Shown in pieces: positions 1-64,000 of a stretch of 64,000 nt of DNA. The stretch covers positions 1 through 64,000 of the forward strand of contig CATKXR010000005.1 in assembly GCA_949840805.1 (NCBI GenBank), in the 5' to 3' direction. The stretch is from an uncultured Lachnospiraceae bacterium. GTDB lineage: Bacteria; Bacillota; Clostridia; Lachnospirales; Lachnospiraceae. Within the stretch, counting starts at the first letter, position 1. Each line of letters begins with the position of its first letter. The notes under the pieces were generated by a model. That model worked only from the letters and a program-made list of their open reading frames with translations. It ran no database searches and was not told the origin of the DNA. Made by a program: the position numbers and the translations under genes.

Positions 1-96
1 GTAAAAGAAATATTCACCAGGCAGAAACCGCCGAAACCGAAAGCCCAAAAACCGAAAGCTTCAAATGAGATTCTATCTGGTGGGATAGAAAAATGA
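1..96 (+). CDS. C-terminal tail of an unidentified protein (partial)
   Basis: An open frame runs in from the left edge and ends at TGA 94-96, leaving 31 residues. The tail is basic and proline-rich, with the repeated motif KPKAQKPKAS, and ends GGIEK. A good terminator follows at once, which supports a real gene end. The tail alone does not allow a family assignment; basic Pro/Lys tails occur in many DNA-binding and mobilisation proteins. Confidence 0.5.
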   Translation, partial: VKEIFTRQKPPKPKAQKPKASNEILSGGIEK

Positions 97-118
97 GGGG
101 CTCAAAAGAGCCCCCTAG
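97..118 (+). terminator. Rho-independent terminator after the partial gene
   Basis: GGGGCTC and GAGCCCC form a perfect 7-bp stem around an AAAA loop directly after the stop codon. The downstream bases are only moderately T-rich. Confidence 0.7.
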
Positions 119-251
119 TTATTATGCTTTAATTTCCCCATCCCGTGAAAAGTAACAGATGCATTTTTCTAAACTTTCATTTGTAAGTTTTCCTCTTGCA
201 TGCGGATATTCGTTATGGTAGAATATAGGCAAACAAAACAGAGGTTATGGA

Positions 252-1004
252 ATGAAGATGAACAAACGAACCAATCAGATCTTAGAATTTCTGACCGAAG
301 AGAATAAGATAGAAGTTTCCCTCCTTGCCCAACAGCTGGGGGTTTCCCAGGTCACGGTGCGCAAGGATCTTGATGAATTGGAAAACCAGGGCATCATTGT
401 CCGGGAACATGGTTTTGCCTGCTTAAGAAGCGCGGACAACCTCCATGGGCGCATTGCCTATCACTACGAAGCCAAGCAAAAGATCGCCGCGTGCGCCGCG
501 GGGCTTATCTGTGACGGCGACACGCTGATGATCGAAAGTGGAAGCTGCTGCGCCCTCCTGGCCCAGGAGCTGGCCGCTTCCCGAAAAGACCTGACCATTA
601 TCACCAACAGTGCTTTTATCGCTGATTATATCCGTGGAAGATCCAGCTTTCAGATCGTGCTTCTGGGAGGCATTTACCAGCAGGATTCCCAGGTTTTAGT
701 GGGTCCCATGATCCGTCAGTGCGTGGAAAATTTCTATGTAAAATACTTTTTTATCGGCACGGACGGTTATTCCAAACGCACCGGTTTTACCAACCGTGAC
801 CAGATGAGAGCCCAGGCCGTAAGGGATATGGCCCGCCAGGCAGAGCAGATCGTGATCCTGACAGAAAGTGAGAAATTTGCCCGGCACGGTATCGTCCCCT
901 TAAACCTGGGGGATTATCCCCGCATGGTCATTACAGACGGGCAGATCTCCGGAGAAATAGCGGATGAATTAAAACACAGTCAGATTGAGCTGATCACAAT
1001 CTGA
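252..1004 (+). CDS. DeoR/GlpR-family transcriptional regulator
   Basis: This is a 250-residue protein of normal length for the DeoR family. Residues 6-60 form the winged helix-turn-helix (SLLAQQLGVSQVTVRKDLDE), in which the family recognises operator DNA. Residues 75-235 form the sugar-phosphate-sensing domain, with the hallmark phrases IESGSCCALLAQELA, TIITNS and FIGTDGYS. The start is ATG 252 with GAGG at 241-244. The family usually represses a neighbouring carbohydrate operon, but no such operon adjoins it here, so the target is unknown. A strong terminator overlaps the last codons, so the gene is probably monocistronic. Confidence 0.9.
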   Translation: MKMNKRTNQILEFLTEENKIEVSLLAQQLGVSQVTVRKDLDELENQGIIVREHGFACLRSADNLHGRIAYHYEAKQKIAACAAGLICDGDTLMIESGSCCALLAQELAASRKDLTIITNSAFIADYIRGRSSFQIVLLGGIYQQDSQVLVGPMIRQCVENFYVKYFFIGTDGYSKRTGFTNRDQMRAQAVRDMARQAEQIVILTESEKFARHGIVPLNLGDYPRMVITDGQISGEIADELKHSQIELITI

Positions 1005-1014
1005 CCGTGTTTTT
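972..1014 (+). terminator. Terminator overlapping the end of the DeoR-type gene
   Basis: AAACACAGTCAGATTG pairs with CAATCTGACCGTGTTT across a 9-nt loop and is followed by a T-run. The stop codon (1002-1004) lies inside the descending arm. Confidence 0.85.
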
Positions 1015-1685
1015 CGTTGTCTGTTTCTATGTTCTATTTCTTATATTTTCCTGCCGTTTTCTTTCTAATTCCATATGATAGCAGCCAATAAGTTCCTTGG
1101 AAACCGCAGAATTTCTTTGTTAGAAAGAAAGAATTGCTACGGATTTATTCAAGCTAATTACATTATTTGCGGCAGTTTACCAAATGAGCTTCAAACCCTT
1201 TATACTTCCGGCACAGTGTTTCATGCCTTTTTGGGCAAGCGTTTATCTGATTGGCGGACAGCCGGAACTTTGTACGCAATACGGCATTATGCAGGTGCCT
1301 ACTTTGGCGTATCCGACATTAAATATTCGCCGTTTTTTCAGTAACCATATTTTCTGTCTCTGGGTATGTCCTCAGTGGAATCTTGACTCATACTCTCAAG
1401 CTGTTCTGCCAACAATATTTTTCGTCCTCCTTTAAGTTGTCGAGTAGTAAAGTCTATGATTACCTGTTTGTTCAATATCATCTCACCTCCCGCCATTTTG
1501 TATCAAAATTGTATTGACACGGATAAGATAAAATTAGACGAAAAAACAGAATTTTACAAAAATAAGATCGAGCGTGTAAACACCAAAGGGGCAGGATAGC
1601 CCGCCCCACATTAACAATTCCGTTTCGTCTCCTTATTTCCCGGTCAGGACAGGAGGACATGCTTACAGTAAAGCCGGTTTTTCCC
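1015..1685. other. Gene-poor interval with no confident gene
   Basis: No protein family was recognised on either strand in this 670-base stretch. Two overlapping forward frames of 83-89 codons exist, but neither has a clear ribosome site. The only ORF with a ribosome site is the 47-codon minus-strand frame listed separately. A GC-rich hairpin (GGGGC...GCCCC, about 1587-1607) lies downstream of the cyuA-type gene and could end its transcript, but its T-tract is poor. The stretch is AT-richer than its flanks and may be a decayed mobile or accessory segment. Confidence 0.4.
1338..1481 (-). CDS. Small hypothetical protein, 47 residues
   Basis: ATG at 1481 (minus strand) is preceded by GGGAGGTGAG, a strong but closely spaced ribosome site, and the frame ends at 1338. 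The product begins MILNKQVIIDFTTRQLKGG and is charged and soluble, with an acidic/basic C-terminal half. I do not recognise it. Its context in a decayed gene-poor interval suggests the remnant or leader of an accessory gene. The reading frame is short enough to occur by chance; the ribosome site is the main support. Confidence 0.35.
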   Translation of the reverse strand: MILNKQVIIDFTTRQLKGGRKILLAEQLESMSQDSTEDIPRDRKYGY

Positions 1686-2972
1686 TCAGCAGTCCTTCTC
1701 CATCATAATATTCAAAATCGTATGGTCCGTCTGCAGCATTCCGGGATTACTTACCTTGCCCATATTGCGGATCGATTCTTCCGGGGTAAAGCCGCAGATG
1801 CCGTCCGTCCCCTGAAGGACCACATCCGACACGGCAAGATAAGCGCACATCATGGCCGCGTTTGTGGCCGTAGCCAGCTTTAAGGCACAGCCGATCTTGC
1901 CGCCGTCGCAGACCATCCCCGTAAGATTGCCGCTCATATTGATGATGGCATATCCGATCTGGGTATCGTTTCCTCCAAGAAGCCAGACCATGGCGGCAGA
2001 GGCGGCCGTGGCGGCAGACACCCCGCAGCCGCAGGTGGCAGAAAGCTTTCCCGTATAAGATTTAATATATACATTGAGGGTGTGGGAAAACGCAAGGGCC
2101 TTTACCGTCTGTTCCCTGGACGCATGGACATGCTCCGCCATCTCCACCACCGGAAGAATCGCTGTAAGACCATGGTTTCCGCTTCCCGCACTGCTCATTA
2201 CCGTATAAGGGCAGCCGCTCATGCGGCCTTCCGCACTGCTTGCCACCCGCACCATAGCTCTGCTGAACAGGTTGTCCCCCATGGTGTCCGATCCCAGTTG
2301 TTTTTGAAGGGCAGACGCGATTCCGATTCCCACCGAATGATCCAGGCCGTAGTCCGCAAGCTTCCCGTTCATTTCCACGCCTTCTGTCATGTAAGCCAGT
2401 TCTTCCTCACTGCACTGGTCCACCACCGATTTGATTTCCGCCACAGACATTTCCATCAGCTTTTGATGAATCTCATCGTTGGAGCTGACCGCGTACTCCT
2501 TTTCCAAAAGCACCTCATGATTTCTCTTGGTCAGAACAATGTTGGCGTGGGTATTGCGTATCTCGCTGATTCCGATTCCGGCTGTGGTGATGATCTCCGC
2601 CCGCGCATAAAGCTGGGTCTCATTGTGGTTAATCATCACAATGACATGATGGGCCTCCGCCAGTTCAATGGCCTTCCCGGAAATCTCCTCATTGATGTCC
2701 TCCAGAAGCTGCAGGCTTTTCTCGGGATTTCCAAGGCAGGCTCCCAGGGCGGCAGCATATTTCAGTCCCACCCGGTCAAAGCCCGGAATCCCCACGCTCA
2801 TGCCGTTTTTATAGATGCCCGGATTCACCTCCACCTTCACAGACACAATCTCCCCGCCGATTGCATGGTAAGCGTCGGCCGCCGCAAGGGCAACGCACAC
2901 CGGCTCCGTACAGCCAAGGGCAGGAACCACCTCCTGATGCAGTAAAGTCAGTAACTCGGTTTTGGTAATCAT
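1686..2972 (-). CDS. cyuA: L-cysteine desulfidase family protein (CyuA/YhaM, UPF0597)
   Basis: A 428-residue protein of full family length. CyuA-type enzymes are Fe-S proteins that break L-cysteine into pyruvate, ammonia and sulfide in the cytoplasm; some relatives act on serine. The N-terminal [13 protein letters not shown] motif and the C-terminal [12 protein letters not shown] motif supply the conserved cysteines expected to hold the cluster. The glycine-rich GSGNHG segment around residue 270 is also typical. The start is ATG 2972 with AGAGGAGAG upstream. A -24/-12 sigma-54 promoter lies about 170 bp upstream, and a sigma-54 activator gene is divergent from it, so induction by a thiol is likely. 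Serine or D-cysteine as substrate cannot be excluded from sequence. Confidence 0.88.
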
Positions 2973-3143
2973 ATGAATCTCTCCTCTCTCTCGTTTTGTA
3001 TGTTTATGGTTTTATACCCGCAAATCAAAGGACCGGCCGGCATGTCCTCCTATTTTTCCAAAACGCCCTTTGATTTGATAGCCTTTGGAAAATAAACATC
3101 TTGACGGGTATAAAATATTCGATTCCCTACAATCCATATTAAA

Positions 3144-3159
3144 AGCAAAAATCATGCCA
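3144..3159 (-). promoter_or_regulatory. Sigma-54 (-24/-12) promoter of the cyuA-type gene
   Basis: On the minus strand the sequence reads TGGCATGATTTTTGCT, with exactly 10 bases between the invariant GG and GC. This is an excellent match to the TGGCAC-N5-TTGCW consensus. Transcription should start near 3132, leaving a leader of about 160 nt. The same 16 bases recur at 7717-7732. Confidence 0.85.
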
Positions 3160-3232
3160 AAAACCCGGTTCTGCCTTTTTTTATAAGTATAGATCCTGTT
3201 TCAGCCAACCCCATTTGCATATCTCTGGTGAC

Positions 3233-3296
3233 TATGGCTTGCGTCCGAAGAAACTTCTGCGTTTGTGCACGGAATATAGCTTGCATTCAAAAGAAA
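3233..3296. promoter_or_regulatory. Direct repeats, candidate upstream activator sites
   Basis: TATGGCTTGCGTCCGAAGAA at 3233 and TATAGCTTGCATTCAAAAGA at 3275 are imperfect direct repeats with start points 42 bp apart, four helical turns. They lie 75-120 bp upstream of the cyuA -24 box, where sigma-54 enhancer sites normally sit, and just before the activator gene. The second copy overlaps a weak GG-N10-GC element (3271-3284), which could be an autoregulatory promoter. Confidence 0.45.
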
Positions 3297-3341
3297 TCTA
3301 TGAGAAAATGGTTAAAATAAATGGTTGAATTGGAGAATGTT

Positions 3342-5426
3342 ATGGAAAAACCTGTGAGAAAAAAACAGATTGCCATTGTGAGCCTTGACGCCCGTGCAGG
3401 ACGGTCCTATGGGAGGGAAGTAGAATCCCTGTTCGGAGATTATGCCCACATCTCCCTCTACCACGTACAGGACGGCTCCGCCATGGGGGCGCTTCCCCGG
3501 GCGGACCTGTTTGTGGTGTCCACAGACGCCTATGGTTCTGCAGAAGAAGTGGCCCGCCATGTTCCCATAGGCTGCCAGACCATGGCCGTGGAGGTTTCTT
3601 TCCGCTGGAGTGAATTGAGAAAGCTAAAAGAAATTCCCCAGGGCAGCAAAGTGCTGTTTGTCAACATGACCCAGACCATGGCGCGGGAAGCCATCACCCA
3701 GCTAAACCAGTTTGGAATCAACCACATCCACCTGATTCCCTTCTATCCGGGAGCCGTTCTGGAAGAAGATGTACATTTGGCCGTGACCCCTGACGAAATG
3801 CGCTATGTGCCACAGGAAATTGAGACGAAAATCAACTTGGGGCAGCGTTCCTGTACCTCCGGCATGATGATTGAGATCGCCCTTCGCCTGGATCTTGCCT
3901 TTCTGCTGGAAACGGAACCTTTTCAGGAATATTTCAGGTCCATAGCCACCAGTAACTACAGCTTTGACCAAATGTTTGCCAAATCCATCCGCTTAGAAAG
4001 CCAGTTTCATATTCTTATGGAAACCTTGGAGGAAGGCGTTATCGGGGTAAACGAACGAGGAGAGATCTTTGCATGCAGCCATCATGCAGAAGAAATCACA
4101 AGAGTCAGCAATTCCCTGATTATGGGAAAGAGAGGGGAAAAGGTATTTCCCTATATCGATTTTTCCACATGCCTGAAAGAAAAAAGCCGTGTAAAAGCCC
4201 AGGTAAAAAAGATCAACGGCATTAACATCAGCGTGGAGGTGGTGCCTGTGCTGCGCCAGGACGCCTGTGTGGGGGCCTTTGCCATTTTACAGAAATTTAA
4301 TGATGTGGAGATGCGGCAGGGGGAGCTGCGCAAACAGCTTCTTCACAAAGGACATTATGCCAAATACGGCATGGGCGATATTATCGGAGAATCCCAGGCC
4401 ATTATCCGGGCCAAAAATATTTTAAAGCGGATGGCAGAAAGCGAAAGCCCGGTACTTCTTATCGGAGAAACGGGAACCGGCAAAGAACTGTTCGCCCACA
4501 GCCTCCACCAGGCATCCAGACGAAAAAAGGAACCTTTTGTGGCCGTCAATGTAGCCGCCTTTCCGGAAAATCTTCTGGAAAGCGAGCTTTTTGGCTACGA
4601 AGACGGAGCCTTTACAGGGGCAAAAAAAGGCGGAAGACCGGGGCTTTTGGAATTTGCCCATAAGGGAACCCTGTTTTTAGACGAAGTAGAGGGAATGAGT
4701 CCCATGCTGCAGATCAAGCTTCTCCGGGTGCTTCAGGAGCGGGAAATCATGCGGGTGGGAGGAAACCATATCATCAGCATTGATGTGCGCATTGTGGCTG
4801 CCACCAATGAATCCTTAGAACAGAAGGTGGAAGAAGGAAGCTTCCGCCGGGATTTGTATTACCGTCTCAATACTCTTCCGGTCATGATCCCGCCTCTTGC
4901 CGAGAGGGAAGACGACCTGTTTTTATTAATCCGCCATTTTCAGGAAGAACTGGGCAGTTCCTTTGAACTGACAGAACCAGTCAGGCAATTTTTAAAGCAA
5001 TATTCCTGGCCCGGCAATATCCGCGAGCTGCGCAACGTGGTGGAATACTTTATCTACACCGGCCATGAACACATTACCATGGAAGACCTGCCCCCTACCG
5101 TGTTAAAGGCACGCACCCCCCGTCTCCGGCCGGTCCTTGCCTCCCCGGCCGAAAAGTCCGGGACGCCCCAGTCCCACACCGACGCCTTCTGGTTTGTTTT
5201 AGGACAGCTTTATCAGGCGTCAGAAGAAGGCGCCTGCTTAGGCAGGGAAAAGCTCCTTGCCAGGGCCAAAAGCTCTTATCTTCCTGTGTCCCAGCAGGAA
5301 ATAAGAGCCATACTCACAGAAATGTCACAACAGGGCCTTGCCAGAGTCAGCCGGGGGCGGGGCGGAAGCCGGCTGACTCCCCAGGGACGTTCTCTGTGGG
5401 AAAATCGGGAAACACAGCTTAGGTAA
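3342..5426 (+). CDS. Sigma-54-dependent activator, PAS-AAA+ type
   Basis: The start at ATG 3342 is chosen because GGAG (3332-3335) is well spaced; an in-frame ATG at 3321 has no ribosome site. The product is 694 residues. Residues 1-200 form a ligand-sensing region resembling PrpR N-terminal domains. Residues 215-335 look like a PAS domain. Residues 350-585 are the AAA+ domain with Walker A GETGTGKE (about 374), the sigma-54 contact loop GAFTGA (about 423), Walker B GTLFLDEVEG and the arginine-finger region. The C-terminus (615-694) is not the usual Fis-type helix but resembles a winged helix (LTEMSQQGLARVSRGRGGSR). The three sigma-54 promoters nearby make it the probable activator of the thiol genes. 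Its inducer is not known; cysteine or a persulfide is inferred. Confidence 0.9.
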   Translation: MEKPVRKKQIAIVSLDARAGRSYGREVESLFGDYAHISLYHVQDGSAMGALPRADLFVVSTDAYGSAEEVARHVPIGCQTMAVEVSFRWSELRKLKEIPQGSKVLFVNMTQTMAREAITQLNQFGINHIHLIPFYPGAVLEEDVHLAVTPDEMRYVPQEIETKINLGQRSCTSGMMIEIALRLDLAFLLETEPFQEYFRSIATSNYSFDQMFAKSIRLESQFHILMETLEEGVIGVNERGEIFACSHHAEEITRVSNSLIMGKRGEKVFPYIDFSTCLKEKSRVKAQVKKINGINISVEVVPVLRQDACVGAFAILQKFNDVEMRQGELRKQLLHKGHYAKYGMGDIIGESQAIIRAKNILKRMAESESPVLLIGETGTGKELFAHSLHQASRRKKEPFVAVNVAAFPENLLESELFGYEDGAFTGAKKGGRPGLLEFAHKGTLFLDEVEGMSPMLQIKLLRVLQEREIMRVGGNHIISIDVRIVAATNESLEQKVEEGSFRRDLYYRLNTLPVMIPPLAEREDDLFLLIRHFQEELGSSFELTEPVRQFLKQYSWPGNIRELRNVVEYFIYTGHEHITMEDLPPTVLKARTPRLRPVLASPAEKSGTPQSHTDAFWFVLGQLYQASEEGACLGREKLLARAKSSYLPVSQQEIRAILTEMSQQGLARVSRGRGGSRLTPQGRSLWENRETQLR

Positions 5427-7125
5427 AGTTATACTCCGTCACCACAGGCGTCCGTTTCCCGTCTTTGTCATGAAAATACTCATAGAGGCTGATTCCCAGG
5501 AAAGAACCGGAAATATTCCTCACATTCTTATATCCATGTCCCTGAAGGCAGCAGATTGCATAATAGCTGCGCTGCCCGGTACGGCAGTGGATATACACCG
5601 GAATATCTCTGGGAATCTCCTCCATTCTCTGACGAAGCTGGCTTAAGGGAATGCTGTGTGCTTCTTTCAGATGCCCTGCCTCAAATTCATGTTCCTCCCT
5701 CACATCCACAATATAGGCTCCTTCTTCCACCAGACCGCGCACAGCCGTCACGGGAACCTGCCGGTAACAGCCGTTTAGCAGATTCAGGCCAATAAGAGCC
5801 GCCAGATTCACCACATCCTTTGCCGTGCCAAAGACCGGAGAATAACAAAGCTCCAGCTCCTTTAAATCTTCCAGGGTTCCTCCCATGGCAATCATCGCGG
5901 CGATCACGTCAATCCGTTTATCCGTATTGCCTTTCCCAATGGCCTGCGCCCCCAGGATTCTGCCTGTGGGGACCTCAAAGATCAGTTTCAGATTCATATA
6001 ATGGCTGTCTGGCATCAGCCCCACCTTGTCCGGCGCTATGGCATGGGCATACTCACAGGAAATCCCTGCTTCCTTTGCCGTCCGCTCATTTAACCCCGTG
6101 CAGGCTCCGTTCTGTCCGAAAACCCGGATGCAGGAAGAACCAATAAATCCGTGATTGACGTCAGAGCCCCCGTAAATATGGTTTGCCGCCGCCCTGGCCT
6201 GACGCTGTGCCGGTCCTGCCAACGCCAGCCGGCCCGGACGTCCCAGAAGCCGGTGAAAGCTTTCCACCGCATCCCCCACGGCATAGATATTCGGGTCCGT
6301 GGTCTGATAATTTTTATTTACCAAAATTCCCCCTGTGCTCCCTATACCCAGCCCCGCCTTACGGGCCAGATCCGTCTCCGGGGCCACGCCCACAGCCATG
6401 ACCACCACCTCTGCCTCAATGGTTTCCTCCTTCCCCTGTCTCTGAACCACAATGGCATCTTCCTTGATCTCCCTTAATGTGCCGGACAGACAGAGATGGA
6501 TTCCGTTGTCCATCATTTCCTTATGGAAAATCTGTACCATGTCAGAATCAAACGGCAGAAGGATCTGGCTGCTTCCCTCTACCAGCGCCACCGAAATCCC
6601 TGCCATCTTCAGATTCTCCGCCGTCTCCACACCGATAAATCCCCCGCCGATTACAGCCGCCTTTCTCACATGGTTCTGGTCTATATATTGCTTCAGCTTT
6701 TGAATATCCGCCACATTTCTTATGGAAAACACATGTTTCTTCCCGATTCCCTCAATGCTCCCCGGCATCACAGGATTCGCCCCGGGAGCCAGAATCAGCT
6801 TATCATAATACTCCTCATAGCACTCCCCTGTCTGCAGATTTTTCACCGTCACCTTCTTTTCCTCTGGATGGATCTGCGTCACCTCACTATTCACCCGCGC
6901 CTCAATATCATGCTGCCTGCCAAACTTCTCCGGGCTCATAAGCACAAGAGAATCACTGTTTTCTATGGTTCCGCTTAGATGATAGGGAAGACAGCAGTTA
7001 GAAAAAGAAACATGCTCCCCTCTCTCAAACATAAGAATCTGGGCATGGGCATCCAGCCTTCTGACCCGCGCAGCCGCCGAAGCCCCTCCTGCCACTCCGC
7101 CTACAATTACAATCGTTCTTTCCAT
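5419..7125 (-). CDS. cdr: CoA-disulfide / persulfide reductase with C-terminal rhodanese domain
   Basis: A 568-residue flavoprotein with the FAD fold at the N-terminus (VIVGGVAGGASAAAR), the single-cysteine active site FSNCCLPYHLSG (Cys44/45), a second NAD(P)H-binding glycine motif AVIGGGFIGVE, and the FAD-closing motif IYAVGDAVE. A rhodanese domain follows (465-555) with the cysteine loop HCRTGQRSY. Fusions of this kind reduce CoA disulfide, CoA persulfide or polysulfide with NAD(P)H in the cytoplasm. The gene converges with the sigma-54 activator and overlaps its last 8 bases. AAAGGAG lies before ATG 7125. The nearest convincing promoter is a sigma-54 site about 590 bp upstream, beyond a tandem array and a large inverted repeat. 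Handling of sulfide from the neighbouring lyases is inferred. Confidence 0.88.
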   Translation of the reverse strand: MERTIVIVGGVAGGASAAARVRRLDAHAQILMFERGEHVSFSNCCLPYHLSGTIENSDSLVLMSPEKFGRQHDIEARVNSEVTQIHPEEKKVTVKNLQTGECYEEYYDKLILAPGANPVMPGSIEGIGKKHVFSIRNVADIQKLKQYIDQNHVRKAAVIGGGFIGVETAENLKMAGISVALVEGSSQILLPFDSDMVQIFHKEMMDNGIHLCLSGTLREIKEDAIVVQRQGKEETIEAEVVVMAVGVAPETDLARKAGLGIGSTGGILVNKNYQTTDPNIYAVGDAVESFHRLLGRPGRLALAGPAQRQARAAANHIYGGSDVNHGFIGSSCIRVFGQNGACTGLNERTAKEAGISCEYAHAIAPDKVGLMPDSHYMNLKLIFEVPTGRILGAQAIGKGNTDKRIDVIAAMIAMGGTLEDLKELELCYSPVFGTAKDVVNLAALIGLNLLNGCYRQVPVTAVRGLVEEGAYIVDVREEHEFEAGHLKEAHSIPLSQLRQRMEEIPRDIPVYIHCRTGQRSYYAICCLQGHGYKNVRNISGSFLGISLYEYFHDKDGKRTPVVTEYNFT

Positions 7126-7170
7126 CTTATTCTCCTTTCTTTTGGATCCTTGATATTTTTATCTCGTATT

Positions 7171-7463
7171 TTTTGATGTTCTCTTTTGGTGTTCCCTTTG
7201 GCATTCTTTTTTAGCGTCCCTTTATACACTCTCTTTTAGCGTTTCCTTTGACACTCTCTTTTAGCATCCTCTTTGACACTCTCCTTCAACATCCTCTTTG
7301 GAGCTCTCCTTTAGCATTCTCTTTGGCACTCTCCTTCAACATCCTCTTTGGCACTCTTCTTTAGCATTCTCTTTGGCACTCTCTTTTAGCATTCTCTTTG
7401 GCACTCTCTTTTAGCATCCTCTTTGGCATTCTCTTTTAACATCCTCCTTTAACACCCCTTTTA
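7171..7463. repeat. 25-bp tandem repeat array, about 11-12 copies
   Basis: The core CTTTGGCACT or a close variant recurs at 7196, 7246, 7271, 7296, 7321, 7346, 7371, 7396 and 7421, an exact 25-bp period. Each unit has two similar halves; on the minus strand they read AAAGAGAATGCTA and AAAGAGAGTGCC. Copies degrade toward both ends. The array lies in the probable leader of the CoA-disulfide reductase gene. It cannot encode one repeated peptide, because 25 is not a multiple of three. Confidence 0.9.
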
Positions 7464-7523
7464 ATTTCTCCCCCCACAGTCATCTTCCGTCACAATTCCA
7501 GTTTCGGCCCTGCCAGAAAAGCA

Positions 7524-7661
7524 GCCTGGACGTGTCCCCTATTCCCATGAGGGGCCTCTGACCCGCCGGTCCTTAGCTCGCGTCCTTTGCGAGCTTAGTA
7601 CCGCTGCAGGGTCAGCAAGAGTGAGAACGTACCCTCATGGGAATAGGGGACACGTCCAGGC
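7524..7661. repeat. 138-bp nested inverted-repeat element
   Basis: Outer arms 7524-7553 and 7632-7661 are perfect 30-bp inverted repeats (arm core GGACGTGTCCCCTATTCCC). Inside them CTGACCC (7558-7564) pairs with GGGTCAG (7609-7615), and AGCTCGC pairs with GCGAGCT at the centre (7575-7595). The whole can fold into one long three-tiered hairpin. No transposase is encoded. It could be a miniature mobile element, a structured RNA in the reductase leader, or a bidirectional terminator. Confidence 0.85.
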
Positions 7662-7716
7662 GGACCTTCCGCAATCCCCATAAACAACAAGCTCCCCACT
7701 GCTATCCATATTATAC

Positions 7717-7732
7717 AGCAAAAATCATGCCA
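7717..7732 (-). promoter_or_regulatory. Sigma-54 promoter facing the CoA-disulfide reductase gene
   Basis: The minus strand carries TGGCATGATTTTTGCT, identical over 16 bases to the promoter at 3144-3159, and both are followed by ATATGGAT near the expected start. The reductase start codon is about 580 nt further on, so its leader would contain the inverted repeat and the 25-bp array. Confidence 0.75.
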
Positions 7733-8160
7733 GAATCACAACAAAACACCTTACCTCTCACTTTCTCCCAGCCGTTCCAAAATTTCAGCAAATCCCCTTA
7801 TCCCATCACATCCCACCCCCCAAGCCAAATCAATCACCAAATCACCCTCCTCAGACAAACTTGTTCCTCTCCTCCCCCACCCAATAAACCCTGACACCCG
7901 CCATTTGGTTAAACAATCACCCTAATTGGTCAAAACATCCCCCATTTTCCCCTTCTCCTCACCACCTCTCCCCCGCCGCCCCTTGTGCTCCCCCTGTCTT
8001 CCCTGCCTCTCTCCCACCCCCATCCTCCCCTTATCCCTCCCATCCCCCCTGAATATAACTACAAATCCCTCCCCATTCACCCATTAAATCCCCTCATTCA
8101 CCCCCATTAAATAAGGAAACCAACCACCAAAAAATATTTTTTTCTCTTTTCATCCGACTT
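7733..8160. other. C-rich intergenic stretch upstream of the patB operon
   Basis: No gene is supported here; the stretch is strongly pyrimidine-rich on the plus strand. TTGGTTAAACAATC (7905) and TTGGTCAAAACATC (7926) form a direct repeat 21 bp apart, two helical turns. They lie about 240 bp upstream of the sigma-54 promoter at 8161, so they may be activator sites. This is tentative, because the motif differs from the repeats near 3233. Confidence 0.35.
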
Positions 8161-8177
8161 TTGGCACACCTTTTGCT
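8161..8177 (+). promoter_or_regulatory. Sigma-54 promoter of the patB-transporter-ridA operon
   Basis: TTGGCACACCTTTTGCT matches the -24/-12 consensus at every key position, with 10 bases between GG and GC. Transcription should start near 8188, giving a leader of about 120 nt before the patB-type gene. Confidence 0.88.
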
Positions 8178-8307
8178 CATTAATCTGGTATCATCACAAA
8201 TCAAACTGGCCGGCAGAAATATTTGTGAACAAGAACCGTAATGATTCCGCCTCACCGAATCGTTGCCAACCATCTTAATCAATCCAACGAGAGGAGCAAA
8301 AACACCT

Positions 8308-9483
8308 ATGAAATACGATTTTGACCAGGTAATCGACCGCAGCGCCAACCGTGCGGCAAAGTATGACGAAAGAATCAAAAAATTCGGCACCAACGATGTG
8401 ATCCCCCTATGGGTGGCAGATATGGACTTTAAAACCGCCCAGCCCATCATTGACGCAATGAAAAGAAAAGCAGAAGAAGGGATCTGGGGATACACCTCCC
8501 GCCCCGACAGTTACTTTGACGCCATCTGCGGCTGGCAGGAACGCCGCAACGGCTGGAAGATTGACAAAAGCTTAGTGAGCTGGTCTCTGGGCGTGGTGCC
8601 TGCCCTGTCGGCCATTGTAAAGATTTTCAGCAATCCCGGTGATAAGGTCATGATTCAGACCCCTGTATACTCTGAGTTCTATGATGTAACCGAAGCCTGG
8701 GGACGGGTTGTGGTGGAAAACCAACTGGTGGAACAGGACGGACACTGGACTATTGACTTCGCAGATTTTGAGGAAAAAGCCAAAGAGGCAAAGATCTTCC
8801 TGCTTTGCAGCCCCCACAATCCCCTGGGTATTGTATGGACAAAAAAACAACTTCAGAAAATGGCGGAAATCTGTATTGCACATGACGTTCTCCTGGTCTC
8901 CGACGAGATCCACTCCGACCTGATCTTCCACGGGAAAAAGCACCTTCCCACAGCCATGGTATCAGAGGATATCGCAGGAAAAATCATAAGCTGCATTTCC
9001 GGGACAAAGACCTTTAACCTGGCCGGCATCCAGGCGTCCACCACCGTATTTCCCAACCTGGAGACAAAGGAAAAATTTGACCGGTTCTGGATGAACATGG
9101 ACATCCATCGGAACAATGCCTTCAGCTCCGTGGCCATGGAAGCCGCTTTCAACGAGGGAGAAGAATGGCTGGAACAGCTTTTGGAATACCTGGACGGCAA
9201 CTTTACATATGTAAAATCCTTCTGCGAAGAACACATTCCCCAGATTAAGGTCAATGTGCCGGACGCCACGTATCTGATGTGGCTGGACTGCCGGGAGCTT
9301 CACATGGATAACCAAACCCTGCGGGACTTTATGATCAAAAAAGCCGGGCTTGGGTTAAATGAAGGCTATACCTTCGGCAGAAGCTTAAGCGGTTATATGC
9401 GCCTGAACGCCGCCTGCCCCAGAAGCACCTTAAAACAGGCCATGAAGCAGTTAAAAGAAGCCGTAGACGCAAACACAAGATGA
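8308..9483 (+). CDS. patB: PatB/MalY-family PLP-dependent C-S lyase
   Basis: The start at ATG 8308 follows GAGGAG (8291-8296); 15 further in-frame codons upstream lack a ribosome site. The product is 391 residues, full length for the fold-type I aminotransferase-like C-S lyases. Hallmarks are IPLWVADMDF near the N-terminus, SPHNPLGIVW, VSDEIHSDL and the PLP-lysine segment SGTKTFNLAG (about residue 233). These enzymes cleave cystathionine, cystine or other S-conjugates to a thiol or persulfide, ammonia and pyruvate through 2-aminoacrylate. It heads a sigma-54-driven operon, 13 bp from the transporter gene. The exact substrate is not visible; cystine or cysteine conjugates fit the neighbours. 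Confidence 0.9.
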   Translation: MKYDFDQVIDRSANRAAKYDERIKKFGTNDVIPLWVADMDFKTAQPIIDAMKRKAEEGIWGYTSRPDSYFDAICGWQERRNGWKIDKSLVSWSLGVVPALSAIVKIFSNPGDKVMIQTPVYSEFYDVTEAWGRVVVENQLVEQDGHWTIDFADFEEKAKEAKIFLLCSPHNPLGIVWTKKQLQKMAEICIAHDVLLVSDEIHSDLIFHGKKHLPTAMVSEDIAGKIISCISGTKTFNLAGIQASTTVFPNLETKEKFDRFWMNMDIHRNNAFSSVAMEAAFNEGEEWLEQLLEYLDGNFTYVKSFCEEHIPQIKVNVPDATYLMWLDCRELHMDNQTLRDFMIKKAGLGLNEGYTFGRSLSGYMRLNAACPRSTLKQAMKQLKEAVDANTR

Positions 9484-9496
9484 AAGGGGTATTCTT

Positions 9497-10747
9497 ATGA
9501 ACGCAAAGAAAATATGGGACAGCTATAAATTTCCGTTATTATTGTTAGGTGGTATTTTTACAGGAGCCATCCTGGGCATGATCTTAGGAGAGAAGGCCAA
9601 GGTCCTGGCCCCTCTGGGAGACATTTTCCTCAATCTGATGTTCACCATCGTGGTTCCCATGGTCTATGTGTCCATCACCACCGCCGTGGGAAATATGGTC
9701 AACATGAAACGTCTGGGAAAAATCCTGGGAAGCCTGGTGTGTACATTCATTGTCACCGGCGGGTTTGCCGCAGCCCTGGTTCTGGTTGTGGTCAATATCT
9801 GGCCTCCGGCGGCAAACACGGCAATCACTATGGGCGCGGCGGAAATGGCGGAAACCTCCAGTATCAGCGACATGATCGTAGGCTCTCTTACGGTCAATGA
9901 TTTCAGCGGCCTGATGAGCCGGAGCAACATGCTTCCCATTATCGTATTTGCCATCATGTCCGGCTTTGCCGTGGCCAAATGCGGCGGTGAGGAAAGCTGG
10001 GCCGGAAAGCTTCTCAACAACTTAAACGATATCATTATGCTGATGGTTGACATGATCATGAAGCTGGCTCCCATTGGGCTGGGCGCGTATTTTGCCAACC
10101 TGGTAGGGGAATTTGGCCCTCAGTTAATTGGGGATTACGGACGTACCATGCTGGTCTACTATCCCATGTGCGCTGTCTATGTACTGGTCTTCTTCCCCCT
10201 GTACAGCTACTTTGCAGCAGGCAAAACAGGCATCAACCGGATGCTGAAAAATATCTTCAATCCGGCTGTCACCGCATTCGCCACCCAGAGTTCCGTGGCC
10301 ACCCTTCCTGTGAACATGGAAGCCTGCAAAAAAATCGGGGTTCCGGAAGACATCAGCAACATTGTACTTCCCATGGGTGCAACCATGCACATGGACGGCT
10401 CTGTGCTGTCCTCCATCACCAAAATTGCCTTTCTGTACGGCGTGTTCCAGATGCCTTATACCGGGGCAGGCACCTATGCCATGTCCATCGTGGTAGCTAT
10501 TTTAAGCGCTTTTGTCCTGTCCGGCGCCCCCGGCGGCGGCTTAGTAGGCGAGATGCTGATCGTCAGCCTGTTCGGCTTTCCTGCAGAAGCCTTTCCTCTC
10601 ATTGCCACCATTGGATTTTTGGTTGACCCGGCAGCTACCTGTCTGAACGCCAGCGGAGACACCATCGCCTCCATGATTATCGCCCGTCTGGTGGAAGGAA
10701 AAGACTGGCTGGAAAAACGGATTGCAAGCGGCCAGGTGGACGCCTGA
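9497..10747 (+). CDS. Dicarboxylate/amino acid:cation symporter (DAACS family)
   Basis: A 416-residue membrane protein with about eight transmembrane helices and two re-entrant hairpins. The substrate-site signatures are TQSSVATLPV (the SSSxATLP-type loop), MGATMHMDGSV (usual NMDGT, here HMDGS) and LVDPAATCLNASGD. Family members import glutamate, aspartate, serine or cystine with Na+ or H+. AAAGGGG lies before ATG 9497. The HMDGS change and the position between a C-S lyase and RidA suggest an amino acid such as cysteine/cystine or serine, rather than dicarboxylates; this is inference. Confidence 0.88.
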   Translation: MNAKKIWDSYKFPLLLLGGIFTGAILGMILGEKAKVLAPLGDIFLNLMFTIVVPMVYVSITTAVGNMVNMKRLGKILGSLVCTFIVTGGFAAALVLVVVNIWPPAANTAITMGAAEMAETSSISDMIVGSLTVNDFSGLMSRSNMLPIIVFAIMSGFAVAKCGGEESWAGKLLNNLNDIIMLMVDMIMKLAPIGLGAYFANLVGEFGPQLIGDYGRTMLVYYPMCAVYVLVFFPLYSYFAAGKTGINRMLKNIFNPAVTAFATQSSVATLPVNMEACKKIGVPEDISNIVLPMGATMHMDGSVLSSITKIAFLYGVFQMPYTGAGTYAMSIVVAILSAFVLSGAPGGGLVGEMLIVSLFGFPAEAFPLIATIGFLVDPAATCLNASGDTIASMIIARLVEGKDWLEKRIASGQVDA

Positions 10748-10781
10748 TGAATATAGATACCCTTTTTGTACGAAACACCTC

Positions 10782-10911
10782 TGTTCCAAGGGAACCTGCA
10801 TGAACATGCATCCGTTGGAACAATATCCGCGGGCATAGCCATTTGACAACATGTTTCCCTGCTTTCAGGGAAAAGACCCATCATTTGTCAGATAAGGACG
10901 CCCGCGGGTAT
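10782..10911. repeat. Nested hairpin element inside the patB operon
   Basis: The gap of about 213 bases between the transporter gene and ridA is densely palindromic. GTTCCAA...TTGGAAC (10783-10820) encloses TGCATGAACATGCA. ATATCCGCGGGC (10823-10834) pairs with GCCCGCGGGTAT (10900-10911), and enclosed are TGACAA/TTGTCA and the stem TTCCCTG-CTTT-CAGGGAA (10855-10872). It may stabilise, process or attenuate the message, or be a repetitive palindromic element. Confidence 0.75.
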
Positions 10912-10960
10912 CACAAAAAATCCAGTATCACAAATTATCATGGAAAGGAGACCATTTATC

Positions 10961-11332
10961 ATGAATGTAGTAGAAACCAACAACGCGCCTGGAGCCATCG
11001 GACCCTATTCCCAGGGATTTGAGATCAACGGACTTGTATTTACCTCCGGGCAGATTCCCGTAAACCCCCGGACCGGGGAGGTCCCCGGCGGCATTGCCGC
11101 CCAGGCGGAGCAAAGCTGCCAGAATGTAGAAGCAATCCTCACCGCCGCCGGAAGCGGGCTGGAATGTGTATTCAAAACCACCTGCTTTTTGGCCGATATG
11201 GGAGATTTTGCAGAATTTAACCAGGTATATGCCAAATACTTCACCTCCAAGCCGGCCAGAAGCTGTGTGGCGGTAAAAGCCCTTCCCAAGGGAGTTCTCT
11301 GTGAAATCGAAGCCATTGCCGTAAAGCAGTAA
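10961..11332 (+). CDS. ridA: RidA-family enamine/imine deaminase
   Basis: The start at ATG 10961 has GGAAAGGAG ten bases upstream. The 123-residue product is full length. Family marks are APGAIGPYSQG at the N-terminus, TSGQIPVNP, and the C-terminal ARSCVAVKALPKG with the catalytic arginine, followed by CEIEAIA with the conserved glutamate. RidA hydrolyses 2-aminoacrylate and related imines, which otherwise inactivate PLP enzymes. Both the PatB-type lyase in this operon and a cysteine-degrading PLP reaction release such intermediates, so its job is probably to clear them. Confidence 0.93.
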   Translation: MNVVETNNAPGAIGPYSQGFEINGLVFTSGQIPVNPRTGEVPGGIAAQAEQSCQNVEAILTAAGSGLECVFKTTCFLADMGDFAEFNQVYAKYFTSKPARSCVAVKALPKGVLCEIEAIAVKQ

Positions 11333-11346
11333 AATTTGAAACAGGG

Positions 11347-11366
11347 AAGGGGTTTCATAACCCCTT
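11347..11366 (+). promoter_or_regulatory. Hairpin between ridA and the glutaredoxin-like gene
   Basis: AAGGGG-TTTCATAA-CCCCTT is a 6-bp stem directly after the ridA stop, with no proper T-run. It may mark a processing or partial termination point. Confidence 0.5.
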
Positions 11367-11423
11367 CGGTTCCTTTCACAGAAAGACAGATTATAAAAAT
11401 AGAAGAAAAAGGAGATTATGACC

Positions 11424-11675
11424 ATGAAAGTTACTGTAGTTGGAAGCCATTTATGCCCGGACACCCTCTATGCCCTCAACAAACTGGTAGAGGCAGGGGT
11501 AGACATCGAATTTAAAAATCTTTCCGCCTCTCTGCCGGATCTGAAGGTTTATTTAAACCTTCGCGACCAGGACCCTCTGTATGAAAAAGTAAAAGCAGGC
11601 GGCGGAATCGGGATTCCCTGCTTTCTGTTAGAAGACGGGACAAAAACACTGAATTTAAAAGATGTACTGAAATAA
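11424..11675 (+). CDS. Glutaredoxin-like small thiol protein
   Basis: A product of 83 residues (85 from the in-frame ATG at 11418). ATG 11424 is preferred because GGAG (11411-11414) is then nine bases away. The thioredoxin-like fold is suggested by the N-terminal strand VTVVGSHLCPDT with a Cys-Pro-x-Thr active site at the expected place, and by GIGIPCFLLEDG, whose cis-proline loop holds a second cysteine. Glutaredoxins with one active-site cysteine act on mixed disulfides or persulfides. As the last gene of the sigma-54 operon it probably handles thiols released by the lyases. The partner reductant is unknown. Confidence 0.75.
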   Translation: MKVTVVGSHLCPDTLYALNKLVEAGVDIEFKNLSASLPDLKVYLNLRDQDPLYEKVKAGGGIGIPCFLLEDGTKTLNLKDVLK

Positions 11676-11747
11676 AAAAGGAACGGTCCGCATGGGATTA
11701 TCGAATCTCAGCTTGTCCGAACCTGCCTGCTATGGGAATATGTGCGA

Positions 11748-12623
11748 TTATAGAGATTTCCGTAATATTTTGATTTGCAGAAAATCCCGTAACCATGCGG
11801 GGTTACAGTGTTTTGTATAAATATAAGGCTCCGTAGCTCCAGTCGGGCCGGTTGGCCCAGTGGCCCCATTTGCTCCTGCCGCCCCGGTTGGGCCGGTCGC
11901 CCCAGTGGCCCCATTTGCTCCTGCTGCCCCGGTTGGGCCGGTCGCTCCAGTCGCTCCTGCCGCCCCGGTGGCTCCAGTCGCTCCCGTTGCCCCAACCGGA
12001 CCTTGAATTCCCTGGGGTCCCTGAGGTCCCTGGGCCCCCTGCATTCCCTGAGGTCCCGTAGCTCCGGTCGCCCCAGTTGGACCGGTGGCTCCGGTCGCTC
12101 CCGTTGCTCCACTTGGGCCAGCAGCCGTCACCAGATCAAAATCCGATGAAACACCAGGAATTCCAACCGGATAATCCCGGTTTGCCCGGTAAAGATAACC
12201 ATTTAGATACACCAGATCCCCTTCCAGGTACTGTCTGGCCGGATCATAGACTCCTGCCGTACTTAATCCCGGTCCCATCGGGCCAGTCGGGCCGGTAGCT
12301 CCCGTTGGTCCGGGGAACCCCTGGGGTCCGGCCGGTCCCGGGAATCCCTGAGGTCCCATTGGTCCGGTCGGGCCAACAGGCCCCCGCGGTCCCCGGCAGC
12401 AACAGGACGGACCTGGTGGAAACGGCGGCCTTGGCGGGCCTGGCGGCATCGGTGGACCTGGCGGCATCGGTAGACCTGGCGGCATCGGCGGACCTGGCGG
12501 CATCGGTGGGCCTGGCGGCATCGGCGGGCCTGGTGGAAACGGCCGGTTTTGCTGGCAGCAGCATCGTCTCCTTCCACATCCTTGATTTCTCCCGTCAAAG
12601 GAATCTATAGAATTACAATACAT
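11748..12623 (-). CDS. Collagen-like surface protein with a CBM5/12-like insert
   Basis: A 291-residue protein. Residues 1-25 are Cys/Arg-rich ([11 protein letters not shown]). Residues 26-72 are proline-rich ([11 protein letters not shown] repeats). Two collagen Gly-X-Y blocks, mostly GPTGATGAT, flank a 45-residue insert ([16 protein letters not shown]) that resembles CBM5/12 or BclA-type linker domains. AAAGGAG precedes ATG 12623. There is no signal peptide, as in spore-coat and exosporium collagen-like proteins that are assembled from the mother cell. The last 30 residues leave the Gly-X-Y pattern ([13 protein letters not shown]) and run across a hairpin, so the true C-terminus may be lost. 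The glycosyltransferase gene just upstream could decorate its threonines. Confidence 0.85.
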
Positions 12624-12724
12624 ACGATTACTCCTTTCATCTTCTCCCCGGCAAACCTCTAAAAGGATGGCTATTCAAAAATCCCCTGTTCCTGTTTCCT
12701 TTTTTAAGCTGTCGGTTTACTATA

Positions 12725-13840
12725 TCATATGTACTTGCCGTAATTTGGTTCGTCCATCCTGTCAGTCTTCCCATATCCCATTTTCCTGAAATATTGTTCA
12801 TTCCATTGTACTTCTTTTGCCTTTGGCTTTCTTGCACTGGATCTCTGATGGTACTCATAAGCCTTTTCCCTGTTTCCCATCCGGTCATAACATACGCACA
12901 GGTTAATCTCCGGCAGATACCCATAATAATCCCATCGTATAAACCCTCCTCCTTTGTCTGAGGGCTGCTGTCTTAAAGCCGTTTCATACCAAAAAACCGC
13001 CTGTTCCCATTTTTCCTTTCCCTGAAAATATCTTCCCAGCTCAAAACATGCCTCCCCCCTGGGCGTGTCATAAAGGAAACTCTTAAAAAGCGCCTGCACA
13101 CTCTCTTTTTCTTTTCCCAGCATCCGAAAACACTCTGCCAGATTCAAACACGCCTCGATCTTATTCTCCCTCCATCCGTCGCCTTCCAAAAATTCCTCCA
13201 TCACCTGCACCGCTTCTTCATACCGGTTATGAGAAAGCAGTTCCCTCCCGTAATAAAACAGGCTCCTCCCCGAAAGAGATTCTCCTTCCTCTATCATTTT
13301 CTCATAAATTTTCAAGTTCCGGTCCCTGGACCCGGACCCTTCTTTTTTGTGGGAAATCACAATATCTGAATAGATTATCTTTCCCCGCGGCGCGATAGCC
13401 TCATGAACCCTTCCTTCCCAGTAAAAACCCCTCCCGTTCTTTACCAGCCGTTCCCGATAATAGGAAAACAAGGATTTCCCGTCCGAATCTTCCGCTATGG
13501 AATATTTCATCATTACCACATCCGTGTCCGGCTCCAACTCCTGCTTCAGCTTCTTTATCTTCTCCTGATTCTCCTCCGTCACCACGTCATCTGCATCCAG
13601 CCACATGCAATAATCCATGTTTGCCTTGGAAAACGCCTCGTTTCTGGCTGCGGCAAAATCGTCCCTCCAGGCAAAATCATATACCTTTCCCCCATATTCT
13701 CTCCCGATCTCCTTTGTCCTGTCGCAGGATCCCGTATCGACAATTATAATTTCATCCGCAAAAGAACCGGCCGCCTTAAGGCAGCGTCCCAATACCTGCT
13801 CCTCATTTTTTACAATCATGCACAAACTAATAGTAATCAA
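12725..13840 (-). CDS. Family 2 glycosyltransferase with C-terminal TPR-like region
   Basis: A 371-residue protein. The GT-A domain covers residues 1-200, with ISLCMIVKNEEQVLGRCL, DTGSCDRT and the metal-binding MWLDADD. Residues 205-340 form helical TPR-like repeats (GRSLFYYGRELLSHNRYEEA, ACFELGRYFQGKEKW). The best start is TTG 13840, with AGGGCGG upstream; no ATG precedes the conserved N-terminus. Proteins of this design transfer sugars to surface or spore glycoproteins. The collagen-like gene 100 bp downstream on the same strand is the likely acceptor. Confidence 0.85.
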   Translation of the reverse strand: MITISLCMIVKNEEQVLGRCLKAAGSFADEIIIVDTGSCDRTKEIGREYGGKVYDFAWRDDFAAARNEAFSKANMDYCMWLDADDVVTEENQEKIKKLKQELEPDTDVVMMKYSIAEDSDGKSLFSYYRERLVKNGRGFYWEGRVHEAIAPRGKIIYSDIVISHKKEGSGSRDRNLKIYEKMIEEGESLSGRSLFYYGRELLSHNRYEEAVQVMEEFLEGDGWRENKIEACLNLAECFRMLGKEKESVQALFKSFLYDTPRGEACFELGRYFQGKEKWEQAVFWYETALRQQPSDKGGGFIRWDYYGYLPEINLCVCYDRMGNREKAYEYHQRSSARKPKAKEVQWNEQYFRKMGYGKTDRMDEPNYGKYI

Positions 13841-13902
13841 AATGTCCGCCCTGGCATATCTTTTTAGAATATGCTATGAGCGGACACCTTAAATAGTTTC
13901 CT

Positions 13903-14649
13903 TTACTTTTTCACTTCCTGCGCTATATAATATACTCTTTCGCTGTCTTCTTTCGGCACATTCCTGCCCCATGCCTCATATACAGCCAGCATTTTAAGCC
14001 CTGCTTCCTTTAATGCCTGCTTCACGGTCTCGGTCTCATATGCCCGCTGAAAATGAGTTTCTTCATACTTCCGGTATATCCCGTCGCCTTCTTTTACAAA
14101 CAAAGTCAGGTCATATTCATTGACCTGGGTTTCCTTATCATAATAATTCTCCCAGATAAAACTGCCCTCTTCCCTGTTCTCCGCAATGGTCTGATCCCCC
14201 AAAAGCTCCTGGTACTTATAAGGAGTGTTCATATCAAAGACAAATAAGCCTCCCGGATCCAGGTAATTGTTTACCAGGCTGAACACCTGCACCAGATCCT
14301 CATATTCTGTCAGATAATTCATGGCGTCACATATACTGACTACCGCGCCCACCGTACCATACAGCTCAAATTCTCTCATGTCCTGCTGCAGATATAAGAT
14401 CCTGCCATCTGAATTCTTCTCCATGGCAACCCCCAGCATCTCTCCGGAAGAATCCACGCCGATCATATCATATCCCTTTTTTTCCAAAAGCCGCGTCAGC
14501 TTCCCTGTACCGCAGCCCAGATCCAGCACCAGCCCGTCCTTTACGCCATGTTCCTGCAAAAGACCGGCTATATGGTCTGCCCACTCTTCATAGGGGATAT
14601 TATCCATGAACAAGTCATAAACTTCAGCAAATCCCGTATATGCATCCAT
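13903..14649 (-). CDS. Class I SAM-dependent methyltransferase
   Basis: A 248-residue protein. The SAM-binding motif LVLDLGCGTGKLTRLL is at residues 41-56. Motif II (MIGVDSSGEML) and the acidic post-motif (QQDMREFEL) follow. The C-terminal half has the beta-rich lid seen in the YqeM-like and glycine/sarcosine-type methyltransferases of Clostridia. AAAGGGAACACAG lies before ATG 14649. The substrate cannot be read from sequence. It lies 150 bp downstream of the SEC-C gene on the same strand. Confidence 0.85.
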   Translation of the reverse strand: MDAYTGFAEVYDLFMDNIPYEEWADHIAGLLQEHGVKDGLVLDLGCGTGKLTRLLEKKGYDMIGVDSSGEMLGVAMEKNSDGRILYLQQDMREFELYGTVGAVVSICDAMNYLTEYEDLVQVFSLVNNYLDPGGLFVFDMNTPYKYQELLGDQTIAENREEGSFIWENYYDKETQVNEYDLTLFVKEGDGIYRKYEETHFQRAYETETVKQALKEAGLKMLAVYEAWGRNVPKEDSERVYYIAQEVKK

Positions 14650-14798
14650 CTGTGTTCCCTTTTACAGCGGCCCTCCCGCTTCTATATGGCAATTCCCGAT
14701 ACTGCGAGCCAAAGCAAGCCGGCCGCATCCCGTCTCCCGATCAGGCAATCCGAAAGCAATGTACCGGTACGGCGTTGCCGAAATTAAGCATTGCTGTA

Positions 14799-15308
14799 CT
14801 AGACGTTCCTTCCGCAGCACTTCTTATACTTTTTCCCACTGCCGCAGGGACAGGGGTCGTTGGGGAAAATCTTCTTATCCTTACGCACGGTCCCGGAAGC
14901 CTTCTGTTGTTTATAAAGCTCCTTTCTCCTCTCCTCACTCAGAATATTATCCCACTGAGGCAGAGAATACAGCCATTCAGCTTTGGCTGCCACCATATTA
15001 TAATACAGCTTCTCCGGGTCGATCTCGATCTTGACCTGTGTATCCTCATCCATGGTGTCGATGGGATTCTCATATCCTTTTAAGCTTTCATTGATTCCGT
15101 CAAGAAAGCCGGTCATGATCAGGATCTCTGTTCCATATTTCTCCGCCAGCTCCCGGACCGTACCGGCTACGACCTGTGACGGGTCAGACAGAATCTTCTC
15201 ATAAATACCCTTTTCGACAGCAAAATAACCGTCCCAAAGTTTTTGTTTTTCTTTATCATTGGAACCATTGCCATATGCAAGATTCCTCCATGTTTCCAAT
15301 AATGCCAT
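14799..15308 (-). CDS. SEC-C motif protein
   Basis: ATG 15308 is preferred, with AAAGGG nine bases upstream; a GTG at 15317 is possible. The product is about 169 residues, mostly helical, ending in the zinc-binding SEC-C motif [17 protein letters not shown]. That motif also forms the tail of SecA, where it binds SecB and ribosomes. The helical part is not recognised. Free-standing SEC-C proteins are common in Clostridia and of uncertain role. Confidence 0.8.
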
Positions 15309-15485
15309 AATCCGCACCCTTTCTCAGCTTTGTTCTTTTTATTCCACGGCACTGCCGTAAACATTATTTCACTAGTATAACCCACTTCCCGAAAATTTGC
15401 AATTTATTTTTCTTTTCTATTTTTTCTCTATTTATTTGATTTAGATTTATTTTTATGCTATATTTAATGAAAGAGGTGAAAACAT

Positions 15486-15881
15486 ATGAATATGACATTA
15501 GCAGAGCGAATCAAATTAATCTTAAGAGAGCGTCACACAAAGCAGGTACAGTTTGCCAGGGCATTGGGAATCAGCGCAAATTATACCAACCTGCTGGTCA
15601 ACGGAAAAAAGGACAATATTTCCGAGACCTTAGCAAAACTCATTGAAGAAACCTACGGCTACTCTGCCCAGTGGGTCAAATACGGCACCGGCGCCATGAT
15701 ATCTCCTTCCGCCCCTTCCGCCGTTAAACTGGAATTTATCAAAAAAGTCCGCCTTATGCCTGACGAAGACGTGGCGTCCCTTCTGGCATTTGCCAACGCC
15801 CTGGAACAGGTAAAAACATGTATGGGAGTTGCGCCAAAGAAGGCGGATGCCCTGGAAGAAGACACGGACGAAACGGCATAA
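15486..15881 (+). CDS. XRE-family helix-turn-helix regulator
   Basis: A 131-residue protein with a Cro/C1 helix-turn-helix at residues 5-60 (VQFARALGISANYTNLLVNG), followed by an acidic helical tail that probably dimerises (PDEDVASLLAFANALEQV). AAGAGGTG lies ahead of ATG 15486. It is transcribed away from the SEC-C gene. A chance resident of an accessory gene set is possible; no operator was identified. Confidence 0.85.
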   Translation: MNMTLAERIKLILRERHTKQVQFARALGISANYTNLLVNGKKDNISETLAKLIEETYGYSAQWVKYGTGAMISPSAPSAVKLEFIKKVRLMPDEDVASLLAFANALEQVKTCMGVAPKKADALEEDTDETA

Positions 15882-16109
15882 CACAAGGATTTTCCCGAAG
15901 GGTCCGCAGGAGAAAATCAAAAAATACCCCGCCCGCCGCCATACGGCAACGGACAGGGTATCAAAAAGGGGAGGATAAGTATTTCTCTTTTCTTTGGTAC
16001 TAATCACATTATCCCCTATCTGCAGCAACTTATTCACACAACAGGAAATTTTTTTAAAATCCTGAAGCCGTACTATACTCGTAAGCATCATTACGAAAGG
16101 ATATGACAA

Positions 16110-17411
16110 ATGTCTGAAAAAAATGTAATCATCGGCCAGTCAGGAGGCCCCACCGCTGTTATCAATGCCAGTCTGTGCGGCATCATCCGGGAGAGCCTTG
16201 CCCGGAAAAACCAGATTGGCGCCATTTATGGCATGGTTCACGGAATTGAAGGCTTTTTAGACGACTGGTATATGGATTTAGGAACAGAATTATCGCAGGA
16301 CGATTTAGAGCTGCTGCGCCTTACTCCTGCCGCCTATCTGGGTTCCTGCCGGTATAAGCTGCCGGAAGACCTGGATTCCGAGATCTACCCGCTGCTCTTC
16401 GCAAAACTGGACAAACTGAACATCGGATATTTTTTCTATATCGGCGGCAACGACTCCATGGACACGGTCAGTAAATTATCCCGGTACGCGGCGAAAAACA
16501 GCCTTGACGTCCACTTTATAGGCATACCGAAAACCATTGACAACGACCTTATCCTCACGGACCATACTCCCGGATTTGGCAGCGCGGCAAAATACGTGGC
16601 CTCCACAGTGCGGGAAATCGTACTGGATTCTTCCGTATACCGTCAAAAATCCGTGACCATTATTGAGTTAATGGGACGCCATGCCGGATGGCTGACAGCG
16701 GCATCTGTCCTTGCACGCAAGCACAAAGGGGATAACCCCGCATTGATTTACCTGCCAGAAAGGCCTTTTTCACTGGAACAGTTCGCAAAGGATATTGAGA
16801 CCGAACTGGGGCAAAGACGCAGCGTCGTGGTATGTGTATCAGAAGGGATTGCCGATTCTGAGGGAACCTTTCTCTGTGAATACGGAGACCAGAAATTGCA
16901 GGCCTGCTTAGGCAGGGAGCCTGCCCCGGCCGATGATGCACAAATAAGCCCTGCCATGGTTGATATTTTCGGCCATAAAATGCTGACCGGCTGCGGCAAG
17001 GTATTGGAACGGTTTGTGAGAGAACGGTTCGGAGTAAAGGTCCGCTCGGCCGAGCTGAACGTCAGCCAGCGCTGCTGCGGAATCCTGGCCTCAATGACAG
17101 ATATCGAAGAGGCCGAAAAAGCCGGCGAGGAAGGCGTGAGATATGCATTAAATGGGCAGACCGGCATCATGGTTGCCCTAATCCGCAAAAATGACATGGA
17201 TCATTATAAACTGGAGTTTTGCCCTGTGGATGTGAATGCGGTCTGCAACCGGGAAAAAACCGTGCCGATATCCTGGATCTCCGAAGAGGGAAACGATATG
17301 ACAGAAGAGTATATTCATTATCTCCTTCCGCTGATTGAAGGAAATGCCAATCCCCCTATGAAGGACGGATTGCCCGCGTATCTGTACCGGAAAATAAAAT
17401 TTTCAAATTGA
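16110..17411 (+). CDS. pfp: 6-phosphofructokinase, probably PPi-dependent
   Basis: A 433-residue protein, longer than the 320 residues of ATP-PfkA and typical of the PPi-type clade. GQSGGPTAVINAS forms the N-terminal phosphoryl-donor loop. GGNDSMD (about residue 112) carries the aspartate that blocks ATP in PPi enzymes, and PKTIDNDL (about 140) carries the PPi-favouring lysine. IELMGRHAGWL is the fructose-6-phosphate site. AAAGGA is nine bases before ATG 16110. A terminator follows. It acts reversibly in glycolysis. Confidence 0.9.
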   Translation: MSEKNVIIGQSGGPTAVINASLCGIIRESLARKNQIGAIYGMVHGIEGFLDDWYMDLGTELSQDDLELLRLTPAAYLGSCRYKLPEDLDSEIYPLLFAKLDKLNIGYFFYIGGNDSMDTVSKLSRYAAKNSLDVHFIGIPKTIDNDLILTDHTPGFGSAAKYVASTVREIVLDSSVYRQKSVTIIELMGRHAGWLTAASVLARKHKGDNPALIYLPERPFSLEQFAKDIETELGQRRSVVVCVSEGIADSEGTFLCEYGDQKLQACLGREPAPADDAQISPAMVDIFGHKMLTGCGKVLERFVRERFGVKVRSAELNVSQRCCGILASMTDIEEAEKAGEEGVRYALNGQTGIMVALIRKNDMDHYKLEFCPVDVNAVCNREKTVPISWISEEGNDMTEEYIHYLLPLIEGNANPPMKDGLPAYLYRKIKFSN

Positions 17412-17495
17412 TGTATAAAGCGGAAGATCATGGTGATAATGATAATGTATCGATGCTCTTTTGACAAGAGTGGAAATACTTATCCTCCCCTTTTT

Positions 17496-17538
17496 ATCCG
17501 GCTCGCTTGTGAAAACACAGGCGGGCCGGATTTTTCTT
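17496..17538. terminator. Bidirectional terminator between converging genes
   Basis: ATCCGGCTCGCTTGTG and CACAGGCGGGCCGGAT form a 15-bp stem with one mismatch around AAAA, followed by TTTTTCTTT. It lies between the phosphofructokinase gene and the converging MBL-fold gene. Confidence 0.88.
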
Positions 17539-17542
17539 TCAT

Positions 17543-18238
17543 CTAAAACTGATACAGAAATCCTGCCGCGCCGCAACGATATCGCTTACATGGCATGGGC
17601 CAGGGTGGTTCCTGCCCCGACAATTTCCCCGCAAGCAGTTCTTCCGTTCCCGTCAAAATTCCTGGAATAATATCAGGCTTTAAGGGATAGCTGCCATGGG
17701 ATGGCCAGATAACGTCAAAAGCCTGTGACATTTTGAGCATTTTTCTAAGGCTTTCCTGAAATGCCTGGATATTCCGCCCGGAACCAAACATAAAAATATC
17801 TCCGTCCTGAATCGAATCACCGGAAATCAGCATCCTCTTCTCCCGCTCCAGAAGCATAATACTTCCCGGCGTATGGCCTGGTGTCAGAATCACCTCGAAT
17901 TTCCATCTCCCCAGGTCAATGACATCCCCTTCCCACAACGGACGCACATCTTCCATGCGGCATCCTTCCGGCAGGGACCTCCTGTAATGGTCCATCTCCG
18001 CAGGATGCATATACACAGGCCCAAAATCCCGGTTACATCCCACATGGTCTTTATCCGTGTGAGTATTAACCAACATGGCCGGCAAAGAAGTCAGTTTTGC
18101 AACTATTTCTTTCAAAGCCAGGCCTCCAAAACCGGTGTCGACTACCATCGCCTGTTTTTCTCCCTCAAATACAAACATGCGCACTCCGTTTTCTTCGATC
18201 ACCCAAAAATGTTCCGATATCTTTTTAACGTTATTCAT
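17543..18238 (-). CDS. Metallo-beta-lactamase-fold hydrolase
   Basis: The start at ATG 18238 is preceded by GGAGG; a longer in-frame extension lacks a site. The product is 231 residues. The metal motif is NTHTDKDHVG, in which the second His of HxHxDH is Asp. Further ligands lie in TPGHTPGSIML, SGDSI and WPSHG. The family includes glyoxalase II-like thioesterases and lactonases. It ends a four-gene minus-strand run; the substrate is unknown. Confidence 0.85.
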   Translation of the reverse strand: MNNVKKISEHFWVIEENGVRMFVFEGEKQAMVVDTGFGGLALKEIVAKLTSLPAMLVNTHTDKDHVGCNRDFGPVYMHPAEMDHYRRSLPEGCRMEDVRPLWEGDVIDLGRWKFEVILTPGHTPGSIMLLEREKRMLISGDSIQDGDIFMFGSGRNIQAFQESLRKMLKMSQAFDVIWPSHGSYPLKPDIIPGILTGTEELLAGKLSGQEPPWPMPCKRYRCGAAGFLYQF

Positions 18239-18263
18239 ATACAAACCTCCAGATAGAATTGCC

Positions 18264-18686
18264 TTATTGTTTTGCGATCTTTGCAATAAACTGATAAGCA
18301 AATTCAATTGCGGTCCATGTCAGCTTTTCACAGAGATGCGGCGGGTCATTTTCCGAAAAGCCTCCAGGCCGCAATTCTAAGCATCTTAATGAACCAAAGG
18401 TCCTTTCAAAGGCAGAGGCGAAATTATAACAGGCAGATACCATTTCATCTTCTGTTTTTCCCAGCATGTGAAAATAAATTCCAATAAACATTAACGTGCC
18501 TTCCACCAAGCCACACTGCGCCCTGTACCCGCCCGCGCCATGCAGTCCGACTGCGGACCAGAGTACCTGCGGTTCAACACGGACTTCAAACAATTCACTT
18601 AAACAAAGGATAGCCGTCCTCGCGCAATTTATATCGTCCTTCCAGTACAATTCGTGTACCCGGTTCTTAATCTGCTCATTCATCAT
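18264..18686 (-). CDS. C_GCAxxG_C_C-family redox-active-site protein
   Basis: ATG 18686 has AAAGGAG seven bases upstream, giving 140 residues. The spaced cysteines and glycines (INCARTAILCLSE, GAGGYRAQCGLVEG) and the late Cys in SLRCLELR and HLCEKLTW match the C_GCAxxG_C_C family, thought to be redox- or metal-active. It is embedded between a broken VOC gene and the MBL-fold gene. Function is otherwise unknown. Confidence 0.7.
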   Translation of the reverse strand: MMNEQIKNRVHELYWKDDINCARTAILCLSELFEVRVEPQVLWSAVGLHGAGGYRAQCGLVEGTLMFIGIYFHMLGKTEDEMVSACYNFASAFERTFGSLRCLELRPGGFSENDPPHLCEKLTWTAIEFAYQFIAKIAKQ

Positions 18687-18718
18687 GAGATAACTCCTTT
18701 CCGTTTTCCGGTATGATG

Positions 18719-18856
18719 TCAACGCCGCATTGGCGTTCTCACCTCAATCAGATTGCCGTCATTGTCAAGCACCACGTCAAGACCAAACAGGTCATGATAA
18801 AATTGTTTCGATTTTTCAATATCTTTAACCACGATTAAAACATTCTTTAATTTCAT
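18719..18856 (-). pseudogene. Truncated VOC/glyoxalase-family gene
   Basis: GGAGGG precedes ATG 18856, and the frame encodes MKLKNVLIVVKDIEKSKQFY, the classic first beta-alpha unit of the vicinal oxygen chelate fold. It stops after 45 residues, where normal proteins have about 125. The metal ligands of the second half are absent. The next gene begins 32 bp later, so the 3' part has been deleted rather than frameshifted. Confidence 0.75.
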
Positions 18857-18858
18857 CC

Positions 18859-19209
18859 TTATCCCTCCAAACTCCGGTTCCGCCTGCTCTGATAAATAAA
18901 CCCGCCGACCCCGGAGATTATTGCAGTCATTCCCAATAAAATCCACCCGTTAAAGCCTTGAAACTCAAACTCTAACGACTGAGTAACAGGCAAAAGAAAA
19001 CCCAATACTATAAATCCGATCATGCCCTTTCGTTGATGAGATTTGCTGTTTGGCAAACTAAGCAGACAAGCGCTGGGAACAAACATAAGGGTGATAAAAT
19101 AAAAGAAAAAATTCAAACTGTCAGACATGTCAATCATAATGCAGAACATCCACAGCCCAATGAGCAAATACATCGGAATGAGAATAATCTTAAACAGCTT
19201 TCTATTCAT
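18859..19209 (-). CDS. Small integral membrane protein
   Basis: About 116 residues from ATG 19209 (an in-frame GTG at 19215 is also possible), with GAGGTG just upstream. Four hydrophobic stretches are visible (ILIPMYLLIGLWMFCIMI, FFFYFITLMFVPSACLL, MIGFIVLGFLLPV, GWILLGMTAIISGVGGFIY). The family is not recognised. It heads the run that continues with the truncated VOC gene two bases downstream. Confidence 0.65.
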   Translation of the reverse strand: MNRKLFKIILIPMYLLIGLWMFCIMIDMSDSLNFFFYFITLMFVPSACLLSLPNSKSHQRKGMIGFIVLGFLLPVTQSLEFEFQGFNGWILLGMTAIISGVGGFIYQSRRNRSLEG

Positions 19210-19305
19210 TAACACCTCATCTTCTATTAAAAAACAAACCAGGTTCCTCTTGTATTATAGCATTGTCATCTGCCAAAGACAACAAAAACACAGCCTTCTA
19301 TCAAT

Positions 19306-19355
19306 CAAAAAGAAAAAAAGCATATAGCCTCCGACACAAATCATTGGCTATATGC
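19306..19355 (-). terminator. Terminator of the metY-cysK-rrf2 operon
   Basis: On the minus strand GCATATAGCC pairs with GGCTATATGC across a 16-nt loop, followed by CTTTTTTTCTTTTT. It lies 27 bp downstream of the Rrf2 gene stop. Confidence 0.88.
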
Positions 19356-19381
19356 TGAATCTGTCAGCCGGTTCCCGCTTA

Positions 19382-19807
19382 TCAGGCCTGTCCCTTTCCG
19401 CATTGGGATTTCACCAGCTCCGCCAGGGTAATCCCGTCAAAATACGCATTTGTCATCCGATAAAATTCTTTCCACATAGGCAGCGTCTTGCAAGATTCGG
19501 CCCTCTCACATGCCCTGGCCTCACAGCCAAGACATGCCACAGGCGCCAAATCTCCTTCCGTAAGCCGTAAGATATCCCCCACCCGGTATGTATCCGGCGC
19601 GGCAGTCAGCCTGTATCCTCCGCCCCTTCTGCGCAATCCCTCGATCATCCCGTTTTTCGTCAGGGGCGGAAGGATCTGTTCTAAATATTTCAGGGAGATA
19701 TTCTGCCTCTGGGCAATAACCTTCATGGGAATATATCCGTCCTGAACATGCTCCGCCAGATCAATCATCACGCGCAGCGCGTATCTCCCTCTCGTGGAAA
19801 TCATCAT
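19382..19807 (-). CDS. Rrf2-family regulator, CymR/IscR-like
   Basis: A 141-residue protein. The N-terminal winged helix (STRGRYALRVMIDLA, QNISLKYLEQILPPL) is the Rrf2 hallmark. It also has the cysteine group CLGCEARACERAESC near residues 97-111, which in IscR-type members holds an Fe-S cluster and in others senses redox state. The gene starts one base after the cysK stop, with GGAG nine bases before the first of two tandem ATGs. Its place at the end of a cysteine biosynthesis operon points to a CymR-like repressor of sulfur metabolism, probably controlling its own operon. Confidence 0.88.
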   Translation of the reverse strand: MMISTRGRYALRVMIDLAEHVQDGYIPMKVIAQRQNISLKYLEQILPPLTKNGMIEGLRRRGGGYRLTAAPDTYRVGDILRLTEGDLAPVACLGCEARACERAESCKTLPMWKEFYRMTNAYFDGITLAELVKSQCGKGQA

Positions 19808-19808
19808 C

Positions 19809-20750
19809 TCACTCGTTCTCCTGGGCAAACAGCGGAGTAGACAAATATCGGTCTCCCGTATCCGGCAGCAGGACAACAATGGTCTTCCCCTCGTTTTCCG
19901 GACGCTTCGCCAACTGGGCGGCTGCAAAGGCAGCAGCACCCGAGGAAATCCCCACAAGAATCCCCTCGCTTTTGCCGATCAGCCTGCCGGTGGAAAAAGC
20001 ATCTTCATCCGAAACCGGGATAATCTCGTCGTAAATATCCCGGTTGAGCACATCAGGGACAAAACCCGCGCCGATCCCCTGAATCTTGTGGGCTCCGGCC
20101 ACACCGGTGGAAAGTACCGCCGAGGACTTTGGTTCTACGGCAACCACCTGAATCCTGGGATTCCTGGATTTGAGATATTCTCCCACACCGGTGACGGTTC
20201 CGCCTGTGCCCACACCTGCCACGAAAATATCCACCTTGCCGTCCGTATCCTCGTAGATCTCGGGGCCGGTGCTTTCTCTGTGGGCCTTGGGGTTGGCAGG
20301 GTTCACAAACTGGCCTGGGATAAAGCTGTCCGGGATCCCGGCTGCCAGTTCTTCCGCCTTTGCAATGGCGCCCTTCATCCCCTTGGAGCCTTCCGTGAGC
20401 ACCAGCTCTGCTCCGTATGCCTTCATCAGTTGCCTGCGCTCCACAGACATGGTTTCCGGCATGACAATGATAATGTGGTAGCCTCTTGCCGCGGCCACGG
20501 AGGCAAGGCCAATCCCGGTATTGCCGCTTGTAGGCTCGATAATCACCGTGCTAGCTGTGATTTTTCCCGCAGCCTCCGCCTCGTCTATCATCTCCCTGGC
20601 CACACGGTCTTTCACAGATCCCGCCGGGTTGAAATATTCCAGCTTGGCGATCACCTTTGCTTTCAGCCCCAGAGCCTTTTCCATATGGGTCAGCTCCAAA
20701 AGTGGGGTTTTGCCGATCAACTGGTCGGCAGATGTGTAAATCTTACTCAT
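19809..20750 (-). CDS. cysK: Cysteine synthase (O-acetylserine sulfhydrylase)
   Basis: A 313-residue PLP enzyme. The PLP lysine is in [11 protein letters not shown] (Lys47), the substrate loop is [12 protein letters not shown], and the phosphate loop is [12 protein letters not shown]. The conserved C-terminal [11 protein letters not shown] is present. It joins O-acetylserine and sulfide to make cysteine in the cytoplasm. The start ATG overlaps the metY stop (ATGAGTAA), so the two are translationally coupled. A cystathionine beta-synthase activity is possible but less likely, since no regulatory domain is present. Confidence 0.93.
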
Positions 20751-22044
20751 ATTCTGATACCTCCTTAACTGCATCAAAGCCTTTTTGCAAATCCGCAATA
20801 ATATCGTCAATATGCTCCGTACCGATAGACAGACGGATGGTATTAGGCTTAATCCCCTGCTCCTTTAGTTCCTCCTCGCTGAGCTGACTGTGGGTAGTGG
20901 TTGCCGGATGGATCACCAGGCTTTTGACATCCGCAACATTGGCAAGCAGGGAAAAAATCTTCAGACTGTCAATAAACTTATGAGCTTCCTTCACGCCGCC
21001 CTTGATTTCAAAGGTAAAAATGGAGCCTCCTCCCTTTGGAAAATATTTCTCATACAGCTCAAAGTCCGGATGATCCGGCAGAGACGGATGATTGACCTTT
21101 TCCACCTGCGGATGACCGTGCAGAAACTCCACCACCTTTTTGGTGTTCTCCGCATGGCGTTCCAGGCGCAGCGACAAGGTTTCAATCCCCTGCAAAAGCA
21201 GAAATGCCGCAAAGGGAGAGATCGTGGCTCCCTTATCCCGCAACAGGATTGCCCGGATATAGGTCACAAAGGCGGCAGGGCCGGCTGCCTTTACAAAAGA
21301 CACTCCGTGATAACTGGGATTGGGATCCGCGATGGCGGGATACTTTCCGCTTGCCGCCCAATCAAATCGGCCCGAATCCACGATCACGCCGCCAAGGGTA
21401 GTGCCGTGACCGCCGAGAAATTTTGTGGCGGAATGGACCACAATATCCGCGCCATGCTCTATGGGACGGATCAGATAGGGGGTGCCAAACGTATTGTCTA
21501 CTACCAGCGGCAGGCCGTGCCTGTGAGCAAGCTCTGCCAAAGCATCGATATCCGGAATATCACTGTTGGGATTACCCAGTGTTTCCATATAAATCGCCCT
21601 GGTGTTCTCCTGAATGGCAGCCTCCACTTCAGTCAGATCGTGAATATTGACAAAACTGGCTGTGATGCCGAAGCCCGGAAGCGTGTGTGCCAGCAGGTTG
21701 TAACTGCCTCCGTAAATCGTCTTTTGCGCCACGAAATGACCGCCGTTCTGGCCAAGGGCTTCCAGGGTATAGGTGATGGCTGCCGCCCCTGACGCAAGGG
21801 CCAGCGCCGCCGTTCCCCCTTCCAGAGCCGCTACCCTCTGTTCCAGCACATCCTGTGTGGAGTTTGTCAGCCTGCCGTAAATATTGCCGGCATCTGCCAG
21901 GCCAAAACGGGCAGCCGCGTGTTCACAGTTGCGGAATACATAGGAGGTGGTTGCGTAAATCGGGACAGCGCGGGAATCCGTTGCAGGATCCGGATTTTCC
22001 TGTCCCACATGAAGCTGCAAAGTTTCAAATTTATAATCTGACAT
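20743..22044 (-). CDS. metY: O-acetylhomoserine sulfhydrylase (MetY type)
   Basis: A 433-residue member of the Cys/Met-metabolism PLP family. The length and the internal insertion (around residues 230-260) separate OAH sulfhydrylases from the roughly 380-residue cystathionine synthases and lyases. Seen are [19 protein letters not shown], the cofactor segment [11 protein letters not shown] and the PLP-lysine stretch [12 protein letters not shown]. It makes homocysteine from O-acetylhomoserine and sulfide. It is first in the metY-cysK-rrf2 operon, behind a near-consensus promoter. Confidence 0.92.
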
Positions 22045-22084
22045 AGTAGTATTTCCTTTCGTTATAGAATGTTTTGTATGATTT

Positions 22085-22195
22085 TCACTTCTTCATACAT
22101 CGATACATTCGTCCGAAACGGAAATTTTCTCTGACGAGTTTTTCAAAATAGTATACCATAGGTCCGCCTTCTTTGAGAATATTATAAATTCGCAT
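22085..22195 (-). CDS. Possible 36-residue leader ORF of the metY operon
   Basis: In the roughly 190-nt leader a frame runs from ATG 22195 to a TGA at 22085-22087. GGAAAGGAG touches the ATG, which is closer than ideal. The product begins MRIYNILKEGGPMVYYFEKL and has one cysteine near the end. It could be a regulatory leader peptide or a chance frame. No T-box specifier or antiterminator motif was found in the leader. Confidence 0.35.
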   Translation of the reverse strand: MRIYNILKEGGPMVYYFEKLVRENFRFGRMYRCMKK

Positions 22196-22233
22196 CTCCT
22201 TTCCATTTATTACCTATTCTTTTGGTATGTGTA

Positions 22234-22262
22234 ATGATAACACATTTGACCTACTATGTCAA
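22234..22262 (-). promoter_or_regulatory. Sigma-A promoter of metY-cysK-rrf2
   Basis: On the minus strand TTGACA (22257-22262) and TATCAT (22234-22239) are separated by exactly 17 bases. The flanks carry the near-palindromic words ACCTATTGACATAGTAGGT and GTGTTATCATTACAC, which could be operators for the Rrf2 protein. Confidence 0.8.
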
Positions 22263-22277
22263 TAGGTATTTTACTCC

Positions 22278-23966
22278 CTATGATACCACGTTCTTTCCAA
22301 GAACCAAAAGCTCGTAAGGTTTCATAACATATGATATTTCCTCCAAAGGCTCCCTGCCTTCGGCCGGCAAGGGTTCCCCACAGGACAAAGGATAATTTTC
22401 CAACAGCACCTTATATCCTTTCCATTCCCCATCCAGACGGATTCCCTGCTCTTTCCCGTCCAGATTGCAAAGCACCAGCATCTCCTGCTCCCCCAGCGCT
22501 CTTTGGTAGGCAATGACCATATCCGTTCCCGTCTCCAAAAAGGATATTTCCCCCTTCCCAATCACCGGATACTCTTTTCTCATGGCAATCAGCTTCTTAT
22601 AAAAAGCAAGAATGGAATCCGGATCCTTTTCCTGGGCTTCCACCGTGATTTCCTCTCTAAATTCAGCAGACATGGGAAGCCACGGCTCGACCTTGGAAAA
22701 TCCACCGTAGGTTTCTTTGCTCCACTGCATGGGCGTCCTGCTGTTATCCCGGGATCTGGCCGCCAAGATCCCAAGGGCCTCTTCCTCCGTCCTGCCCCTC
22801 TCCAGCAAAATCTCATAGTAATTCAGGCTTTCCACATCCCGGTACTGATCAATAGAGGGATAATGGGCATTCAGCATTCCGATTTCTTCTCCCTGATAGA
22901 TATAGGGAGTTCCACGCATCAGATGAATCATGCCGGCCAGCATTTTGGCTGACTGTTTCCAGTAAGCGTGCTCGTCTCCTATCCTGCTAACAATACGGGG
23001 CTGGTCATGGTTGCACCAAAACAGAGCATTCCAGCCGCCCCCTTTCTGCATCCCCGTCTGCCATTCTGTAAAAAGCTCTTTCAATCTCCTGTAATCCGGT
23101 TCCATAAGAGCCCACTTGTCCCCGTCCTTATAATCCACCTTCAAATGGTGAAAATGAAAGCACATGGAAAGCTCCTTCTCCTCCGGCGCAGAGTACCGGA
23201 TACAGTGGGCAAGGGATGTGGAGGACATCTCCCCCACTGTCACGAAATCCTCAATTCCTGCATCCCTTACCAGCTCCTTTAAGTATTCATGGATACGGGG
23301 GCCGTCGCTGTAAAACCGCCGCCCGTCTCCCTCAAAGTCGTCTTCCATCACCTCCGGCTTGGAGACCAGGTTGATCACGTCGAACCGAAATCCCTGAATA
23401 CCTTTTCCCTTCCAAAACCGAAGGATTTCTTTTAATTCTTCACGGACCTGTGGGTTATCCCAGTTTAAATCCGCCTGGGTCACGTCAAATAGCCGGAGAT
23501 ACCATTTTTTTAAGGCCGGCACATATTCCCACGCAGAACCGCCGAATTTTGACTGCCAGTTTGTGGGGGCATGATCCGGTGTGCCTTCCTTGAAAATATA
23601 ATATTTCTGATATTTTTCTTCTCCAGCCAACGCCTTCTGAAACCATGGATGGTATGTGGATGTGTGGTTAAATACCATATCCAGCATTATTCCTATGCCC
23701 CGCTTTTCACTCTGGCTCACTAAGTTTTCCAAATCTTCCATCGTCCCGAACTTAGGATCAATGGCGCAGTAATCCGCCACGTCATACCCGTTGTCATTTT
23801 GCGGCGACGGAAAAAACGGCGTCAGCCACAGATAATCCACCCCCAATTCATGGAGATAATCTAATTTTTCAATAACCCCAGGGATGTCTCCAAAACCATC
23901 CCCATTGGTATCCCGAAAAGATTTCGGGTAGATCTGATACACGGTCTTTTTGCTGAAATCCAACAT
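22278..23966 (-). CDS. treC: Alpha,alpha-phosphotrehalase (trehalose-6-phosphate hydrolase, GH13)
   Basis: A 562-residue GH13 enzyme, full length for TreC. The conserved regions are DMVFNHTS, the nucleophile segment GFRFDVINLV, the acid/base region VTVGEMSS and FWCNHDQPR. The N-terminal VYQIYPKSFRDTNGDG is typical of the TreC/oligo-1,6-glucosidase clade. The choice of trehalose-6-phosphate rests on the neighbouring trehalose-type PTS and treR. It splits trehalose-6-phosphate to glucose and glucose-6-phosphate in the cytoplasm. GGGAGG precedes ATG 23966, 38 bp after the transporter gene. Confidence 0.9.
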   Translation of the reverse strand: MLDFSKKTVYQIYPKSFRDTNGDGFGDIPGVIEKLDYLHELGVDYLWLTPFFPSPQNDNGYDVADYCAIDPKFGTMEDLENLVSQSEKRGIGIMLDMVFNHTSTYHPWFQKALAGEEKYQKYYIFKEGTPDHAPTNWQSKFGGSAWEYVPALKKWYLRLFDVTQADLNWDNPQVREELKEILRFWKGKGIQGFRFDVINLVSKPEVMEDDFEGDGRRFYSDGPRIHEYLKELVRDAGIEDFVTVGEMSSTSLAHCIRYSAPEEKELSMCFHFHHLKVDYKDGDKWALMEPDYRRLKELFTEWQTGMQKGGGWNALFWCNHDQPRIVSRIGDEHAYWKQSAKMLAGMIHLMRGTPYIYQGEEIGMLNAHYPSIDQYRDVESLNYYEILLERGRTEEEALGILAARSRDNSRTPMQWSKETYGGFSKVEPWLPMSAEFREEITVEAQEKDPDSILAFYKKLIAMRKEYPVIGKGEISFLETGTDMVIAYQRALGEQEMLVLCNLDGKEQGIRLDGEWKGYKVLLENYPLSCGEPLPAEGREPLEEISYVMKPYELLVLGKNVVS

Positions 23967-24004
23967 TCTGCTGTCCTCCCTTTACATAAATCGCGTTCTT
24001 CCTC

Positions 24005-25936
24005 TTATCTAAATGTTACTACAATCGTGTCGTTTTCTTTTACGTCCATTCCCGTATAAAACTGAATATCTCTGGCATTTCCCGTATTGCTGATAATGCA
24101 TATGGTCACGTCCCGATGGCCTGCCGCCTTTATCTTTGCCCGGTCAAACCGGATCAGAGGCGTTCCGGCGCTGACCTTCTGGCCTTCCTCCACCAGATAC
24201 TCAAAGCCATCTCCCTTCATATCTACGGTGTCAAGGCCGATATGTAACAGAACCTCCATGCCGTTCTTAAGCCTTAATCCGCAGGCATGGCGTGAATCCG
24301 GCATCAGCGCTGCGATCTCTGCATCTGCCGGCGCGTACAATATCTCGCTCTCCGGAAGGATCGCCATCCCGTCCCCTAAAATTCCTTCTGAAAAAACGCC
24401 GTCTCCCACCTCTTTGAGAGGAATTGCCTTTCCCGTTAAAAACGCTTTTAATTCTCCTTCCGTCTCCTTGCTTGTTTCCTTTTGAGTGGTATGCTGTTCC
24501 TCTGCTTTCTCATTTCCCACATCTGCCGCCAAACGCTGCTTTCCCACAATACTTGTCAGCAGGAACGGAATTCCGAAGGCAATGACCATGCAAATCCCAA
24601 AGGAAGCCATAAACTGGGGCTGAATGGACAGGATACCGGGAATACCGCCTACGCCGATGGCATTGGCCGTGGTCCCTGTGGCGACACAGACAATCGCTGC
24701 TATACCAGAACCGATCATTCCACAGACAAAGGGGAAGCCTCTCTTTAAGTTCACGCCGAAAATCGCCGGTTCCGTGACACCCAGATAACAGGAAATACAT
24801 GCCGGAATATTGACCTCCTGGGCCTGGGCGTCCTTTCTCTGGAGCCAGATCATTCCCAATACCGCGGAGCCCTGGGCGATATTGGACAGGGCGATCATGG
24901 GCCACAGCATGGTTCCGCCGTAGTCTGCAATCAACTGCAGGTCAATGGCATTGGACATATGGTGAAGTCCCGTGATGACCAGCGGGGCATAGACCACGCC
25001 AAACAAAGCGCCGAATACCACCTTAAAGCTTCCGGTAATTCCGGCAAATACCACTGCAGAGATGGCTGCTCCCACCTTCCAGCCAATAGGTCCCAGCACA
25101 AAGTGGGCAGCCATTACTGAAAGCAGCAGGCTTAAGAAAGGAACCACGATCATGGAGATCACCTGGGGCGTAATCTTACGGAAGAATTTTTCCAGATACA
25201 CCAGGGTAAACGCGGCTAAAATGGCGGGGATCACCTGTCCCTGATACCCGATCCTGTTCACCTGAAATCCGCCGAAATTCCACTTGGGAATCTCCGCCGC
25301 CGCTGTCCCCGCCACCGCATAGGCGTTAAGGAGCTGTCCCGATACCAGGGTCAGTCCCAGGACAATCCCCAGCATCTGGGTGGTCCCCATCTTCTTTGTG
25401 ACGGACCAGCAGATGCCTACCGGAAGCATATGGAATACCGCTTCCCCGATAAGCCACAGAAAGCTGTCGATTCCTGCCCAGAACTGGCTGATATCACACA
25501 GGGTCTTAGTCCCGTTTTCAAACAGGTACAAGCTGTCAATACAGTTGCGAAATCCAAGAATCAGGCCGCCTGTGATGATGGCCGGAATGAGAGGAGCGAA
25601 AATCTCCGCCAGCGCCGTAATCACTCTCTGGAGAGGATTCTGGTTTTTCTTTGCCGCCTGCTTCACCGCGTCCTTGGATACCCCTTCAATCCCCGCCTCT
25701 TTCACAAAATCATTGTAAAAGTCGGCTACCGTGTTGCCGATAATCACCTGAAACTGTCCTGACTGGGTAAAGCTTCCCTTTACCACCTTCATGGCCTCAA
25801 TGGCCTTCACGTCTGCTTTCCCCGGTTCCGCCAGGGCAAACCGCATTCTTGTCATGCAATGTGAAACGGCCGCAATGTTCTCTTTCCCGCCGACCAGACG
25901 TAGCAACTCTTTTGCGTCTTCTGCATATCTTCCCAT
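24005..25936 (-). CDS. treP: Trehalose-type PTS transporter, EIIBCA fusion
   Basis: A 643-residue protein. The EIIB domain (1-90) has the phosphocysteine in AVSHCMTRMRF (Cys27). The membrane EIIC domain (105-470) has about ten helices and the ITGLHHMSNAIDLQL and LGVTEPAIFGVN motifs. A linker leads to a Crr-type EIIA domain (about 490-643) with the active histidine in VLLHIGLDTVDM. It imports and phosphorylates trehalose (or a related glucoside) from HPr. A fused EIIA means no separate EIIA-Glc is needed. GGAGGG lies before ATG 25936. The promoter region carries TreR-type operators. Confidence 0.9.
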   Translation of the reverse strand: MGRYAEDAKELLRLVGGKENIAAVSHCMTRMRFALAEPGKADVKAIEAMKVVKGSFTQSGQFQVIIGNTVADFYNDFVKEAGIEGVSKDAVKQAAKKNQNPLQRVITALAEIFAPLIPAIITGGLILGFRNCIDSLYLFENGTKTLCDISQFWAGIDSFLWLIGEAVFHMLPVGICWSVTKKMGTTQMLGIVLGLTLVSGQLLNAYAVAGTAAAEIPKWNFGGFQVNRIGYQGQVIPAILAAFTLVYLEKFFRKITPQVISMIVVPFLSLLLSVMAAHFVLGPIGWKVGAAISAVVFAGITGSFKVVFGALFGVVYAPLVITGLHHMSNAIDLQLIADYGGTMLWPMIALSNIAQGSAVLGMIWLQRKDAQAQEVNIPACISCYLGVTEPAIFGVNLKRGFPFVCGMIGSGIAAIVCVATGTTANAIGVGGIPGILSIQPQFMASFGICMVIAFGIPFLLTSIVGKQRLAADVGNEKAEEQHTTQKETSKETEGELKAFLTGKAIPLKEVGDGVFSEGILGDGMAILPESEILYAPADAEIAALMPDSRHACGLRLKNGMEVLLHIGLDTVDMKGDGFEYLVEEGQKVSAGTPLIRFDRAKIKAAGHRDVTICIISNTGNARDIQFYTGMDVKENDTIVVTFR

Positions 25937-25962
25937 GCTTCAATCCCTCCATTTGTTTTACT

Positions 25963-26041
25963 TGTTTAAACATGTTTCTGTATTATGTTATAGCACACTT
26001 GTTTAAACATGTCAACACTTTTTCGCAAATTTGTTTAAACA
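25963..26041. promoter_or_regulatory. Three identical TreR-type operators
   Basis: The perfect palindrome TGTTTAAACA occurs at 25963-25972, 26000-26009 and 26032-26041, each extended to TTGTTTAAACATGT. Centre-to-centre distances are 37 and 32 bp. The middle copy lies between the -35 and -10 of the PTS promoter. The first lies just downstream of that start, and the third abuts the treR -35. This fits repression and autoregulation by the adjacent GntR-family protein. Confidence 0.85.
25987..26015 (-). promoter_or_regulatory. Promoter of the trehalose operon
   Basis: On the minus strand TTGACA (26010-26015) and TATAAC (25987-25992) are 17 bases apart. The spacer holds an operator palindrome. 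Confidence 0.8.
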
Positions 26042-26046
26042 TGTTA

Positions 26047-26075
26047 TTGACTTTTTAATTCGTTATTTCTATAAT
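26047..26075 (+). promoter_or_regulatory. Promoter of treR
   Basis: TTGACT (26047-26052) and TATAAT (26070-26075) are 17 bases apart, just after the third operator. Confidence 0.75.
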
Positions 26076-26143
26076 AATGATATCCGTACAAAGCTGCAGG
26101 AATCTTGGAGCCAAACGTATGTTTTCTATGGAAGGAAAGAACT

Positions 26144-26884
26144 ATGCCAAAATCAATCTACGAAACGATCTATAAAGATTTAAAACAGAAAATCGAAGCG
26201 GATGTCTTCGCTTATCAGGAGCTTTTGCCGTCAGAAAATACATTGATTCAAACCTATAACTGTTCTCGCAACACCCTGCGCCGGGCGGTCAGCCGTCTGG
26301 TAGCCGACGGTTATGTGCAGACCATGCAGGGAAAGGGCGTCCGCAATATCTATCAGCCTATCGCACAGACCGCCTTTACCTTAGGGGAAATTGAGACGTT
26401 CCGGGAATCTGCCGCGCGGAACGGCCATCATGCCATTACGAAAGTCCTTCTGTTTACCGAATTTACCATCCATGAAAAGCAGTCCCGGCACACAGGCTTT
26501 CCCGCGGGAGCGGATATTTATTATATCCAGCGTCTTCATTATCTGGATGCCATGCCGCTGATTCTTAACCACAATTATTTCCTGAAAGAGGCAGTCCCCG
26601 GCCTCACAAAGGAGATTGCCGAACACTCCATCTATCAATATCTGGAGCAGACGCTTCATATGACTATTGTAAACAGCAAGCGCATCATGACTGTGGAAAA
26701 GATGACACAGATTGACGAGAAATATCTGATGGCAGACGTTCAGGATTACAACTGCATGGCAGTGGTCAGCAGCCAGACCTACAACAGCGACGGCGTGATG
26801 TTTGAGTATACCCAGTCCCGCCACCGCCCGGACTATTTCCGTTTCTACGACAACGCGGTAAGAAAAAGCAATCATCAAATCTGA
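26144..26884 (+). CDS. treR: GntR/HutC-family trehalose operon repressor
   Basis: The start at ATG 26144 follows GGAAGGAAAG; an upstream TTG at 26105 is less likely. The 246-residue protein has an N-terminal winged helix (LLPSENTLIQTYNCSRNTLR) and a UTRA effector domain from about residue 85 (ADIYYIQRLHYLDAMPLILN, the MFEYTQSRHRPDYFRF end). TreR senses trehalose-6-phosphate in other Bacillota. Divergent transcription from the PTS gene and the three palindromes between them support this role. Confidence 0.9.
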   Translation: MPKSIYETIYKDLKQKIEADVFAYQELLPSENTLIQTYNCSRNTLRRAVSRLVADGYVQTMQGKGVRNIYQPIAQTAFTLGEIETFRESAARNGHHAITKVLLFTEFTIHEKQSRHTGFPAGADIYYIQRLHYLDAMPLILNHNYFLKEAVPGLTKEIAEHSIYQYLEQTLHMTIVNSKRIMTVEKMTQIDEKYLMADVQDYNCMAVVSSQTYNSDGVMFEYTQSRHRPDYFRFYDNAVRKSNHQI

Positions 26885-26902
26885 TGATTGCTTCCTGTTT
26901 TT
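26868..26902 (+). terminator. Terminator overlapping the treR stop codon
   Basis: GCAATCATCA pairs with TGATGATTGC over a 4-nt loop, then TTCCTGTTTTT. The treR TGA (26882-26884) lies in the descending arm. Confidence 0.85.
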
Positions 26903-26952
26903 ATAAGATTCTGTTTTCCTTCTTGCGGCACGCCGCATCTGTCCAAAGCCGT

Positions 26953-28980
26953 CTACCGGATGCGGAAGCGGCTGATAAGGTTGTTCAGTGTCCTGGCCTG
27001 CCGGGACAGCTCTTTGGACACGGACGCACTTTTTTCCGCGGCAGAAGAATTGTCCTGAACCACGGCAGATATCTCCTTGATCCCGTTTTCAACCATCAAA
27101 ATCATCTCTGACTGCTGGACACTGGCAGCGGCAATCTCATCCATCAGCGTCTTGATGGACTGGATACAGCCGTTGATAAGTTCCATGGCAGAAACTGCCT
27201 GATCCGTAGATTCGACTCCCGTTTTGGCGCTCTCAACAGACTGACTGATAAGGCTGTTGGTATTTTTTGCGGCCTCGGCGGATTTGGCCGCCAGATTCCG
27301 TACCTCGTCCGCCACAACGGAAAAACCTTTCCCCGCATTTCCCGCCCGGGCTGCCTCCACGGCGGCATTCAGGGCCAGGATATTGGTTTGAAATGCAATG
27401 TCCTCAATGGTTTTGATGATGGTGCCGATCTGGGCGGAGGACTGGTTGATGCTTTCAGTTGCTGCAGTGAGCTGCTCCATCTTTGTGTCCGCTTCCGCCG
27501 CATAGCCGGCAGCCTGGGCCACCAGCTCACTGGCGCTGCCACAGCGCACGGTGCTGGTCTGGATCCGGGTGGTAATGGCTGTCATATTTGTCATAAGCCC
27601 GTCAACAGAGGCGGCCTGCTCTGTTGTACCCTGGGACAAATCCTGGGCGCCGGAAGCCACCCGTTCCGCGCTGGTATCCACCTGTCCGGCCACCTGGGAA
27701 ATACGGCAGATCATATTCACCAAATTGGAATGGATCGACTTAAGGCTTGCGGACAAAGCTTTAAAATCACCGATATAATAGGATTCGTTGGCCGTAACGT
27801 CAATCGCCAGATTGCCGTCGGCCATCTCTCCTAAAATGCGGCTCACATCATCAATGGTCTTTCGCAGACAACTGCAGAACCGGTGGGTAGTACAGGCAAT
27901 CATGCCGATCTCGTCGGATCTGCCGTAAAAAGGCTCCAAATCCTGGTCTGCGGAAAGATTCAGATCACCCAGACGTTCGATGGCACGCTCCACCACCATC
28001 AGGTCTCTTCCCTCCCGGCGCAGCATCAAAAGGGTAATGAAGATAATAACGGCAGTCATTATGGCGCACAGCACACCTACCAAAACCCGCACGATAGTCA
28101 CGGAAGCATAGACTTCGGAAGCATTGTCCCGAACCATAAAAACCCAGCCCCGGTCTTTCAGATACTTATAGACCACCAGTTGTCTGACCCCATTCTCATC
28201 CCGGTAAGAATATGTACTGGCCTCCGTGCCGCCGTCCTCCTGAATGCGGCTGATAATTTCCCGATATCCCTCATCCGTGGTCTCCGTGTTCAAAAGGGCA
28301 TCGTCCTCATGATAGAGATAGACGCCGGTATCTACGTTCAGAAAGTCGTATTCACTGGAGGGAAGGCCCTTGATATCCAGATTTAACAGAGAATCCATAA
28401 GATGGCTGGCATAGACCCCGGAGCCCACATATCCGATACACCGCTGTCCCTCAAAAATCGGATAGTACATGGAAAGAATCATGCTGCCGGTGCCGGGAGA
28501 CTTCATGATCCCCAGGTTTGTCAGTTCCTTCCGGGACAAAACGGTATCCTGAAAGGTTTTCAGGGAGTCTCCTGACCGGGTAGTCATACCAATGGCCCCC
28601 TGAGAGGTATGGGTCAGCACATGAGTCTCCGGCGTGGCAATGTAAAGCCCCTCAAACACCCCTTTGACAGCGGCAAAATCCTCCGTATACTTCTGCGCCC
28701 GCTCCAGAAGCACCGGGTCCTCCGGATTGAGAAGCAGGTCATGAACCTCGCTGCCAAGAGCAAAAGCAGCCATATATTCCTCTGCGGAAAGCACATACCT
28801 GTCAATAATGGCGGCTCTGGACTCTACGGCATCTATCATTTGATTGGTAATATCACGTTTTACCATATAAGCGGCGTTGGTAGATACGATCAGCCAGAGC
28901 AGTATCATTCCTGTCAGGGTAATAATAGTTGTTATCACCCCGATTCGCGTGGCAAGTTTTTTGTTTTCCATGAATCTCAT
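26953..28980 (-). CDS. Methyl-accepting chemotaxis protein with Cache-type sensor
   Basis: A 675-residue receptor. A first transmembrane helix (about 12-35) and a second (about 300-320) enclose an extracellular dCache-like domain with SMYYPIFEGQRCIGYVGSGV. A HAMP linker follows. The cytoplasmic signalling hairpin has the invariant tip AFQTNILALNAAVEAARAG. AAAGGGTG lies before ATG 28980. It reports an unknown ligand to CheA/CheW. Cache domains usually bind amino acids or carboxylates. No other chemotaxis gene is in the window. Confidence 0.9.
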   Translation of the reverse strand: MRFMENKKLATRIGVITTIITLTGMILLWLIVSTNAAYMVKRDITNQMIDAVESRAAIIDRYVLSAEEYMAAFALGSEVHDLLLNPEDPVLLERAQKYTEDFAAVKGVFEGLYIATPETHVLTHTSQGAIGMTTRSGDSLKTFQDTVLSRKELTNLGIMKSPGTGSMILSMYYPIFEGQRCIGYVGSGVYASHLMDSLLNLDIKGLPSSEYDFLNVDTGVYLYHEDDALLNTETTDEGYREIISRIQEDGGTEASTYSYRDENGVRQLVVYKYLKDRGWVFMVRDNASEVYASVTIVRVLVGVLCAIMTAVIIFITLLMLRREGRDLMVVERAIERLGDLNLSADQDLEPFYGRSDEIGMIACTTHRFCSCLRKTIDDVSRILGEMADGNLAIDVTANESYYIGDFKALSASLKSIHSNLVNMICRISQVAGQVDTSAERVASGAQDLSQGTTEQAASVDGLMTNMTAITTRIQTSTVRCGSASELVAQAAGYAAEADTKMEQLTAATESINQSSAQIGTIIKTIEDIAFQTNILALNAAVEAARAGNAGKGFSVVADEVRNLAAKSAEAAKNTNSLISQSVESAKTGVESTDQAVSAMELINGCIQSIKTLMDEIAAASVQQSEMILMVENGIKEISAVVQDNSSAAEKSASVSKELSRQARTLNNLISRFRIR

Positions 28981-29206
28981 AAAAGCACCCTTTCATTTGG
29001 AAAAATTTCAGGGCAAATGCCCCGCTAATAATATAGCCTATTCTTTTCCAAATATCAAGAACTTCCCATGTTATAACAATTTTTAAACACTTTTTTAAGA
29101 TTGCCTTATGAAAGATTCTTCTTGATTTTTCCAATGCTGTGTTTTTATGCTTTTTCGTGCGAAGCTTGACGGAGCACGCCCGCCCGAAGGGCATACCTTT
29201 TAAATA

Positions 29207-31882
29207 TTACTCCTTTTTCTCCCCGCTAATCCCGTCATAAACGCTCCGCGCCACCGTCTCCCCGCTCTCGTACCGGATTTTGGAGAACTGGATCTCCTTC
29301 TTATCCGCATCATAAGACTGTTCATAGATAAACCGCTCCCCCTCCTCCAGCCGCTCGATATTTCCCAGCCAGAAGGGAGCTAATCTCGCCGGATCATCCG
29401 GGGCAAAATTACGGGTATCACCCATAGCGTTGGATACCTCCACCGGCACCCCCACATCCGTCAGAATCATGTGAGGGAAATCCCCGTAATCTCCCACAGC
29501 CGCTTCACGGCCAATCTGTTTTAAATAATCTTCTGCATAGGCGCGCTCCTGTTTTTTCAGATCATCCCGCACCTCTTCCGAAGGAGACAGACACGATTCC
29601 CACAGCCTTTCGGGAAATAGTCTCCGGATGGACTCAATATACCCGCCTCCATCCTCCGGCCTCTGGCAACGGACAGCCACATAAGCGCCGTCCGGCTCCC
29701 TGGCCATCTGAAATACCATCGGGATCACCCCGCATCCTCCGTCCTTGACAAAATTCCCGTCCTGGAACCGGTATGTGCCGTACATGGTCAGGGCATACAC
29801 GGAAGTCATCGTGTCTGTCTCCTCCTGCCCTAACAGCTTATGCCCCTCTCCGGATACCTCCCAGTCCTGGGAATAGCTGTAACGGTTGTACTCCAGAACG
29901 GCAGCCGCCACGGCCTGTTCCAGGGTCTTTGCCCGGGTTCTTGGCCGCAGGGGCCGGTCTGCCTCTTCCAGAGTCTCCAGAAGCTCCTCCACCTTTTCCA
30001 ACTGTTCATCTTCCCGGACGTATTCCTTTATAAACGCAATATTCCCGTACTGTCTGAAAGCAGACGCCGGCATATAGAAATACTCCCTGTTTCCCTGCCC
30101 GTCCCTGGGATAATCCCAGGACACGCTGTAGCAGTTGTCGATCAGGCCTATCAGCAGCCCGGCGGCCTTCTGCATGGTAATATTGTCCAGCTCCTGTTCC
30201 AGATGGAGAGTCATTCCATAGGGGGGTTCCGTAGTCTGAAGCTCCATGCTCCAGCCCGGCTTCAGGCCATAGTAATCCCATATCAGGCTAACGAGCTTTC
30301 CATCGGCAGAGGCATTGCCAATGTAGGGATTCCTGGCATCCAAAAAATCTCTTGCGGCGGCAGAAGCCCGGCGGCTGCCATCCGCTCCTGTCCTGCCCTG
30401 AACCTCCGGCTCCGCCTTTGTTCCGGTCCGCCCTGCCTTGCCGTCCGTGTCCGCCTGGCTTTGAGGCTCTTCCTCTTTTGCCGCTTGAAGCTTTGGGTTT
30501 CCGCAGATCCCTACAAACAAAATCTGTCCCTGGCTGCGGATGGCATAGAGGAACGGCCGGTCCAGCACCATATCCGCCCTTCCCTTGGGAATTGCCGCCC
30601 CTGCATAGGCGATCTCCGTAAAAGCCGCCGCTTCCACGCCATTCTCATCGATAGCGATATGGACATCCTGGCTGACGCCGGAAATACCCAGGGGCTTATC
30701 ATCCGATATCCGGGAAAAATCCGCATCCCCTCCAAAAGCCTTTTGGACACCCAGCCGCTCCAGGTTCCCGGAAAGCTTCATACTGCTTCCGTAAGAAAAT
30801 TTGGGAACCTTCCATACCACTTCCCCCATACCCTGTCCGTCCGTTCCTTCCAGCACTTCCTTTAGTATCTCCGGGGATTTCACCAGCTCCCTGACATCCA
30901 CACCCTCATCCGGCAGAACGAACTCCATAGAGCCGTTTTTCAGGGACAAGACGGAGGATGTAAAATTCTCCCCCCGCCGAAAGCCGTGGGAATCCATGAC
31001 CCGGTTCATAAAATCACAAGTCACCTGGGTTCCCTCTGCTGTGGTGAATACATCCGCCTCTGTTTTGTCCTTATTGAACCGGTCAATCCACTCGTCATAG
31101 TAGCTGACCGTATTCCGAAGGGAAAGCAGCTCTCCTTCCGGGACCGGCTCCAGTCCGGGTACAATCATTCCGCCGGTCCGTTCCTTCACCCAGTCCGCCA
31201 TGGCCCCGGCAGTCTCCGGTTCCTTAAGGTCGGCCCGGAAAATATCAGAATAGAAATACCGGGCAGCCTGATCTGCAAACTCCTGTTTCAGATTCAGGGC
31301 ATGGTCCGCCCACAGGGAATTGGCAATCCGCAGGTTGTAGAGAGCCTCTGACGGCAGTTCTCCCCACTCATCCTTTTTTACGTTAGCCGGATTGGGGACA
31401 TGATAAAGTGCCTGAAAAGCGATCTGGCAGTCCCGGGCCAGCACTCCCGGCTCTGTCCCTGAACCGTCCGGCTCCTCCGTCTCCGGATACCCAAGCAAAG
31501 CCAAAAGCTCCTGCCGTGTCTGCCCGGCTGCCCCCTGGGCACTCATAGCCAGGGCATAGTAAAGCCCCAGGGGAGAATAAGCCGTATTTACCTGGCTGTC
31601 CTTCCCCAACACCTCGGAGGCGGTCCGGAAGGCAAAGGAACCATAAGCCTCCTCAAACCTCTCCGGAACCTTCCGGCTGCGCCGTGCCTCGTAACGCTCA
31701 TCCTCATTTTTGTATACCGGCTCCAGGGGATATTCCGCCTGGGCGATGACTTCCGCCTTCATCAGGGCTTTTCCACTGTCCACACCGCCAGGTCCCACAT
31801 TTTTCCCGCATCCGGTGACTGCTGCCGCTCCCATGGACAGAGCCAGCAGACAAGCCAGCAACCCCTTTCTGTTTTCTGCCAT
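29207..31882 (-). CDS. Lipoprotein: serpin domain fused to DUF4825/M56-tail-like region
   Basis: An 891-residue protein. Residues 1-25 are a lipoprotein signal ending in the lipobox VTGC (Cys25). Residues 70-462 are a serpin: NTAYSPLGLYYALAMSAQGA, DFMNRVM and the hinge ENGVEAAAFTEIAYAGAAIP. The alanine-rich hinge suggests an inhibitory serpin, followed by DRPFLYAIR. A charged linker (463-505) leads to a DUF4825-like region (about 508-600, NPYIGNASADGKLVSL and ELQTTEPPYGMTL). A segment at about 640-800 resembles the tails of BlaR1/M56 proteins (GHKLLGQEETDTMTSVYALT). It should be surface-anchored and inhibit serine or cysteine proteases. GGAG precedes ATG 31882. It is monocistronic. I know of no described serpin with this tail. 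Confidence 0.85.
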   Translation of the reverse strand: MAENRKGLLACLLALSMGAAAVTGCGKNVGPGGVDSGKALMKAEVIAQAEYPLEPVYKNEDERYEARRSRKVPERFEEAYGSFAFRTASEVLGKDSQVNTAYSPLGLYYALAMSAQGAAGQTRQELLALLGYPETEEPDGSGTEPGVLARDCQIAFQALYHVPNPANVKKDEWGELPSEALYNLRIANSLWADHALNLKQEFADQAARYFYSDIFRADLKEPETAGAMADWVKERTGGMIVPGLEPVPEGELLSLRNTVSYYDEWIDRFNKDKTEADVFTTAEGTQVTCDFMNRVMDSHGFRRGENFTSSVLSLKNGSMEFVLPDEGVDVRELVKSPEILKEVLEGTDGQGMGEVVWKVPKFSYGSSMKLSGNLERLGVQKAFGGDADFSRISDDKPLGISGVSQDVHIAIDENGVEAAAFTEIAYAGAAIPKGRADMVLDRPFLYAIRSQGQILFVGICGNPKLQAAKEEEPQSQADTDGKAGRTGTKAEPEVQGRTGADGSRRASAAARDFLDARNPYIGNASADGKLVSLIWDYYGLKPGWSMELQTTEPPYGMTLHLEQELDNITMQKAAGLLIGLIDNCYSVSWDYPRDGQGNREYFYMPASAFRQYGNIAFIKEYVREDEQLEKVEELLETLEEADRPLRPRTRAKTLEQAVAAAVLEYNRYSYSQDWEVSGEGHKLLGQEETDTMTSVYALTMYGTYRFQDGNFVKDGGCGVIPMVFQMAREPDGAYVAVRCQRPEDGGGYIESIRRLFPERLWESCLSPSEEVRDDLKKQERAYAEDYLKQIGREAAVGDYGDFPHMILTDVGVPVEVSNAMGDTRNFAPDDPARLAPFWLGNIERLEEGERFIYEQSYDADKKEIQFSKIRYESGETVARSVYDGISGEKKE

Positions 31883-32137
31883 ATTCTTCTCCTTCCTTTT
31901 CCGATATCCATCATTTTACTATAGATACGGTCTTTAGTGGGGAATTTTATGGGAAAGATTTCTTACCAATCCTTTACGTTATTCTGAATGATTCTGTATG
32001 CCTGCGTTTTTCATCACTTCACTTTTTTCATTACCATTCACAAATATCCGTGAACGAAATCTCTTTTCCTTTGGCCACGAGAGATTAAACGGAATAAAAA
32101 TCAAATTACATCATAATAATAGCAGGGGGGTGATAAT

Positions 32138-32608
32138 TTGAAAATTCAATGGAAAAACCTGATTACCTGTCTTGCCATACCGCTCGCAACAGGCAGCCTG
32201 TCTGCTCTCCTGACGCAAAACAGCATGGCAGCTTTTGCATCCATCAACAAGCCGGCCCTGGCCCCGCCAGGCTGGCTGTTCCCGGTAGTTTGGACGATCT
32301 TGTATATTCTGATGGGAATTGCGTCGTATCTGGTACTCACGTCCGGTAAGCCGAACGATGCGGCTTTGGCTGTATACGGCGTCCAACTTGTATTTAACTT
32401 TTTCTGGTCTATTATCTTTTTTAATCTGAAACTGTACTTCTTTGCATGGATCTGGCTTGTTTTATTGTGGCTGCTGATTCTCAAAACAGCCCTTCTGTTC
32501 CGTCAAATATCAAAGTGGGCCGGATATCTGATGATTCCATACCTGCTATGGGTGGCCTTTGCCGGTTATTTGAACCTGTCCATTTATTTATTGAACCAGA
32601 CTCCTTAG
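32138..32608 (+). CDS. tspO: TspO/MBR-family membrane protein
   Basis: A 156-residue protein beginning at TTG 32138 after the strong site GGGGGGTGAT. It has five hydrophobic helices. The family signature is KPALAPPGWLFPVVWTILY, with LVFNFFWSIIFF later. TspO proteins bind tetrapyrroles or other small hydrophobic ligands in the membrane and modulate stress responses. It converges with the 611-residue orphan gene, 15 bp apart. Confidence 0.9.
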   Translation: MKIQWKNLITCLAIPLATGSLSALLTQNSMAAFASINKPALAPPGWLFPVVWTILYILMGIASYLVLTSGKPNDAALAVYGVQLVFNFFWSIIFFNLKLYFFAWIWLVLLWLLILKTALLFRQISKWAGYLMIPYLLWVAFAGYLNLSIYLLNQTP

Positions 32609-32623
32609 GAACTGTCCCCGAAA

Positions 32624-34459
32624 TCATCTTCTCCTTGCGTTCTTCCTGGTATCCGGCATCCCATATCTGCGCAGCTCTTCATGAAATGAGCTGTGCCTGG
32701 GAAACATCTCCCGGTATCCCAAAAGCAGCCGGTTCTTTGCCCCATAGTCTCCCCGGGACTCCTTCACCTCTCCCAAGGCGGCCGCCAGCGCCGCCACACT
32801 GCCATAGTGGGCGCGGTGCTGCCCGGAAATGATCGCCTTCACCCGCATGTCCACCAGCTTCTCCAAGTAAGCCAGATGCCTTCCTGCCATCCCCTCCTCT
32901 GTCTCACTTGCCCCATGGTTCTCCTTCCAGCGGCAAAAGCATTTCCAGAACACCTGGACATCCCCGCCCCGGTCCTCCGATTTTTCAGAAGGCTTTCCTG
33001 GTAAAATCTGATGGATGGTTCCCTTATCGTACTCCTCCGCCCGGAACCCCAGGTGAAAAGCCGCCTCCTTTGCCGCATAACATCCGCCTTTTCCCAAGGT
33101 GTCCGCCCTCAAAAGAAGCAGCAAAAACAAAGGAATCCCGCACTTTACAAATTTTGCGGACCATCCCAACCCTTCCTTTACCTGACGGCACGCCGCCATA
33201 GGACCCTCAAAATTCCCTGTCAGAAACTCCATCTGCAGCTTCTCATTTTTCGACAGCCTGTTGACTGCCAGCTCCTTCACAGAATCTCGGCTGTATTCCC
33301 CCGGATCCTCCAGGTTTAATTCTTCCACAAACCTTGCCGCCTCCCGGCAAAAACTCTTTCCGTCCCGGCTCTCCCCGGCAATTCGCAGATAATTCACCGG
33401 CGAAGACGAGGACTCAAATGCCTTCTGCCAGCACAGCTCCGCAAAATCCACATCCCCTCTTTCCAGGGCAGCCCGGGCCGTCTTAAGGGCAATCTGGCTG
33501 CGGAGGATATATTTTTTGTCTATGATTTCAAGAGCCTCTTTCCCTGCCACAAGCAGCCTCTCAAATTCTCCGTTTTCCTCAAAATACTCCAAAACTCCAA
33601 GGAATAAGGATGGGTGCAGCCCGGCCGCCTTTCTGGCCGCCTCTGTCATCTCGTCCTTGCTGCCTTGGCCGGTCACTGCCTCCCGCAGCAGCCTTCCCGC
33701 CTCATCCCCCCTCTTTTCCGACAAAAATCCAATCCAGTTTTTCCAGAACTCCGAAAACCCGGGCAGCTCCTCCTTTCCCAGGGACATCACATCCTCCAGC
33801 CTCACGTCGAAGAAAAACCCGGATATAAAATAATCATACAGCTCCTCCGGCCTGTCCTGAGACGGGGTATTTTGATAAACCGCATACAAAACATTCTGTT
33901 TCAGCAGCTTTTTGTCTACGGAGACCAGCCCCTCCTCCATCATTTCTGAAAGCCCCAGACAAAAGCCATCCTCTCCGTCACTTACAAATGCCTCCGTCTC
34001 CATCATCTGGTCAAACATCTCCTGGGCTTCCTGATAAAACCCGTCATTGACGCAGCGTCCTATAAACTCCGCCGCATCTTCATAGGTGCTTCCAATATCC
34101 TGGGGATCCTCATATTCATACACAAAATCACTGTCCCAATATCCGGAAGAATAATCCTCATAGCCCTGTGCGTCAAAGCCGACTTCCCCTTCCTCAATCT
34201 CCTCGAATGCCTTCTGCAGGCGGGCATATTCTTTTTCAATCTCCTCCTTGTCCTGAGCTTTTGCCATAAGAACAACGTCCCCGGCTTCCGCCTTCACGTC
34301 TTTTATTTCCCTCACATGATTGAGGATTTCCAGAAAATTCTCCCTTTTCTCTTCCGGAACCTTTCGGGCAAGGCTGTGAAAGGCCGTCTGCAGCTCCTCC
34401 TTCGTCATAAGTTCCCCAAGCTTGTCCACCAGCTCCGTAAATTCCCGCAGATTCAACAT
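32624..34459 (-). CDS. Hypothetical protein of 611 residues, helical repeats
   Basis: I do not recognise a family. The sequence is acidic and almost wholly helical, with repeat-like pairs (YILRSQIALKTARAALERGD, FAELCWQKAFESSSSPVNYL) resembling TPR or HEAT solenoids. A tyrosine/aspartate-rich patch (GYEDYSSGYWDSDFVYEYED) lies near residues 99-118. There is no signal peptide; the hydrophobic run IPLFLLLLL near residue 445 may be buried. Its C-terminal region (GSVAALAAALGEVKESRG) resembles the ends of proteins found beside SWIM zinc-finger genes, but no such gene is here. It follows the GNAT gene by 37 bp and is probably co-transcribed. Confidence 0.75.
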   Translation of the reverse strand: MLNLREFTELVDKLGELMTKEELQTAFHSLARKVPEEKRENFLEILNHVREIKDVKAEAGDVVLMAKAQDKEEIEKEYARLQKAFEEIEEGEVGFDAQGYEDYSSGYWDSDFVYEYEDPQDIGSTYEDAAEFIGRCVNDGFYQEAQEMFDQMMETEAFVSDGEDGFCLGLSEMMEEGLVSVDKKLLKQNVLYAVYQNTPSQDRPEELYDYFISGFFFDVRLEDVMSLGKEELPGFSEFWKNWIGFLSEKRGDEAGRLLREAVTGQGSKDEMTEAARKAAGLHPSLFLGVLEYFEENGEFERLLVAGKEALEIIDKKYILRSQIALKTARAALERGDVDFAELCWQKAFESSSSPVNYLRIAGESRDGKSFCREAARFVEELNLEDPGEYSRDSVKELAVNRLSKNEKLQMEFLTGNFEGPMAACRQVKEGLGWSAKFVKCGIPLFLLLLLRADTLGKGGCYAAKEAAFHLGFRAEEYDKGTIHQILPGKPSEKSEDRGGDVQVFWKCFCRWKENHGASETEEGMAGRHLAYLEKLVDMRVKAIISGQHRAHYGSVAALAAALGEVKESRGDYGAKNRLLLGYREMFPRHSSFHEELRRYGMPDTRKNARRR

Positions 34460-34496
34460 TTCCTTTGATTCCTTTCTTCTTTTGCACTCATTGCAT

Positions 34497-35126
34497 TCAT
34501 GAACCGCTTATGGCATCTGATTTGCATCCATAGGCATACTTATCCGCCAAATGGTCGGGTAGTTTCCCAAACTCCACCACTGGTTTCGGCTCCGCCTCAT
34601 GTACCCCGATTATCTTCTCCATCCAGACCATATGATACCAGCGTCCGAATTTATATCCGCATTTATAAAACTGGCCTACCATGCGATACCCCATATGCTC
34701 GTGAAACTGAATACTGTTCCTTGTCAGATATTCATCCTCGGGATCCGGATTGCCGATACATGCGTTCAGATTCGTAATATTCTGGGCTTTGGAGATCTCC
34801 TCGATCGCCTGATAAAGCATCTTTCCGATTCCCATCCGCCGCCGGTTCTCCTTTAAATAAATACTCACCTCCGCCGCCCAGCTATAAGCGGCGCGTCCCA
34901 CAAAAGGCCCCGTATAGGCATAGCCCAGCAGCTCCCCATCCTTCTTTGCCACAAGATACGGATATTTTTTTAACGTCCTTTCGATTCTCGCCCGGAACTC
35001 CTCCGGCGTTGGCACATCGTATTCAAAGGTGATGGCCGTTTTCTCCACATAAGGCCTGTAAATTTCCAGCAATTCTGCGGCATCTTCCGCCATTGCCGTT
35101 CGAATCCAGATATTATCGTTATTCAT
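34497..35126 (-). CDS. GNAT acetyltransferase, phosphinothricin-acetyltransferase-like
   Basis: A 209-residue protein. The acetyl-CoA loop is ENRRRMGIGKMLYQ (about 93-106), and the active-site strands AAEVSIYL and GYRMVGQFYKCGYKFGRWY match the PAT/MddA subfamily, which acetylates phosphinothricin or methionine derivatives. The C-terminal 30 residues after MVWMEK are an extension beyond the usual length. GAGGAG precedes ATG 35126. The natural substrate is unknown. Confidence 0.85.
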   Translation of the reverse strand: MNNDNIWIRTAMAEDAAELLEIYRPYVEKTAITFEYDVPTPEEFRARIERTLKKYPYLVAKKDGELLGYAYTGPFVGRAAYSWAAEVSIYLKENRRRMGIGKMLYQAIEEISKAQNITNLNACIGNPDPEDEYLTRNSIQFHEHMGYRMVGQFYKCGYKFGRWYHMVWMEKIIGVHEAEPKPVVEFGKLPDHLADKYAYGCKSDAISGS

Positions 35127-35264
35127 ATGCCACGCTCCTCGTCTGCTGCATCATCCAATGCTTTCAATTCCCTTCATTCTAATCCCAAAAATCGTCAAAG
35201 TCAATCACACCTGCCGCGCCCCGTGAACCAATGTCATTTAGTTAAGTTTTACCAGAAGATACGC

Positions 35265-35306
35265 CTTGGAAAAGAGGCGGGAGGCGGACAGAAATGGTCC
35301 GCTACC
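35265..35306. repeat. Half copy of the 41.9-kb palindromic element
   Basis: The stretch resembles the 43-bp arm of the element at 41899-42142. Both share TTGGAAAA/ATGGAAAA, GCGGGA and GAAATGGTC in the same order. Here it can form its own small hairpin, GCGGAC-AGAAATG-GTCCGC. No second arm was found. Confidence 0.55.
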
Positions 35307-35341
35307 GTATTCTTTCCATTTTCCCCCGTATGTCTATACCT

Positions 35342-35382
35342 CCTCCACTTTTCCTGGTACAACACCTCCACTTTTTCTGGTA
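35342..35382 (+). promoter_or_regulatory. Direct-repeat operator candidate before cellobiose phosphorylase
   Basis: CCTCCACTTTTCCTGGTA (35342) and CCTCCACTTTTTCTGGTA (35365) differ at one base and start 23 bp apart, about two helical turns. A possible -10 (TAATAT) follows near 35404. The remaining bases between 35127 and 35451 hold only the half repeat listed separately. Confidence 0.5.
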
Positions 35383-35451
35383 TCCCTTCCGCCCCATCTT
35401 CGCTAATATAAACCTGAAACCAACATTCAAAAACAAAGACGGAGGCCCATC

Positions 35452-37896
35452 ATGAAATTCGGCTATTTTGACGACCAGAACAAAGAATATGTCATCACGA
35501 CTCCAACCACTCCCCAGCCCTGGATCAATTACTTGGGCTGCGAGAGCTTTTTCTCCCTGATTTCCAACACCTGCGGCGGATATTCCTTTTACAAAGACGC
35601 CAAGCTTCTGCGCCTGACCCGTTACCGCTACAACAACGTCCCCGAAGACACCAATGGCCGCTATTACTTTATCAAACAGGGCGACACTCTCTGGACTCCC
35701 GGCTGGCAGCCCGTAAAAACCCACTTAGACTCCTACGAGTGCCGCCACGGCCTTGGCTATTCCCGCTGGCAGTCCTCCAAGGGAAATATCCAGGCAGCGC
35801 TGACTGCCTTTGTGCCCTTAAGGGAATCTTTGGAGGTCAACCACTTAACCCTGACCAACACCGGCACGGATACCGAAGAGCTGGATCTCTTTTCCTATGT
35901 GGAATTTTGCTTCTGGAACGCGGTGGATGACGCCTCCAATTTTCAGCGGAACCTAAGCCTGGGAGAGGTGGAGGTCACCGGATCGGAAATCTATCACAAA
36001 ACCGAATACCGGGAACGCCGCCGCCACTTTGCCTACTACACGGTCAATGCCCCTGTGGACGGCTTTGAGACCGACCGCAGCCGGTTTCTTGGCGCCTACG
36101 GCAGCATTGAACACCCCCAGGCAGTCCTTTGGGGCCAGCTTTCCGGCACCATGGCAAGCGGCGGGGCCGTCATCGGATCCCACCATTTACACATAACCCT
36201 GGCTCCCGGCCAGTCCCGCAGTCTGATCTTCCTTTTAGGCTACTGTGAAAATGCCCCGGATGAAAAATGGGAGGCGCCAGGCATCATCAACAAGACCCAT
36301 GCCCGGGAAGCCATGGCGCGGTTTTCCACCGATCAGCAGGTGGAGAAAGCCCTGGAGGCCCTAAAGGATTACTGGGAGCACTTGCTCTCCTGCTATACCT
36401 TAAAAAGCTGTGATGAGAAGCTGAATCGCATGGTCAACATCTGGAATCCGTATCAGTGTATGGTCACCTTCAATATGTCCCGCTCCGCCTCCTACTATGA
36501 ATCCGGAACCGGCAGAGGCATGGGCTTTCGGGATTCCTGCCAGGATCTTTTGGGCTTTGTCCATCTGATCCCGGAGCGGGCCAGGGAACGGATCCTGGAT
36601 ATCGCCGCCACCCAGTTTGCAGACGGCAGCGCCTACCATCAATACCAGCCTCTGACAAAAAAGGGCAACTCGGATATCGGCAGCGGCTTCAATGACGATC
36701 CCCTGTGGCTGATTGCCGCCGTTTCTGCCTACATTCGGGAAACCGGCGACTTCTCCATCCTGAACGAGCAGGTGGCCTTTGACAATGACACACAAAACAG
36801 AGCCTCCCTTTTAGAACATCTGACCCGCTCCTTTGATTACACACTGACCCATTTAGGCCCCCACGGCCTGCCGTTAATCGGAAGAGCCGACTGGAACGAC
36901 TGCCTGAATTTAAACTGCTTTTCCACAGAGCCCGGTGAATCCTTTCAGACCTTTGGACCCTCGGAGGGACCTAAAGCCGAATCGGTTTTCATCGCCGCCA
37001 TGTTTGTCAAATACGGTGGGGAATACGCAAAGCTCCAGCGCCTGTTGGGCAACAAAAAGGAAGCCGGCCGGGCAAAAAAAGCCGTGCAGGACATGGTCGG
37101 GCGGGTTCTGGACGCCGGCTGGGACGGCAGGTGGTTTCTGCGGGCCTATGACGCTGTGGGGGCAAAGGTAGGCTCTGATGAGTGCCAGGAGGGCAAGATT
37201 TTTATCGAGCCCCAGGGTTTTTGCGTCCTGGCGGATATCGGCATCCCGGAGGGGCTGGCCAAAAAAGCACTGGATTCTGTCCGGGAACGGCTGGACACCG
37301 GCTATGGTATCATGCTGCAGCAGCCTGCCTACAGCCGCTATTATGTGAATCTGGGGGAAATCTCCTCCTATCCGCCGGGATATAAGGAGAATGCCGGGAT
37401 CTTCTGCCACAACAATCCCTGGATCTCCATCGCCGAGACCCGGATCGGCAGGGGAAACCGGGCCTTTGAGGTTTACCGCCGGATCGCTCCTGCCTATATC
37501 GAAGACATCAGCCATATCCACAGCACTGAGCCCTACGTCTACTCTCAGATGATCGCAGGCAAGGATGCTCCCAAGCATGGAGAGGCAAAGAACAGCTGGC
37601 TGACAGGCACCGCCGCCTGGACGTTTGTAAATATTTCCCAGTACATCCTGGGTGTCCGCCCCGACTTCCAGGGGCTGATCCTGGATCCCTGTATTCCGGA
37701 GGAGCTGGAGGAATTTACCGTGGAGCGCCGGTACCGGGGTTGCCGCTATCTCATCCACGTGGCCAATCCGGATCATGTGCAAAAAGGCGTCCGCTCCCTC
37801 ACCCTTGACGGAGCACCCTTAACCCCCGGCGATCCTCTTCCCGTATATCCGGGAAGCACCTGCCGCGTGGAGGTGGTTATGGGCGCCGGGGCATAA
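35452..37896 (+). CDS. cbp: Cellobiose phosphorylase (GH94)
   Basis: An 814-residue protein of full GH94 length: N-terminal beta-sandwich, helical linker, then the (alpha/alpha)6 barrel. The catalytic aspartate lies in [15 protein letters not shown] (about residue 483). [15 protein letters not shown] and [14 protein letters not shown] are further signatures. The [11 protein letters not shown] form favours cellobiose phosphorylase over chitobiose or cellodextrin enzymes. It converts cellobiose and phosphate to glucose-1-phosphate and glucose in the cytoplasm, saving ATP. It lacks a signal peptide. Two direct repeats upstream suggest an operator. It converges with the YesM gene, leaving only three bases between. 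Confidence 0.92.
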
Positions 37897-37899
37897 GCA

Positions 37900-39714
37900 T
37901 TAGTATTGATCTCCTGACGGGATCCGCACTGTCACCCGGGTGTAGGATCCCGCCTCACTCTCCACCGTCAGCCCGTATCCGTTCCCGTACTTGAGACGTA
38001 GCCTCTGATGCACATTGTTGACGCCGATATGCGTCCGGTTCATCTCACGGCTGCCAAGACTCTCCCGAAGCCTGTCCAGGGCCTCCGGGGAAATCCCCAG
38101 GCCGTCATCCTCCACCACAATCCGGATATCCTCCTCTTCCCGGCCGGCACGGATGCGGATGTGCCCCACTCCCTCCTTGCACTCCAGACCGTGAATGATT
38201 GAGTTTTCCACAATCGGCTGCAGTATCAGCGGCAGCATCAGCTCCTCCCCCACTCCCTCTTCCATGGAAATCTCGTATTCCAGACGCTCGTCAAAACGGT
38301 ACTGCTGGATCCTCAGATAAGATTCCACCAGGCTAAGCTCCTGCTTAAGTGGTACATCCCGCTCCCCGGCATGAACATTGTTCCGCAAAAGCCTTGCCAG
38401 CATTTTCACCAGCTCCTCGATCTCCGGCTGACGGTTCACCCGCGCCTTCATGCGAATCGTCTCCAACGTGTTGTAGAGAAAATGAGGATTGATCTGGCTG
38501 GCCAGCATCTTAAATTCCGCCTCCTTCTGCCGGGCATAAAGCTGTTCCGCGTGTAGCCGCTCCTGATAGATCTCCGACAGTAGCCGCTGGATATCGAGAA
38601 TCATGGTCCACAAATATCCATACAGCTGGCTGATCTCATCATTTCCCCCAAGATTCTCCTCCAGGTCAAAATCACCGGAGGCCGCCTTCTGCATCTGCCG
38701 GTGAAAACGGTTGACCCGGCCGCTGAAAGCCCGGGAAAATAGCCAGATCATGGTCACCGACAGCACCGCGCTCCCCAGGAACACCCAGATGCTCCTGCGG
38801 TTCTGGGCGTTAGCCTGTCTTAAAATGTTCCCATAAGATTTCATACTGACAATCTGAAAGACATCATCCGTCTCCCGGGAGCCGAACGCCACACAGGTCA
38901 GAAGATACTCCTGCCCTCCCACCTTTCGCTTCTCCTGAAAGCTTTCCGTTCCTCTCTCCTTTAAAATTTCCTGAATATCCTCACGCCATGTCTGCCCCTC
39001 TGCCCCCATCAGAATATCCTCCTGGTTCAGGACAATACAGACATCCTCTTTCCGTATTCCCAGCAGCTCCTCCAGCCGCTCCGGGCGCAGATAGATCACC
39101 AGCACTCCCACATTCTTTGCCTTCTGTGTCCGCACAAGACGAGTCAGCGCCAGATAATTCTTCTGATCCAGATGAAAGGGCAGATACTGCCAGACGCCTC
39201 CTCCTCCGCGGTACAGCACCCTCTGGTACCAGTCCTGGCTGCGAAGCTCCTCATCCACCTTCTGGAAATGGGCATTCTCCACAATGGTGTCATTCTCCAT
39301 ATAGACCGTGATATAATGAAGCAGCCGGCTGTACAGATTTGCCGTGGTGTTGAACGCCGTGTAATTCCGATAGTCATCCACCAGTTCCTGATACTCCCGG
39401 TATGAATGTCCGGCAATATGCTCCAGCTTCTCGTCAAAATAAAAGGTCTTGGAGAGGGAATTTACCGTGCCAAACATACTGTCCGCCTCCCGGCTGATCC
39501 GATCCAGCTCCGAGAGCTCCGCCTGCTTTTCCCTCTCCACCAGGATCCGGTTGGTGCCCTGTATCAGATACAGACCGATCAGAATCACCGGCAGGGCGCC
39601 GCCGATAATATAAAGCAGCGCCATCTGGTAGCAGAGCCGCATGCCCAGTATCCAGTCATACAGATGCCGGATTTTCTGTTTTCCTGCCTTCACCCATATC
39701 ACCCCCATAACCAT
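37900..39714 (-). CDS. YesM-type sensor histidine kinase
   Basis: A 604-residue kinase. A transmembrane helix near residues 30-55 and another near 290-310 enclose an extracellular Cache-like sensor. A HAMP segment follows, then the His_kinase domain with the phospho-accepting histidine in QINPHFLYNTLETIR. The ATPase has QPIVENSIIHGLE and EDDGLGISP. YesM proteins sense extracellular oligosaccharides and act on AraC-type YesN regulators. No regulator gene is adjacent; the only YesN-type gene in the window is at 56.3-57.8 kb. GAGG precedes ATG 39714. It lies 48 bp downstream of the GH42 gene and may be co-transcribed. Confidence 0.88.
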   Translation of the reverse strand: MVMGVIWVKAGKQKIRHLYDWILGMRLCYQMALLYIIGGALPVILIGLYLIQGTNRILVEREKQAELSELDRISREADSMFGTVNSLSKTFYFDEKLEHIAGHSYREYQELVDDYRNYTAFNTTANLYSRLLHYITVYMENDTIVENAHFQKVDEELRSQDWYQRVLYRGGGGVWQYLPFHLDQKNYLALTRLVRTQKAKNVGVLVIYLRPERLEELLGIRKEDVCIVLNQEDILMGAEGQTWREDIQEILKERGTESFQEKRKVGGQEYLLTCVAFGSRETDDVFQIVSMKSYGNILRQANAQNRRSIWVFLGSAVLSVTMIWLFSRAFSGRVNRFHRQMQKAASGDFDLEENLGGNDEISQLYGYLWTMILDIQRLLSEIYQERLHAEQLYARQKEAEFKMLASQINPHFLYNTLETIRMKARVNRQPEIEELVKMLARLLRNNVHAGERDVPLKQELSLVESYLRIQQYRFDERLEYEISMEEGVGEELMLPLILQPIVENSIIHGLECKEGVGHIRIRAGREEEDIRIVVEDDGLGISPEALDRLRESLGSREMNRTHIGVNNVHQRLRLKYGNGYGLTVESEAGSYTRVTVRIPSGDQY

Positions 39715-39762
39715 TTTTTTGCCTCTACAGCATTGTCACACGTATTCCTTTTCTCTGAAATG

Positions 39763-41820
39763 TCAACGGTCTTCCCCTGTCCGGTAAACCATCACATCCT
39801 TTGCCCTCAGCAAAACCTTTTCCCCCTTCTCACAGGACTTTTCCCTCTGCAGCCATACCCCGGCCTCCTCCATCGTAAGCTCCACGTCCTCCTGGCCGTG
39901 GTTTAAAAAGAACAGAAAGCGTCCTTCCCCGCTCTCTCTCTCACAGACCTCCACCTCCGGAACCGGCGTGTGAAGCTCTTCTATCCCTGCATCCCTTGCC
40001 AGCCTTTTTACCAGGTCATGATAAAACTCCCGGCTGCTGCGGGTCGCCACATACCAGGCAGTCCCCCTTCCGTAAGGATTGCTTGTCAGCACCGGACTTC
40101 CGGCATAGAAATCCGATTCATATACCGTCTCCCCGGCCGCGCCCTCCAGATGCAGGATATCACAGAGCAGCTCCGCAGGATAATGCTTCCCGTTCCAGAC
40201 AAAGCCGTTTTGCTCTCCTGCCGGCAGGGCATCGATCTCCTCCACCCATATGCCTAAGAGCTTTCGCAGCCGCCCCGGATATCCCCCGGTCACTACCAGA
40301 TCATGCTCGTTGACAATTCCGCTGAAAAAGGTTGTTACCAGGATCCCCCCTGCCTCCACATAGCTGTAAAGCACCTGCTCATAGCCAGTCTTTACCATGT
40401 AGAGCACCGGCGCCACTAAAAGTCCATACCCGGTAAGATCATCCCCCACCGAGACGAAATCCACCGGAATATTCTGTTCATAAAATGCCGTATAGTACCG
40501 CTCCACCTCATCCAGATATTTCAGGTCACAGCTGGGTCCTGCCGAATACTCCAGCGCCCACCAGTTGTCCCAGTCCACCAGAATCGCCGCTTTTGCCGGC
40601 GTCCGTCCGCCGAGAGTCCCTCCGCCGAGCCTTTTAAGCTCCTCCCCCAGCGCCTGCATTTCCCGGAACACCCGGGTGTTCTCATGCCCCGCATGGTCAA
40701 TGAGCGCCCCGTGATATTTCTCGCAGGCCCCGATGCTCCTTCTCATCTGAAAGAACAGCACCGTGTCCGCGCCGTGAGCCACCGCCTGCCAGCTTAAAAG
40801 GCGCATTACTCCCGGCCGTTTTAGCGCATTGTAGGAGAGCCAGTTGGTGACACTGGGGGTCTGCTCCATCAGCGCAAAGGGCCGCCCACCCCCGATCCCC
40901 CGCATCAGGTCATGGTTCATGGCAATCCTTGCCGGCGGCGTGTCATTGGCCGGATAATTGTCCCAGGACACGAAATCCATATATCCGGCCCATTTCTGAT
41001 AATCCAGGAGTTTATAAAATCCCATCAGATTGGTGGTCACCGGAATATCCTTTGTCACCTGCCGGATCGCCTCTTTCTCATCCCGGTAATTTCTCAGCAT
41101 GGAATCCGAACAAAACCGCCGGTAATCCAGGGAAATTCCCTGAAAGGTGGTCCGGTTTTCCTCAAAATGCTCGCTCTGCATATTGGGAACCACAATCTCC
41201 TCCCAGTCGTAGAAGGTGTGTCCCCAAAAGCTGGTATTCCACGCCCGGTTCAGTTCCTCAAGAGTTTTATACTTTTCCCTCAGCCATTCCCGAAACGCCC
41301 TCTCGCAATTCTCACAATAACATTCCCCGCCGTACTCGTTGCCCACATGCCAGGCAATCACATTTTCATATCCCCCGTACCGCTCGGCCAGCTTTCCTGC
41401 CAGCCGCCGGGAATATTTCCGGTACACCGGACTGTTGGGGCAGGAATTATGCCGGCTCCCAAATTTTCTTCGGATCCCCGAAAACTCTGTCCGCAGCACC
41501 TCCGGATATTTTTTTGCCATCCATGCCGGGTGAGCCGCCGTGGAGGTGGCCAGGATCACATACAGCCCGTTCTTCCTCACCAGCTCCATGATCCGGTCCA
41601 GCCGCTCAAAGCAATAGGTATCCTCATCCGGCTGCAGCGCCGCCCAGCTGAACACATTGAGGGTCACACAATCCACCCCTGCCAGCTTAAAAAGCCGCAT
41701 ATCCTCCTCCCAGATCTCCTCCGGCCACTGCTCAGGATTATAGTCCCCCCCATACAGGATTTTCTTCACTCCGGGATGAGAAAAAATCCGCTCTCTGTCC
41801 TTTTTCTTTCCTTCATTCAT
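39763..41820 (-). CDS. GH42 beta-galactosidase
   Basis: The start at ATG 41820 is preceded by AGGAG; an in-frame extension to 41871 lacks a site. The 685-residue enzyme has the TIM barrel with acid/base glutamate in WHVGNEYGGE and nucleophile in FALMEQTPS, and a zinc-binding cysteine group ending CYCENC. A trimerisation domain and a beta-sandwich follow. There is no signal peptide, so it hydrolyses imported galactosides in the cytoplasm. The ABC transporter upstream probably supplies them. A 244-bp palindrome separates the two. Confidence 0.9.
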   Translation of the reverse strand: MNEGKKKDRERIFSHPGVKKILYGGDYNPEQWPEEIWEEDMRLFKLAGVDCVTLNVFSWAALQPDEDTYCFERLDRIMELVRKNGLYVILATSTAAHPAWMAKKYPEVLRTEFSGIRRKFGSRHNSCPNSPVYRKYSRRLAGKLAERYGGYENVIAWHVGNEYGGECYCENCERAFREWLREKYKTLEELNRAWNTSFWGHTFYDWEEIVVPNMQSEHFEENRTTFQGISLDYRRFCSDSMLRNYRDEKEAIRQVTKDIPVTTNLMGFYKLLDYQKWAGYMDFVSWDNYPANDTPPARIAMNHDLMRGIGGGRPFALMEQTPSVTNWLSYNALKRPGVMRLLSWQAVAHGADTVLFFQMRRSIGACEKYHGALIDHAGHENTRVFREMQALGEELKRLGGGTLGGRTPAKAAILVDWDNWWALEYSAGPSCDLKYLDEVERYYTAFYEQNIPVDFVSVGDDLTGYGLLVAPVLYMVKTGYEQVLYSYVEAGGILVTTFFSGIVNEHDLVVTGGYPGRLRKLLGIWVEEIDALPAGEQNGFVWNGKHYPAELLCDILHLEGAAGETVYESDFYAGSPVLTSNPYGRGTAWYVATRSSREFYHDLVKRLARDAGIEELHTPVPEVEVCERESGEGRFLFFLNHGQEDVELTMEEAGVWLQREKSCEKGEKVLLRAKDVMVYRTGEDR

Positions 41821-41898
41821 AATTTTCGGTCTCCTGTTATCCTTCTTCTTTATACTGTTTTTCGGTCCCAATAGATCATATAGCTCTGAGAATAGTCA

Positions 41899-42142
41899 GC
41901 CATGGAAAAAGGAGCGGGAAGAGGCCTGAAATGGTCTGCTGATTTTGACTTTGCAGGGATTTAGAAGTCCTTAAATCTCTGAGTTTTGCGTTGAAACGAA
42001 AATCCACTCTGTCTGAGCGAAGCGAGTTTGGGGATTTTCGTTTCGCTTTTAGCAAAAATCAGAGATTTTAGGAATTCTTGATCCCGAAACCGGAAAAAGC
42101 AGCAGACCATTTCAGGCCTCTTCCCGCTCCTTTTTCCATGGC
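41899..42142. repeat. 244-bp giant palindromic element with perfect 43-bp arms
   Basis: Arms 41899-41941 and 42100-42142 are perfect inverted repeats over 43 bp (arm starts GCCATGGAAAAAGGAGCGGG). Inside, AAATCTCTGAGTTTTGC (41973) pairs with GCAAAAATCAGAGATTT (42052). GAAACGAAAATCC (41993) pairs with GGATTTTCGTTTC (42032), and the centre carries CTGAGCGAAGCGAG. No protein is encoded. It fills most of the gap between the transporter operon and the GH42 gene. Confidence 0.9.
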
Positions 42143-42203
42143 GTACCTTCCGAAAAAAAATCAACTAAAATGACATTACCTCTATTATAAGGCCTTTCCG
42201 CCC

Positions 42204-42235
42204 AAAAAGCACCCTGAAATTCAGGGTGCTTTTTT
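42204..42235 (-). terminator. Terminator of the sugar ABC transporter operon
   Basis: AAAAAGCACCCTGAA and TTCAGGGTGCTTTTTT form a 12-15-bp stem with A/T runs on both sides. It lies 36 bp after the binding-protein stop and can act on either strand. Confidence 0.88.
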
Positions 42236-42271
42236 GCGGCGTTATCGCCAGCCAGTGTACTCCGCTATGCC

Positions 42272-43936
42272 TTACTCCTTTAGCATCCGCACCTGCGCCT
42301 TCACAATATCTCCCATCATCTGCTCCGCCTCATACATGCCGCTGCCCTCAAAGGCCTTGATCATAGCGTCATAGTTGGCGTCAAACTGCTCCGGCTTGCC
42401 GATCACACATCCGATCAGCCCCGACCAGGCGATCTCGTCCAGCTTCTTGGTGATATCCTCGATCTCGGCCGGCTTGGCATAGGCCCACACCGGGGAAAAG
42501 TCCGGGATCTCAAACTCATTTGGCTGCGGGAAAATGTCCAGCAAAAGTTCCACGCCCCAGGCCTTACAGGCAGCCTTCTGCTCATCGTTGTATTCTGCCA
42601 TCACCGCCTCCCGGCTTGCGGTGGTATAACCGTTGCCCGTGGGGTCCATCACCCCGTTTCCATAGGTGGGGAAGGGATAGGCATAGAATCCAACGCCTGT
42701 CTTCTTGGCATAATCCTTATCGGAATTGGAGGCATCAATCTCCTCCTGGGAACGATACCGCTTTCCGTTCTCGTCCACCGAATAGTTGATACCCTCCACA
42801 CCCCAGTTCACCAGCACCTGCCCCTCATCGGAACAGAGATAATCCAAAAACTTGATGGCCTCCTCCGGGTACTTGCAGGCCGTGGTGATGGCCACGCCCT
42901 GGCCCGTGGTAAGACCCTGGCTCATAAGAGATGGACATTTCACATCCTCGCTGATGGTCACCGGCAGCGGCGCATAGGTTTTGTCCATCTTGCCGTCTGC
43001 GATCAGCACCCGCTCTGCATCCACATAGTCCCAGTCCTTATCCACCAGAGCCAGCACACGGCCAGAGGATATCTTGGCGATATAATCCTCATGGGTCTGG
43101 GTGGCAAACTCATGGTCCAGCACGCCTTCCTGGTACATCCGGTTCAGCCAGCGGAAATACTCCCGCTCCGCATCCGAACGGAACTTATACATGGCATTGT
43201 ACTCGTCATCGATCAGCCACTGCCCGTTGTCCGGCTGCCCGTCAGCGATAAAGCCTGCCGGGTTGCCCAGAGTGATCAGCCAGTGCCAGTCTGAGGTGGA
43301 AAGGGTAATTCCGATGGTGTCGAGTCCATCCTCTGTCTTGGGATGGGCCGCCATGTAATCCTTTAGCATTTTCTCCAGATCGTCCAACGTCCGGGGCACC
43401 TGATAATCATTCTCCTTTAACACCGCCCATTGAATCTGGGCATTTCCCGCATCCTTAAAGGGAGTGGCTCCCATGGGATAGGAGGAAAGCTGATAGATAG
43501 ACGGATCTTCTGCCGAATATTTCAGTTTGTCAAACTCATCTCCGTACATCTTTTTGATGTTGGGCCCATACTCTTCAATCAAATCCGTCAGATCCAGAAG
43601 GGCCCCTGCCTCCACCAGGCTGGCCACATCCCCCTTGGCATAGATCATATCCGGAAAATTCTGCTCCGCAATCATCAGAGCCACCTTCATGTCATCCGCA
43701 GCCACAGGATAATCCACCTTCAGCCGGATTCCGGTCTTTTCCGTCAGCTTCTGTGCCACCGGATTGTCCCAGAGATCCTCCTCCCCGTCCTTGTTGAAAA
43801 ATTCCAGCTCTAAAACCCCATCCTCGGCATAACCGCCGCCGGACGTGGCCGCCGAACCGCAGCCGGACAAAACACCGGCACATAAAGAAATGGCAAACGC
43901 AAAAGCCATGCATCGTTTTTCTCTAAAATTCTTCAT
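42272..43936 (-). CDS. Extracellular sugar-binding lipoprotein (LplA-like)
   Basis: The start at ATG 43936 has GGAGGAAGAG upstream. The 554-residue protein has a lipoprotein signal with lipobox LSGC (about residue 25). Two lobes follow with the usual LplA-like features (LTEKTGIRLKVDYP, the WGVEGINYSVDENGKRY motif, YAYPFPTYGNG). It delivers an oligosaccharide to the two permeases encoded upstream. Third gene of the transporter operon. Confidence 0.9.
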   Translation of the reverse strand: MKNFREKRCMAFAFAISLCAGVLSGCGSAATSGGGYAEDGVLELEFFNKDGEEDLWDNPVAQKLTEKTGIRLKVDYPVAADDMKVALMIAEQNFPDMIYAKGDVASLVEAGALLDLTDLIEEYGPNIKKMYGDEFDKLKYSAEDPSIYQLSSYPMGATPFKDAGNAQIQWAVLKENDYQVPRTLDDLEKMLKDYMAAHPKTEDGLDTIGITLSTSDWHWLITLGNPAGFIADGQPDNGQWLIDDEYNAMYKFRSDAEREYFRWLNRMYQEGVLDHEFATQTHEDYIAKISSGRVLALVDKDWDYVDAERVLIADGKMDKTYAPLPVTISEDVKCPSLMSQGLTTGQGVAITTACKYPEEAIKFLDYLCSDEGQVLVNWGVEGINYSVDENGKRYRSQEEIDASNSDKDYAKKTGVGFYAYPFPTYGNGVMDPTGNGYTTASREAVMAEYNDEQKAACKAWGVELLLDIFPQPNEFEIPDFSPVWAYAKPAEIEDITKKLDEIAWSGLIGCVIGKPEQFDANYDAMIKAFEGSGMYEAEQMMGDIVKAQVRMLKE

Positions 43937-44012
43937 ATTTTTCACTCTTCCTCCAATCATAACCGCCTTCGATCCTTGCGGCTGCCTCCAGTCTTTACAT
44001 GACCTGCTTTTG

Positions 44013-44888
44013 TCAATCCTTTACTGCCCCCAGAGTCATACCGCCCACAAAATACTTCTGTAAAAACGGATACACGATCAGAATCGGTAAAGTGGCCACC
44101 ACGGTGACAGCCATTCTCACGGACATGGGGCTCACCGTATTCTGCACCAGTCCCATGCTGGCCGCGTGGGTGTCCACCTTAATCTCCGCCGACTGCATGA
44201 CCTCATACAATACATACTGCAAGGTAGGCAATTCCCTGGCATACAGGTAGGTGTCCATAAAGGAGTTCCACTGTCCCACTGCCACAAACAGGGCCACCGT
44301 AGCCAGCACCGGCTTGCACAGGGGAAGAATTATTTTATACCATATCACAAAATCATTGGCGCCGTCAATCTTGGCCGCCTCCTGCAGAGCCATGGGCATC
44401 CCCTCGATAAAGGAACGCATGAGAATCACATTGTAGACCCAGATCAGTCCGGGAATGATGTACACCCAGAAATTCTGTCCCATCCGCAGGGTGCGCATAA
44501 TCAAAAGATACTCCGGAATCATGCCGCCGCTCACATACATGGTCACGATAAAAATGATGGTAAAGGATTTATTGAAATAGAAATCCTTCCGGCTCAGCAC
44601 ATAGGCCAGCATGGAGGTGCAGATCACACCCAGCCCCGTGCCCACCAGGGTGCGCACCACAGAGAGAATCAATGGCTGGACCATATTGTTTTCCGAAAAA
44701 ATATACTGGTAATTGCTCAGGGTAAACACCCTGGGAATGATGAAATTGATCCCTCTCATGGTATCCATGGGATCGTTGAGAGAGATGGCCAGCACGTTCA
44801 AAAACGGATACACCGTAATCACAATCAGCACGCAAAAGCCTGCCAGCAGTATGTAGTCAAACGCTGTCTTTTTCGATTCAAGCTTCAT
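44013..44888 (-). CDS. Sugar ABC permease, LplC/CarB type
   Basis: A 291-residue protein from ATG 44888, with AAGGAGGTG upstream. Six membrane helices. The EAA loop for ATPase docking is LQEAAKIDGANDFVIWYKII. The C-terminal QKYFVGGMTLGAVKD is diagnostic of the LplC-type family. Its ATPase is not encoded here and must be a shared MsmK-like protein elsewhere. Confidence 0.9.
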   Translation of the reverse strand: MKLESKKTAFDYILLAGFCVLIVITVYPFLNVLAISLNDPMDTMRGINFIIPRVFTLSNYQYIFSENNMVQPLILSVVRTLVGTGLGVICTSMLAYVLSRKDFYFNKSFTIIFIVTMYVSGGMIPEYLLIMRTLRMGQNFWVYIIPGLIWVYNVILMRSFIEGMPMALQEAAKIDGANDFVIWYKIILPLCKPVLATVALFVAVGQWNSFMDTYLYARELPTLQYVLYEVMQSAEIKVDTHAASMGLVQNTVSPMSVRMAVTVVATLPILIVYPFLQKYFVGGMTLGAVKD

Positions 44889-44901
44889 GTCATGCACCTC
44901 C

Positions 44902-45840
44902 TTAGACCAGTTTGTCTTCCCCGAACATGCCGGCGATCTTGTTGGCAATGAACAGGAGAATGATTCCCACTACCGACTGGAACATGCCGATGGCCGTACC
45001 AAGCCCGTAATTGTTGGATCCGATACCGCGGACATAGGCAAACCAGGAAAGCACCATGGCGTGATCCTGGACAATGCCGTTGCTGAGGAGCATCTGCCGC
45101 TCCATGCCTACGTTTAAGGCGCTTCCGATACTCATGATCAAAAGCACAATGGCCGTTGGCTTCACCCCCGGCAGGGTGATATGCCAGATCTGCTGGAACC
45201 GGTTGGCTCCGTCCACCTTGGCCGCCTCGTAGATCCCCTGGTCAATGCCTGCCATGGCCGACAGATAGATGATGGCGTCCCAGCCCACCTCCTTCCACAC
45301 ATTGATCAGGCACACCACAATCCAGAACATAGGCGAATTGCTGCTCATCAGATGGAGCCTTGTGCCTCCAAGCATGGTCTCTAAAGCGCCGCCGTCATTC
45401 AAAAACATTTTGGCAATACTTGCGATAATAACCCAGGAAACAAAGTGGGGCAGATAGGACACGGTCTGGGTGAATTTCTTGAACTTCTGCATCCGGATCT
45501 CATTGAGCATCAGGGCAAAGAGAATCGCCCCCGCCGTCCCCAGCCCAATCCCCAGGATACTGATAAAGATGGTGTTAATCATAGTCTGGGCAAACAGACG
45601 ATCCGTGAATGCTGTCACAAAATTCCCGAAACCAACAAACGGCCTTTCCCATACAGACATGGCAAAAGTCTTTGGAGTCACCTCCTGGAACGCCATGGTC
45701 CAGCCCCACAGGGGAATATACTTGAAAATGATCAGCCAGATCAGAAACGGAACCGACATCATCAGCAAAAAGCGCTGCTTGTACATCAGCTCCCAGCTGA
45801 ACTTTTCCTTTGCCGCCGGGTTCTTTTTCGGTTTTTTCAT
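44902..45840 (-). CDS. Sugar ABC permease, LplB type
   Basis: A 312-residue protein with six membrane helices. The EAA loop is IYEAAKVDGANRFQQIWHIT. The N-terminal LLMMSVPFLIWLIIFKYIPL and the C-terminal region around GTAIGMFQSVVGIILL are typical LplB. GGGAGG precedes ATG 45840. It is the first gene of the transporter operon and partners the LplC-type permease 13 bp downstream. Confidence 0.9.
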   Translation of the reverse strand: MKKPKKNPAAKEKFSWELMYKQRFLLMMSVPFLIWLIIFKYIPLWGWTMAFQEVTPKTFAMSVWERPFVGFGNFVTAFTDRLFAQTMINTIFISILGIGLGTAGAILFALMLNEIRMQKFKKFTQTVSYLPHFVSWVIIASIAKMFLNDGGALETMLGGTRLHLMSSNSPMFWIVVCLINVWKEVGWDAIIYLSAMAGIDQGIYEAAKVDGANRFQQIWHITLPGVKPTAIVLLIMSIGSALNVGMERQMLLSNGIVQDHAMVLSWFAYVRGIGSNNYGLGTAIGMFQSVVGIILLFIANKIAGMFGEDKLV

Positions 45841-45889
45841 ACCGATTACCTCCCTTGTTTTTTCTTAATAATAATTATAAAAATCAAGG

Positions 45890-45924
45890 GCAAAATAAAA
45901 AACCCCGAAATTCAGAGGGGTTTT
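45890..45924 (-). terminator. Terminator upstream of the ABC operon
   Basis: On the minus strand AAAACCCCTC and GAGGGGTTTT-like arms (45899-45924) are followed by TTATTTTG. It closes whatever transcript comes from the broken genes or the lipoprotein operon. Confidence 0.75.
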
Positions 45925-45939
45925 CCATGAAAATTCTAA

Positions 45940-46032
45940 CATGCTTTCCGTCACTTGAATATAAAGCTTATCATCAGGCCTTTCGGCCACAAAATCCACC
46001 TCCATCTCTCCCACCTTCTCCACATAGACCCG
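45940..46032 (-). pseudogene. Relic of a DUF4143 AAA-family ATPase gene
   Basis: The minus strand encodes RVYVEKVGEMEVDFVAERPD followed by DKLYIQVTESM, matching the conserved C-terminal DUF4143 block of AAA_14/DUF4143 proteins (typically KVYVGK...EVDFVA...YIQVTESM). A TAG lies immediately upstream and the frame loses similarity after TESM. Only about 31 of some 400 codons remain. Confidence 0.65.
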
Positions 46033-46111
46033 ATACTATCTGATAATCCACGGAATCGAGACCCTGTGTGTTAATTACATGAAACAGAAGCTCCATCAAA
46101 TTTAATTTCAT
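45974..46111 (-). pseudogene. Truncated start of a gene, possibly RpiR-like
   Basis: GGGAGG lies nine bases before ATG 46111, and the frame opens MKLNLMELLFHVINTQGLDS, then reads out of frame through the DUF4143 relic and stops after 45 codons. The opening resembles the N-termini of some MurR/RpiR-type regulators, but this is a weak guess. The bases from 46112 to 46215 hold no recognisable gene. Confidence 0.35.
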
Positions 46112-46215
46112 ACAATCATCCTCCCGTATCCCAGTGCGCTCATATTGATATGACTAACATCAAACCGCACAAAGATCAACAGGAAAATACAACTGGACTG
46201 CTCCGATGCCTGAGC

Positions 46216-47655
46216 TTAAAATCCCACCACCTGCCCGTCCGCCGCCTTTATGGACACCAGCAGATTACGCTTTTTGGCATACTCCTGCAGGGGGCTGCCA
46301 TTATCCAGTTTATCCCAGTTCTGATCTGTGATCACCACATCCCCATAAAAGCTCCACACCGGCTCCAGCCGTCCCCGGTCGGTGGTGTTTCCCTGGTCAA
46401 CCTCATAGGTCAGGAGGTATTCCAGCCTGACCTCCGACACCAATATATAGGTGCGGGGTTCAGGGGATACGGGGAGCAGCGTGGAGGGTCGGATACTTTC
46501 GGTCTCCCACTCCGATGTTGTGCTGTCCGCAGCCTGGAGCTGGCTTTTATCCCCGGCTTTAGCCTTAGTCCTGCCGCTGTCCGCGGCCTGGAGCTGGCTC
46601 ACCTCATCCACGTCGGGAATCCCCGGCTTACTTTGCTCAAAATATGTCTTGGCGTACTGTTCAAAAATCTCAGTGACGGCTGAGAACGGCAGCAAAAAGC
46701 CTTCCTCCTCCCGCTCCTTCACCACGGTTTCCCGGTTGATATCCTTGAGTTCCACCAACTCTCCGTCCTGGGCGTAGACGAATTCCACATACTGGCTCAG
46801 GGCCGGGCCCATCCCCCAGGCCGCCCCGCCGCCGGAGGGCTCCGGTATCCCGTCCACATTCCGGCAGTAGCTCAGTTTTAAACCATACCGGCCGTCCGGG
46901 ACCCACATGTAATCCGTGGATCTGGACAGAGCCCGCCACTGGCTGCTTCTCAGCTCAAAATGCTCCAGTCCCAGGCCGGCCAGGATTTTCTCCGCCTTTT
47001 TCTGCATTTCCCCCTCAATCTGTTCCTGTTCCTGTGCGCTAAGCGTCATATCCGAAAGGTCCGTAGCATCAAAGCTGTCCCCGCTGCCATGGGAGAGCTG
47101 GCGCTGGTTCAGCCAGATGAGCGGCGTTTCGCCGCCGGGTCCCTTGCTGAAGGACACAAAGTACTGGTCGTCCTTTGATGTGCAGCTGTTGAGGTCCGTG
47201 TTCTTCTCCGGCGGATATTCGTTCTCATTCCACTGGATTCCCTCTGCCTCGGACACCACTTCCTTAAACCGGGTGAAATCCTCCTCCGTATAGGGCATTT
47301 CCCGCTCCACCTGCAGCACGGGCGCGGCGTAAGCCTCCGGCACCTTCACCGCAGCGTCGGCCTCCAGCCTCATGGTTTCACCGATCAGCTTCGTCTCGTA
47401 GCGGGCCGGCGCCTCCGTCTGCTCCGCCAGGCGTTTCTCCGGTTCCTTCGCGTCTGCTCCCTTTGTCTCTCCCCCGGCGTCGGATATCTCTTTGCCGCCC
47501 TGGGGCTGTTCCGCCTGGGATGTGCGCTCTGCGATCACCGGTTCCCCCTGCTGCGAAGAACAGCCTGTCTGCGCTGCCAGAATAGCGGCGGCGCACAAAG
47601 CCAGCCCTGCCGGGAGGCAGAAACGCCTCCAGTTTCCACGATTCTCCTTATCCAT
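46216..47655 (-). CDS. Lipoprotein of a two-component operon, unknown function
   Basis: The start at ATG 47655 has AAAGGAG upstream. The 479-residue protein has a lipoprotein signal (AAQTGCSSQQ), then a low-complexity acidic stretch, then a folded region from about residue 85 with aromatic-rich strands. SQLQAADS occurs twice within a linker near residues 370-400. DUF6034-like lipoproteins of Lachnospiraceae look similar. It follows the kinase gene and is probably the effector or sensor partner of that system. Confidence 0.75.
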   Translation of the reverse strand: MDKENRGNWRRFCLPAGLALCAAAILAAQTGCSSQQGEPVIAERTSQAEQPQGGKEISDAGGETKGADAKEPEKRLAEQTEAPARYETKLIGETMRLEADAAVKVPEAYAAPVLQVEREMPYTEEDFTRFKEVVSEAEGIQWNENEYPPEKNTDLNSCTSKDDQYFVSFSKGPGGETPLIWLNQRQLSHGSGDSFDATDLSDMTLSAQEQEQIEGEMQKKAEKILAGLGLEHFELRSSQWRALSRSTDYMWVPDGRYGLKLSYCRNVDGIPEPSGGGAAWGMGPALSQYVEFVYAQDGELVELKDINRETVVKEREEEGFLLPFSAVTEIFEQYAKTYFEQSKPGIPDVDEVSQLQAADSGRTKAKAGDKSQLQAADSTTSEWETESIRPSTLLPVSPEPRTYILVSEVRLEYLLTYEVDQGNTTDRGRLEPVWSFYGDVVITDQNWDKLDNGSPLQEYAKKRNLLVSIKAADGQVVGF

Positions 47656-47808
47656 CTTGTCATAGCTCCTTTCCCGGAAACCGCTTCCTGCCCGGTTTCC
47701 TCTCCTGATGACTCCATGATAACAGACATGGTCCGCAAAGAAATCACCGGCATGTAAAATAGTTGTAAAAACCGCATCTCTTCTGTTTTCCGGCGCTCCC
47801 ATTCCCTT

Positions 47809-49149
47809 TTAAGGAAATGTTACCGACACCCGAGTCCCCTCCCCCACCTTGCTCTCGATCTCCATGGTTCCCCCGTGGAGCTGCACGATGCGCTGTCCCA
47901 GGGCCAGCCCCAGGCCAGAGCCGCCCTCGCTGCGGCTGCGGGACTTGTCCGCCATGTAAAATGCCTCCGTCACATGAGGCAGGTCCTTCTCCGGGATTCC
48001 GCAGCCCTTGTCCTCCACCGTCACCGTCCGCCCGCAGGCGCTCACAAGCACCTCCCCGCCCGGGTCGGAGGCCTTACAGCCGTTGTGAACCAGATTGACA
48101 AACAAGCTGCACAGCAGCTCCCGGTCGCCCAGAATCCGCATGTCCTCCTGAAGTTCCACACGCAAAGCCACGTCCCTGGCGGCAGGCAGCGCCCTCGTCT
48201 CCTCCCGCACCTGATCCAGCAGGTCTCTCAGGGACAGCTCTTCCCTCCGGATGGCCTCGTTCTCATACATGCCCACCAGCGCCAGCAGCTTGGCGCTCAT
48301 CTGCTCCATGCGCACGCCTGCGCTGTGGATATTTTGCAGCGCCTGCTTTTTCTGCCGCTCCGAAAGGCGCACGCTTAACAGGCTTTCCGAGTATCCCATG
48401 ATGGATGTCACCGGCGTTTTCATCTCATGGGCCAGAGCGCCTAACAGCAGCTCCAGGTTCTCCACCTGCGCCTCCACCTGCTCCGACATACGGTTAAACG
48501 CCTCTCCCACCTGGGCAATCTCGTCCCGCCCATGCACCTTCACCTTACTGCCCAGCTCCCCGCAGCTGATGGCGGCCGCCGCCTGGCGCAGCTCCTCCAG
48601 GGACTTTAAGGCCCGTCCAAGGCACAAGGCGAAGATCACGGCCGCTGCCAGGGAAACGCCGCCGAACACGGTCAAATACAGCCCCGCCTGCCGCTCCAAC
48701 AGCTCCCAGGAATCCGAGATGTCCCGGGCCGCCAGCACCTCGAAGCCGTCCGGGTATTCCAGGGCCCGGCGCAGCAGCAGGATATGCTTTTTGCCTAGCT
48801 CCTGAACCATGTACTCTCCCTTCAGGCCGCTTAGGTTTACAATATCGTAATCGGTCTGATTGGCGATGCACACGCCGTCCTTGATCAGCGCGTAACCGCT
48901 CTGGTAACAGCGGCCGAACTGATACTTCAAATACGCATCCCGGGCGATCTCGCCCATGTTCTCAAAGTCCTCCCGGGTTCCCACCTGCCGGAAGGCCCTA
49001 CCTGCGATCCGCAGCTTTTCCCGCTCGCTCTCCACCTGCACCGACAGGCTGTATTCCTTAAGACGCGCGATGGAAAATGCCGCGCAGGCGCCCATGGAGA
49101 CCGCCAGGATGAAAAATACCAGCAGCACCAGTTTTGTCTTCAGTTTCAT
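47809..49149 (-). CDS. Membrane sensor histidine kinase (HisKA type)
   Basis: A 446-residue kinase. Two membrane helices (about 7-28 and 156-178) frame a short extracellular sensor. HAMP is at 180-230. The dimerisation helix has the phosphohistidine in GALAHEMKTPVTS. The ATPase has NLVHNGCKA, VEDKGCGIP and SGLGLALGQR. Its ATG overlaps the regulator stop (ATGA). It phosphorylates the OmpR-type partner. The signal is unknown. Confidence 0.92.
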   Translation of the reverse strand: MKLKTKLVLLVFFILAVSMGACAAFSIARLKEYSLSVQVESEREKLRIAGRAFRQVGTREDFENMGEIARDAYLKYQFGRCYQSGYALIKDGVCIANQTDYDIVNLSGLKGEYMVQELGKKHILLLRRALEYPDGFEVLAARDISDSWELLERQAGLYLTVFGGVSLAAAVIFALCLGRALKSLEELRQAAAAISCGELGSKVKVHGRDEIAQVGEAFNRMSEQVEAQVENLELLLGALAHEMKTPVTSIMGYSESLLSVRLSERQKKQALQNIHSAGVRMEQMSAKLLALVGMYENEAIRREELSLRDLLDQVREETRALPAARDVALRVELQEDMRILGDRELLCSLFVNLVHNGCKASDPGGEVLVSACGRTVTVEDKGCGIPEKDLPHVTEAFYMADKSRSRSEGGSGLGLALGQRIVQLHGGTMEIESKVGEGTRVSVTFP

Positions 49150-49820
49150 AGGCCGTCGTCCTCAAACATATATCCCGCCTTGGGGATCGTCTTGATCGCC
49201 CCGGCGCTTTTCAGTTTCTTGCGCAGCTTGGCCACATGGACGTCCACGGTCCTGGTCTCCCCGTAAAAGTCGCTGCCCCAGACCAGATCCAGCAGCCGGT
49301 CCCTGCCCAGCACCACGTTCCGGTTTTTCAGGAACACGGTCAGCAGGCCGAACTCCATGGGCTTTAGGTCCACCTCGGCTCCTCCTTCCCAGACACGGTG
49401 CATGTTTAAGTCCACCACCAGATCGCCATAACGGAGCTCCGGTTTCATTTTCCCGGTCCGCTCCAGCACTTTTTCCATGCGGACCAGCAGCTCCAGCACC
49501 TCGAAGGGCTTGACAATATAATCCTCCGCCCCCAGCTTCAGCCCCCGCACCTTGGACGTCACGTCAGCCTTTGCCGTCAGGTAGATCACCGGAATGCGTT
49601 TTCCCTGAAACAGCTCCATCAGCGCAAAGCCGTCCATCCCCGGCAGCATGATATCCACCAGGGCCAGGTCAGCGGCCTCCTGTCCCTGTTCCTGCAGAAG
49701 CCCGGCCGCCTCATTGCCGTCGTAAACGGCCCTCGTCTCGTATCCCGCCGCTTCCAGATTCATGCAGATCAGATCCGAAATGATCCTCTCGTCCTCCACT
49801 ACCAGTATCCTGTTCTTCAC
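49146..49820 (-). CDS. OmpR/PhoB-family response regulator
   Basis: About 224 residues. The start is set at GTG 49820, six bases from GGGAGG; an ATG at 49826 directly touches that site and is less likely. The receiver domain has the phospho-aspartate in LALVDIMLPGMDG and the Lys-Pro pair in YIVKPFEV. The C-terminal winged helix (KPMEFGLLTVFLKNRN, TRTVDVHVAKLRKKL) binds DNA. It is first in the regulator-kinase-lipoprotein operon. Confidence 0.92.
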   Translation of the reverse strand: MKNRILVVEDERIISDLICMNLEAAGYETRAVYDGNEAAGLLQEQGQEAADLALVDIMLPGMDGFALMELFQGKRIPVIYLTAKADVTSKVRGLKLGAEDYIVKPFEVLELLVRMEKVLERTGKMKPELRYGDLVVDLNMHRVWEGGAEVDLKPMEFGLLTVFLKNRNVVLGRDRLLDLVWGSDFYGETRTVDVHVAKLRKKLKSAGAIKTIPKAGYMFEDDGL

Positions 49821-49826
49821 GCTCAT

Positions 49827-50172
49827 CCTCCCTGTATGCCCTTTGATATCTTAATTCTACCATCAATCACACCTAAAAATCTTTACCAAAATGTAAAATA
49901 CGGGCATCCGGCCACTCACGGAAGAGAAAATTTATGGCTAAATAACATCTTTTACCAGCGGCTCGGACGCAGAAGAGATTGGCTGCACCCTTCCCACTGC
50001 CGGGCGGGTCAGGGACTTTCCCCCCTTAGAACGTGCGCCCGCCGGGCGCACATAAACAAAGAATTCCAGCAACATCCAATGTGCCGGAATTCCTTATTTT
50101 CAGCAATTAACCCGATATTCTTTTCCTATCCTTTGCATCAAATATACGGTTCACCTTTCTGCTATATTCCCC
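49827..50172. other. Intergenic region with two hairpins
   Basis: No gene was seen. GTGCGCCC-GCC-GGGCGCAC (50033-50051) is a perfect GC-rich stem. The hairpin at 50061-50093 is listed as a terminator. The remainder should hold the promoter for the two-component operon, but no clear -35/-10 pair was found. Confidence 0.5.
50058..50100 (-). terminator. Terminator of the GH5/wall-binding operon
   Basis: GAATTCC and GGAATTC with inner AGCA/TGC pairing form a stem, followed on the minus strand by TTCTTTG. It lies about 75 bp after the wall-binding-repeat gene. Confidence 0.55.
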
Positions 50173-51729
50173 CTATTTCTCATCCACATGCACGGTCGCC
50201 ACATAATCCGTCACATCGTAATGGGTGCCTTCCACCTTGATATTCCCTTTCTTCTTCACCTTGCCGGATTTGTTGACAATCACAGTTTCCCCTGCACGGA
50301 TCAGAGGTTCTGCACCGGTTCTCACCGTCACATCCCCGTCATCCTCCCGGATATCGTCCTTGTCATAGATATCCTTATCCATAGTAAAGATTTCCCATCC
50401 GGAATCCGAGTGGAGCATGGCGCCGTCATCACCGTAGATGTGATCGTCCACCAACACATTGGCATAGGCCCAGCCTGCATTGCTGAAATGATAGGTCTCC
50501 GATTCCCCGTCCACAGACAGATGGATCCTCTTCCCCTTAACCATCTGCCCCAGCGTCCCTTCATTCTGGCTCAGATAATAGATTCCTGCAGGCCGGGCGT
50601 TGCCCCCTGTCCCGATCACTCCTGTGCCGGTAAAATCAAATTCGCTTTCCGCAAAGGGACTTCCGCTGACATCATTGTCTCCGGTGCTGATAAGCCCGGT
50701 CACCAGATGACCGTAATCGTCAAAGAAATAGATCTGTCCGTCAATTTTTTTCCAGCCAAGAACCCCATCGCTGTCCTTGCCGCCCTCATTGTACAGATAG
50801 CCATCCTCCTTGTCGCAGTAAAACCAGTGGGGATCTCCGCTTCCGTCTGTATCCGGATCCGTGGTATACAGCCAGCCGGTAGCCATAATGCCCGTAACCT
50901 CATCGTAATAACGGTTTATTCCCAGATTGTCCCGGCTGCTGTCATTTCCCGGACGGTTGGGATTGTAGGAATGAATCGCCGGCGCCCAGCCTGTCAGCAT
51001 GACGCCGTTCTCGTCAAATCCGAACTGCTGCCCGTTTTCCAGTTTGGACTCATCGGACCGCTTCATCTTTCCGTCCCATCCAAAATAAAACATCTCATAG
51101 CCGTCATAGGATTTGGACGGGTTGTCTAAAATCTCATCGTCCGGATCATCCGGCACCATCAGATACTGCCACTGGGTATGGACATAGCCCTGATTTTCAT
51201 TGCCCAGATAATAAGTGTCATAGTTTCCGTCATTATTTAATATCTTCTGCCACCCGCTGAGCATATGGCCCTCATCGTCAAAGAAATACTTCTGCATTTC
51301 CCCGGCCCTGTCCTTGATATGATAGGCATGGTTCTCCTGCTTCTTTGCCTTGCCCTTAGGCCCGATATAATACCAGATTGTGTCCACATCCTCATCCCAG
51401 AGCCCGTCTGCATTGGACTGGGAGGCCCAACAGTTTACCACACGTACACCTTTTTCATCCACATAATAGATATCATCTCCATCATCAACAACCGTGCCGG
51501 CTGCCATATAACCGTCATCGTCCAGATAGTAATGGTTCCTATCTTTTCCCAGGACCCAGGTGCTTGTCTTTTTTTCTCCGTTGGAATCCAGGCAGGCCCA
51601 TCGCCCATCCGCTTCCTGCACCCATCCGGTTTTCTCCGATTCTTCCTCCCCGAAGGCAGGAAGAATCATGGAGGCGGAGAGCAGGGATATCATACATACT
51701 GCAAATGCTTGCTGCAGTGTCCTTTTCAT
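50173..51729 (-). CDS. Secreted cell-wall-binding-repeat protein
   Basis: The start at ATG 51729 follows AAAGGGG. The 518-residue protein has a signal peptide ending near ILPAFG. The mature part is almost entirely choline-binding-like aromatic repeats (NHYYLDDDGYMAAG, YFFDDEGHMLSGW, YYDEVTGIMATGW, IYFFDDYGHLVTG). They carry Asp-rich insertions and have variable length. No catalytic domain is visible. The repeats normally hold proteins to wall polysaccharide. It lies 19 bp after the GH5 gene and is probably its co-secreted partner. What it binds is not known. Confidence 0.85.
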   Translation of the reverse strand: MKRTLQQAFAVCMISLLSASMILPAFGEEESEKTGWVQEADGRWACLDSNGEKKTSTWVLGKDRNHYYLDDDGYMAAGTVVDDGDDIYYVDEKGVRVVNCWASQSNADGLWDEDVDTIWYYIGPKGKAKKQENHAYHIKDRAGEMQKYFFDDEGHMLSGWQKILNNDGNYDTYYLGNENQGYVHTQWQYLMVPDDPDDEILDNPSKSYDGYEMFYFGWDGKMKRSDESKLENGQQFGFDENGVMLTGWAPAIHSYNPNRPGNDSSRDNLGINRYYDEVTGIMATGWLYTTDPDTDGSGDPHWFYCDKEDGYLYNEGGKDSDGVLGWKKIDGQIYFFDDYGHLVTGLISTGDNDVSGSPFAESEFDFTGTGVIGTGGNARPAGIYYLSQNEGTLGQMVKGKRIHLSVDGESETYHFSNAGWAYANVLVDDHIYGDDGAMLHSDSGWEIFTMDKDIYDKDDIREDDGDVTVRTGAEPLIRAGETVIVNKSGKVKKKGNIKVEGTHYDVTDYVATVHVDEK

Positions 51730-51748
51730 CTCTGTTTCCCCTTTCTGT

Positions 51749-54700
51749 CTATTCCAAATACTCTTCATCGCCGAATCCATCCATATCGAGAATCTCATCC
51801 GGCTCAAATATCAAGGTCACTTTCTCCACCTGGCAGAAGAACTCATCAAAGTCGAAATACAAAACCGGCGGTTCTTCTGAATCATGGTTTTTGGCCCACC
51901 GGATAAAGCTTCCGATGGCGTCCCGCTCGGCCGGCGTGAACTCATAGTATTGCTCGTTGTCCGGACGGATGTCTAAATGATTCACCACTGCTTTCCATTT
52001 AGACGCGAGGTTGGCTTCTGTCTGTGAGTCCGCAGGAAGCCCGTTGGAGCCTGTGGCCGTCAGCAACACATCCGTGTCCTCCTCGTCCTCATGATCCTTA
52101 TTAGCTGTTGGCTGATCCGCCTCATCCTCATGATCCTCATTGGCTGTTGGCTGATCCGCCTCATCCTCCGCCGGCGCGGCATTAGAGGATGTGGCTACCG
52201 AGATCATCTCGTCCGGAAGTTCCGGTTTCTCTGGTGCCGGCTCTGTCACATCATCCAATCCATCCTCCGCTTCCCTGGCCGTCTCGATTGAGGACTCCGT
52301 CATGGCCTGAGCGGTGTCAAAGAAGGCTGCTGTCAATTCTGCATCCGATGGCGTTGCCATAGACAGGGACTCTTCTGATGGGAGTTTTGCAGATGCTTTG
52401 AAAGCCGGGGCTTTGCCTGCATTCGTATTGTTCGCATTGGTATTGCCGGTCTTGTCCTTGGAGTCCTCTTCCTCATAAGGTACTGTCATCCGCAAAACCG
52501 CCTGGCCTTCGCCCACATTTTCCTCATTCTCTGCTTCGCTGGTGGTGTAGCGGATTCCCACCGGCACATTGCTGATAGGCATATAGAACATGCCGGGGGA
52601 TTTTTGGACTGCTTCTACAGTGTTGTATACAGGCATAGCGTCCAATGACAAAGCGGCTGTTATGCCTGGATCCTGGTCGTAGTAAAAGGTTACGGTTCCT
52701 GGAGCATTACCATAGAAACCTAATGCCACATTTTCGTACCCCTCAGATGCAATCTGCCTTGATATCACTTCCCAATTTAATTTTGAACTGTTCACTCCGT
52801 TTTCGCTCCAACCGCCAAAATCAGACCAACCATTATCAGGGGATGTTACTTTTTCCCAGTTATCAGCCTTTTTTACATACAAATCAATACCATCCCGACC
52901 ATGTTCGTTTCCCTTTTCCCAGCGCAAATAAACAGGACAGATGCTGCTTGGAAGAATAATACCAAGAGTGGAGCCATCTATATTTTCCACTCTGTCAGAT
53001 GCTTCTGCTTCCTTTCCATACCAATATAAAAATGTAAAATCACTAACTTTGATCCCACTATCAAACATAACTTCTTTGCAAGTTATATTTTCACTAAACA
53101 GACTGTTATCATCAATAAATATCAGCTGTTCTCCAACAGACCAACTGCCAATCCAGTAATTATTTGCAGCTACTCCATTAACTTTCAGTGCTCCCTCTCC
53201 TGTGTCATTCCCGATTTGGAATCTAAATCCAATACATGTTCTCTCATGGTTCGGTGCTTTATAAATTGTGTTGCCATCTCCATCAGTTACAGGCGTGGCA
53301 GAAACTTCTATACTCGTCTCTATCGGTTCTGGCAAGGTCTCCCTCTTCTCCTGCACAACCTTCTCAATCTTAAATGCCTTGTTTACCGTCCACAAACGCA
53401 AAAACACCAAATTAATATCCACTCCGCTATAAGAATCCGCCGGAATATAAATATATTTTCCGCCTGCGTCTTCCGAGAATGTCCATTTATCAGCCGTGAG
53501 CTTATCATCCCATCCCTCTCTGGCATTGACTAAAAGATGACCATCTATGTCTCCCTTCATACTCGCGTCCGCATGGTAATAGATTTTCAAGCCTTCTGCC
53601 TGGTTGGCGCCCACAATTTTTTTCTCAATCTGTCCGCTTCTAATAATCACCTGTCCTATCTGCCGCATTTCGGAGATCCCTTTATATTCTTCCAGGATTT
53701 TGACTGCAATTCTCTTAATGCAGACTCTTCCTTCCGTTACCTTGATTTTGATTACGGAATCTGCCTTTGGAGTTCCAATCAGGCTTCCGCTGGTTGGGTA
53801 GGAAGCGACAGACCGTGCCCGGGTGTCATCCGGCTTTCCTTCCAGTTCAAACTTCACCTCAGCCCCATTTTTATCCATCATGGTCACTTCGCATTTGTAG
53901 GGATTCCCGTCCTCAGATTCCGCCCCGACTGTTACCTGATAGCGCTCTCCTTCCTTCAATTCGGGCATATCAAGCATCTGTTTTATTTCACTCAGGCTCA
54001 GATTTTTTTCCTGCGGCTCCTCTGCCGTATTATTCTCATTTAAAATAATCGGATCAATCTTCCTGGCTTTTTCCACAATCTCACATTTTAATGCAAAGCG
54101 ATAATAGGTTCCGCCCTTTGACCACATAATAAAATCCAGTTCCGTGCTGTCTAAAGTGAAGGTCCATTCTTTTGTTTTATTGTCAAACTGGGGATCCAGA
54201 GATGTTCCCGCCACATTGATCACACCAGACGCCCAGTCATCGGTCAGCGGATACATGGTAAGTCTGACCTTATCCCCAACCTCACAACCGGGACAAATCT
54301 CCCTCACATCGATTTTACAGGGAACCTGATCATTACCTGCATTCGTACCGACAATCTGATACGGGTAGTCCTTGACATCCTTCTCCCCATACTGATTCCC
54401 GTTTCCTCCCGGCGTTGTGCTGTTGTTCGGCCGGCTGCTTTGGCCGCCACCGCCGCCACCGCCACCGCCGCCTCCGCCACCGCCGCCTCCGCCGCTGCGG
54501 GTGCTGACGCCGGTGTTGGTGTAGGGACCTGCCTGACTCACATTCTCACCATCTGCGTACAGAAGCGTCACCCTTCCATTCTCAAAGGAAAGATCCTTAA
54601 CCCTGTTTCCTCCCTTGGACTCATCGGTCCACCAGAGAAGGATTCCCAGCCGGTCGCCGATTCTGGCCCGCTCCTCCTCGGTAAACATGTAGGTCACCTC

Positions 54701-56128
54701 ATCAAACACGCTGTTAAACTGATACTGAGGAGTGTTGGAATATCCGTCAATCCAGATCCCGCCGCCTCCATAGCTGTCCCAGTCACTGGAGCAGGAAAGC
54801 CGGAACTTTATCCCCAGCACCTTGGACGGCTCAAAGGATTCCAGAGACACCCAGCCGCCGGGGCTGACGGGAAGCTCTACTTCCTTGTAGGCGGGAAGGG
54901 TCAGATCCTGTCTGGCAATCTGTCCGTTAGCCTTCTTCCTGGCAAGCTCTGCATAGTTGGCACGGATCTGAGGATCATAAAATTCCCCTGTGTTCCGCTC
55001 AATAAATTTCATATCCCCTGCATTGCTGGTATCCCACAGCACCGGACACATGCCATACTCCATCATCAGCTCGGGGATCTTCTGCACATATCTGTGGACA
55101 CTTTCCTTTTCCTTATTGTCCTCAGTAAGAACTCCGTATTCTCCTATGATAACCGGTACTCCCTTGCCCAGAAAATTATCAACAAGGACGGACAGATGAT
55201 CTCTGACGGCCTGAATATCCTCCTCCGTGCCCCAGGTAGTCACCGGCTCGCACCAGTCCACATTGTGCTCTGCCACCGCAAAGGGGGACGGGCTGTAATA
55301 GTGAATGGACAAAATGCATCGTCCCGCCGGGTCATTAGGCATATGGTAGCGCCGGTCGCTGGTCATCTTGATATCCGTGTTAAAACCGGGAATCAAAAGA
55401 TGTCGTCCTGCATTATTGCCCCCGGTTGCCCGGACCGTGTCCACAAAAAGCTGATTCAAATGATTCAAAAGCTCATATTCCCTTGACCTGCTGCCTGCAG
55501 CCGGGAATTCCACCTCATTCATTCCCTCAAAGATCAGATGATCCCCGTAATTTGCAAAATTATTGGCAATCTGTGTCCACACTGCCGCGTATTTTCTTGA
55601 TGTCCCGTCAAAATCCGTCACAATATTGCGCACCCAGGAATTGTCGGCAGCACCGCTGTCATGATGGATATTCAAAATCACATACATATCTTCTTCCATG
55701 CACCAGTCCACCACCGTCTGCACGGCAGACATATATCCAGGGTCAATCTGATTATTACTGTCAATCCATTTTGCCCAGCTTACCGGCAGGCGGATCGTCT
55801 TAAACCCTGCCTGGTGTACCTTCTGGATAAAATGTTTGGACACCGGGTCATTGTTCCATGCCCTCTGATACTCCCAGGGATCCTCGATGGTGATCCAGGA
55901 ACCAATACTGTCAAAGGTATTACCGATGTTATATCCCAGTCCCATATCATCCACGATCTGCCAGGATGTCATATTGTCCCGGACAATGCCGTTTTTCCCA
56001 TAGCTCTCTGCATGGGCAGGAAATACCATGGTCTGCATACAGGCTGTCACGGTCAGCGCGGCCACCAGGACCCGGGCAGTCAGCCGCTTTACATGGTCTT
56101 CCCATTTTGTCTTAAAGCTTCTCTTCAT
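51749..56128 (-). CDS. Large secreted GH5 glycoside hydrolase with polyglycine linker
   Basis: The start at ATG 56128 is preceded by GGGGAGG; the in-frame extension to 56281 overlaps the regulator gene and has no site. The 1459-residue protein has a signal peptide ending FPAHA. The GH5 domain (about 45-395) has acid/base glutamate in FEGMNEVEF and nucleophile in VIIGEYGVL. A CBM-like module (about 420-530, GIWIDGYSNTPQYQF) precedes 17 consecutive glycines (546-562). Several further beta-rich modules follow, then an acidic linker with a repeated DQPTAN/DHEDE unit near residues 1320-1350. The specificity is a beta-glucan such as cellulose or a mannan; endoglucanase is the closest guess. Loss of anchoring motifs suggests it relies on the wall-binding protein. 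Confidence 0.88.
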   Translation of the reverse strand: MKRSFKTKWEDHVKRLTARVLVAALTVTACMQTMVFPAHAESYGKNGIVRDNMTSWQIVDDMGLGYNIGNTFDSIGSWITIEDPWEYQRAWNNDPVSKHFIQKVHQAGFKTIRLPVSWAKWIDSNNQIDPGYMSAVQTVVDWCMEEDMYVILNIHHDSGAADNSWVRNIVTDFDGTSRKYAAVWTQIANNFANYGDHLIFEGMNEVEFPAAGSRSREYELLNHLNQLFVDTVRATGGNNAGRHLLIPGFNTDIKMTSDRRYHMPNDPAGRCILSIHYYSPSPFAVAEHNVDWCEPVTTWGTEEDIQAVRDHLSVLVDNFLGKGVPVIIGEYGVLTEDNKEKESVHRYVQKIPELMMEYGMCPVLWDTSNAGDMKFIERNTGEFYDPQIRANYAELARKKANGQIARQDLTLPAYKEVELPVSPGGWVSLESFEPSKVLGIKFRLSCSSDWDSYGGGGIWIDGYSNTPQYQFNSVFDEVTYMFTEEERARIGDRLGILLWWTDESKGGNRVKDLSFENGRVTLLYADGENVSQAGPYTNTGVSTRSGGGGGGGGGGGGGGGGGQSSRPNNSTTPGGNGNQYGEKDVKDYPYQIVGTNAGNDQVPCKIDVREICPGCEVGDKVRLTMYPLTDDWASGVINVAGTSLDPQFDNKTKEWTFTLDSTELDFIMWSKGGTYYRFALKCEIVEKARKIDPIILNENNTAEEPQEKNLSLSEIKQMLDMPELKEGERYQVTVGAESEDGNPYKCEVTMMDKNGAEVKFELEGKPDDTRARSVASYPTSGSLIGTPKADSVIKIKVTEGRVCIKRIAVKILEEYKGISEMRQIGQVIIRSGQIEKKIVGANQAEGLKIYYHADASMKGDIDGHLLVNAREGWDDKLTADKWTFSEDAGGKYIYIPADSYSGVDINLVFLRLWTVNKAFKIEKVVQEKRETLPEPIETSIEVSATPVTDGDGNTIYKAPNHERTCIGFRFQIGNDTGEGALKVNGVAANNYWIGSWSVGEQLIFIDDNSLFSENITCKEVMFDSGIKVSDFTFLYWYGKEAEASDRVENIDGSTLGIILPSSICPVYLRWEKGNEHGRDGIDLYVKKADNWEKVTSPDNGWSDFGGWSENGVNSSKLNWEVISRQIASEGYENVALGFYGNAPGTVTFYYDQDPGITAALSLDAMPVYNTVEAVQKSPGMFYMPISNVPVGIRYTTSEAENEENVGEGQAVLRMTVPYEEEDSKDKTGNTNANNTNAGKAPAFKASAKLPSEESLSMATPSDAELTAAFFDTAQAMTESSIETAREAEDGLDDVTEPAPEKPELPDEMISVATSSNAAPAEDEADQPTANEDHEDEADQPTANKDHEDEEDTDVLLTATGSNGLPADSQTEANLASKWKAVVNHLDIRPDNEQYYEFTPAERDAIGSFIRWAKNHDSEEPPVLYFDFDEFFCQVEKVTLIFEPDEILDMDGFGDEEYLE

Positions 56129-56270
56129 GTTGCCTCCCCTTTCTTGAAATATTAAGATTCCAATCTGTCTGTATCTATTGTAACACTCTGACTGCCCTGG
56201 AAAACACCCGAAAAAATGCATCTGAATTTCAGAAATTTTAGAGATTTTTAATGCGGATATTGTTTTTTCT

Positions 56271-57818
56271 TCAGTCTTCACTTTCCTCGCTTTTTAAATT
56301 TTTCCGGTACTCTTTAGGGCTGATCCCCACATATTTCTTAAACTTAATATAAAAATAATCAATGCTTCCATAGCCTACCTTCTCAGAGATCTGATATACC
56401 TTCAAATTAGTTTCCTGCAAGAGCCGTCTGGCATTGGTGATTCGGATAATATCCAGTGAATTATTAAAGCTCTCCCCCATCTCCTTGCGGAACAGCTTTC
56501 CCAGATAAGCACTGTTATAATTAAAGTTTCTTGCAATCGTTTCCAGTTTTAAATCCTTGTCATAATTTTTTTCCATATAATAGTAAACCCTGCGGATAAT
56601 ATTGCCTGCTCCTCCGGTCCCTACCTCTCTGCTAAGCTCCATGAGGATTTTTTCAAAACAGGCTAACAGCCCCCCCATATCCTCTGCTTCCATAACCTTG
56701 CGAATCTGAGGCTGAAAATTCTCATTGGAAAGGACATCTGAGACATATTTTTTTCCCAGACGCATCTGGAGCTGGAACAGCTCCTGGACCAGCATCATCT
56801 TGATCTCCGCGCTTTTTAACATTTGCCAGGCGCAGTAATCCCGAAACATTCCCATAGCCCGCCGGATTCCTTCCTCCTCCCCCACTTCTATAAGCATCTC
56901 CAGATATTCAACCGAAACTGCCTCCCTGCTCTCTTCCAGACTGCAGATCAGATCCATGGTAAGAATGTCCTCCTGGTCAAAGATAAAGGACTGTTCCAAA
57001 AGATAACTGGCGCTCTCATAAGAGCAGAAAAGCTCCTGCCAGCTGCGCACATTATTGCCAATGGCGATCCGAAAGCCTGAGCCGTGATATCCTGCCAGAC
57101 GCTTATTTCGCTTTTCAAGACGTTTTTTCCACTGCTGATAGGGTATCCCCTTTTCCACCAGCACGGCCTCTCCCATCACGGAAAAGAAACCAACGCAGGC
57201 ATTGTCGCCTTCTATGAGCGTATTCAGCTTTTGCCGGAAAATCTTCCCGTCCTTCTCTCCTGCCTCGTCCATGTCCCGGCATACGGCAACACAAAAACAG
57301 CTCCCATCCAAAGGCAGCTGATAAAGCTCCATATCTCTGCTCAGATTTTCCAAAGAATCCTCTTTTAAGACAATCCGGCGCAGCAGATCCTTTCTGGCTT
57401 TTCCTTCGTTCTGGCTGTGAAAGCTTTTCAGACAGGCCTCCTCCTCCAGCTTTTTGTGAATCTGCCGGACAAACTGCAAAAGCTCCTCCTCCTCAATGGG
57501 CTTTAACAAATATCCCTCTACCCCCATAGAGATAGCTGTCTTTGCATACTCAAATTCCGAATATCCGGTCAGTATGACAAAATGCCCCTCAAAGCCCTGT
57601 TCCTTTGCCTTTTGAATCACCTCCAGCCCGGAAAGCCCCGGCATCTTAATATCAATCAATACCAGATCCGGCTTATACTGCAGGATTCCCGCCAGGCCCT
57701 CTCTGCCGTCCTTCCCGCCGGGGATCAAACGATATCCTTCCAAATTCCAGTCAATCAAATCACAGATGCCCTCGCGGACAATTTTCTCATCATCAATGAT
57801 CATTCCGGTAAATTCCAT
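56271..57818 (-). CDS. YesN-type response regulator (receiver + AraC HTH)
   Basis: The start at ATG 57818 has GGAG ten bases upstream; a GTG at 57827 is less likely. The 515-residue protein has a receiver domain with phospho-aspartate in LVLIDIKMPGLSG and the lysine in YLLKPIEEEE. A middle region of about 250 residues follows, then two AraC helix-turn-helix units (NYNSAYLGKLFRKEMGESF, KVGYGSIDYFYIKFKKYVG). It sits 143 bp upstream of the GH5 gene and probably activates it. No kinase is adjacent; YesM at 37.9-39.7 kb is a candidate partner. Confidence 0.9.
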   Translation of the reverse strand: MEFTGMIIDDEKIVREGICDLIDWNLEGYRLIPGGKDGREGLAGILQYKPDLVLIDIKMPGLSGLEVIQKAKEQGFEGHFVILTGYSEFEYAKTAISMGVEGYLLKPIEEEELLQFVRQIHKKLEEEACLKSFHSQNEGKARKDLLRRIVLKEDSLENLSRDMELYQLPLDGSCFCVAVCRDMDEAGEKDGKIFRQKLNTLIEGDNACVGFFSVMGEAVLVEKGIPYQQWKKRLEKRNKRLAGYHGSGFRIAIGNNVRSWQELFCSYESASYLLEQSFIFDQEDILTMDLICSLEESREAVSVEYLEMLIEVGEEEGIRRAMGMFRDYCAWQMLKSAEIKMMLVQELFQLQMRLGKKYVSDVLSNENFQPQIRKVMEAEDMGGLLACFEKILMELSREVGTGGAGNIIRRVYYYMEKNYDKDLKLETIARNFNYNSAYLGKLFRKEMGESFNNSLDIIRITNARRLLQETNLKVYQISEKVGYGSIDYFYIKFKKYVGISPKEYRKNLKSEESED

Positions 57819-57961
57819 CTGCCCCACTCTCCATTATCTCCATTTGTATTTTGCTTCCAGACGTTTTTTCTCTCCTCAGTTTCCATTTTGTTTAGTATAC
57901 CGTATATTTTCTGCAAAAAAAACCATAAAAATCAGAGATTTTCCATGTCTTTTTTGCATGC

Positions 57962-58011
57962 AAAAATGCACCCATACGGTTCAGGCAAGTGGAACCATCT
58001 GCGTGCATTTT
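57962..58011 (-). terminator. Two-tier terminator after the transaldolase gene
   Basis: On the minus strand AAAATGCAC pairs with GTGCATTTT, enclosing GGTTC/GAACC, and TTTTTGC follows. It ends the pentose-type operon. Confidence 0.65.
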
Positions 58012-58026
58012 GTGAGCAGCCATTTT

Positions 58027-58677
58027 TTACCCAAATACTGCCATATAATCTTTCTGGAACTTCCTTATCCCCTCATTGGTCAGGGGATGCTTTGTCATCT
58101 GCTCCAATACCTTATAAGGGACCGTGGCGATCTGGGCGCCGGCCCGGGCACAGTCAATCACATGGATCGGATGGCGTATGCTGGCGGCAATGATCTCTGT
58201 TTCAATATTGTGGATGGAAAAAATCTCGGCAATCTCTCTTATTAAATCAATTCCCGGCATGGAGATATCGTCTAATCTTCCCACAAAGGGCGACACATAG
58301 GTGGCGCCGGCCCGGGCTGCAAGAAGAGCCTGGGCTGCCGTAAATACCAATGTCACATTAGTGTGAATCCCTTCTGCGCTGAGAATCTTTACCGCTTTTA
58401 AGCCTTCTGTGGTCATGGGGATCTTCACCACCATATTGGGATGAATGGCCGCGATCTCCCGCCCCTCTTTTACCATCCCCTCCGCGTCCACAGTGGTGGC
58501 CTTCACCTCTCCGCTTATGGGACCGTCTACAATGGAGGCAATCTCCCGGATTACCTGATTAAAATCACGGCCTTCCCTGGCTATCAAAGAGGGATTGGTG
58601 GTCACCCCGCAGATAATTCCCATGTCATTGGCCTTGCGGATCTCCTCCACATTTGCCGTATCAACAAAAAATCGCAT
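58027..58677 (-). CDS. Small transaldolase / fructose-6-phosphate aldolase family
   Basis: A 216-residue class I aldolase of the TalC/FSA group. Seen are [30 protein letters not shown], the Schiff-base lysine in MVVKIPMT (about residue 86) and [21 protein letters not shown] lies ahead of ATG 58677. With transketolase and xylulokinase in the same operon it should serve as the transaldolase of the pentose phosphate pathway. FSA activity is an alternative, as is a transaldolase for a modified sugar phosphate. Confidence 0.88.
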
Positions 58678-58710
58678 TTGAAATACTCTCCTTTCCCAGC
58701 ATGGTCTCCT

Positions 58711-60207
58711 CTATCTGTCATTCTCCCCAAAGGGGTTCTCTCCCGGATACCGCATCCCCTTTGGCTGGTTAAACCCGATCTCCTCATCCTCTACACCGAT
58801 ATACCGGAACACATCATAGAGGGCCTTTCCAAAATGCCCAAAGGCCACTGCCCCGTGATGGGGATAATTCTTCTCGATCAGCACATGGCGGTAGAATCTT
58901 CCCATCTGGGGAATGGCAAAGATTCCGATGGCTCCGAAGGACCGGGTGGCTGCCGGCAGCACCTCTCCCTGGGCGATATACCCCCGCAGCTTACAGTCCG
59001 CCGTGCTTTGCAGCCGGTAGAAGGTAATATCTCCGGGAGCAATGTCTCCCTCCAGAGTTCCCTGAGTCACCTCCTCCGGCAGGGAGCGGGCCATAATCAG
59101 CTGATTCTTCATCTCGCAGAAGGCCAGCTTCTTTGAGCAGGTGTTCCCGCAGTGAAAGCCCATAAAGGTCTCCCTGTGGTCATAGGGGAATTTCCCTGCG
59201 ATCTCCTCCCGGTACAGATCCGCGGGCACTGAGTTGTTGATATCCAGAAGAGTCACCGCGTCCTGGCTGACACATTCTCCGATAAACTCACTGAGGGCGC
59301 CGTAGATGTCCACCTCACAGGATACCGGGATACCCCGTCCGGTAAGGCGGCTGTTCACATAGCAGGGAACAAAGCCGAACTGGGTCTGAAACGCCGGCCA
59401 GCATTTCCCTGCAATGGCCACATACTTTCTGCTGCCCTTATGGGACTCTGCCCAGTCCAGAAGGGTCAGCTCATACTGGGCCAGCTTAGTCAAAATCTCC
59501 GGCTTTTTATTGCCTTCCCCCAGCTCTGCCTCCATATCCTTCACCACATCCAATATCCGCTCATCCTTCTCATGCTTGTGGAACGCCTCAAACAGATCCA
59601 GCTCGGAGTTTTCCTCGATCTCCACCCCCAGATTGTAAAGCTGCTTAATGGGAGCGTTGCAGGCCAGGAAATTTAACGGCCTGGGACCAAAGCTGATGAT
59701 CTTCAGATTCCGAAGCCCGATCACTGCCCGGGCAACCGGAAGAAACTCCCGGATCATGTCCGCACACTCCTCTGCCGTCCCCACCGGATACTCGGGAATG
59801 TAGGCCCGCACATTGCGCAGCTTTAAGTTGTAGCTGGCATTGAGCATACCGCAGTAGGCATCCCCACGGCCCTGGATCAGATTGTCCCCGCTCTCCTCCG
59901 CCGCGGCCACAAACATTACGGGCCCGTCAAAATTCTGTGCCAGCAGAGTCTCCGCAATCTCCGGCCCGAAATTTCCCAGATACACTACCAGCGCGTTACA
60001 CCCGGCCTTTTTTATATCCTCCAATGCCTTAAGCATATGAATCTCGCTCTCCACAATGCACACCGGGCACTCATAGATATCTTCCTTCCCATACTTTTTC
60101 TCATAGGCTTCCACCACAGCCCTTCTCCGGTTCACCGACAGACTCTCCGGGAAACAGTCGCGGCTCACTGCCACGATTCCGGCCTTTACCTTGGGAATAT
60201 TATTCAT
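58711..60207 (-). CDS. L-fucose/L-arabinose isomerase-family protein
   Basis: A 498-residue member of the FucI/AraA fold. The N-terminal half has the Rossmann-like region (CNALVVYLGNFGPEIAETLL). The C-terminal half has the metal-site segments CEVDIYGALSE, LLDINNS and GFHCGNTCSKKLAF and ends with a histidine-containing barrel (NYPHHGAVAFGH). GGAGACAAGG precedes ATG 60207. It interconverts an aldose and a ketose, but the sugar is not readable. With xylulokinase downstream a pentose is likely. Confidence 0.85.
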   Translation of the reverse strand: MNNIPKVKAGIVAVSRDCFPESLSVNRRRAVVEAYEKKYGKEDIYECPVCIVESEIHMLKALEDIKKAGCNALVVYLGNFGPEIAETLLAQNFDGPVMFVAAAEESGDNLIQGRGDAYCGMLNASYNLKLRNVRAYIPEYPVGTAEECADMIREFLPVARAVIGLRNLKIISFGPRPLNFLACNAPIKQLYNLGVEIEENSELDLFEAFHKHEKDERILDVVKDMEAELGEGNKKPEILTKLAQYELTLLDWAESHKGSRKYVAIAGKCWPAFQTQFGFVPCYVNSRLTGRGIPVSCEVDIYGALSEFIGECVSQDAVTLLDINNSVPADLYREEIAGKFPYDHRETFMGFHCGNTCSKKLAFCEMKNQLIMARSLPEEVTQGTLEGDIAPGDITFYRLQSTADCKLRGYIAQGEVLPAATRSFGAIGIFAIPQMGRFYRHVLIEKNYPHHGAVAFGHFGKALYDVFRYIGVEDEEIGFNQPKGMRYPGENPFGENDR

Positions 60208-60300
60208 TGTCCTTGTCTCCTTTTTCTTAATTTCACTGCTTGCTTTCCTATCTTCTTAAAACGCTGGTATGCTTATGACCCAATAATCGTCTGCTTCCCC

Positions 60301-60924
60301 TTATACAACGGAAACATTCTCTCCCTTAAGCCCCAGAAAGCTTCCCTCCGGCAGCCCGCCTTCCGGGTGTCCGATCAGCCACTTGTTGCAGGCTGTCTGC
60401 AGCTTTTCCTCTCCGCATCTTACCACCGGCTTCTCCCCCAGAGGGCCGTTGGTTCCCTCCGGCAGCACCACCGCACAGCGAAACCCGTCTTCCTTTGTCT
60501 GACAGGGTGCATAGTGGAGTGTGGTGGCATAAATCTCAATCATGGTTCCGGAAGGCACCAGAAATGCCTTCACGCTGGAAGTGTCCAGTGTATAGTCCTC
60601 CGCCACGTCCTGCAGTCTTCCCAACAGAAGAATCAGATCTCCCACCGCCACATTCACTTCTGAATCCCTGTGATATTCCAGGGCATTCAGCCTTTGGTTG
60701 TGTCCGTTGCAGTATCCGACCTGAATCGGCATCCCGCCATACACCCCCATTTTTAACTCCTGTGCCACCAAAAGCTCTTCCAGCTCCGGCACCGATGCCA
60801 CATACGCCACATCCTCCGGCACCGGCAGCTTCTCCATCTCCCTGATTAGCGGATGCAGGTCATAGCCTTTGATAACCCGCCCGTATTCCTTAAATTCCGG
60901 ATCCGCGACCTGATATATTTTCAT
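60301..60924 (-). CDS. DUF4867-family protein
   Basis: The start at ATG 60924 follows GGACGGAGG. The 207-residue protein matches DUF4867 by its MKIYQVADPEFKEYGRV opening, GYCNGHNQRLNALEYHRDSE and AFLVPSGTMIEIYATTLHYA. The histidine and glutamate pattern suggests a cupin or KduI-like metal site. It sits 16 bp after xylulokinase and ahead of the isomerase. The family's close association with sugar isomerases suggests a ketose epimerase, mutarotase or helper role. No activity is established from sequence. Confidence 0.75.
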   Translation of the reverse strand: MKIYQVADPEFKEYGRVIKGYDLHPLIREMEKLPVPEDVAYVASVPELEELLVAQELKMGVYGGMPIQVGYCNGHNQRLNALEYHRDSEVNVAVGDLILLLGRLQDVAEDYTLDTSSVKAFLVPSGTMIEIYATTLHYAPCQTKEDGFRCAVVLPEGTNGPLGEKPVVRCGEEKLQTACNKWLIGHPEGGLPEGSFLGLKGENVSVV

Positions 60925-60940
60925 GCTCTTCCTCCGTCCT

Positions 60941-62470
60941 CTATAATCCTGATAACTCCCTGAAATCATCCTTCAGGCTTCGGTACAATTTCTGATACAG
61001 CCGGTGATATGCTTCGTAGATCTTTGCCTGCTTTTCATCCGGCTCCACCTGGTCCTTCTCCTCAATCAGCCGTTCGCAGGCCGTCTCCACATCCGGATAA
61101 ATCCCGCAGCCCACCCCGGCCAGAATGGCTGCTCCCAAAGCCGGCCCTTCCTCCTGGCTCACGGTTTTCACCGGACAGCGATACAGATCCGACAGCATCT
61201 GCCTCCACTGGCCGCTCTTTCCGCCGCCTCCGCAGGCCATCATTTCATCCACCCGGATCCCCATCTCCTTCAAAATCTCATTACAGTCGCAGAGAGAATA
61301 GGCCACTCCCTCCATTACCGCCCGCAGCAGATGTCTCCGCTGGTGAATGGCCGAAAGTCCGAAAAACACGCCCCGGCAATCCGGATCCAGATGAGGGGTT
61401 CTCTCTCCCATCAGATACGGCAGATAGATCAGACGGTCGCTTCCCGCCGGCACTCCGGCCACATCCTCATTGATCCGGTCATATACATCCTGGCCGGTCG
61501 CCTCCGCCCTGGCCGAATAATCCTGGCAGAACTGATCCTTAAACCATTTTAAGGACAGACCGGCTCCCTGGGTCACCCCCATCACATGCCAGGCTCCCGG
61601 CACCGCACAGCAGCAGGTGTGAACCCTCCCCTTAAGATCAATGGCCACCTTGCTGCTGTGGGCAAACACCACGCCGGACGTTCCGATGGTGGTAAAGGCA
61701 GTTTTGTCTTTCACCACCCCGGTGCCCACCGCCGCGGCCGCGTTATCCCCGGCGCCGCCTACCACCTTTGTGTCAGTCGTCAGCCCGGTTCTCTCTGCCG
61801 CCTCCCTTGTCAGGGTTCCCGTAACCTGGCAGGATTCGTACACCTGTCCCAGAAGTCCCCGGTCAATCTCCAGCGCCTGCAAAACCTCCTCAGACCAGTC
61901 TCTTCCCGGCACATCCAAAAGCTGCATCCCGCTGGCATCGCTGACCTCCGTGGCAAACACCCCGGTCAGCACATACCGGATATAATCCTTGGGCAGCAGG
62001 ATGTGGCGGCAGCGGGCATAATTTTCCGGCTCATGCTTTCTCACCCAGAGAATCTTGGCAGCCGTCCACCCTGTAAGAGGCGGATTGGCTGTGATCTCGA
62101 TCCATTTCCTTCGGGGCATCCGTCTGAGCATATCCTCCACTTCCTCCCCTGTCCTCTGATCACACCAGATAATGGACGGACGGATCACCTTTCCCTGCTC
62201 ATCTAACATCACCAGACCGTGCATCTGTCCGGAAATACCGATCCCCCGGATCTTCTCCGGCCTCACGCCAGAACGGCTCACCACCTCCCGGACGGTGGCA
62301 AACGTTGCATCCCGCCAATCCTCCGGCCGCTGCTCCGCCCATCCGTTTTTGGGCTGAAGCAGCGGGTAAGCCATGGACGCCGAGGCCGTCACATTTCCCT
62401 CTTCATCAAACAGTACCGTCTTTGTCGCAGAAGTACCCACATCAATTCCGATTAAATAATTTTTCTCCAT
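60941..62470 (-). CDS. xylB: Xylulokinase (FGGY family)
   Basis: The start at ATG 62470 has GGAG nearby; 28 in-frame codons upstream lack a site. The 509-residue kinase has the N-terminal ATP-fold loop GIDVGTSATKTVLFDEEG. The catalytic region is ISGQMHGLVMLD, and the D/E-rich GGAGDNAAAAVGTG and ACGGGGKSGQWRQMLSDL mark the C-terminal FGGY domain. These point to xylulokinase rather than glycerol or ribulokinase. It phosphorylates D-xylulose to xylulose-5-phosphate. It follows transketolase by 87 bp. Confidence 0.9.
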   Translation of the reverse strand: MEKNYLIGIDVGTSATKTVLFDEEGNVTASASMAYPLLQPKNGWAEQRPEDWRDATFATVREVVSRSGVRPEKIRGIGISGQMHGLVMLDEQGKVIRPSIIWCDQRTGEEVEDMLRRMPRRKWIEITANPPLTGWTAAKILWVRKHEPENYARCRHILLPKDYIRYVLTGVFATEVSDASGMQLLDVPGRDWSEEVLQALEIDRGLLGQVYESCQVTGTLTREAAERTGLTTDTKVVGGAGDNAAAAVGTGVVKDKTAFTTIGTSGVVFAHSSKVAIDLKGRVHTCCCAVPGAWHVMGVTQGAGLSLKWFKDQFCQDYSARAEATGQDVYDRINEDVAGVPAGSDRLIYLPYLMGERTPHLDPDCRGVFFGLSAIHQRRHLLRAVMEGVAYSLCDCNEILKEMGIRVDEMMACGGGGKSGQWRQMLSDLYRCPVKTVSQEEGPALGAAILAGVGCGIYPDVETACERLIEEKDQVEPDEKQAKIYEAYHRLYQKLYRSLKDDFRELSGL

Positions 62471-62536
62471 AACCGTCTCCGTTTTTTTGCAACCGTCAGT
62501 AACCGTCCAGATAGCCCTTGAACTGTTACAACCGTC
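62471..62536 (-). repeat. Four GACGGTT repeats ahead of xylB
   Basis: AACCGTC on the plus strand (GACGGTT on the coding strand) occurs at 62471, 62491, 62501 and 62530. Spacings of 20, 10 and 29 bp approximate whole helical turns. The copy at 62471 abuts the xylB start codon and includes part of its ribosome site. This suggests a regulator or RNA-binding site, or chance in a short spacer. Confidence 0.5.
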
Positions 62537-62557
62537 ATCTACAGCTGCTCTCACATG

Positions 62558-64000
62558 CTAAAACAAACGCTTTACCACCTCAGCCACATGCTCCGCCGTA
62601 AATCCGAACCGCTTAAAAAGCCCGTCCGCCGGCGCCGAAGCCCCGAAGCCCTCCATGCACACCACCGCGCCGTCCAGACCTACATACCGCTCCCATCCGA
62701 AGCCGCTCATGGCCTCCACAGCCACCCGGCGCCGCACACTGCCTGGAAGCACCGTCTCCCGGTATTCGGGGGTCTGTCTCTCAAACACATCCATGGAAGG
62801 CATGCTGACCACCCGCACATCCATATGCTCCTTAAGCAGCAGCTCCCTGGCCTCCACTGCCAGACTTACCTCCGACCCGCTGGCAATCAAAATCCCGTCC
62901 GGAACCTGTTTTTCGCTGTCCCTTAGCACATAAGCCCCCCGCAGCGCTTCTCTTCCTGAGCCCTTTAACTGGGGCAAATTCTGTCTGGTCAGCACCAGTC
63001 CCACCGGCGTATCTAAAGAGCTGGCCGCATAGTACCAGGCCGCCGCCGTCTCCCTGGCATCTGCCGGCCGGAATACCACAAAATCCGGCAATGCCCGCAG
63101 CATGGCCATCTGCTCAATGGGCTCATGGGTAGGTCCGTCCTCCCCCACCCCGATGCTGTCATGAGTCAGCACCACAGTCACCGGCAGCTTCATAAGCGCC
63201 GCCAGCCGCAGCATCGGCTTCATATAATCACTGAACACAAAAAAGCTGGAAATAAACGGTCTGAGCCCATGAAGCGCCAGTCCGTTGGCAATTCCGGCCA
63301 TAGCCAGCTCCCGCACGCCAAAATGCAGATTCCTGCCCTCATAGCTCTCTCTGGAAAAATCTCCAGCCCCCTTCATGTAGGTCTTTGTGGACGGCGACAG
63401 ATCCGCAGCCCCTCCCACCAGCATGGGAAGCCTGTCCTTTAGACGGTTAATCATGATGCCGGACAGATTTCTGGTGGAATCCGGCTTCTCCTGACAGGCC
63501 CAAAACTCCTCATCGTCCCAGAGCCGCTCTCCCGCATGCCGGTCATGATACTGATCCCACAGCTTCTTTTTCTCCGGATATTTCTCACAGTAGACATCAA
63601 ACATCTGTTTCCATATATTCTCCGCCCGTTGCCCGTGTCCTGCCAGCTCTCTGTAATGGTCATACACCTGCTGCGGCACAAAAAAAGGAATGTCATTTTC
63701 CCAGCTCAGCATCTTTTTCAGCGCTGCCACATTTTCCGCCCCCAAAGGCTCCCCGTGGGCGCTGGCGGTGCCTTCCTTTGCCGGACAGCCATACCCGATC
63801 CGGGTCTTTACCACAATGAAAGAGGGATGTGTGTGGTCCGACTTTGCCGTTTCAATGGCCCGCCCGATGGCCTCCGTATCATTGCCGTTTTCCACAACCA
63901 TTGTCTGAAAGCCAAAGGCTTCCATCCGTTTTCTCACATCCTCCGTAAAGGCAATGTCCGTGCTGCCCTCAATGGAAATTCCATTGCTGTCATACAGCAC
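62558..64000 (-). CDS. tkt: Transketolase (N-terminus beyond the window)
   Basis: The last 480 or so residues of a full-length transketolase of about 660; the thiamine-binding N-terminus lies beyond 64000. Seen are the end of the PP domain (TRIGYGCPAKEG), the Pyr domain (NLHFGVRELAMAGIANGLAL, GVGEDGPTHEPIEQ) and the C-terminal domain (IASGSEVSLAVEA, MPSMDVFERQTPEYRE). It shuttles two-carbon units in the pentose phosphate pathway. It is the upstream gene of the sugar operon as far as the window shows. Confidence 0.93.
   Translation of the reverse strand: MLYDSNGISIEGSTDIAFTEDVRKRMEAFGFQTMVVENGNDTEAIGRAIETAKSDHTHPSFIVVKTRIGYGCPAKEGTASAHGEPLGAENVAALKKMLSWENDIPFFVPQQVYDHYRELAGHGQRAENIWKQMFDVYCEKYPEKKKLWDQYHDRHAGERLWDDEEFWACQEKPDSTRNLSGIMINRLKDRLPMLVGGAADLSPSTKTYMKGAGDFSRESYEGRNLHFGVRELAMAGIANGLALHGLRPFISSFFVFSDYMKPMLRLAALMKLPVTVVLTHDSIGVGEDGPTHEPIEQMAMLRALPDFVVFRPADARETAAAWYYAASSLDTPVGLVLTRQNLPQLKGSGREALRGAYVLRDSEKQVPDGILIASGSEVSLAVEARELLLKEHMDVRVVSMPSMDVFERQTPEYRETVLPGSVRRRVAVEAMSGFGWERYVGLDGAVVCMEGFGASAPADGLFKRFGFTAEHVAEVVKRLF

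Follow-up and report, generated by a model that had tools for sequence, protein, structure and literature searches.

Among the closest described systems is that of C. difficile, in which cdsB depends on SigL and CdsR, with cysteine (Gu et al. 2018, PMC5767170, where a malY/SigL result of Dubois et al. 2016 is also cited). CdsR-cdsB and XcyR-malY regulons have been predicted computationally (Nie et al. 2019, PMC6615313), and Soutourina et al. 2020 (PMC7438776) list the cdsB promoter and report no SigL effect on cdsB under their conditions; these statements follow the available portions of the three reports. In view of the C. difficile SigL/CdsR system, the supposition of the initial annotation that a sigma-54 version of cysteine desulfidase control might be undescribed is only in part correct. 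On the control of cysteine breakdown in Lachnospiraceae/Oscillospiraceae, nothing except Nie et al. 2019 appeared among the open-licence papers listed in our searches; H2S that arises from amino acids in the gut is relevant to medicine.

Here we describe a locus in a 64,000-nucleotide stretch (the window) of contig CATKXR010000005.1 from an uncultured Lachnospiraceae bacterium, in which a sigma-54 activator gene (PF00158) lies between three promoters of the -24/-12 type, as had been proposed (Table 1). It is likely that this one activator acts at all three promoters and co-regulates cdsB, cdr and patB-DAACS-ridA-grx for the breakdown of sulfur amino acids. The gene families, the promoters, a motif common to them and the conserved linkage of the genes were established by sequence comparison.

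Table 1. Genes, promoters and upstream activating motifs (UAS) of the locus; positions are those of the window.
Feature	Position	Strand	Description
cdsB	1686..2972	minus	cdsB/cyuA-type L-cysteine desulfidase, 428 aa; PF03313
cdsB promoter	3144..3159	minus	-24/-12 sigma-54; TGGCATGATTTTTGCT, exact TGGCAY-N5-TTGCW
cdsB UAS	3303..3332	plus	two direct AAWTGGTYAAA copies, 13 bp apart, directly before activator gene
sigma-54 activator	3342..5426	plus	alpha/beta N-domain, PAS, AAA+ with GAFTGA, winged-helix-like C-domain
cdr	5419..7125	minus	CoA-disulfide reductase-like + rhodanese fusion, 568 aa; PF07992 + PF00581
probable cdr promoter	7717..7732	minus	-24/-12 site; TGGCATGATTTTTGCT, exact; 592 bp from cdr
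UAS pair common to divergent cdr and patB promoters	7900..7937	plus	TTTGGTTAAAC and ATTGGTCAAAAC, 21 bp apart
patB operon promoter	8162..8177	plus	-24/-12 sigma-54; TGGCACACCTTTTGCT, exact
patB	8308..9483	plus	PLP-dependent C-S lyase, 391 aa; TIGR04350, 467.8 bits vs cut-off 340
DAACS	9497..10747	plus	amino acid symporter (SDF family); PF00375, E 1.3e-98
ridA	10961..11332	plus	enamine/imine deaminase family; TIGR00004, 164 bits vs cut-off 106.25
85-aa protein ("grx")	11418..11675	plus	conserved GSHLCPDT and GIP/GVP stretch; glutaredoxin-like by motif only

The families first assigned to patB, DAACS and ridA all match, and so does the cysteine desulfidase call: the best solved relative of CdsB is the L-cysteine desulfidase 9fsl (E 3.6e-29), with which its GCTE, CGC and CDGGK.GCALKLA stretches align. 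The GCTE stretch holds the catalytic Cys and Glu; Cys23 and Glu25 are named as catalytic in PMC12647591 (available text). The cdsB product is predicted to degrade cysteine. The glutaredoxin assignment finds no support in Pfam, no family being matched at E<=1 in any of the six members of the 85-aa protein that were tested; no convincing solved relative was found for this protein, which occurs in 53 of the 78 related loci introduced below. In the DAACS protein, an alanine (D-P-A-A-T) replaces the arginine of the aspartate transporter stretch D-M-A-R-T, which we take to bind the side-chain carboxylate of the substrate there, and the substrate site looks neutral from this alignment. PatB has solved relatives that go by the name of C-S or cysteine-S-conjugate beta-lyase, and members of the PatB family cleave several substrates.

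All three -24/-12 sites were found where the initial annotation had placed them, the plus-strand site beginning at 8162 and not one base earlier (8161). The exact pattern TGGCAYNNNNNTTGCW (TGGCAY-N5-TTGCW) is scarce: the assembly (5.0 Mb, 152 contigs, about 90% complete), which also contains an rpoN gene, holds 15 instances compared with 2 for the pattern read backwards, and 3 of the 15 fall within one 5-kb stretch in which about 0.015 would be expected from the genome density. The window has a fourth exact site (34511-34526), probably a chance match, which is contained in an opposite-strand ORF. The pattern TGGCACNNNNNTTGCW with two mismatches allowed is not enriched in the 64-kb window (24 observed vs 32.7 expected by shuffling); the promoter signal rests on the exact sites and on their conservation. 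In a survey of 78 related loci, whose common ancestry means that the counts are not independent events, orthologous sites with no more than one mismatch stand upstream of 69 of 71 patB genes, 48 of 49 cdsB genes and 6 of 7 cdr genes, as the initial annotation would predict for related genomes. Such sites are present at 2.1% of random positions, and they rarely precede the operon-internal genes (DAACS 1/50, RidA 0/35, Grx 0/52). The misses have two mismatches (L091 and L114 for patB, L130 for cdsB) or three (L103 for cdr). In a Tissierella locus (L124) the order is different, but the genes persist together with the two promoters and the UAS cluster. The cultured relative Schaedlerella arabinosiphila DSM 106076 carries all three promoters and the UAS pairs at its locus (L082). 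The two distant CdsB paralogs of the genome (C3, C7) showed no upstream -24/-12 site by a relaxed pattern.

A second signal, which had escaped the initial annotation, consists of AAWTGGTYAAA repeats upstream of the promoters. Measured upstream from the -24 box, the distances are about 153 and 166 bp for the two cdsB copies; for the pair between cdr and patB they are about 177/198 bp on the cdr side and about 232/253 bp on the patB side. Starting from random seeds, the motif was learned on regions from Oscillospiraceae, and it was then tested on the promoter regions of other loci, taking only promoters with at most one mismatch and leaving out regions of 100 bp or less; the split followed taxon labels, so that L100 (labelled only Clostridia) fell in the training set and L127 (Tannerellaceae) in the test set. 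At 10 bits it was recovered in 50 of 56 test regions, including all three of the window, compared with 7.9% of 840 random stretches; the background is higher in dinucleotide shuffles (20% with one site, 3.9% with two). The six regions with no match at 10 bits belong to L127, L129 and L136 (patB), L086 (cdsB), and L085 and L158 (cdr), the last two being among eight cdr regions. A double-UAS pattern, written after the window had been inspected, has three matches in the assembly, two of them in this locus, and two when read backwards; the third match, on C42, has no -24/-12 site nearby. Distant activators with patB are mixed in this respect: L219 has the promoter and two UAS matches, L230 the promoter and three, L228 the promoter and no UAS match, and L224 neither.

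The motif at the activator start follows the presence of a divergent cdsB. Where cdsB is divergent, 48 of 49 loci carry it there (the window counted), and where it is not, 3 of 28 do, L103 (contig start) and L157 (activator match too short) being omitted from the count; among loci outside the training set that have divergent cdsB, it is found in 12 of 13. In the single miss, L130, the cdsB and activator pieces abut, probably at an assembly joint. Of the three loci with the motif and no divergent cdsB, L083 likely has a cut-off cdsB, as its sequence starts a short way upstream and has a -24/-12 site on the minus strand in that stretch; L148 and L158 are taken as true exceptions, in which autoregulation is possible. 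Autoregulation as the main role of this UAS was considered and rejected, the motif being absent in 25 of the 28 loci without divergent cdsB. Since AAWTGGTYAAA stands before the promoters and tracks divergent cdsB at the activator start, the common UAS ties the three promoters to one activator. Altogether, the conserved promoters and the cross-validated UAS support the proposal of a shared sigma-54 regulon in which the activator next to them would control cdsB, cdr and patB-DAACS-ridA-grx.

The membership of cdr has a weak point in this genome. The 592 bp that separate it from its probable promoter hold a 25-bp repeat array as well as a dispersed palindrome of 166 bp. An Rfam search over positions 1-14000 gave nothing but two sub-threshold miRNA matches, both on the palindrome. 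It could be argued that only patB and cdsB are true targets and that the link to cdr is a relic in this genome, severed by inserted repeats; the composition of this leader would fit, as would the presence of a close cdr (>=60% identity) in only 7 of the 78 loci, a good number of which stop at the edge of a contig. We nevertheless regard this as rather improbable, as the exact promoter and the UAS pair persist in the window and the promoters of 6 of the 7 orthologs are close to the gene (42-136 bp in the six loci with the site). Among the solved relatives of the cdr product are 3icr (CoA-disulfide reductase, E 1.1e-136), 8a56 (CoA-persulfide reductase) and 3nta. The fusion of PF07992 with PF00581 agrees with the proposed CoA-disulfide/persulfide reductase-rhodanese; however, the equivalog cut-off of TIGR03385 (CoA-disulfide reductase) was missed (412.4 vs 578.8 bits), and a role in persulfide reduction is at present a conjecture.

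The activator has the build of an enhancer-binding protein, with a regulatory N-terminal domain, a sigma-54 interaction domain (PF00158, E 4.4e-68; GAFTGA in the translation) and a C-terminal DNA-binding domain that is predicted to be a winged helix. Its start is more likely the ATG at 3342 than that at 3321, as GGAG precedes the former and the latter lies inside a UAS repeat. The N-terminal alpha/beta domain gave no Pfam match to PrpR_N and no convincing solved-structure match, the search listing being filled by the PAS domain. Two clade-specific cysteines are invariant in the activator clade, Cys178 in the N-domain and Cys316 in the PAS domain; for Cys178 a comparison with CdsR-type proteins is not meaningful, because those proteins do not align there.

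One rival view takes this activator for an ortholog of CdsR and the locus for the known system of C. difficile enlarged by additional genes. Both activators belong to the sigma-54 class, and each lies beside a cysteine desulfidase gene that has a -24/-12 promoter (PMC5767170, available text). However, the Fis domain HTH_8 is absent from the window activator at E<=0.5 in Pfam and is above the cut-off in all three CdsR-type proteins tested, and the nine CdsR-type proteins align with the window activator over PAS/AAA+ or AAA+ only. A single FastTree tree was built from selected sequences, 23 of the activator clade, 9 of the CdsR type (activators that adjoin cdsB in other Clostridia genomes) and 16 others; in it, this clade and the CdsR type were each monophyletic with support 1.0. 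The cdsB region of L249, where the 591-aa activator and the cdsB promoter core both match those published for C. difficile, also lacks a UAS match at 10 bits; a single match is seen in 4 of 9 CdsR-type cdsB regions, so that single UAS matches in AT-rich DNA are to be read as weak. Orthology to CdsR is therefore extremely improbable; judged by its sequence, the activator is not CdsR, having no Fis domain and belonging to a separate clade.

A much more probable candidate is XcyR. Its group was reported for Flavonifractor, Lachnoclostridium and others, with malY as a target and a distinct motif (PMC6615313, available text), and the second operon type found behind activators of our clade, PatB-AbgT transporter-M24 peptidase-CDR, resembles the published 'malY-pepT-hyp, peptide degradation' entry; this operon was Pfam-tested in L155 and recognised by ORF size and order in L148 and L158. 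If the activator belonged to the XcyR group, the patB part of the regulon would already have been predicted, and cdsB and cdr would be additions in gut Lachnospiraceae/Oscillospiraceae. On the other hand, Table 1 of Nie et al. contains no DAACS-RidA-Grx operon and assigns cdsB to CdsR only (PMC6615313). We give the XcyR assignment a little less than an even chance. With greater reserve, we put forward that the regulator may represent a patchy, distinct family of sigma-54 activators, evolved separately from CdsR, that would bind DNA by a winged helix in place of a Fis domain and sense the thiol/persulfide state through the two invariant cysteines (Cys178, Cys316). This family might co-ordinate a transferable module for cysteine/cystine fermentation and sulfide release in gut Lachnospiraceae/Oscillospiraceae.

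As to what the regulon breaks down, an S-substituted cysteine or another beta-substituted amino acid might be the substrate in place of cysteine/cystine, with H2S as a by-product. The names of the PatB relatives and the neutral look of the transporter site would agree with this, as would the AbgT transporter and peptidase carried instead in the second operon of the activator clade. The cysteine desulfidase family gene cdsB, however, comes with a separate promoter in 48 of 49 cases, the shared UAS being present where the activator begins in 48 of 49 loci, and we consider such a substrate unlikely, if still worth keeping in mind. In the scheme that we prefer, a cytoplasmic sulfur signal, perhaps cysteine, cystine or persulfide, would be sensed through the N-domain/PAS region of the activator, which would bind the AAWTGGTYAAA repeats through its C-terminal winged helix. 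Its AAA+ ring would then open sigma-54 polymerase at the cdsB, cdr and patB promoters, the direction of control being presumably activation and the genes presumably transcribed from these promoters in vivo. DAACS may import a neutral, probably sulfur-containing amino acid, and the C-S bond would be split by two chemistries, that of the Fe-S enzyme CdsB on cysteine and that of the PLP enzyme PatB on cystine or S-substituted cysteines. RidA would deaminate 2-aminoacrylate, CoADR-rhodanese would reduce the disulfides or persulfides formed, and sulfide is predicted to be released by the products of the gene cluster. Of the cysteine and persulfide breakdown regulon as first proposed, the shared regulation is supported, and the persulfide, the glutaredoxin and the cysteine/cystine substrate are retained as suppositions.

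Compared with known systems, the locus resembles SigL-CdsR-cdsB of C. difficile in that a sigma-54 activator adjoins a cysteine desulfidase gene whose promoter is of the -24/-12 type; a response to cysteine was shown there, and CdsR, of 591 aa, has a PAS-AAA-Fis build and is reported for cdsB in the available text of Gu et al. The window system differs in its N- and C-domains, clade and UAS, and includes patB-DAACS-ridA-grx and cdr. With XcyR as described by Nie et al. (PMC6615313), a sigma-54 activator of Flavonifractor, Lachnoclostridium and others, it has a malY (PatB-like) target in common, whereas the published targets in the available part of that report are without cdsB, cdr, DAACS, RidA and Grx; going by the published description, our clade is possibly the same as XcyR or a sister group, and among the matches listed in our search for XcyR nothing relevant appeared besides Nie et al. 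E. coli cyuPA likewise combines an importer with a desulfidase for anaerobic cysteine catabolism, but its regulator CyuR is cysteine-activated, acts with Crp and is not a sigma-54 AAA+ activator (PMC9040844, available text). The cdr product has the two-domain build of the CoA-disulfide/CoA-persulfide reductase-rhodanese proteins 3icr, 3nta and 8a56, and agrees with 3icr in the SF.NC.LPY and rhodanese C..G.R stretches; its activity and its place in a cysteine regulon are predictions here. With sigma-54 control of cdsB already known, it is the type of activator, its DNA motif and the combined gene set that look new. Tests in a cultured commensal can now start from one particular activator, a precise DNA target and a delimited set of genes, and the comparison suggests that two different types of activator serve in the sigma-54 control of cysteine desulfidase.

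In the window, the L-cysteine desulfidase gene cdsB (minus strand) is followed from left to right by a sigma-54 PAS-AAA+ activator gene (plus), the CoA-disulfide reductase-rhodanese (CDR) gene cdr (minus) and the patB operon (plus), which encodes the C-S lyase PatB, a DAACS symporter, RidA and an 85-aa protein (grx) with no Pfam match. The initial annotation had placed three -24/-12 promoters before these transcription units, and all three were borne out at their positions. At a tolerance of two mismatches, the window shows no enrichment of the motif (24 found, 32.7 expected). The exact consensus, TGGCAY-N5-TTGCW, has 15 matches across the 5.0-Mb assembly, as against two for the pattern read backwards; three of the 15 fall within 5 kb at this locus, all intergenic and each facing one of the three units. 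One RpoN gene lies elsewhere in the assembly. A fourth exact site of the window, enclosed in a 209-aa ORF that runs antisense to it, is probably due to chance. Right behind the patB operon is an ORF with collagen-like Gly-X-Y repeats.

Coordinates of the locus features in the window
Feature	Position	Strand	Remarks
-24/-12 site, cdsB	3144-3159	minus	
Activator gene	3342-5426	plus	
25-bp tandem repeat array	7180-7446		~11 degenerate units
166-bp palindromic element	7503-7669		perfect 30-bp arms 7524-7553/7632-7661
-24/-12 site, cdr	7717-7732	minus	
-24/-12 site, patB	8162-8177	plus	
Collagen-like ORF	11748-12623	minus	
Fourth exact -24/-12 site	34511-34526		

The closest named relatives of the activator come from Schaedlerella, Hungatella and similar records, which makes a gut Lachnospiraceae the probable source. 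It has a match at E<=1e-90 in 13 of the 24 genomes of the genus, a count that takes in this genome and a distant match at 36% in genome G258. In a family sample of 250 genomes, 28 gave matches at E<=1e-60, mostly to the AAA+ domain, and five, this genome among them, reached at least 54% identity along the greater part of the protein. When named genomes were scanned with an N-terminal alignment of the activator, 78 loci were retrieved, by title chiefly from Lachnospiraceae and Oscillospiraceae, with Tissierella simiarum and MAGs of vaguer title. Many of these loci stop at contig edges; as counted, they hold patB (at least 60% identity) in 71 cases, the DAACS gene in 60, the 85-aa gene in 53, a close cdsB in 49, ridA in 35 and a close cdr in 7. 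Conservation of the promoters in related genomes had been named as a check, and it was found: with one mismatch allowed at most, a -24/-12 site precedes patB by 20-320 bp in 69/71 loci, cdsB in 48/49 and cdr in 6/7, against 1/50, 0/35 and 0/52 for the operon-internal DAACS, ridA and grx genes, 1/11 and 0/3 for distant cdsB and CDR relatives, and 2.1% of 4560 random positions. Patchy occurrence, together with Oscillibacter copies nested near the window's clade in the tree, suggests horizontal transfer.

Several loci show variations. The activators of L055 and L062 carry one in-frame stop apiece and are possibly decayed copies or sequencing errors. A further PatB-DAACS pair, distantly related at 35-38% identity, is found in L119, L120 and L131, in divergent orientation on the activator's other side. 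In L142 ([Clostridium] asparagiforme), patB is flanked by two DAACS genes, and the first of them is also preceded, at 171 bp, by a -24/-12 site of its own.

A dyad count over upstream regions (115 non-redundant of 126) yielded TGGTTAA/TGGTCAA, and the EM motif was AAWTGGTYAAA, a candidate upstream activating sequence (UAS). At 8 bits, at least one copy is present in 69/70 patB, 46/47 cdsB and 6/8 cdr regions, the window's three included. For cross-validation, a matrix was started from random seeds, trained solely on Oscillospiraceae regions and then tested at 10 bits on 56 other regions: 50 held at least one site and 47 at least two. The corresponding shares were 7.9% and 2.1% for random 320-bp stretches (n = 840), and 20% and 3.9% for shuffles. 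The window's three regions, all in the test set, have two sites each; cdsB has its own pair beside the activator start, while cdr and patB share one intervening pair. Adjacent copies are mostly direct repeats spaced by 9, 13, 18 or 21 bp, with some inverted pairs. A UAS-pair pattern, composed after the window had been seen, matches three times in the assembly, two of these being the window's pairs, and twice when read backwards.

The pair beside the activator start could also be taken for an autoregulatory site of the activator. A UAS occurs there in 48/49 loci with a divergent adjoining cdsB (12/13 outside the training set) but in only 3/28 without one, and in one of these three exceptions, L083, the locus is cut off at the expected place of cdsB. 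In Tissierella, which has its activator gene at the distal end of the locus, the UAS cluster stands between cdsB and patB and is absent at the activator. Autoregulation as the main role of this UAS was therefore rejected; the motif mostly tracks the promoters, not the activator gene.

Pfam assigns PAS, AAA+ and lid domains to the activator. Residues 201-314 of its model form the PAS fold; the N-terminal 195 residues are confidently predicted as an alpha/beta domain without family assignment, and the C-terminal 105 residues have a predicted winged-helix topology (mean pLDDT 86) with weak Foldseek matches (best E 3.7e-3). Cys178 and Cys316 are invariant in 72/72 aligned clade members, and neither is carried by any of 16 more distant activators with the same N-domain (one gapped at 316); these cysteines may take part in sensing. 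The likely start is ATG 3342 rather than 3321, because GGAG precedes it, orthologs fit it better and 3321 sits inside a UAS repeat.

The module would work as follows. The DAACS symporter would import an amino acid, probably a neutral one, since it has Ala where the aligned aspartate transporter carries Arg; CdsB and PatB would split the C-S bond, RidA would handle 2-aminoacrylate, and the CoADR-rhodanese would handle disulfides or persulfides. On sequence alone, cysteine, cystine and S-substituted cysteines are all candidate substrates. A distant CdsB relative lies in or beside the operon in eight loci without divergent cdsB (L115, L121, L122, L126, L127, L129, L133 and L151), and another CDR lies within the operon in four (L088, L091, L097 and L114); such non-orthologous replacement supports functional coupling of the genes.

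In this genome the cdr promoter is separated from its gene by 592 bp containing the repeat array and the palindromic element. The 25-bp units hold TTTGGCAC then AGCA, and resemble a -24/-12 site with the spacing two bases too long. The palindrome has another copy on contig C7 of the assembly (G000:C7:87263-87428, 91%) and one on C4 split by ~160 bp; it is a dispersed intergenic repeat inside the presumed cdr leader.

The initial annotation held that a sigma-54 version of this control may be undescribed. No description of the proposed combined regulon or of the UAS was found in the open-licence literature searched, but the statement fails for control of cdsB: according to Gu et al. (PMC5767170), the cdsB promoter has been mapped and cysteine induction of cdsB requires SigL and CdsR. 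Soutourina et al. (PMC7438776) list the cdsB promoter, yet report no SigL effect on cdsB under their conditions. The patB half may likewise have been predicted already. Behind the same activator clade there is a second operon type, PatB, an AbgT-family transporter, an M24 peptidase and CDR (Pfam-tested in L155; assigned from ORF size and order in L148 and L158), which may be what Nie et al. (PMC6615313) saw as the target of XcyR, given as malY-pepT-hyp, in genera including Flavonifractor and Lachnoclostridium. Its composition suggests substrates derived from peptides or conjugates. In L148 and L158 the UAS motif also stands beside the start of the activator gene, though cdsB is absent.

One related locus, L249, probably represents the SigL-CdsR system or a near relative, because its activator has 591 aa and its cdsB promoter core is the same as the published one; no match to the UAS motif was found in its region. 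In a FastTree tree (one run, midpoint rooted, chosen sequences), the 23 tips of the present clade form one monophyletic group and the 9 CdsR-type activators another, both with support 1.0. The two also differ in domain content: by Pfam, the three CdsR-type activators tested, which lie beside cdsB elsewhere, have a Fis HTH, whereas the window's activator is without one.
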